Part shown: one piece after another, positions 1-32,970 of the stretch
How positions within the stretch are numbered: the first letter of the stretch is position 1
How the letters are laid out: each line of letters starts with the position of its first letter
DNA from: Atribacteraceae bacterium
GTDB taxonomy: Bacteria > Atribacterota > Atribacteria > Atribacterales > Atribacteraceae
Assembly: GCA_035477455.1 (NCBI GenBank)
Contig: DATIKP010000076.1
Location: 1-32,970, forward strand
Reading direction: 5' to 3'
Length of the DNA stretch: 32,970 nucleotides
Notes under the pieces: model-generated
Seen by the model: the letters and a program-made list of their open reading frames with translations, nothing else
Databases searched by the model: none
What the model was told of the DNA's origin: nothing
Translations under genes and position numbers: made by a program

Positions 1-310
1 CAGACCCCGCTATTTCAAATCCAAGAGCACTTCCTTCCAGGACTGTTCACTCTCCCGGAACCCGTCCTCCAGAGTGATCAGCTCTTTTTCTCCATCGGCG
101 GTGGCGCCGATCACCACCAGGACGCAGGTTCCTCTCCTTCATCCAGGTATTCAGCTACCCCCCCCACCCCACCAGTAGACGTACCGTTTCTGGGAAGTCA
201 TTGGTGGAGGTCTCTTTCCGGTAGAGCCAGGGGATCAACTCTTCCATCGGTTTGGTTCGGTTCCTTTGACCATTCCTCGGTAACGGGCTTTGTTTTACTC
301 ATGGCCTATC
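1..310 (-). pseudogene. Decayed IS256-family transposase fragment
   Basis: Read on the minus strand, bases 120 to 1 give a stretch containing VVIGATADGEKEL, then EDGFRESEQSWKEVLLDLK, a block typical of the IS256 (mutator-type) transposase core. An in-frame TAG (complement of 10-12) interrupts it just before RGL. Farther upstream on the same strand, around 250-190, a LIPWLYRKETSTNDFPET-like piece is visible, which belongs earlier in the same protein. The part that should lie between the two pieces is mostly missing and the frame shifts. This is therefore a remnant with an internal deletion and a stop, cut by the window edge. No terminal inverted repeat or target duplication could be identified. 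Confidence 0.75.
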
Positions 311-580
311 TTCTCTTTGGGGGAGCGAGGTGATTTCTTCATAGGCACTTCACCTTAGGATGCGCCACCGGTTTTTATTTGGCTATACATAAGTTTTGAG
401 GGTAGCTCTTAAGCCATTCCAAATACCCCCTGAAAAACGCGCTGGACTTGAGGCTTTAAGGAGCGGTTCGGGCAAAAGTAAGGGAAGTATGGACGGTAGG
501 TTTTTGGTTTTGTGATGTTGAGGCAGTGCTTAAAAGGGTTAACAAAACACTTGCCCTTAAATGGAGAGGATTCAAAAAAA
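311..580. other. Gene-free stretch between IS remnant and tRNA genes
   Basis: I see no supported gene here. Open frames on the minus strand give unrecognisable, low-quality protein. A short inverted repeat AGGTGA/TCACCT lies near 328-357, but no T-run follows it, so I do not call it a terminator. The stretch may include more debris from the insertion element. Confidence 0.4.
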
Positions 581-655
581 TGGTGCGCGGTGCTGGATTT
601 GAACCAGCGACTTCCACCGTGTGAGGATGGCACTCTTCCGCTGAGTTAACCGCGC
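581..655 (-). tRNA. tRNA-Val (anticodon CAC)
   Basis: The reverse complement folds as a full cloverleaf. The acceptor stem GCGCGGT/ACCGCGC is perfectly paired, with discriminator A and an encoded CCA. The D arm is ACTC/GAGT. The anticodon stem CCATC/GGTGG closes the loop CTCACAC, giving anticodon CAC, which reads GTG. The T arm GCTGG/CCAGC has loop TTCAAAT. It lies 8 bases downstream of the tRNA-Leu gene on the same strand, so the two are probably cut from one transcript. Confidence 0.96.
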
Positions 656-663
656 ACAGGAGG

Positions 664-750
664 TGGTGCCGAAGGGGGGAGTTGAACCCCCATGAGCGTA
701 AACTCACTGGATCCTGATTCCAGCGCGTCTGCCAGTTCCGCCACTTCGGC
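664..750 (-). tRNA. tRNA-Leu (anticodon CAG)
   Basis: The reverse complement gives acceptor stem GCCGAAG/CTTCGGC, discriminator A and encoded CCA. The anticodon stem CTGGA/TCCAG holds loop ATCAGGA, so the anticodon is CAG, reading CTG. A long variable arm (TGAGTTTACGCTCA region) marks it as a class II tRNA, as expected for leucine. The T arm has stem GGGGG/CCCCC around TTCAACT. It is the upstream member of the Leu-Val pair. Confidence 0.96.
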
Positions 751-765
751 ACTTTTGCAAAAAAC

Positions 766-794
766 ACCTTATCCCATTTGACCCAGCTTGTCAA
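766..794 (-). promoter_or_regulatory. Probable sigma-70 promoter of the tRNA-Leu/Val pair
   Basis: On the minus strand, TTGACA (complement of 789-794) is followed after exactly 17 bases by TAAGGT (766-771), 16 bases before the mature tRNA-Leu. The -35 box is perfect and the -10 is poor. The -35 box overlaps the TGA stop codon of the lacI-type gene just upstream. Confidence 0.5.
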
Positions 795-1828
795 GAATAT
801 AGGAAGGGTTCTGTTATATTTCCGGTGGGGGGGGCCGTTGAAGAGCGTATGATCAGTTGCGGTTCAATGACGATCAGCTTTTTCCGCAACTTGACTCCCT
901 TGATTTGTTTGATCATCATCTCCACTCCCTCCCGGGCGATCCGGTCGAAGGGTTGAGCGACAGTGGTCAGAGGAGGGTAGACTATTTTGCTCATCGGAGA
1001 ATCGTCGATACCAGTCAGCGAGAGGTGGCCGGGAATGGTGACGCCTTTTTCCCGGGCCGCTTGCATGACGCCGAAGGCGGTCAGATCGTTCATGCACAGA
1101 ATGGCCGAAGGCCTATCCGAAAAAGGCTTACTAAGAAGTGAAAGGCCTTGCGTGTATCCCCCTTCGATTTTGAAATCACCTTCGACCATAAAGGTTTCCG
1201 GGAACAAGATCTTTGCCTCGAGGAGGGCGTGTTGATAACCAGCCAGCCTTTCCCGGCATAACTTGATTTTCTGGGGTCCACTGATGCAGGCAATGCGTTG
1301 ATGTCCTAGTTCGACGAGGTGCCGGGCGGCCAGATATCCGGCTTTGAAATTATCGAGCTTGACCGTGGGGGAGAGTTCCGAATCAAGGGCCCGGTCGAGG
1401 ACTACGTAGGGAACTGATTCCAGGTGAATGCTTTTAAACAAGGAACTCTCGTCGGAGACACGGGAAAAAATGATCCCTTCGACCTGATGCTGGAAAAGAA
1501 TATCGAGATAAACCTTCTCCCTCTCCGGGTCGTCACCGGTATTGCAGAGGATGACATTGTAACCCCGGCGGGAGGCGCTTTCTTCGACATATTTGGCCAG
1601 GCGGGAAAAAATGGGGTTTTCGATATTCGGAACCAGGAACCCGATCAACTTGGATTTCTGACTACGCAAACTTCGGGCCAGGAGGTTCGGTTTATAATTA
1701 AGTTGTTCGACCGCCTTCCAAACCCGTTCACGGATCAATGGCGTCACTGAGTTGCTTTTGTTTATAACCCGGGAAACCGTCGTCGGGGAAACTTTAGCTA
1801 AGTGGGCAACGTCTTTGATGGAGGTCAT
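791..1828 (-). CDS. LacI/GalR-family transcriptional repressor of sugar locus 1
   Basis: This 345-residue protein has the classic LacI layout. An N-terminal helix-turn-helix (TSIKDVAHLAKVSPTTVSRVIN) and hinge helix (NLLARSLRSQ) cover roughly residues 1-60. A periplasmic-binding-protein-like sugar-sensing domain follows, with IGFLVPNIENPIFS at its start and an ITGIDD-like TGIDDSPMS stretch late in the fold. The ATG at 1828 is preferred over the in-frame GTG at 1837 because AGGTGG sits 5 bases before the ATG. The gene diverges from the isomerase/Rbs-type transport genes and operator-like palindromes lie in both promoters, so it most likely represses that transcript and itself, with a sugar or sugar phosphate as inducer. 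The effector cannot be told from the sequence. Confidence 0.93.
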   Translation of the reverse strand: MTSIKDVAHLAKVSPTTVSRVINKSNSVTPLIRERVWKAVEQLNYKPNLLARSLRSQKSKLIGFLVPNIENPIFSRLAKYVEESASRRGYNVILCNTGDDPEREKVYLDILFQHQVEGIIFSRVSDESSLFKSIHLESVPYVVLDRALDSELSPTVKLDNFKAGYLAARHLVELGHQRIACISGPQKIKLCRERLAGYQHALLEAKILFPETFMVEGDFKIEGGYTQGLSLLSKPFSDRPSAILCMNDLTAFGVMQAAREKGVTIPGHLSLTGIDDSPMSKIVYPPLTTVAQPFDRIAREGVEMMIKQIKGVKLRKKLIVIEPQLIIRSSTAPPTGNITEPFLYS

Positions 1829-1840
1829 ATCCACCACCTG

Positions 1841-1884
1841 GAATCGTTTCTGTTAACGATAACACAAGATGCGTAGGGCGTCAA
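1841..1884 (-). promoter_or_regulatory. lacI promoter with overlapping operator(s)
   Basis: On the minus strand, TTGACG (complement of 1879-1884), a 17-base spacer and TATCGT (complement of 1856-1861) form a sigma-70-like promoter for the repressor gene. The near-palindrome TGTTAACGATAACA at 1851-1864 has a central CG and covers the -10 box. A second site, GAATCGTTTC, lies at 1841-1850. Both share the ATCGTT core found in the divergent promoter, which suggests autorepression. Confidence 0.65.
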
Positions 1885-1905
1885 TCCACCAAATCAGCAG
1901 TATTC

Positions 1906-1950
1906 TTGACATCAAAATATGATTATGCTATTATTTGAGAAATCGTTTTC
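1906..1950 (+). promoter_or_regulatory. Sigma-70 promoter and LacI-like operator driving sugar locus 1
   Basis: TTGACA at 1906-1911, a 17-base spacer and TATTAT at 1929-1934 form a near-consensus promoter reading toward the isomerase and transport genes. The imperfect palindrome GAAATCGTTTTC (1939-1950) has a central CG typical of LacI-family operators and sits across the expected transcription start near 1941. It contains the ATCGTT core also seen at the divergent repressor promoter. Confidence 0.75.
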
Positions 1951-2274
1951 AAAGCCACGGATCACCGGAATATCGAGAGATCCGGGAGACCCAATAGTTT
2001 CACCCGGCTTCGCCGTGAAGTGTTGTCCTGGGTTTTTACGCACGTAACCTCTACATATGTGCCAAGTCGTAGTTCATTACGTCATTCTCGGCCACTGAAA
2101 AAAATCAAAGAGAATCGGTGGGATGGCAATAACTGTGATTAGTTAGCCCAGATTCTTTGTGTCCATCAGGAAACAGGACGTTGGTATGGTTTTCCCGGAG
2201 ACGGGGTATAAATATCTGAATCATGCTGTAGGAGCGATCTTTTTTCCAATCTGAAAAGAGGTGTGATACGGATA
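1951..2274 (+). promoter_or_regulatory. Long structured 5' leader of sugar locus 1
   Basis: About 330 bases separate the predicted start of transcription from the first start codon, with no supported gene. A hairpin CGGATC/GATCCG spans 1958-1984. A second, compound hairpin pairs ACCCA 1989-1993 with TGGGT 2029-2033, and encloses TTCA/TGAA and CGGC/GCCG around a TTC loop at 2009-2011. It is followed by a short T-run (2033-2037), so it could act as an attenuator. ACGTAA/TTACGT near 2042-2081 and AGAATC/GATTCT around 2112-2157 add further pairing. I do not recognise a known riboswitch class. The case rests only on visible inverted repeats. Confidence 0.4.
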
Positions 2275-3477
2275 ATGGCTAATGCGGAGGCGATACTGAA
2301 TAAAGCGTTGAGTCAGGGTAGGGGTGTTTTTCGACTGGCCCCCGCCTGGGTCCCCCGGGCATTTTGTGTTCCGGGAAAGCGGCTGAAACTTCACCCCGAT
2401 GATTACTTTGCCTTCGGCGGGCACCGGGGCGGCATCGACGAAAGGTGGTTCGCTTCGACCACCCGGGCGGATAACGGACCGGAGACCCTACCCGACGAAG
2501 GGATGAGCTATGTCGCTTTCCGGGATGGTTCTGTTCTGGAAAAGGTTTTACTCAAAGAAGCGGTAGACCTGTTGGGCAACGACATCTTGGGCAAAGAAGT
2601 CATGGCTGCACACGGCGGCTGGACTATGTACAGCAAATTTTTCGACAACATGGAACCTCTTCCTCACCATCTCCATCAGGATGACGAAGGAGCGAAGGCG
2701 GTCGGCAGGCTGGGGAAACCGGAAGGGTATTTTTTCCCTAAACAACTGAACAATCACGGAGGGTGGTTCCCCTACACCTTCTTCGGACTCAATCCCGGAA
2801 CCACTCGAGACCAGGTAATTCAGTGCCTGAAAGACTGGGTCAAGGGGGATAACGGGATTCTTTACCTGTCCCGGGCATACAAATTGAAACCGGGAACCGG
2901 CTGGGACGTACCACCTGGCATTCTCCACGCGCCGGGGTCTCTCTTAACCTATGAGCCGCAGAGAAGTTCTGATGTTTTCGCGATGTTCCAGTCCTTGGTT
3001 TGGGAGCAGTACACACCTTGGGACCTCTTGGTCAAGGATGTTCCGGAAGCGCACAAACACGATCTCGACTATATTGTCGACCTAATCGATTGGGACCGGA
3101 ACCTGGATCCGGATTTTTACACTCACCGCTTTCTCGCGCCTCTTCCACTGAAGCCGGTTGAGGAGATGCGGAGCCAGGGATACGAGGAATACCGGATTGT
3201 CTATAATTCAGAATATTTCGGGGCCACGGAGTTGACCGTCCACCCCGGACGGACGGTGTCAATACGTGACACTGCCGCCTATGGAGCGATTGTCATCCAG
3301 GGGCAGGGAACCATGAACGGACTTTCGGTCGAATCCCCGGCCTTGCTCCGTTTTGGCCAGATGAGCGCAGACGAGGTTTTCGTAGCGGTGAGTGCCGCCC
3401 GGGAGGGCGTAACGATCACCAATACGAGCGAAACCGATAACCTGGTCATGCTCAGGCATTTTGGTCCCCGGGCGTGA
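2275..3477 (+). CDS. Mannose-6-phosphate-isomerase-like cupin protein, probable sugar isomerase
   Basis: The 400-residue product looks like a type I phosphomannose isomerase-related double-cupin protein. The first cupin carries H132-L-H134-Q-D-D-E, then KPEGYF with E150, and PPGILHAPGS with H218. These match in order the metal ligands of class I phosphomannose isomerases (VHP, TE, AGTIHA). A beta-rich C-terminal segment, about residues 300-400, resembles a second degenerate cupin. The ATG at 2275 is chosen because GAGGTG lies 11 bases upstream; the GTG at 2263 would start right on that site. It is the first gene after a LacI-controlled promoter and precedes an Rbs-type importer, so it probably isomerises the imported sugar or its phosphate. 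It is divergent from true ManA, and the substrate is unknown. Confidence 0.7.
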   Translation: MANAEAILNKALSQGRGVFRLAPAWVPRAFCVPGKRLKLHPDDYFAFGGHRGGIDERWFASTTRADNGPETLPDEGMSYVAFRDGSVLEKVLLKEAVDLLGNDILGKEVMAAHGGWTMYSKFFDNMEPLPHHLHQDDEGAKAVGRLGKPEGYFFPKQLNNHGGWFPYTFFGLNPGTTRDQVIQCLKDWVKGDNGILYLSRAYKLKPGTGWDVPPGILHAPGSLLTYEPQRSSDVFAMFQSLVWEQYTPWDLLVKDVPEAHKHDLDYIVDLIDWDRNLDPDFYTHRFLAPLPLKPVEEMRSQGYEEYRIVYNSEYFGATELTVHPGRTVSIRDTAAYGAIVIQGQGTMNGLSVESPALLRFGQMSADEVFVAVSAAREGVTITNTSETDNLVMLRHFGPRA

Positions 3478-3709
3478 TGCAGGACGGATTGGTTGGCTGA
3501 ATCGGCGAAGACGGTTCATGTGGCTATGAATGACCATCCTGTTTGAGTGGGTATCGAAGGGGACTTGAGTTTCCGGAACCTCTTACTCGGTCACTGGATA
3601 GGACACTTACGAACTTGAACGGTTAAACCGGATGCTTGACGGTTTAGAGCGATACAATGGGACCCGGACTATCCGTTTTTTATGATCAGGTCTTGGGAGT
3701 CAAGAGGAA
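3478..3709. other. Intergenic region with CGGTTAAACCG palindrome
   Basis: The 232-base gap between the isomerase and transporter genes has no supported gene. A perfect 11-base inverted repeat CGGTTAAACCG at 3620-3630 could bind a regulator. TTGACG at 3635-3640 and TACAAT at 3652-3657 are spaced too closely (11 bases) to be one promoter. Confidence 0.35.
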
Positions 3710-5230
3710 ATGAACACGCTCAGTAATCCTATTTTGGAGTTCAAGCAGGTCACGAAGCGCTTCCCCGGGGTGCTGGCCCTCAATGATGTATCCTTTTCCA
3801 TCCGGCGGGGAGAAGTGCATGCCCTGGTGGGAGAAAACGGTGCGGGGAAATCGACCCTGATTAAGATCGTCACCGGAGTGTTTTCCAAGACGTCCGGGGA
3901 AATCGACTTTGAAGGAGAACCCATCGCCTATCGAACTCCGCACGAAGCCCTCAAAAGTGGCATTGCTGCGATCTACCAGGAATTCAATCTGATTCCCGGC
4001 CTGACCGTCGCGGAAAATATCTTCATGGGACACCACCCTCTCAACCAGCGGAAACTGATCGATTGGGGAAAAATCCAGGAAGAATCCCAGAAGCTCCTGG
4101 ATTTCCTGAATATTGATATCAAGCCGGACGCCCGGGTGAAAAGTCTGGGGGTGGCCAAGAAGCAGGTGGTGGAGATCGCCAAGGCTCTTTCCCTCAAGGC
4201 CCGGGTCTTGATCATGGACGAGCCGACCGCTACTCTGGCCCAGCGGGAAATCGAAACCCTCTTTCGGATTATACGCACGCTGCGGAAGGAGGGGGTGACC
4301 ATTATCTATATTTCTCACCGGCTGGAGGAAATCTTCGAGGTTTGCGATCGGGTGAGCGTCCTGCGGGACGGAAAATACGTCGCCACCAATCCGGTCAGCG
4401 ATATCCGGGTGGGGAGCCTGATCCAGATGATGGTCGGAAAAGAGTTGGTGGAACAATATCCCAAGGCCGAACATCCAATCGGGGAGGAGGTGCTCCGGGT
4501 CGAGGATCTCAGCCGCAAGGGGGTCATCAGGAATGTAAGTTTCTCGGTGCGACGAGGGGAAATTGTTGGTATTGCCGGGATGGTCGGTTCTGGCCGTACG
4601 GAAGTTTTGAGGGCGATTTTCGGATTGGATAAGCTCGATTCAGGAAAGGTGTTTATCCGGAGTGGGGAAATCCGAATCACCACCCCACGGGATTCCATCG
4701 AGCGAGGCATCGCCCTTCTGCCCGAGGAGCGAAAAACCCAGGGACTGGTCCTGCTCCTTTCGGTCCTTGACAATCTGGGTCTTCCGAATCTCAGACGGAT
4801 GGCCTTGCGGGGATTCATCAACGATACCAAGCTCAACACCGTGGCGAACGAAATGGTCAAGGCCATGAACATCAAGACTCCAACCCTTGCTCAACGAGTG
4901 ATGCATCTCTCCGGCGGGAACCAACAAAAGGTGGTTTTGGGGAAGTGGTTTGCCCGGGAAAGCGATGTGTACCTGTTTGACGAGCCGACGCGGGGCATCG
5001 ATGTTGGCGCCAAGCGGGAGATTTTTTTGCTGATGGGAAAACTTCTGGAGAGAGGAGCGGGGATTGTCATGGTCTCCTCGGAGCTTTCCGAGATCCTGGG
5101 CATGAGCGATCGGGTGCTGGTCATGCGGGAGGGGGAAATCTCCGGAGAGTTGTCCCGCCAGGAAATGACCAAGGAGGCGGTGTTGAAACTGGCGCTGGGG
5201 GTAGAAAAAAATAATGTCAAAAGCCGTTGA
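3710..5230 (+). CDS. Sugar ABC transporter ATP-binding protein (RbsA/MglA/XylG type)
   Basis: A 506-residue double-domain ATPase of the monosaccharide (CUT2) importers, the usual length for this family. Domain 1 has Walker A GENGAGKST (about 41-49), a degenerate signature (SLGVAKKQVVEIAKAL) and Walker B LIMDEPTATL. Domain 2 has the degenerate Walker A GMVGSGRTE, as in RbsA, an intact signature LSGGNQQKVVLGKW and Walker B YLFDEPTRGID. It powers uptake through the permease encoded directly downstream, whose start codon overlaps the end of this gene by 17 bases. Expected in the cytoplasm, bound to the membrane permease. The sugar is not defined; the isomerase upstream suggests a pentose or hexose. 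Confidence 0.96.
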   Translation: MNTLSNPILEFKQVTKRFPGVLALNDVSFSIRRGEVHALVGENGAGKSTLIKIVTGVFSKTSGEIDFEGEPIAYRTPHEALKSGIAAIYQEFNLIPGLTVAENIFMGHHPLNQRKLIDWGKIQEESQKLLDFLNIDIKPDARVKSLGVAKKQVVEIAKALSLKARVLIMDEPTATLAQREIETLFRIIRTLRKEGVTIIYISHRLEEIFEVCDRVSVLRDGKYVATNPVSDIRVGSLIQMMVGKELVEQYPKAEHPIGEEVLRVEDLSRKGVIRNVSFSVRRGEIVGIAGMVGSGRTEVLRAIFGLDKLDSGKVFIRSGEIRITTPRDSIERGIALLPEERKTQGLVLLLSVLDNLGLPNLRRMALRGFINDTKLNTVANEMVKAMNIKTPTLAQRVMHLSGGNQQKVVLGKWFARESDVYLFDEPTRGIDVGAKREIFLLMGKLLERGAGIVMVSSELSEILGMSDRVLVMREGEISGELSRQEMTKEAVLKLALGVEKNNVKSR

Positions 5231-6200
5231 AAGTTTGGGAAAAAAAAGGGGTCTTCTACATTCGTTTTTTGTGTTTTGGGACAAAGTCGGCATTCTTCTT
5301 GTCTTTTTTCTGATTTGTGTGATTTTCGGTATTCTCGCCCCCCGCTTCTTTCATCCCCTGAATATACTGAACGTGGTTCGCCAGGTGTCTATCACTGGGG
5401 TGATTGCCGTCGGAATGACCTTTGTCATTCTGCTCGGGCTCATCGACCTGTCGGTCGGTTCCATCGTGGCCTTCACCGGTATGATTGCCGCCGGCTTCCA
5501 GGTGAACTGGGGAGGGAACTTCTTTTTGAGTATCATGGTTCCCCTTTTGATCGGAACCGGGATCGGATTTTTTAACGGCTACATCTCCACCAAGGGAAGA
5601 ATTCATCCTTTTATCATATCTTTGGGGAGCATGAGTATTTTCCGGGGATTGACGCTTTTAGTCGCCCGGGGTAGACCGATCTCGGGAATGAGTCCAGAAT
5701 TTCGCTTTATCGGCGCCGGAATGGTTGGAGACGTTCCCTTTCCGGTGGTCTTGTTCATCGGGACGGTGATCCTCGCCGGGATTGTGTTGAAAAAAACGGT
5801 GTTCGGGCGCTATATCTACGCTATTGGAGGAAATTCGGAAGCAGCCCTGTTATCAGGCATTATGGTTGATAAGATCAAAATTCTCGCTTTTTGTGTCCTG
5901 GGTTTTCTGGCCGGGTCGAGCGGTTTGATCCTGACCTCCCGCCTGAATTCCGCTGAAATGTTGGCTGGCACTGGATATGAGTTGGATGTCATTTCTGCTG
6001 TGATCATTGGGGGAACCAGCCTGATGGGTGGTGAGGGAGGGGTCTACGGAACCCTGGTCGGAGCGCTTCTTATGGGAGTGGTGGCCAACGGGTTGAACTT
6101 GCTGGGAGTACAGCCTTTTTGGCAGATGATAGTTCGGGGAGCGATCCTAATTCTGGCCCTGCTTATGGACCAACTGAAGAGACGCTTCCTGGCGGCGTAG
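5214..6200 (+). CDS. Sugar ABC transporter permease (RbsC/XylH type)
   Basis: The 328-residue hydrophobic protein belongs to the branched-chain/ribose permease superfamily. It shows the family's typical blocks: a first membrane helix at about 20-40, GVIAVGMTFVILLGLIDLSVGS at about 60-85, and AVIIGGTSLMGGEGGVYGTLVGALLMG near the C-terminus. The start overlaps the ATPase gene by 17 bases, indicating translational coupling. It should form the membrane channel of the CUT2 importer with the ATPase and the binding protein encoded on either side. Confidence 0.96.
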   Translation: MSKAVESLGKKRGLLHSFFVFWDKVGILLVFFLICVIFGILAPRFFHPLNILNVVRQVSITGVIAVGMTFVILLGLIDLSVGSIVAFTGMIAAGFQVNWGGNFFLSIMVPLLIGTGIGFFNGYISTKGRIHPFIISLGSMSIFRGLTLLVARGRPISGMSPEFRFIGAGMVGDVPFPVVLFIGTVILAGIVLKKTVFGRYIYAIGGNSEAALLSGIMVDKIKILAFCVLGFLAGSSGLILTSRLNSAEMLAGTGYELDVISAVIIGGTSLMGGEGGVYGTLVGALLMGVVANGLNLLGVQPFWQMIVRGAILILALLMDQLKRRFLAA

Positions 6201-6301
6201 AAAAGGAGGTGAGGACTGCTTATCCAAGGAATGGATTTTTTACGGAGCCCCTGTGCAGTTGGTTGTGAAGAAACATTCAAGAATAGGGAGGAGGTTTTCA
6301 C

Positions 6302-7264
6302 ATGAAGAAAGTCGTTCTTTTACTCGTCGTGTGTGCTATGGTTCTGCTCCCATTTTCGGGAACGCTGGCTTCGGCTCAGGAAGCCGACCTAACCATTGGG
6401 TTGTCATTCCCAAGCCTGGCTTTTGCCTGGTTCGCCTTTTTGGAGCAGGCGGTTTTCGATAAGGCAGAAATATTAGGTGTCGAAGTGGTCTCTCTCGAAG
6501 CGGAAAACCGGGTTGACCGGCAGATGGCCATCGTTGAAGATATGATCATCAAGGAAGTGGACGGGGTACTCCTGGTTCCCATTGAAATCGAAGCTATCGT
6601 TCCCGCTGTTTTGGCCCTCAACGCTGCCGGGATACCGGTGGTGACTGTCGACCGGCGGCTGGCTGAAGGCGCGGCGGAAGTTTTGGCCCATGTTGGAGCA
6701 GACAACTTAGAAGGCGGTCGAAAGGCCGGCCAGTTTATTGTGGACAAACTTACCGAGAAATATGGGGAACCCCGAGGCGTGGTCATCGAACTTTACGGAA
6801 CACCCGGAGCGGGTCCGGCTATTGACCGCAGCGCGGGGTTCAACGAGGTGCTTGCCCAACACCCCGGTATCACCGTGCACACCAGGACTGCTTATTTCGG
6901 CCGGGCTGACGGAATGCGGGTGATGGAGGATGTCATCATAGGCATTCCCGAATTTGATGCCGTGTTCGGCGCTAACGACGAAATGATCCTGGGAGGGCTC
7001 GAGGCTATGAAAGCCAGTGGAGTTGTCGATGTAGAGGCGACGATCACTATCGGGTTTGACGCATTGCCCGACGCTCTCGCATCTATCGATCAGGGGATCC
7101 TGGATGCCACTATCGAACAGTTCCCCGGTCGGCAAGCGTCCGACGGCTTCCAGGTTTTAATCGATAATCTGCGGGAAGGGACAGTCCCCACGGAACCGAT
7201 AACCCTTATCGAACCGACGGTCATTACCGCCGCTAACCTGGGTGACGCCGAGAAGGCCTTCTAA
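6302..7264 (+). CDS. Periplasmic-type sugar-binding protein (RbsB-like)
   Basis: A 320-residue substrate-binding protein with an N-terminal signal peptide: two lysines, a hydrophobic stretch up to about residue 22, then a SAQEAD-like cleavage region. The body has the two-lobed fold of the ribose/galactose-binding family: ADLTIGLS, EVDGVLLVPIE, GIPVVTVDRR, VFGANDEMILGGLEAM and TITIGFDALPDAL. GGGAGGAGG at 6288-6296 is a strong ribosome-binding site 5 bases before the ATG. It is the last gene of sugar locus 1 and delivers substrate to the RbsC-like permease. A strong terminator follows 25 bases after the stop. Confidence 0.96.
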   Translation: MKKVVLLLVVCAMVLLPFSGTLASAQEADLTIGLSFPSLAFAWFAFLEQAVFDKAEILGVEVVSLEAENRVDRQMAIVEDMIIKEVDGVLLVPIEIEAIVPAVLALNAAGIPVVTVDRRLAEGAAEVLAHVGADNLEGGRKAGQFIVDKLTEKYGEPRGVVIELYGTPGAGPAIDRSAGFNEVLAQHPGITVHTRTAYFGRADGMRVMEDVIIGIPEFDAVFGANDEMILGGLEAMKASGVVDVEATITIGFDALPDALASIDQGILDATIEQFPGRQASDGFQVLIDNLREGTVPTEPITLIEPTVITAANLGDAEKAF

Positions 7265-7288
7265 GACCGCACATATAAGACCGTACAT

Positions 7289-7325
7289 AAAAAAACCCGC
7301 GCCATTATCCGGCGCGGGTTTTTTT
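7289..7325. terminator. Strong bidirectional intrinsic terminator
   Basis: CCCGCGCC (7296-7303), loop ATTATCC and GGCGCGGG (7311-7318) form a perfect 8-bp GC stem. It is flanked by seven A on the left and seven T on the right, so it can stop transcription from both directions. It separates the two convergent sugar loci. Confidence 0.97.
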
Positions 7326-7334
7326 ATGTTTTCT

Positions 7335-8741
7335 TCAGATCATTTCCCAGCGGATCCCAATGACTTCACAGACCATTTTCAGCTCTTCCACATAATCTCC
7401 GTACACGGCGTGGATGTGGTTACAGGGGAACCGATCGATAAAGCAGTCGATCGAGGTGTCGAGCTTGCAGAAGGCGTGCGGCCATTCGAGCTGGGTTCGT
7501 TCCATAATGGTTCGGTTGGTCGCTTTGTCGTACTGGACGAACTCACCGGTCAGGATGGCCATCCAGTATTCTCCGTTTTTCCGGCCCAGCCGGGCCAGAG
7601 TCACTTTCCCGGGGTGCGCCAGGTGATGGACCGTCGCTCCTCCGGCCGGGAAATAAAACCCTTCCGGGTAAAAGATGACCTTGGAGAGGTTGTCCCGGTA
7701 ATCGAAGCTCCCTCCCGCGAAATAGGTGGCGTGCTGGCCTGAGTTGCACATATCGAGGATCCCGTAGTCTTCATGCCAGTGCCGGACATCGGCGAACAGC
7801 ACTGGGGTATTGGCCAGCTTTTTCAGGATTTCCATGGTCAAACCCGCGTCCATGTCCGCTTCGGTGGAACAAACAATCGGCTCTTTCGGTCCATCGAAAT
7901 CATAGGGGTCGTTCATAAAGGCTTCGGCCACGTCCATAGTACAGAAGCTGTTGGTCAGTTCCGGTTGCCCCTTGATACCACAGAAATCCAGATGCATTTC
8001 CCGGCACAAATCCCGGACGGCGTAATAAGAGGCGATTTGCCTTTTCAGGATTTCAGGAGTGAGTTGTTTTCCGTCATAGGCGATTTTTCCGATATTCTCT
8101 TCACACCAACGTAAAGCCCGCTCGATTTTTTCCGGAGGGTACGATGCGGCTTTCCGGACGATTTCCCACTGATCAATGTGTTCGACATCGATGCCGAACA
8201 CATCCATCCAGGTTTCGGTTCCGACCGTAGCCGTGTACATACCCATCGGCCGACCGCCGAAACAACCGAAGGTTTCGCCCCGCAGGGACTTGGCGCAGGA
8301 AGCGGCTCTGATAAAGAGGTTGACCCTGCGGAACACGGTTTCATCCTCGATGTTTCCCGAAATGCGGCGATATGGGATACCGATGTTGTCCAACGCTCCG
8401 GATGAGGCCAGCATACCGACCAGACCTGGATATCCGGGATTGATGTTGGAAAGGCACAGGTATGGTCCCGGGGCGAATTGCGCGGCGAGCACCGTGAACT
8501 GAGGCCAGGACCAGATGGAATAATTGAAGATGGTACAGTCGACGCTGTGGCGCTCCATTTTTTTCCCGGCGGCGACTGCCTGGGGATTCGTGCAGGGGAT
8601 TTCGTCAGCGATAATAACCGTGTGACCAGCCTCGGTGAGACGCTTGATGAGGGTTTCCTGAAAACTTTTGTTCATGGGGAGAAGCTCTTCGTGAACATGT
8701 CTCCGTCCGTCGGAAAAGGTGATAATGCCTACCGTACTCAT
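7335..8741 (-). CDS. L-fucose/L-arabinose isomerase-family protein
   Basis: A 468-residue protein of the FucI/AraA isomerase fold. The N-terminal Rossmann-like part begins TVGIITFSDGR and includes a HVHEE segment. Candidate metal ligands typical of FucI are seen in order: E294 in CSTEADMDAG, D318 in LFADVRHW, and a later histidine such as H337 in CNSGQH. It is somewhat shorter than E. coli FucI and distant from it, so the substrate is open. The ATG at 8741 has AAGGAG 9 bases upstream and replaces a longer TTG-started reading. The gene is transcribed divergently from the second ABC transporter operon under a matching operator, so it likely acts on the sugar that operon imports. Confidence 0.85.
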   Translation of the reverse strand: MSTVGIITFSDGRRHVHEELLPMNKSFQETLIKRLTEAGHTVIIADEIPCTNPQAVAAGKKMERHSVDCTIFNYSIWSWPQFTVLAAQFAPGPYLCLSNINPGYPGLVGMLASSGALDNIGIPYRRISGNIEDETVFRRVNLFIRAASCAKSLRGETFGCFGGRPMGMYTATVGTETWMDVFGIDVEHIDQWEIVRKAASYPPEKIERALRWCEENIGKIAYDGKQLTPEILKRQIASYYAVRDLCREMHLDFCGIKGQPELTNSFCTMDVAEAFMNDPYDFDGPKEPIVCSTEADMDAGLTMEILKKLANTPVLFADVRHWHEDYGILDMCNSGQHATYFAGGSFDYRDNLSKVIFYPEGFYFPAGGATVHHLAHPGKVTLARLGRKNGEYWMAILTGEFVQYDKATNRTIMERTQLEWPHAFCKLDTSIDCFIDRFPCNHIHAVYGDYVEELKMVCEVIGIRWEMI

Positions 8742-8776
8742 AAGGGATTCTCCTTTTGTCTTTGATATGGGCCTAA

Positions 8777-8821
8777 GCAACCGATTACATAAATTGTACT
8801 TGTTTACATTGACTCAGTCAA
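8777..8821 (-). promoter_or_regulatory. Promoter and LacI-like operator of the isomerase gene
   Basis: On the minus strand, TTGACT (complement of 8816-8821), a 17-base spacer and TACAAT (complement of 8793-8798) form a good sigma-70 promoter. Just downstream of the -10 is GTAATCGGTTGC (complement of 8777-8788), a palindrome-like operator with central CG that differs by one base from the site in the divergent promoter. Confidence 0.75.
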
Positions 8822-8855
8822 GTTACCCTCATAAACCACCTATTGGGAAACGTAC

Positions 8856-8897
8856 TTGACAAATGAGAAAAGGAAGTGTTATAGTGCAACCGGTTAC
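8856..8897 (+). promoter_or_regulatory. Promoter and LacI-like operator of the permease/URO-D operon
   Basis: TTGACA at 8856-8861, an 18-base spacer and TATAGT at 8880-8885 form the promoter. GCAACCGGTTAC at 8886-8897 follows directly; its core AACCGGTT is a perfect palindrome of the kind bound by LacI-family repressors. The likely binder is the repressor encoded inside this operon at 15183-16280. Confidence 0.8.
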
Positions 8898-9020
8898 AAA
8901 TAAATGTAGGCAATGTCTACGACATCAGGATATGACCGGAGACGCGGTTGGGTTAAGACACAGTTACTGCCATCCGCTTGAATCGTCCTCAAAACCGTTC
9001 ATCTGGGAGGATAGAGATGT

Positions 9021-9980
9021 ATGAGTGAGGGAGTTTGCCAGGTTTCCCAGAAGAGAAACAGCGAAGCAGCGTCGAGGGCTCCCTCACGGATCCGGGAGAG
9101 TTTTTTCAACCGGCACCTACCCGTTCTCATGGCGATTCCCGCGCTGGTCATCATCATCGTTGTTATCCTCGTCCCCATGATCTATTCATTCTATCTGAGT
9201 CTGACCAATTTAAACCTCCTGCGCCCGGCGCAAGCTCAATTTGTAGGTTTAACAAATTATCTCCGCCTCTTCCAGGACCCGCTATTCTGGAGAGCCTTCA
9301 TCAACACGCTCATCTTCATGGGGGTGGCGGTGAATGTCGAGTTTCTGCTGGGGCTGTTTCTGGCCCAGCTCATCTTCCGGGTGACGCGGGGCCAAGGAGT
9401 GATTCGGACCGCCATCATGGCCCCCATGATGTTTGCACCCGTGCTGGTCGGGTTTCAGTTCAGATGGTTTTTCCACGACCAGGTGGGCCTGTTCAACAAT
9501 ATTTTGTATGCCGTGACCGGTAATGTCCAGGTGATCCCCTGGCTCATCAACTACCCGGCGAACCTGATCGCCATATTGATCGCCGAGATCTGGATGAGCA
9601 CACCCTTTATGGTTATCGTCTTCATAGCCGGATTAGTCAGCCTGCCCAGTGAGCCCTTCGAGGCGGCGGCGGTAGACGGAGCCAGCGGATGGCAGCAATT
9701 TCGCTATATTACCTTTCCCCTGATTAGTCCCTTCGTGTATATTGCCATGGTGATCCGTTCTCTTGATCTGGGCCGGGCTTATGACCTGGTGCGCATCATG
9801 ACCGACGGAGGCCCGGCCCATCGTTCGGAGATGATTTGGACCTATACCTTCCGGCTGGCGATCACCAATAACCGATTCGGCATGGGTACGGCCATGTCCT
9901 TTATTACCGTTGCGGTTTCATTTCTTTTTATCATCTATTTATTTCGACAATTATCCAAGAGCCGTCAGGAGGTCTATTGA
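9021..9980 (+). CDS. Sugar ABC transporter permease (MalF/UgpA type, CUT1)
   Basis: A 319-residue inner-membrane protein with about six predicted helices; the first lies at roughly residues 33-57. The cytoplasmic EAA loop reads EAAAVDGASGWQQFRYITFPLI, the site that contacts the ATPase. GGGAGGA lies 9 bases before the ATG. It pairs with the next permease, which starts two bases after this stop. No ATPase is encoded in the operon; such importers often share a multitask MsmK/UgpC-type ATPase encoded elsewhere. Confidence 0.95.
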   Translation: MSEGVCQVSQKRNSEAASRAPSRIRESFFNRHLPVLMAIPALVIIIVVILVPMIYSFYLSLTNLNLLRPAQAQFVGLTNYLRLFQDPLFWRAFINTLIFMGVAVNVEFLLGLFLAQLIFRVTRGQGVIRTAIMAPMMFAPVLVGFQFRWFFHDQVGLFNNILYAVTGNVQVIPWLINYPANLIAILIAEIWMSTPFMVIVFIAGLVSLPSEPFEAAAVDGASGWQQFRYITFPLISPFVYIAMVIRSLDLGRAYDLVRIMTDGGPAHRSEMIWTYTFRLAITNNRFGMGTAMSFITVAVSFLFIIYLFRQLSKSRQEVY

Positions 9981-9981
9981 G

Positions 9982-10857
9982 ATGAGAGAGACGGAAATAC
10001 GCCAGGTGAGCCGAAAGCAGCGCAAGTTACGCAGGGAGCTCCTGAATGTGTTGGTCTATGTGTTGGTTGTCATCTTTTTTCTTCCGGTCTTGTGGATTGT
10101 CATGACTGCCATGCGACCGGAAGTGGAAGTCAACACCCGTCCTCCGGTTTGGATCCCTGACCGAATCGACCTTGGTTCATTCCGTACGCTCTTCGCTTCC
10201 AGCCATATCGCCGGGTCAGTGCCGTTTTACAGCTACTTGCGTAATTCCCTGCTTATTGCGTTATTCAGTACGGCATTTGCTCTTACGGTGGGAACGCTGG
10301 CCGGATACAGTTTTTCCCGTTTTCGTTTCCGGGGTTCCAGCCAGACCTTCGTCGGCATGATGATGGCCCGCTCAATCCCTGGTATATCGATCAGCCTTCC
10401 GCTTTTCCTTCTCTTTGCCCGAACGGGACTGACCGACCGGATCGGCGGGATGGTCCTGATTTATACGGCGATGAATATTCCCTTCACCACCTGGCTCATG
10501 CAGGGTTTTTTTAAAGATATTCCGGCTTCCCTCGACGAAGCGGCTCAAATCGATGGATGCTCGAGGTGGCAGGCCTTTGTTCGGATCGATCTTCCATTGA
10601 CCCTACCGGGGCTAGCGGCCAGCGGTATTTTTGCCTTTCTTACTTCGTGGAACGAATTTCAGGTCGCATCCGTCATCACCCGGACACCGGCGTCAAAGAC
10701 TTTTCCGGTCGGTTTGTATGATTTTACCCAGCAATTCACGATGGACTGGCGGGGAATGTGCGCTATGTCAGTGGTCATGCTGATCCCAGCGGTGGTTTTC
10801 GTGCTGATAACCCAAAAACAGTTGATACGAGGGTTGACTTTCGGAGCGTTCAAGTAA
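9982..10857 (+). CDS. Sugar ABC transporter permease (MalG/UgpE type, CUT1)
   Basis: A 291-residue membrane protein. After a basic N-terminus (RKQRKLRREL) comes a first helix at about 18-40, then PVLWIVMTAMRP, typical of MalG-like subunits. The EAA loop reads DEAAQIDGCSRWQAFVRIDLPL. The ATG at 9982 is set by AGGAGGT seven bases upstream; a longer in-frame extension into the previous gene is not needed. It partners with the MalF-type permease to form the membrane channel. Confidence 0.95.
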   Translation: MRETEIRQVSRKQRKLRRELLNVLVYVLVVIFFLPVLWIVMTAMRPEVEVNTRPPVWIPDRIDLGSFRTLFASSHIAGSVPFYSYLRNSLLIALFSTAFALTVGTLAGYSFSRFRFRGSSQTFVGMMMARSIPGISISLPLFLLFARTGLTDRIGGMVLIYTAMNIPFTTWLMQGFFKDIPASLDEAAQIDGCSRWQAFVRIDLPLTLPGLAASGIFAFLTSWNEFQVASVITRTPASKTFPVGLYDFTQQFTMDWRGMCAMSVVMLIPAVVFVLITQKQLIRGLTFGAFK

Positions 10858-10954
10858 AAACAGGTCGATAGGCTGTAAGTCGTTAGCGGTTTAGATTTGT
10901 CGAAAGAGCCGTAGCCGAATCCCCGGTATTTTTTCTGTAGGGAGGTAGTTCGTC

Positions 10955-12097
10955 TTGCTACGAGAGACCATGTCGTCAAGAGAGCGGGTTATAACCGCAA
11001 TTGAACACCGGGAACCGGATCGAGTGCCGATCGATGTTTCCGCCGTCGACGAAGTGATGGAGGCACTGATCGGGCATTACGGGATCAAGACCGGAGCAAG
11101 CGCTGCTGTCCACTCCTATATTGGAACCGACGGAACCTTGCTGGAAGGGAAAAACCGGGAGGCGCAGCTCAGGCTTCTCGAAACCCTCCATGTCGATTTC
11201 CGCTGGGCTTGGGCGCCGTACTGTGGTCCGAAATTGCAGACGTATCCCGACGGGAGCCGGGAGGGCTTGTTTGGGATCAAGCGGGACGGCCTTTTTTTTG
11301 GCTACGCGGTTGCACACCCTCTGAAAGAGGCCCAAACGATCAGCGATATCGAGAACTATCCCTGGGACCTTTACGCCAATGTCGATCACTACGATTATGA
11401 CCGGTACCGCGAGGAGTGCCGCTTTTTTCACGAAGCGGGATATGCGGTATACGGGGGTCCCTGGGCTCCAATTACCTTTTGGGCGATGGATCTTATGGGG
11501 ATGGACCGGTTTATGATGACAATGTACGACCAGCCGGAAATAGTCGAACGCCTTCTCCAGCGGATAGCTGATTTTTATTTCCGCCAGGCCCAGATCATGT
11601 TTGAAAAAGGCAAGGGTGTTACCGATATCTTTTTCATGGGAGATGATTACGGGGTTCAGAATTGTCCGATGATGAGCCGGAAACTCTGGATGCGGTTTAT
11701 CGCGCCGCATCTGTCCCGGCTATGGGCATTGGCCAAAGCGCATGGCCTGAAAGTACAGCTCCATTCCTGCGGTTCGGTGAGAGCGTTGATTCCGGATTTT
11801 ATCGAAATGGGGGTTGACGTACTCGATCCCATACAGGTCCGGGCGGCCGGCATGAACCCCGCAGAATTGAAGAAAGAATATGGCGGCCTCCTAACTTTTC
11901 ACGGATCGATGGATACCCAGGAAACCCTTCCCTTCGGAACAGTGCACGATGTGCGGGAAGAGGTGCGGCACCGGATGACCGTCATGGCTCCCCGTGGTGG
12001 ATTCATCATTTCCCCCAGCCAGCATCTTTTGACCGAAATCCCCACTGAAAACATTGTGGCTATGTATGAAGCCGCTTATGAATATGGATTTTATTAG
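10955..12097 (+). CDS. URO-D (uroporphyrinogen decarboxylase/methyltransferase) family protein 1
   Basis: A 380-residue TIM-barrel protein of the URO-D superfamily, which includes heme-pathway HemE and corrinoid methyltransferases such as MtaA/MtbA. The N-terminus RERVITAIEHREPDRVPID is the family hallmark. A metal-site-like H270-S-C272-G lies on a barrel strand, and SPSQH with H357 lies near the end. The second cysteine used by MtaA for zinc is not seen. TTG at 10955 is taken as start because GGAGGT is 8 bases upstream; an ATG at 10970 is the alternative. Being inside a sugar-import operon, it is probably not a heme enzyme. Methyl transfer or another reaction on the imported compound is possible. 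Confidence 0.8.
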   Translation: MLRETMSSRERVITAIEHREPDRVPIDVSAVDEVMEALIGHYGIKTGASAAVHSYIGTDGTLLEGKNREAQLRLLETLHVDFRWAWAPYCGPKLQTYPDGSREGLFGIKRDGLFFGYAVAHPLKEAQTISDIENYPWDLYANVDHYDYDRYREECRFFHEAGYAVYGGPWAPITFWAMDLMGMDRFMMTMYDQPEIVERLLQRIADFYFRQAQIMFEKGKGVTDIFFMGDDYGVQNCPMMSRKLWMRFIAPHLSRLWALAKAHGLKVQLHSCGSVRALIPDFIEMGVDVLDPIQVRAAGMNPAELKKEYGGLLTFHGSMDTQETLPFGTVHDVREEVRHRMTVMAPRGGFIISPSQHLLTEIPTENIVAMYEAAYEYGFY

Positions 12098-12144
12098 GTT
12101 CAACATCACTCTTGACTCATCACCGTTTTAACGAGGGGCGAACG

Positions 12145-14022
12145 ATGGCAGGTTTTCGAGGGAAGCTCTTGCGGGTTGACCTGACCAGGAACGTGATTAA
12201 GGAAGAGAGGATTCCGGAACAGCTCCTGAAAAGAACTCTGGGTGGGGCGAATTTGGCTCTATACTACCTTTTGCGAGAGCTGCCGGCTGGAATTGATCCT
12301 TTGTCCGGGCAGAATCTCCTGGTGTTTGCCGTGGGGCCTGGGACCGGTTGCAGGGCACCGGGATGTGATATGCATACGGTGTTGGCCAAATCCCCCTTGA
12401 CCGGCGGAATAGGAGAATCGCAGGCGACCGGCTCCTGGGGGTCTCGGTTCAAGCGGGCTGGTTTTGACCTGCTCCTCATCGGAGGAAAAGCCGAAACACC
12501 CAGGTTTCTGGTTATCGATCAGGGAAAAGCCCGCTTGGCAGACGCCTCGGACTTGTGGGGACAGGATACGACTACCGTCCAGGCGCGGCTCCTCGAAAAA
12601 CTTGGTAATGATTTCAGTATTGCGCAGACCGGAGTGGCTGGAGAAAACGGGGTTCTTTTCGCGTCGATTGTTTGTGATTTGTGTTTTATCAACAACCGCT
12701 CTGGCTTGGGAGCGGTGATGGGGTCCAAAAATCTGAAAGCGGTAGCAGTCAGGGGATACGATGAAGTCCCGACCGCCGATCCCGGAGAACTCCAAAATTT
12801 ATATTCATTTTTTGAGAATCATTTCCTGGAAAATCCGGTGAATCTTCTCACCAGCCGGGAAGGCATTGCTTCAGCAGTTGATTCCTGTAACCGGGACGGC
12901 CTGTTTTCCGTCGCCAACGCCCGAACCAGTTTCCACCCTCGGGCTGAAGGACTTGAAATCAATCAATTCCTGAAGCGAGGAACAATGCATGATGTCCCCT
13001 GTTTCGCCTGTCCGGCCCGCTGTAAAAAAACGTTGGGGAACGGAGTTTTGTCCACCGAACCGTATGGCGCCCCCTCCATGGAGTCAATTGTCGATTTCGG
13101 CTTTTCCCTGGAGTTGGCTTACCCCGACGTGGTTTTGGAACTTCACCGAATGTCCCGGCGATACGGCTTCGATACAACCTCCTGGGGAGTGACGCTTGGT
13201 TTCGTCGCGGAATGTTTTTCCCGGGGAAGCCTCACTCCGGCGGATACCGGTGAGATGCGGATCGGTTTTGAGGAGCCTTATGATGTCCTCCCTTTTACCG
13301 AATCCATGGTCTACCGGAAGGGTTTCGGCGATCTGGCCGGCCGTGGTGTGCGTTTCCTCACCGGAGAGCTTGGAGCGGACACTTACTCCTTCGCTCTCCA
13401 GGTCAAGGGAAAGGAACTGCCGCTGCACGAGCCGCGGATCAAACAGATGCTTGGATTGGGGTATGCGGTGGCTCCGCATGGCCCGGATACCTTTGTAGTC
13501 GAGCATGATACAGATTTTGACGAGAAAGCTCCGACCCTGTTTTTGGATAATATCCTGGCCCTGGGATTGGTCGAACGTCTTTCCTCCCCGCTCTTGAATG
13601 CCAAAAAGGTCCGGATGTACCATGTACTGAGCCAGGTGTTCAGCTTTATGGATGCAGCGTGCCTGTGTATCTTCGCTTTCGCGCCGGTGCGTTTTTTCCC
13701 GTTTTCCAGGATTCCCTGCCTCATTCAGGCTATAACCGGCTGGGAAACCAGTCTCTATTCCCTGATGAAAATCGGAGAGAGCCGGATAATCCTGGAAAAG
13801 ATCTTCAACCTGCGGGAGGGGATCGGTCCGGAAGCGGATTGGCTCCCGGAACGCATGTTCCAACCGATCGCCGATGGTCCCGGGAAAGGCTTATCTTTTG
13901 ACCCAACGGTCTTCCGGCAGGCTATAAGCCTATATTGGGCTATGGCCGGTTGTGATGCGGGGAGTGGTTGGCCGAAACCGGAAAAGATCGCTGAACTGGA
14001 CCTGGCAGATTTTTTACCCTGA
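12145..14022 (+). CDS. Aldehyde:ferredoxin oxidoreductase family protein (tungsten/molybdenum type)
   Basis: A 625-residue AOR-family enzyme of full family length. Residues 63-115 (VGPGTGCR...KSPLTGGIGESQATGSWG...LIGGKAE) match the pterin-binding domain. A [4Fe-4S] cluster motif C286-x2-C289-x3-C293 sits in VPCFACPARCK, and C508 in DAACLCIF is the likely fourth ligand. AOR enzymes oxidise aldehydes to acids with ferredoxin as acceptor, using a bis-pterin tungsten cofactor in the cytoplasm. The ATG at 12145 has GAGGGG six bases upstream. Its place between URO-D genes in a sugar operon implies an aldehyde intermediate of that pathway, or another redox step on the imported compound. Confidence 0.93.
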   Translation: MAGFRGKLLRVDLTRNVIKEERIPEQLLKRTLGGANLALYYLLRELPAGIDPLSGQNLLVFAVGPGTGCRAPGCDMHTVLAKSPLTGGIGESQATGSWGSRFKRAGFDLLLIGGKAETPRFLVIDQGKARLADASDLWGQDTTTVQARLLEKLGNDFSIAQTGVAGENGVLFASIVCDLCFINNRSGLGAVMGSKNLKAVAVRGYDEVPTADPGELQNLYSFFENHFLENPVNLLTSREGIASAVDSCNRDGLFSVANARTSFHPRAEGLEINQFLKRGTMHDVPCFACPARCKKTLGNGVLSTEPYGAPSMESIVDFGFSLELAYPDVVLELHRMSRRYGFDTTSWGVTLGFVAECFSRGSLTPADTGEMRIGFEEPYDVLPFTESMVYRKGFGDLAGRGVRFLTGELGADTYSFALQVKGKELPLHEPRIKQMLGLGYAVAPHGPDTFVVEHDTDFDEKAPTLFLDNILALGLVERLSSPLLNAKKVRMYHVLSQVFSFMDAACLCIFAFAPVRFFPFSRIPCLIQAITGWETSLYSLMKIGESRIILEKIFNLREGIGPEADWLPERMFQPIADGPGKGLSFDPTVFRQAISLYWAMAGCDAGSGWPKPEKIAELDLADFLP

Positions 14023-14047
14023 ATTGCTCAGAGAGGAGTTTTGTATC

Positions 14048-15199
14048 ATGGATCCCGTTTCTGTCAAAAGGGAAAGAGTGTTGACGGCGCTCAGGGATCG
14101 GAGGGAACCCGACCGAGTCCCCTTAACCGATTTTTACTGGACCGATTTTTACCGGAACTGGCTGAGGGAGATGAATCTGCCCGAGGGAACGGATATTTAT
14201 GAATACTATGATCTGGATGTGAAATTGATCACGCCCAACATCGATCCCCGGGTGGAAAGTTGCCGCGTTCTCGAACAGACAAAAGACTACGTTGTGTTCA
14301 AGAGCGGGTTCGGCTGTACGGTGAAAAAGGACTTTTCCGCCCCAATGCCCATGTTCCTCGATTTCGAAGTGAAGAGTGCCAGTGAGCTATCTTCATTCCG
14401 CTTCGAGGATCCCCGTGACGACCGCCGCTATTTCGAACCCCGCTGCGATATTCTCAACAACGGCGATTCGTTTGGTTTATTGCCCAGCTACCTAGAGGCA
14501 CTCGATCAGAACCAATCGAAATTCGCCGTTTTCGGATCGGTTTGTGAGCCCCATGAGGCCATGTGGCGTATCCGTGGGACGGAGGGGCTTTTGATGGATC
14601 TGGCGGTGGAATCTCAGAAAGTCAAGGATTTTGCCGAGCGGGTGACTGACTTCATGCTCGGTGTACTGGAGCGGCAGACCGAATTGGCCGATCTGACCGG
14701 GATAATCATCTGGGGGGATGTTGCCTATGACAAGGGGATGTTTTTTTCACCCGACACCTGGTGGAAGATCTATTATCCCTGCGTCAAACGCCTCTGTGAT
14801 GTTATCCGGGAGAAGGGACTGCTCGCCGTATACCACGGGTGTGGGAGAAGCCTGGACATTTTCGAGGGCCTGATTGAAGCCGGGGTTCAGGTCTATAACC
14901 CGCTGGAAGCCAAGGCGGGGATGGATCCGGTGGAATTGAAGAAACGCTTTGGTGATCGGATCGCTTTTTATGGCGGGATCGATATGCGGCTTTTGGGTGA
15001 AGGGTCGTGGGAGGAAGTGCAACAGGAAGTACTCTATAAACTCCAGGCCGGCCAAGGCGGAGGATATATGCCCGCTTCCGACCATTCCGTAGCCTCCAAC
15101 GTCAACCCGCGCATTTACGACCGGATGATCACTCTCTTGAAAGAGCGGGGAAGTTATCCCTTGGACCTGAATAGTCAAAACTATGGCCACCATATATGA
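14048..15199 (+). CDS. URO-D family protein 2
   Basis: The 383-residue protein starts MDPVSVKRERVLTALRDR, followed by EPDRVPLTDF, the URO-D family signature. H263-G-C265-G lies on a barrel strand and H346 in PASDH near the C-terminus, the same layout as the other two paralogues, but overall sequence differs widely. GAGAGGAG lies 10-12 bases before the ATG. The last 17 bases overlap the start of the lacI-type gene. A role in methyl or one-carbon transfer on the imported compound is an inference from family membership and context; no corrinoid protein is encoded here. Confidence 0.8.
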   Translation: MDPVSVKRERVLTALRDRREPDRVPLTDFYWTDFYRNWLREMNLPEGTDIYEYYDLDVKLITPNIDPRVESCRVLEQTKDYVVFKSGFGCTVKKDFSAPMPMFLDFEVKSASELSSFRFEDPRDDRRYFEPRCDILNNGDSFGLLPSYLEALDQNQSKFAVFGSVCEPHEAMWRIRGTEGLLMDLAVESQKVKDFAERVTDFMLGVLERQTELADLTGIIIWGDVAYDKGMFFSPDTWWKIYYPCVKRLCDVIREKGLLAVYHGCGRSLDIFEGLIEAGVQVYNPLEAKAGMDPVELKKRFGDRIAFYGGIDMRLLGEGSWEEVQQEVLYKLQAGQGGGYMPASDHSVASNVNPRIYDRMITLLKERGSYPLDLNSQNYGHHI

Positions 15200-16280
15200 T
15201 ATCGCCCGGGTGGCGAAAACTTCTCCCGCCACGGTCTCCCGGGCGCTAAGCGGAACCGGAAGCGTCAGGGAAGAAACCCGGAAAAAAATCAAAAAGATCG
15301 CCCGGGAAATGAACTATTCCCCGAACCATCTGGCCAGAAGCCTGGTGAAGAAGAAGACCGACACTATCGCCCTGATCATTTCAGACATTACCAATCCCTT
15401 TTTCACCGCCATGGCCCGGGGCGTGGAAGATTCGGCGGCAAAAAAAGGCTTCAATACCATTTTATGCAATACCGATGAAAACGAAGACAAAGAAAAAACC
15501 TATGTCGACCTGATGCTCGAACGCCGGGTCGATGGGATATTGGTGGCCAGTTGCAGTGAGGGGAAGACCCTTGTTGAGTTGAAAAAACGTGATGTTCCGG
15601 TGGTCCTGGTGGACCGGAAGATCTCCGGAACTCGCTGGGACTGGGTGGTTGGAGACAGCGAGGAGGGGGGCTATCTCCTGACCCGGCACCTGATTACCGT
15701 ACACGATAGTCGGGCGATTGCGATGATCACCGGTCCGCAGGCTATATCCACCAGCCGGGAGAGAATGGACGGATACCAGCGGGCCCTAGTTGAGTTTGAC
15801 ATCGCTCCCCGGCCGGAATGGATGACGGCCGGCGCCTATAAAGAGGATTTCGGCCACCGGATCGCCGTTGAGTATCTACGGAACTATAGCGCAGTTCCTC
15901 ACGCGATCTTCGCTGGGAATAACTTTATAGCCATGGGGATCGTCAAAGCCGCCCAGGAAATTGGTTATCGAATTCCCGAAGATCTGCTCTTGGTGACCTT
16001 CGATGATTTTGAAATTGCTTCGTTTATGCATCCTTTCCTGACCGTCTGCAAGCAGCCGGCTTATACCATGGGGAGCATAGCCACCGAGTTCCTGCTGCAA
16101 CGGGTTGGCGGAGAGAAAATCCGGGAACAGAGAAAGGCGGTTTTAAAACCGGAAATAATCATCCGCCGGTCCTGTGGCTGCGGGGCCAGTCCGGAAACGG
16201 CAGGATTTGGCCGGATCGGAGCTATGTCCGGCAAGGAGCCCATTACAGAGGAGAGGAGAGGAGAGGAGGAACGTGCGTGA
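15183..16280 (+). CDS. LacI/GalR-family repressor of sugar locus 2
   Basis: A 365-residue repressor. The HTH is ATIYDIARVAKTSPATVSRAL, with hinge helix HLARSLVKKK, then the sugar-binding-type domain (DTIALIISDITNPFF; FDDFEIASFM near the end). It starts inside the preceding URO-D gene without a clear Shine-Dalgarno, so it is probably translated by coupling. After the usual domain end (IIRRSCGC, about 332) it has an unusual tail of some 30 residues ending EERRGEEERA; the DNA for this is a GAGGA-type repeat that also serves as the ribosome-binding site of the next gene. It is the best candidate to bind the AACCGGTT operators at 8777 and 8886. Confidence 0.92.
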   Translation: MATIYDIARVAKTSPATVSRALSGTGSVREETRKKIKKIAREMNYSPNHLARSLVKKKTDTIALIISDITNPFFTAMARGVEDSAAKKGFNTILCNTDENEDKEKTYVDLMLERRVDGILVASCSEGKTLVELKKRDVPVVLVDRKISGTRWDWVVGDSEEGGYLLTRHLITVHDSRAIAMITGPQAISTSRERMDGYQRALVEFDIAPRPEWMTAGAYKEDFGHRIAVEYLRNYSAVPHAIFAGNNFIAMGIVKAAQEIGYRIPEDLLLVTFDDFEIASFMHPFLTVCKQPAYTMGSIATEFLLQRVGGEKIREQRKAVLKPEIIIRRSCGCGASPETAGFGRIGAMSGKEPITEERRGEEERA

Positions 16281-17392
16281 CCTCAAAAGAAAGAATGCAT
16301 CTGGCCCTGAACCGTGAGAAGCCAGACCGCCTGCCGGCGACTGTGCACCAATGGCAAAAATTCCATCTCGATACCTACCTGAACGGGAGCTCAGACCTTG
16401 ATGCTTTTGAGTATTTCGGCCTGGACGCCGCCGTTCAATATTTTGAGGATATGGGGCAGTTCTGGCTTCCCGATGCCGACTTTACTCGCTTTTCGACTCC
16501 TGAATGGCGGGACGAAGTCCAAGTGTATAACTCTGATCCGGACAATCGGAGTCATCGGCATACGATACACACTCCGGAAGGAACGCTGACCTATGCCACG
16601 GCCGGCGACCGGAAGACCACTTGGATCACCGAGTACCTGATCAAGAAGCCAGAGGATATTATACTTCTCAAAAAATACATGCCGGTCCCCCGGCTCGATC
16701 GCGGTCTGGTTAATACTCTGTATGAACGGATCGGAGATCGGGGCGTTTTGCGCGGTTTCGTCTGGGGGGATCAAGCCGGGTGCTGGCAGCATGCCGCCTG
16801 CCTGGTGGATATCAATGCCCTGATTCTCTATGCCCTGGACACGCCCGATTGGGTTCATGAGCTGTTGCATGTTCTGTTGGAGAAGAAACTCGAATTTTTA
16901 GAGTCGATGAAAGGGGTACGGTTTGACCTGGTGGAAACAGGAGGAGGAGCTTCGTCCTCCACGTTGATTTCCCCGGCCTTGCATGAAGAGTTTTGCCTCC
17001 CCTATGACCGTCGTTTGCACGAAGCCCTGCATGATCTGGGATTCAAGACGTCCTACCATACCTGCGGAGGAACACGGGGGATTGAGGAAATGATCGTAGC
17101 CAACGGCACCGATGCTTCAGAAACCCTTGCCCCGCCCAGTATTGGCGGAAACCAGGAGCCGTGGGATTACAAGGCGAAAATTGGCAATCGCCTGGCATTG
17201 ATCGGCGGGATGGACCAGTACAATATATTGACTGTCGGAACACCGGAAACAATTTCTCGTGCAGTCCGTGACCTGTTTGAAAAGGTGGGAGTGGAAGGAG
17301 GCTATATCCTGTCGACGGCCGATCACTTTTTCGAAACGCCCGCAGATAACCTTCACGTTTATGCCCGGGCTGCCCGGGAGTGCGTGTATTGA
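16277..17392 (+). CDS. URO-D family protein 3
   Basis: A 371-residue URO-D superfamily protein starting at GTG 16277, which overlaps the lacI stop in a GTGA arrangement with GGAGAGGAGGAA just upstream. The N-terminus SKERMHLALNREKPDRLPA is the family signature. H261-T-C263-G and H350 in STADH keep the pattern of the other two paralogues. The middle differs (FVWGDQAGCWQHAACL), so substrate specificity probably differs. Three unlike members in one operon argue for successive or alternative steps rather than simple gene dosage. Confidence 0.8.
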   Translation: MTSKERMHLALNREKPDRLPATVHQWQKFHLDTYLNGSSDLDAFEYFGLDAAVQYFEDMGQFWLPDADFTRFSTPEWRDEVQVYNSDPDNRSHRHTIHTPEGTLTYATAGDRKTTWITEYLIKKPEDIILLKKYMPVPRLDRGLVNTLYERIGDRGVLRGFVWGDQAGCWQHAACLVDINALILYALDTPDWVHELLHVLLEKKLEFLESMKGVRFDLVETGGGASSSTLISPALHEEFCLPYDRRLHEALHDLGFKTSYHTCGGTRGIEEMIVANGTDASETLAPPSIGGNQEPWDYKAKIGNRLALIGGMDQYNILTVGTPETISRAVRDLFEKVGVEGGYILSTADHFFETPADNLHVYARAARECVY

Positions 17393-17587
17393 TTTTGCCT
17401 GGTCTGCCCGCTAACCCTCCCGGTACATTCCTAAGGGGAGTGGTTGATGAAAACGGTTTAAATCCTGCGAAAGGAGGTGGAAGGCCTGTCAATGTAAAAG
17501 AGTGGTGCGGGTAAGTTACAGCGCTACAGATGAGGTGCTAACCAGCGTTATTGGATTGACAACTTTGTTGAACGGGAGGAATTGACG
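17393..17587 (+). other. Intergenic region with mini-ORF and Shine-Dalgarno-like sites
   Basis: ATGAAAACGGTTTAA at 17447-17461 encodes MKTV and stop and is preceded by AAGGGGAG. It echoes the first codons of the binding-protein gene (start-Lys-Thr). AAAACGGTTT (17450-17459) is also a half-palindrome similar to the locus operators. AAAGGAGGTGG at 17470-17480 is a strong ribosome-binding-site-like sequence with no gene after it, only ATGTAA at 17491-17496. It may be an eroded gene start or a translational leader. Confidence 0.35.
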
Positions 17588-18913
17588 GTGAAAACATGCT
17601 TGGTAGCGATTGTCGTGGCTATGTTGATTCTCTGGGCGGGAATGGGTCTTGCCCAGGATTTGGATCTCGGACGTTTTGACGGAGTGGTATTGCGGGCGTC
17701 CTTTATTGGTGGCGGCGCCTACGAAAAGCTCTACGAGGAATTTATTCCGAAGTTCGAGGAATTGACCGGGGCCACCGTCGAGATCGTTTTTAAGGGCACC
17801 GGTTTTGATGTCGACGTCAAGCAGAAAATTGATTTTGCCGCTGGGACGGTCGATTACGACCTGTGCTGGAATCATACCAGCTTTTTCGCCCAGTACATCG
17901 ATTTTCTGTACCCCCTGGAGGAACATTTCAGCGAAGAGGAACTGGCCGATTTTTCGCCCCGGATCATGAGTTATGCCTGGAAGGATGGGCACCTGTGGTT
18001 TATTCCCCGCCACGCGGACATCAGCGCTCTTCATTACCGGACAGACCTCTTCAACGATCCGGATAAACAGGCCCGGTTCCTGGAGGAGCACGGTTACGAA
18101 CTTCGCCCGCCTCAAACCTGGGACGAATTCAGGGATATCGCCTTGTTCCTTAACGACCCACCGAATATTTACGGAACCCAGTTCGCCGGTAGAGAGGAAG
18201 CGCTGTCCGGCAGATTCTGGGATATCCTGATGGCCCACGGCGGTCAGATCATCGATGAAAACTATCGTGCGGCGTTCAACAGCCCCGAAGGCATCAGAGC
18301 CGCGACCCTATTGCGTGACCTCTATCAGGCCGGAGCCATGCCTCCGGGAATGCCTACCTACTTGTGGGACGACGTGGCCGGCAACTGGACGAGTGGGATC
18401 ATCGCCATGTATACCGAGTGGTACGGATGGTATAGCCATTTCCAGGATCCCTCGGCCTCCAGGGTAGCCGGGAAATTCGGTCTGGCCCGCCAACCGATGG
18501 GTGATGCCGGAAGACACAGCGGTTGGGCCGGTGCCCATGCCTGGTCGGTGACCAGGGCCAGTCAGAATAAAGAAGCCGCCGTGGCATTCATCAGGTTTAT
18601 CACCAGTTACGAACCGATGCTTTTTGAAGCCCGAATCGGTTATATCCCGGTGCGTAGTTCGGTGTTTGATACAATCATCGCGGAGGCTGCCGTATCTGAG
18701 GATCCGCTGGCCAAAGAACGTCTTGAACTAATGCAACTGCAGATCAACGAAGATTTTACACCTCCTCCAATCATCGCCGAGTGGATTCCCGTCTCCAATG
18801 CCCTGTTCCCCAGGCTCCAGGCCATCATGCTTGGAGACATAAGCGTGGAGGACGGATTGGCTGAAGCGGCCCGGGCAGTGGACGAGATTATGCGGGACGC
18901 CGGTTATTTTTGA
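17588..18913 (+). CDS. Extracellular sugar-binding protein (family 1 solute-binding protein)
   Basis: A 441-residue CUT1-type binding protein. The N-terminus is a signal peptide (MKTCLVAIVVAMLILWAGMGLAQ). The mature part has LYEEFIPKFEELTGATVEI, VDYDLCWNH and a late GWAGAHAWSVTRASQNKEAAVAFIRFI block typical of the family. GTG at 17588 is chosen over TTG at 17582 because GGGAGGA lies 7 bases before it. It captures the sugar for the MalF/MalG-type permeases at the other end of the operon. Its unusual place at the far end and the long gap before it could allow separate expression. Confidence 0.93.
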   Translation: MKTCLVAIVVAMLILWAGMGLAQDLDLGRFDGVVLRASFIGGGAYEKLYEEFIPKFEELTGATVEIVFKGTGFDVDVKQKIDFAAGTVDYDLCWNHTSFFAQYIDFLYPLEEHFSEEELADFSPRIMSYAWKDGHLWFIPRHADISALHYRTDLFNDPDKQARFLEEHGYELRPPQTWDEFRDIALFLNDPPNIYGTQFAGREEALSGRFWDILMAHGGQIIDENYRAAFNSPEGIRAATLLRDLYQAGAMPPGMPTYLWDDVAGNWTSGIIAMYTEWYGWYSHFQDPSASRVAGKFGLARQPMGDAGRHSGWAGAHAWSVTRASQNKEAAVAFIRFITSYEPMLFEARIGYIPVRSSVFDTIIAEAAVSEDPLAKERLELMQLQINEDFTPPPIIAEWIPVSNALFPRLQAIMLGDISVEDGLAEAARAVDEIMRDAGYF

Positions 18914-18923
18914 TAAGCATACT

Positions 18924-18968
18924 GTTCCTGATGGGGGATGAAACTGTTCCCCCCATCAGGAACTTTTT
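18924..18968 (+). terminator. Intrinsic terminator ending sugar locus 2
   Basis: GTTCCTGATGGGGG (18924-18937) pairs perfectly over 14 bp with CCCCCATCAGGAAC (18950-18963), with a 12-base loop and a following TTTTT run. It lies just after the binding-protein stop. Confidence 0.96.
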
Positions 18969-19036
18969 ATTCTTTTGAGAATTCCTTCCGGGAATTTACG
19001 AGAGGTATGGGTTTGGCGCAAAAAATATCATCGGTT

Positions 19037-20572
19037 ATGCTCAGGGATATGGACCGACGGAAATTACTTTTTTATGTCTGGGTTGCTTTGCTCATGCTCT
19101 TCCCCGGCTTGCTTGCTCAGGGTCGGACAGCGGTTCTCCGCGACGTGGAATTACGTGAATACCTGCGCACCGCCTGGAGAACCGGCGATACCGCGTTGCT
19201 CACTTATCTGATCCCCAGCCTTGAGCTTTTTTTTGAGCCTGACGAGGCGATTGCCTACCTGGATCGGATCGTCGTCTCCCCGTCTCACTTCCCTTTCACA
19301 GTCCGGGTACTCGCCCTCCGTAAAACAGCCGAATTGATGCCCGGAGCCAGTTTCGGCCCCTACCTCCAGCGTTTGTTTCTGGATCGTGGGGAGGTCCCCC
19401 TACAACGTGAGATCATCCGCCTATTGGGATCTACAGACAATTGGATTCCTTTTCTATGGAGCATTGCCGAGGGAATCGGGTTAGAGGAAAAACCGGAAAG
19501 CGAGAGGATCATCCTTCGCTTTGAAGCATTTGGTATGCTGGCCCGTTGGCAGATCCTCGAGGCCTTACCGGTGTTTTTTCGTTTTCTCGAACAGGAATCA
19601 ATGCCGACATTTTTCTTTTCGGAGGCTCAAAAGTATTTATGTGCGTATGACCAGCGGGCGTTCCCGTACTTAAGCGCCTTCCTGCAATCCTCCGATGAGC
19701 GGTTCCGACGCCTGGTCATTCCCGCTCTCTCCCGGATGGGTCAAGATGGACGGGCAATAGTTTTCGAAGCACTGAACGATCCCTGTGTGGACGTGCGCGA
19801 AGCAGCCTTGCTTCATCTCATCCGGACCGGTCCGCTGGATGCCGGACTAATCATGGGCATGATCGATCCGAAAGATATGCGAATCCAGGGTTTGGTTCGT
19901 GCCTTTATATTGAGTCAGGAGGGTCAGGGAGAACTTCCCTGTCTACCGGACGGTAACGATCGAACGATAATGGGAATTTTGGCCAGGACAGAGCCGGGAG
20001 TGGCTTGGCTTGTCCGCTCGACAAAAGGTGTAGAAGAATTGGAAATTCGCCTGCTGGACCAGCTGGTCGCTCTTGACGAAATCTTTCCGCATCCCGATCT
20101 TTGGCGGATTTTGGAAAAGCACGAGTTTTCTCACGGTACGCTTGTGACACAGTTTGATCCGGAATTCGTGCAGGAGCGCCTGCTTCCCGAAGTTAAAAAT
20201 CGGCCGGAACTTTTCACGGTCCTGGTAAGTGCTGCGCAACCTTTCTCCCGGCAAACATTGCTCTCTCATCTTTACTGGTTGCGCGCCTTGCTGCGGGAGG
20301 GTGAGGAGCGGGTACGCGGTCAGGTGGTTCGAGCCCTCTTCCCTCTCGGCACCGAAGCGCTTCCGGTTTTGGAGCCCCTAATGGATGAGCGTTCTGAGTA
20401 TGTCGTTACAGAGATTGTGAACCTTCTTCGGCTGATTTCATCCCCGGCGGTGGCCCGCTATCTGGAAAGGGTTCTCGATCACCCTTCGGTTCAGGTGCAG
20501 ACTATGAGCCGCCTGGCTTTTCTTGAGCTGCTTGAAAGAGAAGGGCTACGAATGATCTGGCTATCCCGCTAA
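19037..20572 (+). CDS. Predicted exported or membrane-anchored HEAT-repeat protein
   Basis: About 511 residues. After MLRDMDRRK comes a hydrophobic stretch (LLFYVWVALLMLFPGLLAQG) that looks like a signal peptide or anchor. The rest is leucine/arginine-rich paired helices in repeats of about 30-40 residues, such as DERFRRLVIPALSRMG, DPCVDVREAALLHLI and HPSVQVQTMSRLAFLELL, a HEAT/armadillo-like solenoid. The start is uncertain: ATG 19007, 19037 and 19049 are in frame, none with a well-placed ribosome-binding site. A reading upstream to 18938 would run into the terminator and is rejected. I see no catalytic motif; a scaffold role in the cell envelope is likely. It is convergent with the serine acetyltransferase gene. 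Confidence 0.75.
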   Translation: MLRDMDRRKLLFYVWVALLMLFPGLLAQGRTAVLRDVELREYLRTAWRTGDTALLTYLIPSLELFFEPDEAIAYLDRIVVSPSHFPFTVRVLALRKTAELMPGASFGPYLQRLFLDRGEVPLQREIIRLLGSTDNWIPFLWSIAEGIGLEEKPESERIILRFEAFGMLARWQILEALPVFFRFLEQESMPTFFFSEAQKYLCAYDQRAFPYLSAFLQSSDERFRRLVIPALSRMGQDGRAIVFEALNDPCVDVREAALLHLIRTGPLDAGLIMGMIDPKDMRIQGLVRAFILSQEGQGELPCLPDGNDRTIMGILARTEPGVAWLVRSTKGVEELEIRLLDQLVALDEIFPHPDLWRILEKHEFSHGTLVTQFDPEFVQERLLPEVKNRPELFTVLVSAAQPFSRQTLLSHLYWLRALLREGEERVRGQVVRALFPLGTEALPVLEPLMDERSEYVVTEIVNLLRLISSPAVARYLERVLDHPSVQVQTMSRLAFLELLEREGLRMIWLSR

Positions 20573-20595
20573 GCTCCGGACCGTTATCGGCTTTT

Positions 20596-21504
20596 TTATA
20601 CACGGGTGATAATTTTCAAGTGCGGGTCTTCAATGACCACTTTGCTTCGGGGAGGGATGGATCCGGTCAGCCAGACGTTCCCCCCGATAACCGAGCCTTT
20701 GCCGATAACGGTGTCGCCGCCCAGGATAGTGGCCCCGGCATAGATGGTCACATTGTCTTCGATGGTGGGATGCCGCTTGATGCCTCGGATGATTTGACCA
20801 CTTTCGTCACGAGGAAAGGAGAGGGCTCCCAGGGTGACGCCTTGGTATATTTTGACATTATTTCCGATAACTGAAGTTTCTCCGATAACCACTCCGGTCC
20901 CGTGATCAATGAAGAAGCGTCTTCCGATATTGGCCCCGGGATGAATATCGATTCCGGTACTACTATGGGCGTACTCGGACATCATCCGGGGAATGAGCGG
21001 TACACCTTGTTTGAAGAGCACATGAGCCATGCGAAAAATTGAAATGGCCACCATGCAGGGATAGCTGAAGATGATTTCGTCGAGGCTGTAGGCTGCGGGG
21101 TCTCCAGCGTAGGCCGCCTGTACATCTTCTTCAAGAAGATCGCGCAGGGCGGGGATTTTTTCGAAGAAAGCCAAGGTTTCCTGGCAGGCCTGGTCATAGC
21201 AATCGGAACAGGAGAGGCTCTCCGCTTTCTTTTCTTCCAGGTTGAAGGCTTTGGCGATTTCCAGGCTGAGGTCATGAAAAAGACGGTCCAATATTCCGCC
21301 TACCGTATATTCTACATTGAGCCAGCACAATGACGTTTCGCCCAGGTAACCGGGAAAAAGCAATTCCCGCAATTTCTCGGTGATCTCGATCACCCGGGAT
21401 CGTGACGGGAAGAGTTTTTTTTCAATATTGGTGGTGAATGCGGTTTTCCGGTAACTCTCAATAAGAGAATGGGCCAGCGCTCCTATGGCGATTTTATCCT
21501 GCAT
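20596..21504 (-). CDS. cysE: Serine O-acetyltransferase (CysE/EpsC type)
   Basis: The 302-residue protein has an N-terminal helical domain of about 170 residues and a C-terminal left-handed beta-helix of hexapeptide repeats ([53 protein letters not shown]). H in IDHGTG and D in the DIHPG loop are the catalytic residues of this family. It makes O-acetylserine from serine and acetyl-CoA, the first step of cysteine synthesis. It is longer than E. coli CysE, in the range of EpsC-like members. As last gene of the sigma/anti-sigma operon it may be induced by thiol stress. The ribosome-binding site GGAGG is 12 bases before the ATG, a long spacing. Confidence 0.93.
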
Positions 21505-21585
21505 GATCGAAATCGGCCTCCTTCTTAAAAGCGGTGCGGGTCATCAAATTTCCCTTCTTTTTGGGGTGCGGTTGTTCGAGGCGGG

Positions 21586-21813
21586 CTAAAACCCGGCGAT
21601 AAACATTTCAATACGGGTGAATAGGGATTCGGGAAGGGGGGCTTCCAGGCTGGTTTTCCGTATCAAGCTCCACAAACTGGATTCGAACTCGTATCGCTGG
21701 AAACAGAAAGGGCAGGCATTCAGGTGGGCTTCTATTTCAAGGCGCTCGTCTTCGGACAGAACCTCCTGGTCCAGGTACAGGTACATCTTTTCTAAGGCTT
21801 CTGTACAGACCAT
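21586..21813 (-). CDS. Zinc-binding anti-sigma factor (ZAS/zf-HC2, RsrA-like)
   Basis: A 75-residue protein with C3, then H30-x3-C34-x2-C37 in EAHLNACPFC, the zinc-binding anti-sigma (ZAS) motif. In the RsrA group, oxidation of these cysteines releases zinc and frees the sigma factor. It starts 13 bases after the stop of the ECF sigma gene, the usual order. It is cytoplasmic, with no membrane segment, which fits an intracellular redox sensor rather than an envelope-stress one. GGAGAAG lies just before the ATG. Confidence 0.88.
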   Translation of the reverse strand: MVCTEALEKMYLYLDQEVLSEDERLEIEAHLNACPFCFQRYEFESSLWSLIRKTSLEAPLPESLFTRIEMFIAGF

Positions 21814-21826
21814 CCCTTCTTCTCCT

Positions 21827-22384
21827 TCATTTCGATATTTTCTGCTGTGAGTATTCGCAGAGGGTTTTCTGCAAGATTTTCCTTCCCCGGTGGAGGCGGG
21901 ACATCACAGTACCGATGGGAATATCCAAAATATCGGAAACCTCTTTATAAGCGAACCCTTCAACGAGGATCAAAACCACAACCGCCCGGAACTCCATGGG
22001 GAGCCCCTCAATCGCGTTGGTGATGTCTTCGCGAGTCAATGTATTCAACAAAGCCTCTTCGGGACTTATTCCTTCAAATGCCGGCTGAAATGCTGTTTCT
22101 TCCTCCATTTCATCAAGCGAGGGGAGCTTGTTCCGGTTTCTGGTCCGGTAATAGTTGTTGATAAACGCATTAGTCAGGATTTTGAATATCCAGGCCCGGA
22201 AATTCGTTCCCATTTCAAAACGGTCGAAAGCGGCAAACGCTTTGACAATTGTTTCCTGAACCAAGTCTTCGGCGTCTTCCCGGTTCCTGGTCATGCGCAG
22301 AGCGGTCCGAAACAGGGCAGCGAGTTCGCGCATGAGCAATTCCTGAAACACTTTTTTCTTATCATCCGTTTTATACTTGTTCAT
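21827..22384 (-). CDS. ECF (sigma-70 family, group 4) RNA polymerase sigma factor, SigR/RpoE-like
   Basis: A 185-residue sigma factor. Region 2 spans about residues 20-85 (FRTALRMTRNREDAEDLVQETIVKAF, then NFRAWIFKILTNAFINNYYR), and region 4 is near 120-175 (EGLPMEFRAVVVLILVEGFAYKEVSDIL, IPIGTVMSRLHRGRKIL). The linker is short and acidic. Paired with a cytoplasmic ZAS anti-sigma, it resembles the SigR/RsrA thiol-oxidation switch of actinobacteria. Its regulon here probably includes its own operon with serine acetyltransferase, which is an inference from linkage. Confidence 0.93.
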   Translation of the reverse strand: MNKYKTDDKKKVFQELLMRELAALFRTALRMTRNREDAEDLVQETIVKAFAAFDRFEMGTNFRAWIFKILTNAFINNYYRTRNRNKLPSLDEMEEETAFQPAFEGISPEEALLNTLTREDITNAIEGLPMEFRAVVVLILVEGFAYKEVSDILDIPIGTVMSRLHRGRKILQKTLCEYSQQKISK

Positions 22385-22398
22385 GGGGTCACCCCATA

Positions 22399-22701
22399 CT
22401 ATAGGTCTTTGAGAAAATCGGCGTTTTTCAACTTATCCAGTTCATTATGGAACTCGATAATCTCATCGATGGTAATCTGACCCTTTGGCTTCTCTTTTTT
22501 CTTTTTCCTGGAAATCCTGGCGATATCCTCCATCTTTTCCATGCTGAACGTTGCTTCGCCATATTCCCGACAGTATGAACATATATATCGAAGATAAGCC
22601 GAACCCCGGTAAGCCGGAATTCTGTAAACTCCGCTTTCAGTAAGATCTTCCGGTGTGATCAGGGCTTTGCAGTTCTTGCACCTCAGGGGAAGTTCTTGCA
22701 T
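22399..22701 (-). CDS. Small zinc-ribbon protein of unknown function
   Basis: A 100-residue protein with C8-x2-C11 (LRCKNCKA) and C41-x2-C44 (YICSYCREYG), a two-knuckle zinc ribbon in the first 45 residues. A lysine-rich stretch (SRKKKKEKPKG) follows, then a short acidic/helical tail. GGGAGGAAACC directly before the ATG at 22701 sets the start, shortening an upstream reading. It heads the sigma operon, 14 bases before the sigma gene. It may be an RNA- or DNA-binding or redox-sensitive accessory; no family was recognised with confidence. Confidence 0.8.
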   Translation of the reverse strand: MQELPLRCKNCKALITPEDLTESGVYRIPAYRGSAYLRYICSYCREYGEATFSMEKMEDIARISRKKKKEKPKGQITIDEIIEFHNELDKLKNADFLKDL

Positions 22702-22733
22702 GGTTTCCTCCCAACGCTTCTTGTCTTGACCGT

Positions 22734-22762
22734 ATTTTATCAAGTCATCGGCAATAATACAA
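22734..22762 (-). promoter_or_regulatory. Possible promoter of the zinc-ribbon/sigma/anti-sigma operon
   Basis: On the minus strand TTGTAT (complement of 22757-22762), 17 bases, TAAAAT (complement of 22734-22739), about 33 bases before the zinc-ribbon start. It looks like a housekeeping promoter. I found no clear GGAAT/GTT pair as bound by SigR-type factors. Confidence 0.45.
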
Positions 22763-22869
22763 GGCAACCAAAAACGCCATCAGTCATAAAAGAGTATCTG
22801 TGTTCATCGGTGTCTGTTCCACACGGTTCGCTCCCCGGGAGTCCATAGAGAATAACTCATATAAAATTC

Positions 22870-22898
22870 TTTTCAATTTTCCGGAAGACGGGTACAAT
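22870..22898 (+). promoter_or_regulatory. Possible promoter of the rubrerythrin-like gene
   Basis: TTTTCA (22870-22875), 17 bases, TACAAT (22893-22898), about 135 bases before the start codon. The -10 is good, the -35 weak. Apart from this, the 331 bases between the zinc-ribbon and rubrerythrin start codons hold no supported gene; a minus-strand open frame there has no recognisable features. Confidence 0.35.
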
Positions 22899-23032
22899 GG
22901 AGCAAATTCTCTTTGGTGTATCGGTAACCAGCGGTAATCGTTACAATATTCGTGGGAGTATGTCAATTTCGTGAGTTGCCTCAAACGATGAATAAGCGAG
23001 TGAATACCGCATGCTGGAAGGAGGAAGTATGC

Positions 23033-23557
23033 ATGAGCATACAGGAGATTCTCCAACAGGCCCTGAAACTGGAAGAAGACGGACGCATTTTCTACCTGGA
23101 GGGATTGAACCGGGTATCTAACGAGTTAAGCAAAGAAACCCTGGCGCGGTTAGCCGATGAGGAATTGATCCATATGGAGAAAATCCGGGAGGGTTATCAG
23201 CGCATTGAAAAAGGGGAGGCGTTTAGTTGGGAGGGGACTGGCGGAATCCGCAAATCTTCCAGGGAACATTTCGACAACATCTTTACCGAAGCTCGAAAAA
23301 AAATGGAAGAGTTGGTTCCTCCTTTCTCGGAGGAAATCGATGTACTGAAAACCGCCATGGATCTGGAATCCCAAGCTCACCATTTTTATCTCGAACAAGC
23401 CAAAACCATTTCTAACAACAAAATGAAGGATTTTCTGGATTTTCTGGCCACCGAGGAGTACCGGCATTACAATTTGCTTTTCAATACCCTCGAATACATC
23501 ACCAGCCCTACTGAATGGCACTACCGGGAGGAGCGCCCGATCTTCGAGGGTGGTTGA
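23033..23557 (+). CDS. Rubrerythrin-like diiron (ferritin-fold) protein
   Basis: A 174-residue four-helix-bundle protein. Helix signatures are LKLEEDGRIFYLE (Glu ligand), DEELIHMEKI (ExxH), MDLESQAHHFYLE (Glu) and EEYRHYNLLFN (ExxH), the two-iron site pattern of rubrerythrins. The C-terminal rubredoxin domain with CxxC pairs is absent. Members of this group detoxify peroxide or store iron in anaerobes. ATG 23033 is chosen because GGAAGGAGGAAG lies upstream; an ATG at 23029 is out of frame. It is divergent from the redox-type sigma/anti-sigma operon, which fits an oxidative-stress role. Confidence 0.88.
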   Translation: MSIQEILQQALKLEEDGRIFYLEGLNRVSNELSKETLARLADEELIHMEKIREGYQRIEKGEAFSWEGTGGIRKSSREHFDNIFTEARKKMEELVPPFSEEIDVLKTAMDLESQAHHFYLEQAKTISNNKMKDFLDFLATEEYRHYNLLFNTLEYITSPTEWHYREERPIFEGG

Positions 23558-23614
23558 AACGGCTATGGGGTCCGCCTGGTAGGGCTGGGCCCGGCATTTC
23601 GACCTATTTCAGGG

Positions 23615-24178
23615 TCAGAAGCGTTCGTCGTGAGAGCAGGGAGAAAGGAATGCTGAAAAAGAGGGGACTTTGATCAGAAGATAAAAGAGATACCCATAAA
23701 GGACGATCTGAATCGGAGTACTGATGAGACGGGGGATGATGAGAATTTTCCAGGGAATTTCGAACAGGATGTGTAGAAAATACGGTGTCAGAAAAAGACC
23801 TCCGAGGACCTGAGACAGCGTAATGCCCAGGATGATGGTTTTCATCGGGCCGAAACGGGCGTCGATAAGACCGGAGAGCGGCCGGACGGTCAAAAGGCCG
23901 GGGACGAGTCCGTAGAGCGCCGCGATCAGAGTAAAGTGCGGCATATAGGGGCCCATCGGGGAGAGCACATATCCGACGATGTCCGCACTTACCCCGACCA
24001 AAATGCCAGCCAAGGGACCGAAAAAAACCCCGGTCATGATGATTGGCAGGGTCCCGAATCCGATGCGGATCCCTTCGACCCCTCCAATAGCGACCCGTAT
24101 ACTGGCAAAACGGGTCAGAATTATAGATAGGGCTAATAAGAGGGCCTGGATAACAATAACTTGTGTTTTTGACCTCAC
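23615..24178 (-). CDS. folT: ECF transporter S component, folate (FolT) family
   Basis: A 187-residue membrane protein with about six helices. Its blocks GGVEGIRIGFGTLPIIMTGVFFGPLAG and DIVGYVLSPMGPYMPHFTL are characteristic of the folate-type substrate-binding subunit of energy-coupling-factor importers. GTG at 24178 is the start: GGAGGG lies 8 bases upstream and the protein then has the normal family length. A longer reading adds about 76 implausible residues over the promoter. No EcfA or EcfT gene is nearby, so it likely shares a module encoded elsewhere. Folate specificity is by family resemblance only. Confidence 0.87.
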   Translation of the reverse strand: MRSKTQVIVIQALLLALSIILTRFASIRVAIGGVEGIRIGFGTLPIIMTGVFFGPLAGILVGVSADIVGYVLSPMGPYMPHFTLIAALYGLVPGLLTVRPLSGLIDARFGPMKTIILGITLSQVLGGLFLTPYFLHILFEIPWKILIIPRLISTPIQIVLYGYLFYLLIKVPSFSAFLSPCSHDERF

Positions 24179-24214
24179 GGAAACATCCCTCCAGTTTATC
24201 AGGTTCAACACCCG

Positions 24215-24223
24215 ATTATACCA
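24215..24223 (-). promoter_or_regulatory. Extended -10 promoter element of the folT-like gene
   Basis: On the minus strand TGGTATAAT gives a perfect -10 box with an extended TGn motif, and only about 35 bases separate it from the GTG start. No good -35 hexamer is visible. The short 5' leader leaves no room for a folate riboswitch. Confidence 0.55.
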
Positions 24224-24270
24224 GACACTGGCTGGGAAGAAAAAGAGTATATAGAAGAGGAGTTTCGAAA

Positions 24271-25407
24271 ATGGCCAAAGTCGCCCTGATATCCTGTCCG
24301 GATTATGAAAGAGATTCTGTGCAGAATGCGATCGAAAAGGGATTCGCCTGTTTCGGAGGATGCGTTGGCCTTTTTTCCCCGGGGGAGCGGGTTCTGTTAA
24401 AGCCAAACCTGCTGGCCGGCGTAACGCCCGAACAGGCAGTGACCACCCATCCCGAGGTGTTCAGAGCGATCGCCGTTACCCTGTTAGGAACAGGGGTCAG
24501 GGTTGGTTACGGTGATTCTCCCGGGTATGGGAACCCTTCACTGGTGGCCGAGAAGGCGGGCTTGGAGGCGGTCGCCCAGGAAATCGGCCTCGCGCGCGCC
24601 GACTTCATGACCAGCCAGGATGTGGATTTTCCCGAAGGACGGCAGCATAAAAAGTTTCCCTTGGCCCAGGGGATTTCTCAATACGATACTCTGCTCAGTT
24701 TGCCGAAATGGAAAACCCATGGGTTAACCAGGATTACCGGGGCGGTCAAGAACCAGTTTGGATGTGTTCCGGGACTGCGGAAAACTGAATACCACTTTAA
24801 GATGCCCGATGTCGAACACTTTTCCCGGTTCCTCGTTGATCTGAATCGCTTTCTTCGGCCTCGTTTCTGTATCATGGACGCCGTGATGGCCATGGAGGGG
24901 GAAGGTCCGAGAAGCGGTGATCCCCGTATGATGGGGGTTATCGGTTTTTCCGATGATCCCGTAGCGCTTGACGCGGTCTTTTGCCGGTTGATCGATGTCG
25001 ATCCGACTCTGGTTCCCACTTGCCGGTGGGGAGCGGCAATGGGTCTTGGAGAAATTGACGAAACAAGGATTGTGTTGGCCGGCGATCCTTTAGAGAAATT
25101 TGTACTTCGGGATTTCCGGGTCAAGCGAGGGCCCCTGGAAAGCTACAAGCAACGAAAATTGATGAGGGGACTTCGTCGCTTTGTTTTGGCCCGTCCGCGA
25201 ATCGAGCCGAAACTTTGCCGGCTCTGCGCAGTCTGCTGTGAGGTGTGTCCAGCCCAGCCCAAGGCCCTTGAGATGAAACGCGCTGGATGGCCGCCGGTTT
25301 TCCATGAACGTTTTTGTATCCGGTGTTTTTGCTGCCAGGAAATGTGTCCGCACCGGGCGATAACCATTCACACCCCACCCCTGCGGCGGTTAATACCACT
25401 TCGGTAG
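24271..25407 (+). CDS. DUF362 protein with C-terminal 2x[4Fe-4S] ferredoxin domain
   Basis: A 378-residue cytoplasmic protein. The N-terminal part carries the DUF362 blocks (VLLKPNLLAG, VTTHPEVFRAIA, LLSLPKWKTHGLTRITGAVKNQFG, DAVMAMEGEGPRSGDPRMMGV). The C-terminus has two full CxxCxxCxxxCP motifs (CRLCAVCCEVCP and CIRCFCCQEMCP), a bacterial ferredoxin domain for two cubane clusters. The ATG at 24271 has AGAGGAG upstream; an earlier in-frame ATG would overlap the divergent folT leader. DUF362/ferredoxin proteins are common in anaerobes and their electron partner is generally unknown. Confidence 0.9.
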   Translation: MAKVALISCPDYERDSVQNAIEKGFACFGGCVGLFSPGERVLLKPNLLAGVTPEQAVTTHPEVFRAIAVTLLGTGVRVGYGDSPGYGNPSLVAEKAGLEAVAQEIGLARADFMTSQDVDFPEGRQHKKFPLAQGISQYDTLLSLPKWKTHGLTRITGAVKNQFGCVPGLRKTEYHFKMPDVEHFSRFLVDLNRFLRPRFCIMDAVMAMEGEGPRSGDPRMMGVIGFSDDPVALDAVFCRLIDVDPTLVPTCRWGAAMGLGEIDETRIVLAGDPLEKFVLRDFRVKRGPLESYKQRKLMRGLRRFVLARPRIEPKLCRLCAVCCEVCPAQPKALEMKRAGWPPVFHERFCIRCFCCQEMCPHRAITIHTPPLRRLIPLR

Positions 25408-25515
25408 CTCGGGAGCGGGGTAATATCCCGGTAAATGATGCTGGCCAACCTTGTATTCGATGAAAGGTCATAATGGCAATGAATTCTATCTAAGACTGCT
25501 CCGGGAGGTGTGACG

Positions 25516-26208
25516 ATGGACGATACTGTTGAGATGAATGTTTCCCTCAGCCAGGGTTTACGAAGATTGCCGGTGTTTCTGCTGCTGGATATCTCCGGAA
25601 GTATGATGGGAGCACCCGTTCAGGCTGTTCAGGAGGGCGTGGCTCTTTTCAAGCGGGAAGTGGAAAGCGATACCTTTGCCCGGGAGACGGTCTGGATAGG
25701 GGTTATCACCTTCGGCCGCCAGGTCAGTAACCTGACCGGGGGACTGGTTCCTATTGAACAATTTTCCCCGCCTATTCTGGATGCCGGGGGATATACGCCC
25801 CTTGGTCAGGCGATGCGTCTTCTCATCGAACTTCTGGACCGGGATGTGAAAAAATCGCAAATCGGCGGAGAAAAGGGAGACTGGAAACCGCTTGTTTTTA
25901 TACTAACCGACGGGAAACCGACGGATAACTGGCAGGGAGCACGGGAAGAAATCCTGAAACGTAAAGACCGAAAAATCGTCCAAGTCATTACGGTGGGGTG
26001 CGGTCCGGAAATAGACGAGACGACCTTGCGAGAGGTAGCCATAGGGCCGAGTTTTCGGATGGATGCCGATTCGGTTTCGTTTGCCGCTTTTTTCCGCTGG
26101 ATCTCCCAAACCGTGAAAACGGTGAGTAAAAGTCTCAGCCAACCCCAGGGAGAGAGTCTGCCCACACCGATTCCACCTCCTCCTGAAGCTCTCCAGTATA
26201 TCCCCTAA
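25516..26208 (+). CDS. von Willebrand factor A (TerY-like) protein
   Basis: A 230-residue soluble vWA-domain protein. The metal-ion-dependent adhesion site is complete: D25-I-S27-G-S29 in LLLDISGSMMG, T94 in GGYTPLGQAM and D132 in LTDGKPTD. Size and sequence resemble the TerY group. The C-terminal tail is proline-rich (PTPIPPPPEALQYIP), a possible docking segment. ATG 25516 is chosen over GTG 25510 because GGGAGG is seven bases upstream of the ATG. Directly after it come a PP2C phosphatase and a kinase, the TerY-P triad order, so it probably acts as the metal-dependent binding partner or target of the kinase/phosphatase pair. Confidence 0.9.
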   Translation: MDDTVEMNVSLSQGLRRLPVFLLLDISGSMMGAPVQAVQEGVALFKREVESDTFARETVWIGVITFGRQVSNLTGGLVPIEQFSPPILDAGGYTPLGQAMRLLIELLDRDVKKSQIGGEKGDWKPLVFILTDGKPTDNWQGAREEILKRKDRKIVQVITVGCGPEIDETTLREVAIGPSFRMDADSVSFAAFFRWISQTVKTVSKSLSQPQGESLPTPIPPPPEALQYIP

Positions 26209-26331
26209 CCTGACTTGTTACGTTGTCCCCCGGCGAATTAGCCGGGAGGATCGTTAAGGAAAAAGTTTAGGAAAAACCTTCAGCTGGAGAGAGCTTCACC
26301 GGGATGGAGAGAACGACTAAGGAGAGCATAG

Positions 26332-27315
26332 TTGCGTGACCGAGGATTTATTGTTGGCGACCGTGTGGTTTCTCATGCATTCGAAACCCACCCGGAGTGG
26401 TGCGCCGCATACGGAAAACGGGGGAATTATACTGTTGTCGGCGCCAGTGTGGTAGGCAGATTGCACCTGCGCGATCACCGCGGACGAGAGGATAGTTTCT
26501 TGATTCGGTCTCGGGGAGAATGGCTTTTGATCGCTGCGGCTGACGGCCTTGGATCTGCCCGGCTGGGAGCGTCCGGCTCTTCGTTGGCGGTCAGTGCATA
26601 TAGTGAGTATTTTTTGGGGTCACTTCCTTCTTCACCGGAGTGTCCAACCGAGGCCAAGCCTAAATTTACTCCTCTCCGCAGGGAAACCGCGCAGCCGCAT
26701 GAAGAGGCCGCAGAGGAATATGGATGCCTGTTCTGGTTCCGGGAAAGCCGGAAAAACACCCCGGCAACGCCTGTTAGTTCGCAGCAGTTCGACCTGGAAA
26801 CAATTACACGACAGTCGATCGAACACGCCAGGAGCATCATCAGTGGATGGGCGGATCGGAGCCGGGCAACCATGAGCGATTTCGCCACGACTTTAATCTC
26901 CTTTCTTATCAACTCCCGGACGGGATTGTGTTTTGGCCTGCAATTGGGTGACGGTGCTGTGGTAGGTGTCCGGGATGACGAATCGACACTTCTGGTCAAG
27001 CCCCGCTTAACCGGTGAGGTCGGGGAAACACCGGTCATTACTCAGGCCGACTGGCAGGACTGGGTGGTAACCGGAACCCTGTCCTGGGAGAAAGAACAAT
27101 TACATGCCGTCCTGATCATGACCGACGGGGTTGCAGACGATTGCTTGTACGGCCCGCCGGGCAACATCTTAAATCTTTTCGGCCAGGACATCACCAGAGA
27201 GATTCACCGTTCAGCCTGGCCTGACCGTTCCGCTCGGAAACTCGTTCGATGGTTGAGCACCTACCGGTCGCGTTCCAGTTGGGACGACCGGACCATGGTG
27301 ATAGTTTTTCAATGA
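26332..27315 (+). CDS. PP2C-family Ser/Thr protein phosphatase
   Basis: A 327-residue protein with the metal-binding motifs of PP2C: GREDSF (E53-D54), AAADGLGS (D71-G72), IMTDGVADD (264-270) and WDDRTMVIVF at the very C-terminus (D318-D319). A loop of about 50 residues after 100, rich in Pro, Glu and Lys, is not usual for minimal PP2C. The start is a TTG at 26332 with AAGGAGAG six bases upstream. Its stop overlaps the kinase start by 4 bases (ATGA), so the two are translationally coupled. It likely removes phosphates placed by the kinase. A 123-base gap after the vWA gene holds nothing recognised. Confidence 0.92.
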   Translation: MRDRGFIVGDRVVSHAFETHPEWCAAYGKRGNYTVVGASVVGRLHLRDHRGREDSFLIRSRGEWLLIAAADGLGSARLGASGSSLAVSAYSEYFLGSLPSSPECPTEAKPKFTPLRRETAQPHEEAAEEYGCLFWFRESRKNTPATPVSSQQFDLETITRQSIEHARSIISGWADRSRATMSDFATTLISFLINSRTGLCFGLQLGDGAVVGVRDDESTLLVKPRLTGEVGETPVITQADWQDWVVTGTLSWEKEQLHAVLIMTDGVADDCLYGPPGNILNLFGQDITREIHRSAWPDRSARKLVRWLSTYRSRSSWDDRTMVIVFQ

Positions 27316-28679
27316 TTATCCGGACTTTTTCTCATCATTCCCATGTTCCTGATCGTTTTGCCATTGAAGGACCGCTCTATGTCGGTGGCGAAGGAGAAAT
27401 ATATTTCAGCCGGTGTGGACGCTTTGTCATCAAGTTGTACCATGACCGACTCAACTCACCGGAACGGGAGAATTTCCTGAAGAAGGTTCTATTTTTGGGA
27501 CGGAATCTGGGAGAAGACTTGAAGTATCTGTGCTGGCCCCAGGCTTTGGTGGAAGAACTTGATGGTGTGCGTAAGATTGGGGTAATAACCGAACGAATCC
27601 CCCGCCCCCCCTTTCGGGAGCTTGTCGATTATATTTTCAGCCCCAGAGAATTTAAACGGGCGGTCGAGGAAGGGATACACTGGCTGAATTATCTCCGGGT
27701 CGCCCATTCTCTGGCCCGGTTGGTATCAGTCTTGCACGGCAGGGGCTGTGCTCATGCCGACCTCCATTTCAATAATTTTCTGGTGGATATGCGAAGCGGT
27801 CGGGCAGTGATGATCGATCTCGACGGATTGGTCATTCCCGGGTTTCTTCCCCCGCAAGTGCTGGGCATGATCCCGTTCATGGCTCCGGAAATAATCAGCC
27901 GGAAATCCTCGCCCGATCAGGGGAGCGACCGGCACAGTCTCGCAGTTCTCGTCTTTCAGACATTGCTTTTACGCAACCCTCTGCAACCCCTCACCTGCTT
28001 CCAGTCCGACGATGCCGAACAGGACGAACTCATCGGCTGGGGACGGGAAGCAGTCTTCAGCGAGAACCCCTATAATTTCCGGAATCGTCCGAAACGGTTG
28101 GGTTATCCGCTTTATCAGCAGGGAGTCCTGAGCGTGAACATCCTTCCTCCCGAGGTTCGCGCGCTTTTCGAACAGTGTTTTATCCAGGGCCTCTTTCATC
28201 CGAACAGGCGGCCTCTGGCCAGAGAGTGGGAAATGACTTTGAATCAGACTTTTTTTTCGGTCTGGCCCTGCAGATGTTGCGAGCAGCACTTTCCCTATCC
28301 TGTTTGGATTTCGTCTGGGACCCGGCGCTGTCCGTTCTGTGGAAAGGCCCTGTTGCCTCCCTTTCCGGTTGTCCTCCGAGTCTATCATGCTAAAACCGCG
28401 GAAGTGAGCGTGGTAAGACCGGGTTGCCTTGTGCTCGGTCACCGGTACCGGGTCATTGAAAAAATGCTTAAAAATGATGGAAGCAGACTCTCTTATGGAG
28501 AGGTTCGTTTGCAGGCAGGCAGGTATCACTTCATTCCGGACCTGCCGGTTTCCGTTCTTCCGCCCGGAGAGAGTGGAAACCGGCGACGCTACCGGGAGGG
28601 AGAGGGCCTTGAGCTTCTCCGGGGGATGCTCATCGAATTTGGGGAAAACTGGTTTGAAGTGATCGAAGATGGACTCTGA
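27312..28679 (+). CDS. Protein kinase with internal zinc ribbon and beta-rich C-terminal domain (TerY-P-type)
   Basis: A 455-residue protein. The kinase lobe has a Gly-rich loop VGGEGEIY (24-31), Lys41 in FVIKLYH, the catalytic loop H148-A-D150-LHFNN (D and following N as in active kinases), D169-L-D171-G in place of DFG, and MAPE (190-193). After residue 315 comes a zinc ribbon: CRCC (320-323) and CPFC (340-343). A final domain of about 100 residues is beta-rich with a GHRYRVIEK and FEVIEDG pattern; its family is not recognised. The start ATG overlaps the PP2C stop. It is soluble. It is expected to phosphorylate the vWA or beta-helix protein. Confidence 0.87.
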   Translation: MIIRTFSHHSHVPDRFAIEGPLYVGGEGEIYFSRCGRFVIKLYHDRLNSPERENFLKKVLFLGRNLGEDLKYLCWPQALVEELDGVRKIGVITERIPRPPFRELVDYIFSPREFKRAVEEGIHWLNYLRVAHSLARLVSVLHGRGCAHADLHFNNFLVDMRSGRAVMIDLDGLVIPGFLPPQVLGMIPFMAPEIISRKSSPDQGSDRHSLAVLVFQTLLLRNPLQPLTCFQSDDAEQDELIGWGREAVFSENPYNFRNRPKRLGYPLYQQGVLSVNILPPEVRALFEQCFIQGLFHPNRRPLAREWEMTLNQTFFSVWPCRCCEQHFPYPVWISSGTRRCPFCGKALLPPFPVVLRVYHAKTAEVSVVRPGCLVLGHRYRVIEKMLKNDGSRLSYGEVRLQAGRYHFIPDLPVSVLPPGESGNRRRYREGEGLELLRGMLIEFGENWFEVIEDGL

Positions 28680-29700
28680 AACGGTATTAATCACCATCAC
28701 CCAAGAGCGGAGTACCTTTCCGGTTTTCCTGGGCGATGGCGCCGTCCTGGTTGAAATACCTTCCTTTTTGGAATGGCAGGGGACTGGGCAGGGTGAGGCC
28801 GTTTTTTCTTTGAAAGAAAGAATTCAGGGCCGGATCCTGCAGGGTTCATTGGTTTTCTGTAAAGATATGCGGCGCTACACCCTTCCTATAGTTCTCCGGA
28901 AGAAATATGAAGACACGTCGAAGGAAGGAACAGCATTGTTTCCGGAAGACGGCTATACCATCCCCTTGCGGCTTGAATCGCTTCTGGAAAACGAGACTCT
29001 CCTTCTGGGAACGGGTGATTTCCGATTAGGAGGAGCGTTCTCCATCGTGAATCCGGTGAATGTTGCCGGTGTTTCGTCGGAAGCGACCTTTCTGGAAAGC
29101 GACGGGGCGGTAGTCCGGATTGGAGGAAAAGGGCGGAAGGTGTTTTCTGGCATCACTTTTCGCAGCCGTTCTCTATCCAAGGGGAATGTCGTTGTGGTCC
29201 AGAGTGGCGAGGTATTATTTCGGGATTGTCGGTTTACCGGAGGCTTGCCGGAAAAAGTCGGTTGGATGGGAAACGGCTTGGTGATTACCGGTTCGTCCCG
29301 GGTTACTCTGGAACGATGTTCATTGTTCCGAAACAAGTCGTGTGGAATGATCGTCAATAAAGGAGCACGGGTCCTATTCACGCAGAGCCGGATTTTTTCC
29401 AACGGCCGGGAAGGAATTGCAGTAGGGCGGGATGGGTCAGTTGTTTGCCGGGGTTCTCATGTTTATGAGAATAGCTGGGGGGTGAGTGCCGGTGGGGGCA
29501 GCGCAGTGGAACTGACCGGTAATTTCATTGAGGACAATCGCCTGGGGGGCCTATTGTTTTCAGCTCTTGCCGAAGGCACAGTCAGGGGTAATCGGGTATG
29601 GAACAACCAAGTCGGGGTTTATTGCCATCCCCAGACCCAGATCGTCTTCGATGAGAACGATTTACAGAATAACGCTTGTGATTTTCTCAGGCAGGAATGA
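28669..29700 (+). CDS. Cytoplasmic right-handed parallel beta-helix (PbH1-repeat) protein
   Basis: A 343-residue protein whose start overlaps the kinase gene by 11 bases. From about residue 115 to the end it is made of repeats of 22-24 residues with short beta strands and Asn/Gly turns (GNGLVITGSSRVTLERCSLFRNK, GIAVGRDGSVVCRGSHVYENSW, GGLLFSALAEGTVRGNRVWNNQ), as in pectate-lyase-like solenoids. The N-terminal 110 residues are a separate beta-rich part. No signal peptide or membrane segment, so it is not an exported lyase. In context it may be a scaffold, substrate or effector of the kinase/phosphatase system. Confidence 0.82.
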   Translation: MDSETVLITITQERSTFPVFLGDGAVLVEIPSFLEWQGTGQGEAVFSLKERIQGRILQGSLVFCKDMRRYTLPIVLRKKYEDTSKEGTALFPEDGYTIPLRLESLLENETLLLGTGDFRLGGAFSIVNPVNVAGVSSEATFLESDGAVVRIGGKGRKVFSGITFRSRSLSKGNVVVVQSGEVLFRDCRFTGGLPEKVGWMGNGLVITGSSRVTLERCSLFRNKSCGMIVNKGARVLFTQSRIFSNGREGIAVGRDGSVVCRGSHVYENSWGVSAGGGSAVELTGNFIEDNRLGGLLFSALAEGTVRGNRVWNNQVGVYCHPQTQIVFDENDLQNNACDFLRQE

Positions 29701-29738
29701 CTGTAAAACGGCGTTCCTGACTGGAGGAAACAGTACCC

Positions 29739-30479
29739 ATGACGAAACAATCAGAGGAACGACGGTTAGCCAGGTTTATTCTCGAGCGGGCCCCTTGGTT
29801 GGTATTGACGGGTGCTGGGATTTCCACTGAAAGCGGCATCCCGGATTTTCGCACCCCCGGCGCTGGCTTATGGGAACACTATAATCCTATGGCCCTGCTT
29901 TCGACGGAAACCCTAAATAACGATCCAGAGACTTTTTACAGAATAGGGTACCCGGTGCTCAGGAAGTTTCGCGACGCGTTGCCCAATCCAGCCCATCTGG
30001 TTCTTGCTGATTGGGAACGGCGGGAATGGGTACGAGGGGTTGTCACCCAAAATATCGACAGTTTGCACATCCGGGCCGGAAGCCGGGAAGTGCTGGAAAT
30101 ACACGGACACCTACGTACTGGATCCTGCCGCCGGTGCCGGAGCATTTTCCCGATTGACCGTCTGGAAGAACAGCTCGCCAAGGCTATCATCCCTCCCCGG
30201 TGTCTATGCGGGGGTCTGTTGAGACCGGATGTTGTCCTGTTTGGAGACCAGCTTCCGGACGATTTTTCGAAAGCTCAAATGTTGGCCCGGAGTCATCCGG
30301 TTCTGGTGGTCGGGTCGAGCCTGACAGTTTCTCCAGCGAATCTCCTGCCTTCGGTTGCTCCTGAGTTGGTCATCGTCAATGTCGGACCGACGCCTTATGA
30401 TGATCGGGCAACGTATCGGTTCCAAGAGAAAGCCGGGGTTTTTTTCCCTCGGCTCCACGCCTTGCTTTTGGGTCAGTAA
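29739..30479 (+). CDS. Sir2-family NAD-dependent protein deacylase (CobB-like)
   Basis: A 246-residue full-length sirtuin. NAD-binding GAGIST-ESGIPDFR (25-38), TQNID (103-107), catalytic H122 in EIHGH, the zinc site C130-x2-C133 and C155-x-C157, and VVGSSLTVSPA (190-200) are all present. It removes acetyl or acyl groups from lysines with NAD+ as co-substrate. It follows the beta-helix gene by 38 bases on the same strand, with GGAGG 11 bases before the ATG, so it may be part of the signalling operon. Standard housekeeping function is equally possible; all catalytic residues are intact. Confidence 0.94.
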   Translation: MTKQSEERRLARFILERAPWLVLTGAGISTESGIPDFRTPGAGLWEHYNPMALLSTETLNNDPETFYRIGYPVLRKFRDALPNPAHLVLADWERREWVRGVVTQNIDSLHIRAGSREVLEIHGHLRTGSCRRCRSIFPIDRLEEQLAKAIIPPRCLCGGLLRPDVVLFGDQLPDDFSKAQMLARSHPVLVVGSSLTVSPANLLPSVAPELVIVNVGPTPYDDRATYRFQEKAGVFFPRLHALLLGQ

Positions 30480-30488
30480 AAACGATTT

Positions 30489-31526
30489 TTATGGCAATTC
30501 GCCGTGTGGTTTTTTCCGGTAGACCCGGAGCAAGGCCTTGATGATTCCGGCTATGGGAATGGCCAGAATCAATCCCAGGGGACCGTACAGCTGCTCACCG
30601 ACCATCAGGGCGAACAAGACGGTCAAAGGATGGAGGCCGGTTTCTTTTCCCATTAATTTTGGAACCACGATAATTGCTTCGATCAGGTTGATGAGACCGA
30701 ACATCACTGCGACCAGGATCAGGGTGGAGGTGGATTTGGTCGCCGCGAAGAGCAGGGCGGGAATGGCCCCCATAATCGGTCCCAGGTAGGGAACGATGTC
30801 GGCGATCCCGGCGATAAGTCCGATAACCAGGGGAAACTCGATACCCAGGAAAAGCATAGAGAGACTGACACTCGCACCCACGAAAAGGCAGATCAGGAGC
30901 CGACCGCGAATGAAAGCTCCCAGGATATGTTCGATTTCTCGCAGCAGGGTAATATATTCTTTTCTTTTTTTCCTGGGGAAGAGCTTGACCAACGCTCGGC
31001 GGATTTTTACCGTATCGACCAGGAAATAGTAGAGTATGAAAGGGGCAAGGATGAATCCGAAAAAAAGGACGCTCACAATGAGCGAAACGAGATCGACTAC
31101 GTTGCGGAGAATGCCGGTCAGATAGGCCTGGATATTTTCGGAAAAATCAACCAGGAAACTTTCAACCGCCTCGGAGATGTTCAGTCCAGGATAGCGCTCG
31201 TCGATGGCTTGTGTGATACTGATGATTTGCTCAGTATAGACGGGAAGATTTGAGGCCAGTGTTCGGAACTGGTCGATGCTTTCGGGGATGACCAGAAAGA
31301 AGAGTATCAGGAAAAATACCAGCAGGGCCAGGAAAATAATCAAAACTGACGCTTTCCAGGAAAGCCCGCGGCGGTTCAGATAGTAAGCCGCCGGAGTGAG
31401 CGCATAGGCGAGGATTCCTCCCAGGGCGAAAGGCAGGAGGATAGTCCGGATGAGGTATACCAGGTATAGAATGATAACCAGAAGGCCCAGGTAGTAAAAA
31501 TTTTTTAGTACTCTTTCGTTCGTCAA
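30489..31526 (-). CDS. AI-2E/PerM-family membrane permease
   Basis: A 345-residue integral membrane protein with the AI-2E family layout: two or three N-terminal helices (FYYLGLLVIILYLVYLI, LPFALGGILAYALTPAAYYL), a central soluble stretch (about 90-140), and C-terminal blocks including LGIEFPLVIGLIAGIADIVPYLGPIMGAIPALL and YGPLGLILAIPIAGIIKALL. The start is TTG at 31526 with AAAGGAAAA upstream; no ATG is near. Its transported substrate is unknown. It ends only 9 bases from the convergent sirtuin gene, with no terminator between. Confidence 0.9.
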   Translation of the reverse strand: MTNERVLKNFYYLGLLVIILYLVYLIRTILLPFALGGILAYALTPAAYYLNRRGLSWKASVLIIFLALLVFFLILFFLVIPESIDQFRTLASNLPVYTEQIISITQAIDERYPGLNISEAVESFLVDFSENIQAYLTGILRNVVDLVSLIVSVLFFGFILAPFILYYFLVDTVKIRRALVKLFPRKKRKEYITLLREIEHILGAFIRGRLLICLFVGASVSLSMLFLGIEFPLVIGLIAGIADIVPYLGPIMGAIPALLFAATKSTSTLILVAVMFGLINLIEAIIVVPKLMGKETGLHPLTVLFALMVGEQLYGPLGLILAIPIAGIIKALLRVYRKKPHGELP

Positions 31527-31556
31527 ATTTTACTTTTCCTTTGGACGTATTTGTGT

Positions 31557-31584
31557 ATAATATTCTATAGGTTTCGGCAGTGAA
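31557..31584 (-). promoter_or_regulatory. Possible promoter of the AI-2E-family permease gene
   Basis: On the minus strand TTCACT (complement of 31579-31584), 16 bases, TATTAT (complement of 31557-31562). It lies about 30 bases before the TTG start. Confidence 0.4.
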
Positions 31585-31732
31585 TTTCCATGAGTCCGAG
31601 GATATTTTTCCAGTGGTGAACCCCCTTACCCGGAAGCAGGTTTTTTTGTGGGCCATTCCTCTTTCCGGATCTATTATACTACTGGGCAGATAGTTTGTTT
31701 TAAAAGCACACACAAAGGATGAATACAAGCAG

Positions 31733-32452
31733 ATGTTGGAAGGGCAAAGTATCGCAATTCTGGTTCCGGCGTACAATGAAGCCCCCCGGATCGGTCAAGT
31801 CCTGCAGGTAATTAGTAGTATCCCTTTTGTCGATGAAGTCGTGGTGATCGATGATGGATCCCGGGACGGTACGGCGCAGGTTGCACGAAAGTTCCCGGTC
31901 GAGATCATTCAGTTACCTTTCAATTCGGGAAAGGCCGCGGCCCTGACCGAAGCGATTTGGGCTAAAAACACGAGTGACTTATACCTTTGTCTTGACGCCG
32001 ATCTCATCAGGCTCAAGGAGGAACACCTTCTGGCCCTTATCGAGCCCCTGATCCACGACGCAGAGACAGTCATGAGCATCGGTATTTTCAAGGCTGGTCG
32101 AAGCTCCAGCGACTTTGCGCAAAAACTATGTCCGATACTCAATGGACAAAGGGCGCTTAGAGGTGACTGGATACGATCTCTCCCTGATTTCTCCTGGGTC
32201 CGTTTTGGCGTCGAAGTCTTTCTGACCCGTTTTGCCCGTGATTTCAAGGCCAAGATCGCCATGGTCCCTTTGTGGGGGATCACCCACTACCATAAAGAAG
32301 AAAAGTACGGACCCGTCCTTGGGTTTTACCATCGGCTCAAGATGTATGTTGAAGTGGCGAGAGCCTATCTTCTCTATGAAAATGAAATGAAGGGCACCGT
32401 CCGGGTGGTGGAGGAGAAAAGGGAAGAGGAAAAAATCTATGCCCGAGTGTAA
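31733..32452 (+). CDS. Glycosyltransferase family 2 protein
   Basis: A 239-residue soluble GT-A-fold enzyme. ILVPAYNEAPRIGQVL (nucleotide-binding start), VVVIDDGSRDGT, NSGKAAALTEAI and the metal-binding LDADLI (DxD) motif are in the expected order. There are no long hydrophobic helices. It transfers a sugar from a nucleotide donor; the acceptor is unknown. AAAGGATG lies 14 bases upstream, a loose ribosome-binding site. The gene overlaps the next small gene by 14 bases. Confidence 0.9.
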   Translation: MLEGQSIAILVPAYNEAPRIGQVLQVISSIPFVDEVVVIDDGSRDGTAQVARKFPVEIIQLPFNSGKAAALTEAIWAKNTSDLYLCLDADLIRLKEEHLLALIEPLIHDAETVMSIGIFKAGRSSSDFAQKLCPILNGQRALRGDWIRSLPDFSWVRFGVEVFLTRFARDFKAKIAMVPLWGITHYHKEEKYGPVLGFYHRLKMYVEVARAYLLYENEMKGTVRVVEEKREEEKIYARV

Positions 32453-32639
32453 ACGGCGGAAAAACCTGGACCATTGCACCTGTACCTATGATCCCTGTTC
32501 CCGCAAGGGGCTGTGCTGTGATTGTTTCAGCTACCACCGGCTTCATGGAGAAATTCCTGGTTGCCTGTTCCCCCCCGATATTGAAAAAACCTATGATCGT
32601 TCCATTACCCGATATCTGCTAAGCTGCCGGAGCCGTTAA
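32439..32639 (+). CDS. Small Cys-rich protein, DUF6485-like
   Basis: A 66-residue protein with seven cysteines early on (CTCTYDPCSRKGLCCDCFSYHR), followed by GEIPGCLFPPDIEKTYDRS. This matches my recollection of the small cytosolic DUF6485 family of anaerobes, whose function is unknown; the cysteines suggest metal binding. GAGGAAAAAATCT precedes the ATG. It overlaps the glycosyltransferase gene by 14 bases and probably depends on it for translation. Confidence 0.78.
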   Translation: MPECKRRKNLDHCTCTYDPCSRKGLCCDCFSYHRLHGEIPGCLFPPDIEKTYDRSITRYLLSCRSR

Positions 32640-32970
32640 CCCCCTCTCAGAGGCGGTCTCCCGATTACCCGGCAAACCTCCTCTCCTCTGTAAATAAAAC
32701 AGTGATCGCTGAACTTTTCATTCTCGACCCGCTTGACAGTTCCGTTTATAAGTAAGATTCCACTGCAATAAGTAATTTTGCTGCAAAAGAACGAAGGAAG
32801 CCTGGGCCTGAGCTGCATAAATCAGCCGCCGAAATCACCGCATTTTCGCAGCAACAAGGCCAAGGATGGCCTTTTCAGCATCACTGCAACCAGACGTGGT
32901 CATTGATGCGTACGAGAAAATGCCAGATGAGGCGGGACTGATGGCAACGGGGCCTTGCTGAAATGAGTTT
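32640..32970. other. Unresolved right end of window
   Basis: No confident gene. A minus-strand frame from 32818 to 32636 gives 60 residues ending with a KFSDHCFIYRGEEVCRVIGRPP-like stretch that cannot be placed. A small hairpin AAGGCC/GGCCTT with TTTT at 32856-32875 resembles a weak terminator. A plus-strand frame from 32866 to 32961 (LQPDVVIDAYEKMPDEAG) looks protein-like but is only 31 residues. This could be debris of a mobile element or an eroded gene. Confidence 0.35.

Follow-up and report, generated by a model that had tools for sequence, protein, structure and literature searches.

A conserved sugar-uptake operon with three divergent URO-D-superfamily genes in an Atribacteraceae bacterium: a possible corrinoid-dependent route for O-methylated 6-deoxyhexoses

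The systems closest to the one described here include the three-component O-demethylases, which combine an MT-I (MtvB, OdmB, VdmB or MtoB) with a corrinoid protein, an MT-II and an activase, and the chloromethane system CdmBCA, whose MT-I belongs to the UroD superfamily (PMC13222342). The likeness lies in a UroD-superfamily MT-I, a corrinoid carrier, a reductive activase and a methyl-THF route. Their substrates, however, are aryl methyl ethers or haloalkanes, whereas here several MT-I-like genes are part of operons for sugar uptake, one distant carrier would have to serve them all, and sequence similarity to the known proteins is only remote. MtaA, MtbA and the MtaA-like proteins of type 1 mlp clusters (PMC10418091) give the best sequence matches to the three URO-D proteins of this locus (UroD1-3) and share their HxC motif; UroD1-3, in contrast, are without the third Cys ligand and a sulfur context, score far under the family cut-offs and fall outside that clade.

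Demethylation of a methoxy sugar within a carbohydrate-utilisation locus has been described in marine Flavobacteriia, where a cytochrome P450 acts oxidatively on 6-O-methyl-D-galactose (PMC10033563). That route depends on O2 and releases formaldehyde, whereas the one considered here would work without oxygen and would retain the methyl group. L-fucose catabolism (FucI, FucK and FucA, with lactaldehyde as a product) resembles this system in that a fucose-isomerase-family gene stands under the same operator as the operon, and in that a true FucI or GH29 gene lies beside UroD2 in other phyla; it differs in that the FucI-like protein here scores below the cut-off, the kinase and aldolase lie outside the cluster, and an aldehyde:ferredoxin oxidoreductase (AOR) replaces lactaldehyde dehydrogenase or reductase. 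Glycans of plants, algae and microbes contain methylated sugars, e.g., 2-O-methyl-L-fucose in rhamnogalacturonan II (PMC12282258). In the open-licence papers searched, URO-D proteins were nowhere connected with methylated sugars and no anaerobic sugar-demethylating enzyme was described; the sole sugar demethylation found there is the one that needs O2.

Organisation and conservation of the locus

The window, meaning the whole stretch of DNA analysed, comprises 32,970 nucleotides (Atribacteraceae bacterium, GCA_035477455.1, contig DATIKP010000076.1, positions 1-32,970, forward strand). The host, a member of Atribacterota, is an uncultured, deep-branching anaerobe. ORF listing and Pfam place a CUT1 sugar-uptake operon with three URO-D-superfamily genes and an AOR gene at 9021-18913 (Table 1), confirming a sequence-only reading that had described three divergent paralogues with HxCG and a late His, plus an AOR, between the CUT1 permeases and their binding protein. 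The system is bounded on the left at about 791, a side occupied by LacI1, a cupin-like protein and RbsACB, and on the right by the end of a HEAT-repeat gene at 20572. The starts preferred for UroD2 (14048) and for the AOR (~12145, within an ORF that opens with TTG at 12112) were chosen by orthologue lengths. Searches of Pfam, NCBIfam and PDB gave no match for the cupin-like protein. The window encodes no kinase, aldolase or fucosidase, and no sulfur genes lie near UroD1-3.

Table 1. Features of the sugar-uptake system and the basis of their assignment
Feature	Position	Strand	Basis
LacI1 regulator, left-hand (CUT2) half	791-1837	-	Pfam LacI + Peripla_BP_3
Cupin-like protein	2263-3477	+	cupin call by eye only
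RbsA, RbsC, RbsB (CUT2 monosaccharide ABC transporter)	3710-7264	+	Peripla_BP_4; BPD_transp_2 at 5361-6161; RbsB at 6302-7264
Fucose-isomerase-like (FucI-like) gene, divergent	7335-8780	-	Pfam Fucose_iso_N1/N2/C
LacI-type operator TGCAACCGGTTACA, FucI-like/malF intergenic gap	8885-8898	n/a	motif class recurs in orthologous loci
MalF, CUT1 permease	9021-9980	+	BPD_transp_1
MalG, CUT1 permease	9910-10857	+	BPD_transp_1
UroD1, URO-D superfamily, H-C-(Q)H site	10955-12097	+	PF01208, E 1e-21
AOR, aldehyde:ferredoxin oxidoreductase	12145-14022 (start approximate)	+	AFOR_N + AFOR_C
UroD2, URO-D superfamily, H-C-D/H site	14048-15199	+	PF01208, E 6e-15
LacI2 regulator	15183-16280	+	Pfam
UroD3, URO-D superfamily, H-C-D site	16277-17392	+	PF01208, E 9e-20
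SBP, CUT1 solute-binding protein	17582-18913	+	SBP_bac_1, SBP_bac_8
HEAT-repeat protein, frequent last gene of cluster	18938-20572	+	PF13646

A scan of the fucI/malF gap for a 16-bp near-perfect palindrome returned none, and a relaxed LacI-type pattern gave an operator match that is conserved in orthologous loci. A site of the form TGnAAnCGnTTnCA occurs in the intergenic gap adjoining the FucI-like gene in six of six loci (our own, L114, L115, L146, L147 and L152), which are all the loci that hold this gene together with transport or URO-D genes. Since the site is present in every one of them, its recurrence by chance is unlikely, as judged from that count alone. The proposal that an isomerase-like gene diverges under a matching operator thus stands, and the gene carries the Fucose_iso domains.

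The FucI-like orthologues of the other five loci are 75-82% identical, and a STEAD...FADVR stretch conserves the Glu and Asp of PDB L-fucose isomerases. All three Fucose_iso domains match, while the FucI equivalog model scores 97 bits against an unreached cut-off of 775; by its sequence, the protein could act on another sugar. Conservation extends to much of the surrounding cluster: orthologues of MalF/MalG (488-571 bits) occur in L105, L115, L146 and L151, and the SBP orthologue (735-783 bits) lies upstream of malF in L105, L114, L146 and L151. The cupin-like orthologue adjoins the FucI-like gene in L114, L146, L147 and L152, with a fragment in L115, and a LacI1-similar gene adjoins cupin/RbsB in L146 and L152. 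LacI2 directly follows UroD2 in most loci, and a HEAT-repeat-like gene comes after LacI2 or UroD3 in L098, L102 and L138.

UroD2 is the constant member, being present in 19 of the 25 genomes of the order and also found after unrelated CUT1 transporters (L098, L100 and L104); UroD1 and UroD3 preserve their neighbourhood across loci. The AOR appears complete (AFOR_N and AFOR_C, with the CxxCxxxC and late Cys of the 4Fe-4S site; best PDB match 1aor, E 2e-80), and its orthologue adjoins UroD2 in G007, G019 and G022 and UroD1 in G004. It is nevertheless found in only five of the 25 genomes and is therefore optional; it was rejected as a core enzyme, and its earlier placement among the fixed steps of the pathway does not hold.

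Family, active site and phylogeny of UroD1-3

All three proteins exceed the PF01208 cut-off, UroD2 and UroD3 being only 22% and 24% identical to UroD1. Each carries HxCG, as HSCG, HGCG and HTCG, respectively, a motif absent from HemE, and a late pair that reads Q-H in UroD1 and D-H in UroD2 and UroD3. In UroD2, counted from the start at 14048, the corresponding positions are H263, C265, D345 and H346. These residues are strictly kept: LHSCG ... SPSQHL is invariant across five UroD1 orthologues, YHGCG and SDHS in 11 UroD2 homologues from Atribacterota, Bryobacterales, Spirochaetales and Chloroflexi, and YHTCG and ADHF among UroD3 orthologues. MtaA, CmuA and Mlp-type proteins have Cys at the third Zn-ligand position, where UroD1-3 have His, Asp or Gln; at the exact ligand column UroD1 has Gln, neither Asp nor His. 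His-Cys-Cys is reported for S-methyltransferases, and carboxylate or non-coordinating substitutions for O-methyltransferases (PMC10418091).

Similarity to characterised methyltransferases amounts to tens of bits. The best matches overall are MtaA (4ay7), NF004889 and TIGR01463, with UroD1 closest to NF004889/mtaA_cmuA and far under its cut-off; among soluble CoM methyltransferase models the highest score for UroD1-3 is 71 bits, against cut-offs of 235-600. None of the three matches the HemE model TIGR01464 at E<=1e-3. In a tree built without MtvB/OdmB reference sequences, UroD1, UroD2 and UroD3 form three separate deep clades, split from MtaA, CmuA and Mlp-type proteins with support 99/89, while HemE, represented by one long-branched sequence, groups on the side of SCMT and CmuA. 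UroD3 groups with two paralogues of its own genome, C170b and C94, both linked to sugar transporters (91/87). The AlphaFold model of UroD2 (pLDDT 79) has the URO-D fold and fits the structures of HemE and MtaA to the same degree, so that structure does not discriminate between the two and was dropped as a criterion.

The genome contains 19 PF01208 matches, corresponding to about 17 URO-D genes. MtaA/CmuA-type models match 16 of these 17, the HemE model matches five, weakly, and no paralogue among those tested is HemE-best. Several of the sugar-linked paralogues carry HxD or are without an HxC motif. Genome-wide, URO-D genes lie near sugar permeases at five of 15 loci, a modest excess (P ~0.01-0.14, depending on the distance allowed).

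One-carbon genes and relatives in other phyla

No corrinoid protein adjoins the module in any Atribacterota locus fetched. The sequence-only reading was right that none is encoded within the window, but the genome does possess a dispersed one-carbon set: a single corrinoid carrier (G000:C143:7261-7956, i.e., L090:7261-7956) adjoining fhs, one RACo-type reductive activase (C30; L096:2367-4181), one methyl-THF:corrinoid methyltransferase as MT-II (MeTr, C138; L095:4717-5517; 317 bits, cut-off 259), Fhs and a MetF-like gene. CODH/ACS is missing from Atribacterota except two genomes (PMC11227167), the source of that premise for this genome, and the set therefore needs a different use. JS1-type lineages with few URO-Ds also carry a corrinoid protein, and often an activase; its presence is thus only permissive and was rejected as proof of the system.

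The linkage sought in relatives, absent from the Atribacterota loci, was found in another phylum. In Anaerolineae (L113), a UroD2 orthologue (40% identical) has two UroD1-type genes on one side and, directly adjoining it on the other, the gene of a corrinoid protein that carries both B12 domains; a fourth URO-D follows. The corrinoid gene, overlain by an antisense ORF, was recovered by tblastn and ORF listing. In a Chloroflexota genome (G086), a UroD2-family gene clusters with an MttB-superfamily methyltransferase, serine hydroxymethyltransferase (SHMT) and an FGGY kinase. In Bryobacterales, UroD2 lies 3' of an alpha-L-fucosidase (three near-identical loci, counted once), and elsewhere in the same genomes an HxCG/HN-type URO-D clusters with a corrinoid protein, a His-Cys-Cys URO-D and RACo. 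In a Spirochaetales genome, 60 bp separate UroD2 from the end of a gene for true L-fucose isomerase, which scores 1096 bits against a cut-off of 775. With these neighbours, the earlier proposal of a sugar-linked operon with one-carbon or methyl chemistry on a modified sugar is likely.

A candidate demethylation route and its alternatives

We propose, with a probability of about one half, that UroD1-3 are methyltransferases of the zinc type that take the methyl group from O-methylated 6-deoxyhexoses and load it onto a shared corrinoid protein, from which it passes through methyl-THF to formate. The operon would import such a sugar, methylated fucose or a near relative, for anaerobic breakdown, and UroD1-3 would serve as diverged, substrate-specific MT-I components of a corrinoid O-demethylation system. 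A Zn-like site of His, Cys and Asp/His, replacing the last Cys of thiol methyltransferases, may polarise the ether oxygen for methyl transfer to Co(I) of the distant carrier, which would be reactivated by the RACo-type protein and emptied by MeTr. Methyl-THF would then be oxidised via MetF, FolD and Fhs to formate and ATP, and the demethylated sugar would proceed through the FucI-like isomerase to a kinase and aldolase encoded elsewhere. In genomes that have it, the AOR probably reduces ferredoxin with electrons from the oxidation of an aldehyde released when the sugar is cleaved, which in classical fucose breakdown is lactaldehyde. That even estimate sets the L113 and G086 linkages, the fucose genes of Bryobacterales and Spirochaetales, the genome's own one-carbon set, the third-ligand change, and the operator and synteny against the lack of a linked corrinoid gene in Atribacterota, the Gln of UroD1, the weak similarity, the sub-threshold FucI-like protein and the missing kinase, aldolase and fucosidase.

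The URO-Ds might instead act on the sugar, or on what is made from it, by chemistry that involves no methyl transfer, e.g., as a Zn-dependent lyase, decarboxylase or epimerase, with the corrinoid links elsewhere belonging to other family members. We consider this unlikely but deserving of real weight, as the family is large and mostly uncharacterised, paralogues with altered motifs are themselves sugar-linked, and most sugar-linked members, including all those of Atribacterota, have no adjoining corrinoid gene; the UroD2 orthologue directly beside a corrinoid carrier, the MttB and SHMT cluster, and the prevalence of MtaA/CmuA-type over HemE matches among the paralogues argue against it. Quite improbable, in our view, is a plain-sugar operon, fucose-type or other, in which the URO-Ds do something secondary that has no bearing on the imported sugar: the isomerase, the two ABC systems for sugars, the two LacI regulators and the modest URO-D excess near permeases would fit, but UroD2 is more constant than any other gene of the cluster, follows unrelated CUT1 transporters as well, and is accompanied by UroD1 and UroD3 in a kept neighbourhood.

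A role in methyl-sulfur metabolism, as SCMT/Mlp-type methyltransferases of thiols or selenols, would agree with MtaA/MtbA/CmuA as the nearest curated families; the loss of the third Cys in all three proteins, the 99/89 split and the absence of sulfur genes nearby make this very unlikely. Heme biosynthesis by HemE copies, suggested by the Pfam name, the TIM-barrel fold and the equal structural fit, is refuted by family models, motif and phylogeny, as the sequence-only reading had anticipated in setting heme synthesis aside; its proposed phylogenetic check placed UroD1-3 outside both HemE and the MtaA clade.

If the demethylation route is correct, this locus may, more tentatively, represent an unrecognised class of anaerobic corrinoid-dependent sugar O-demethylases, in which expanded URO-D paralogues, several with their own importers, act on methylated 6-deoxyhexoses and other methylated sugars and share one corrinoid protein; this would explain why the methyl branch is kept without CODH/ACS. 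Such a route would provide a function for a large protein family commonly annotated as heme synthesis, account for the orphan methyl branch of Atribacterota, and predict a source of methyl groups and formate in subsurface and gut communities.

Gene order, conservation and operator

The source genome is a draft of 2.16 Mb (174 contigs, 96% complete), and the window is its contig 76. The gene set named by the sequence-only reading is present in full, comprising malF, malG, UroD1, AOR, UroD2, LacI2, UroD3 and SBP, followed by a HEAT-repeat gene. Left of the fucose-isomerase-like (FucI-like) gene lie a cupin-like gene, RbsACB and a second LacI regulator. Aligned over its full length with 1aor, the aldehyde:ferredoxin oxidoreductase (AOR) retains CxxCxxxC and the late Cys of the 4Fe-4S cluster. 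The cupin-like protein (404 aa, so called by eye only) is conserved and co-occurs with the FucI-like gene; it had no match in Pfam, NCBIfam or PDB and is a candidate new sugar isomerase or epimerase.

Positions of features in the window
Feature	Position	Orientation
LacI1	791-1837	-
Cupin-like gene	2263-3477	
FucI-like gene	7335-8780	-, opposite to and facing the operon
malF to HEAT-repeat gene	9021-20572	single orientation
UroD1	10955-12097	
AOR	~12145-14022	
UroD2	14048-15199	
LacI2	15183-16280	+
UroD3	16277-17392	
SBP	17582-18913	
Ser/Thr phospho-signalling cassette (consecutive VWA protein, PP2C phosphatase, protein-kinase-like protein, right-handed beta-helix protein)	25510-29700	

Orthologous loci occur in Atribacterota (Candidatus Atribacteria, Caldatribacterium). 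Genes outside the window were called on draft genomes with a simple ORF picker. Within the order, 19 of 25 genomes have UroD2, versus 0 of 25 from elsewhere in the phylum, with the recurring gene order SBP-MalF-MalG-(UroD1)-UroD2-LacI2-(UroD3)-(HEAT); some lineages (L098, L100, L104) have another CUT1 transporter ahead of UroD2 and LacI2. Close orthologues of the AOR, with 60-63% identity, occur in only 4/24 other genomes of the order, adjoining UroD1, UroD2, LacI2 or UroD3. All six loci (6/6) that hold the FucI-like gene together with transport/URO-D genes have a site of the form TGnAAnCGnTTnCA in the intergenic stretch bordering this gene. Given this site and the recurring arrangement, shared regulation of the isomerase gene and the URO-D operon is very probable, and the URO-D module is under selection.

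A single-contig relative (L152, G005:C1:406000-425500) retains the FucI-like gene, cupin, LacI1 and RbsBCA; of its UroD2 only a remnant is left, interrupted by an in-frame stop, beside which neither CUT1 genes nor UroD1 were found, a natural decay of the module. Loci from other Atribacterota families (L087, G046:C26; L089, G026:C256) likewise have an AOR gene close to a FucI-like gene, with URO-D absent from the stretch seen.

Identity and active sites of the URO-D paralogues

Two of the 19 PF01208 matches in the genome are complementary ends of one gene split at contig ends, leaving about 17 URO-D genes. Identity to UroD1 is 22% for UroD2 and 24% for UroD3. Of the 17 paralogues tested, up to 16 matched curated MtaA/CmuA-type methyltransferase models, every score far below cut-off; the HemE model matched five of the 17 weakly, and the UroD2 structural model fits methyltransferase and HemE alike, without discriminating between them. 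In a maximum-likelihood tree with long branches, deep branches otherwise lacking resolution and no MtvB/OdmB-type references, UroD1, UroD2 and UroD3 each fall in a well-supported clade of their own (100/100 in each case), outside the group that unites MtaA, CmuA, Mlp-type proteins and E. coli HemE (99/89). UroD3 clusters with two paralogues from its own genome (91/87), both also beside CUT1 transporters. A second sugar operon (L025, G000:C170, 2282-10051) carries two URO-Ds with HxD motif variants, a GH4 glycosidase, a CUT1 transporter and a LacI regulator.

At the zinc positions, His, Cys and Cys in MtaA, UroD1-3 retain His and Cys in the alignment and replace the last Cys by Gln then His (UroD1), His preceded by Asp (UroD2) or Asp then His (UroD3), in a column that may be shifted by one residue. 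Within each orthologue set, none of these residues varies. MtaA, CmuA and Acetoanaerobium Mlp-type proteins retain the last Cys, and HemE has no HxC in the same alignment. According to Kountz and Balskus, His-Cys-Cys marks the S-methyltransferases of this superfamily, while its O-methyltransferases have carboxylates or non-coordinating residues for Cys (PMC10418091). By this rule, the replacement in UroD1-3 favours an oxygen ligand; it does not in itself prove methyl transfer.

Relatives in other phyla

In a scan of named genomes, homologues sharing 40-46% identity with UroD2 came from Bryobacterales, Spirochaetales, Chloroflexi and Anaerolineae. The Anaerolineae locus L113 reads UroD1-type, UroD1-type, UroD2, corrinoid protein and URO-D, and a GH4 gene lies some way beyond; its corrinoid protein, encoded at 4341-4979, has 56% identity to the carrier of Atribacterota. 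UroD2 stands immediately after an alpha-L-fucosidase gene in three Bryobacterales genomes that are almost identical, and in Spirochaetales (L111) a true L-fucose isomerase gene lies 60 bp from UroD2, these GH29 and FucI linkages representing few independent lineages. The L111 vicinity also holds a UroD1-type gene, a CUT2 transporter and a glycyl-radical enzyme; another site in the same Bryobacterales genomes clusters an HxCG/HN-type URO-D, a corrinoid protein, a His-Cys-Cys URO-D and the activase RACo. A more distant UroD2 (genome G086) is clustered with an MttB-superfamily methyltransferase, serine hydroxymethyltransferase and an FGGY kinase. Among looser relatives, a Lachnospiraceae genome has two URO-Ds with an alpha-L-fucosidase, and Subdoligranulum has three with an alpha-L-rhamnosidase, GH2 and a ROK kinase. 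The unannotated gut bacterial replicon holding the latter cluster (L188, Subdoligranulum variabile OY725838.1, 82349-109843) also carries, beyond it, a His-Cys-Cys URO-D and a RACo-type gene.

Corrinoid genes and a proposed demethylation route

No corrinoid gene lies beside the URO-D module in the fetched Atribacterota loci. Elsewhere, the source genome encodes a single free-standing corrinoid protein that has both B12 domains (C143; formate-THF ligase, Fhs, adjoins, with MetV/MetF-like genes further along), one RACo-type activase (C30) and one methyl-THF:corrinoid methyltransferase (MeTr; C138) above the curated cut-off. The carrier family occurs in 23/25 genomes of the order and the activase in 22/25. 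Since JS1-type genomes have few URO-Ds, yet possess the carrier, its presence is only permissive evidence for corrinoid chemistry. The RACo contig also carries an RnfC/Nuo51-like protein and two small proteins, EutN/CcmL-type shell-like by eye (L096, G000:C30, 8487-10247), possibly a microcompartment locus.

Gene identity and linkage aside, we infer every step of the following mechanism. UroD1-3 would strip methyl groups from O-methylated 6-deoxyhexoses onto a shared corrinoid protein; each could serve a separate methyl position or stereoisomer, or one could have another role. A fucose-type substrate is favoured because fucose-isomerase or fucosidase neighbours occur in three phyla; 2-O-methyl-L-fucose is one known methylated sugar of this type (PMC12282258). 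The demethylated sugar would be isomerised, then cleaved. Lactaldehyde is a cleavage product of fucose and rhamnose (PMC3557285), and in only some lineages AOR would oxidise it or a similar aldehyde, passing electrons to ferredoxin. For 6-O-methyl-D-galactose, demethylation proceeds by an O2-dependent P450 reaction (PMC10033563); the open-licence papers searched held no other sugar demethylation, and a prior description elsewhere is possible.

Activase and MeTr would complete the corrinoid cycle, and methyl-THF would be oxidised to formate, with ATP gained at Fhs. Comparative genomics of Atribacterota found fhs, folD and metF nearly universal and CODH/ACS in only two genomes (PMC11227167). In a genome lacking ACS, a carrier, activase and MeTr would require another methyl source, a role that demethylation would fill.

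Follow-up and report, generated by a model that had tools for sequence, protein, structure and literature searches.

A TerY-P-type gene triad without ter genes, joined to a beta-helix protein gene, in Atribacteraceae and a sister family

Genes at the locus

The window analyzed here is a stretch of 32,970 nucleotides from an Atribacteraceae bacterium (contig DATIKP010000076.1 of assembly GCA_035477455.1), and its contig belongs to a genome of 2.16 Mb. An ORF check of the window located five genes on the forward strand. The first (25516..26208) encodes a TerY-like protein of 230 amino acids with a single vWA domain (Pfam VWA, 2.4e-09), and is followed by genes for a PP2C-type protein phosphatase (26332..27315, 327 amino acids, TTG start; PP2C_2, 1.1e-24), a Hanks-like kinase with a C-terminal zinc ribbon and a further beta domain (27312..28679, 455 amino acids), a beta-helix protein (28669..29700, 343 amino acids; Beta_helix, 6e-23), and a sirtuin (Sir2, 29739-30479; SIR2, 5.2e-45). 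The kinase match to Pfam Pkinase (3.1e-07) scores 30.5 bits, just below the cut-off of 31.7.

The vWA, PP2C, kinase, and beta-helix genes—hereafter the cassette—form one co-directional and intact-looking block, the last three overlapping. The first-pass annotation had described a packed run; its figures are exact for the PP2C/kinase overlap (4 bases), the kinase/beta-helix overlap (11 bases), and the spacing between the beta-helix gene and Sir2 (38 bases), but 123 bases separate the vWA and PP2C genes, and the four-gene run is therefore not fully packed. A hairpin (CCCGGC-GAATTA-GCCGGG, 26227-26249) without a T run lies in this gap, which in most loci of the sister family is very short or absent. 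Scans for promoters and terminators found matches no more often than expected by chance, and Rfam gave two tRNAs only, both outside the cassette.

The triad proteins

The vWA protein is 71-75% identical to its orthologs in eight genomes of the sister family and carries a MIDAS motif (DISGS, 25588-25602, forward strand), the pattern DxSxS...T...D being invariant in the alignments. It is 34-38% identical to the TerY proteins of ter operons, which have the same complete MIDAS, and is without a TerY_C domain. The phosphatase is 39-43% identical to its sister-family orthologs, among which the metal motifs ED, ADG, GDG, TDG, and DD, all present in the window protein, are invariant or nearly so, and it shows 25% identity over 300 residues to a ter-operon PP2C (E 2e-10). 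At one locus (L013:10397-11460) the PP2C ortholog is represented by two overlapping ORFs, owing to a frameshift or an assembly error, with the other cassette genes intact.

The kinase is 56-60% identical to its close orthologs, all of which are found in the sister family, and residues K41, D150, N155, and D169 are invariant in the ortholog alignment. The four cysteines of its zinc ribbon (28269..28340, forward strand; C320, C323, C340, and C343) are invariant in all aligned TerY-P kinases, those of ter plasmids included. The C-terminal domain that follows (28368..28676, forward strand) is predicted to be all-beta, with a pLDDT of about 54-91 by block, and has no sequence match in Pfam or the PDB; an FHA domain, suspected by eye at this C-terminus, was rejected, neither resource supporting it. 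The predicted structure of the whole kinase is poor (pLDDT 56), so that its fold search simply finds kinases again. Judging from the conserved catalytic and metal-binding residues, all three proteins appear active, in agreement with the initial description of a complete vWA protein, PP2C phosphatase, and active-looking kinase.

Identification as a TerY-P-type triad

Searching plasmids with tblastn returned matches to the kinase together with its zinc ribbon at E values of about 1e-41, in Azospirillum, Aromatoleum, and many enterobacterial plasmids. At the three plasmid loci that were read, the kinase gene comes after those for vWA and PP2C in a setting of TerD genes, with TerC and TerB also encoded at two of them. 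A scan of genome contigs, some of them short, gave 79 further TerY-P loci from several phyla among the best matches listed, and most of these show the vWA-PP2C-kinase order. All three members being homologous, with the same gene order, a zinc ribbon on the kinase, and a complete MIDAS, the vWA, PP2C, and kinase genes are identified by sequence as a TerY-P-type triad, arranged as in genuine triads including those of ter operons; the first-pass assignment to this class is thus borne out. In the kinase tree, the clade of the window kinase is separate, with a support of 99, its exact placement being unsure because of long branches.

The absence of ter genes, also pointed out at first pass, extends beyond the locus: none is present in the window, and the whole genome gave no TerD or TerC match. 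The TerC and TerD family genes by which a tellurium-resistance (ter) system is recognized are accordingly not found near the triad. Such an absence is not unusual, since 35 of the 79 listed loci (about 44%) have no TerD, TerC, or TerB homolog nearby, some contigs being short, and the other 44 have at least one.

Comparison with known systems places the window set within a varied group. TerY-P has been hypothesized to be a metal-sensing phosphorylation switch, and accompanies CoCoNuT restriction systems (PMC11090510). The triads of ter operons and CoCoNuT loci share with the window set the members, their order, the kinase zinc ribbon, the MIDAS, and the catalytic residues, whereas the window set is without ter, restriction, or TerY_C partners, its PP2C is shorter, a beta-helix protein is encoded by a fixed fourth gene, and its kinases fall into their own supported branch. 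TerY-P-like anti-phage systems with a kinase-OB fusion (Gao et al., 2020, cited in PMC11090510), as far as that citing account describes them, likewise consist of a stand-alone vWA/PP2C/kinase set; the window kinase differs in having a zinc ribbon, followed by a beta domain, and the PADLOC model STK_OB matches its catalytic core only. The Escherichia coli yegI-pphC-yegL genes also constitute a chromosomal kinase/PP2C/vWA set without ter genes, but YegI is extremely divergent and shows a helix-hairpin-helix match in place of the zinc ribbon, and the set is flanked by genes for an Hsp70 and a DUF2314 protein, a beta-helix gene not being among its neighbors.

Conservation of the four-gene block

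A search for kinase orthologs in 40 related genomes found close ones only in the sister family, in eight genomes of three genera; a larger set from the phylum added one weak partial kinase match and nothing more, and a contig scan with the kinase alone as query returned no relatives. Around the close kinase orthologs of all eight genomes, the order vWA, PP2C, kinase, and beta-helix recurs. The beta-helix gene lies directly 3' of the kinase gene in seven of them; in the eighth genome, G017, the kinase gene is the last on its contig, and the beta-helix ortholog lies on a different one. Within the order (25 genomes), a beta-helix ortholog was found in 9 of 9 genomes with this kinase and in 0 of 16 without it. 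These genomes are related, and the counts are therefore not independent events; the pattern is exact all the same. Orthologs of the vWA protein follow the same distribution, being confined to kinase-bearing genomes apart from a distant triad in genome G009. The beta-helix protein is thus, as judged from gene order and co-occurrence, a genuine fourth member of the unit, and the proposal that the triad is joined to it holds.

The distant set of G009, a member of the window's own family, comprises vWA, PP2C, TerY_C, a kinase with a zinc ribbon, and a TPR protein (locus L019, contig C250), with the metal-binding TerY_C domain encoded by a gene standing alone (Pfam, 1.6e-08).

The sirtuin gene and the origin of the cassette

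Sir2 had been read as an extension of the module, and a unit of triad, beta-helix protein, and sirtuin acting together would accord with its location on the same strand after a gap of only 38 bases. Sir2 is, however, nearly universal in the order (23 of 25 genomes), and the majority of the genomes that have it do not carry the cassette. Own-family relatives that are without the cassette keep Sir2 in the same place, in the order ECF, DUF362, Sir2, AI-2E transporter, and glycosyltransferase, with a DUF362-Sir2 gap of 41 bases in one of them; and in the cassette-bearing sister genomes it lies, wherever found, on another contig. Sir2 was therefore rejected as a cassette member, and a five-gene functional module is very improbable. 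As a conserved unit it is refuted, co-transcription in this genome alone being possible: of the neighborhood proposed at first pass, four genes are kept together in relatives and Sir2 is scattered. The ECF and DUF362 genes were likewise rejected as members, and are regarded as neighbors only, because own-family relatives that do not have the cassette keep the two genes together. In genome G005, also of this family, a DUF362-Sir2 gap of about 345 bases (L054:9917-10260) contains small-repeat-like stretches at the position where the window has the cassette.

The existence of close own-family relatives without the cassette indicates that it is dispensable. The ECF gene (and in some genomes DUF362 too) adjoins the cassette in both families, the ECF gene of the window groups with its own family, and the kinase has diverged between the families (about 58%) to much the same extent as the flanking Sir2 and AI-2E genes; taken together, these features fit vertical descent. 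Presence of the cassette in the common ancestor, followed by repeated loss, would be the simplest account, and transfer of the cassette to the same site a less simple one. A mobile or viral origin was also considered and rejected, the plasmids being without the beta-helix protein and viral contigs giving one weak partial kinase match.

The beta-helix protein

The AlphaFold model of the beta-helix protein is good (pLDDT 84), and shows an all-beta, beta-sandwich-like N-terminal domain (residues 1-79) followed by a right-handed parallel beta-helix. No signal peptide was recognizable at the N-terminus, as judged by eye. The segment KGNVVVV...GGLPEKVGWMGNG (residues 171-204; 29179..29280, forward strand) is the most conserved, with profile values of 0.4-0.7 compared with about 0.3 elsewhere, and model confidence is lower at residues 191-200, consistent with a loop. 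This segment is a candidate binding loop, and thus a candidate site for a partner or ligand. Fold matches had low TM-scores and were generic, to carbohydrate-active and tail-spike helices, and a role as an enzyme was rejected, no catalytic identity having emerged. The right-handed beta-helix is shared with NosD and other beta-helix proteins (NosD Pfam match, 2.6e-12). Unlike NosD, the window protein has no signal peptide on inspection and has an extra N-terminal beta domain; its 25.3 bits fall short of the NosD family cut-off of 300, and its PDB fold matches are generic only.

That the triad is real and the beta-helix gene a fixed neighbor without a functional tie might be suspected from the rapid evolution of the protein, which is only 28-33% identical to its sister-family orthologs, and from the orthologs of loci L014 and L017, in which most of the N-terminal beta domain is missing, so that this domain is not essential. 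This interpretation is nevertheless improbable: the start of the beta-helix gene overlaps the kinase stop, the two genes co-occur without exception, and the gene 3' of the beta-helix gene differs between genomes. A functional partnership is accordingly preferred here.

In other lineages the triad is followed by other genes. This beta-helix protein is not beside the triad in any of the 79 loci among the matches listed, and is absent from four further planctomycete loci and from the kinase-flanking sequence of a fifth; one planctomycete genome encodes generic beta-helix proteins, on other contigs. The Pfam tally of genes downstream of triads gave other families among the first 25 listed, and the G009 triad is followed by its TPR protein gene. 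Since the following genes vary by lineage, the triad seems to serve as a common front end to which each lineage adds partners of its own, and a swapped fourth partner fits the habit of the module. No relevant paper linking TerY-P and beta-helix proteins was found among those searched. In ter-less triads of Bacteroidota (Hymenobacter, Chitinophagaceae, and relatives; L079-L088, e.g., L079:9517-11300), the next genes encode a strongly conserved protein, apparently membrane-anchored at its N-terminus and with a weak exopolyphosphatase/actin-like signal, and then a coiled-coil protein, possibly another dedicated partner pair.

Proposed function

The region 25516-29700 probably encodes a TerY-P phosphorylation switch that is chromosomal, is passed on by vertical descent, acts in a stress response, and has a beta-helix protein as lineage-specific partner or output. 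We infer the signal, targets, and biochemical function of this switch, with its kinase/PP2C control of the vWA and beta-helix proteins, from the TerY-P literature (PMC11090510). A cytoplasmic kinase would be gated by its zinc ribbon and C-terminal beta domain, the cue being at a guess a metal, redox, or nucleic-acid one, and would phosphorylate the vWA protein and/or the beta-helix protein, the PP2C phosphatase resetting that phosphorylation. The vWA MIDAS may hold the beta-helix protein via the conserved loop at residues 190-204, and phosphorylation may control assembly of the vWA/beta-helix complex, which could, again as a guess, be the output in a stress response. A more specific proposal, put forward tentatively, is that the cassette represents a TerY-P subtype of its own, whose switch governs a cytoplasmic beta-helix protein dedicated to it, and that the conserved loop of this protein recognizes a ligand or invader.

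The main functional rival is anti-phage defense of the TerY-P type, with the beta-helix protein as phage sensor or effector. In Pseudomonas, three-gene TerY-P systems confer protection from phage (PMC10889362), TerY-P occurs alongside CoCoNuT restriction systems (PMC11090510), the presence of the cassette in the order is patchy, and PADLOC kinase models give weak matches to the kinase. Defense is nonetheless rather unlikely, given that in both families the cassette is stably located next to the same flanking genes, with a vertical signal, that no nuclease, helicase, or other defense gene lies alongside, that PADLOC gives nothing for the vWA, PP2C, or beta-helix protein, and that viral matches are almost nil.

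As to the phosphorylation switch with a beta-helix partner, the triad is of a known kind, and what is new is the ter-less, beta-helix-associated variant. TerY-P triads are widespread, but to our knowledge little has been established about what they switch. A stand-alone triad with one fixed extra protein offers a minimal case open to direct testing. Phosphorylation of the beta-helix or vWA protein by the kinase would identify the substrate of the module free of interference from ter or restriction genes, and, if the proposal is true, beta-helix proteins would constitute a new class of TerY-P output.
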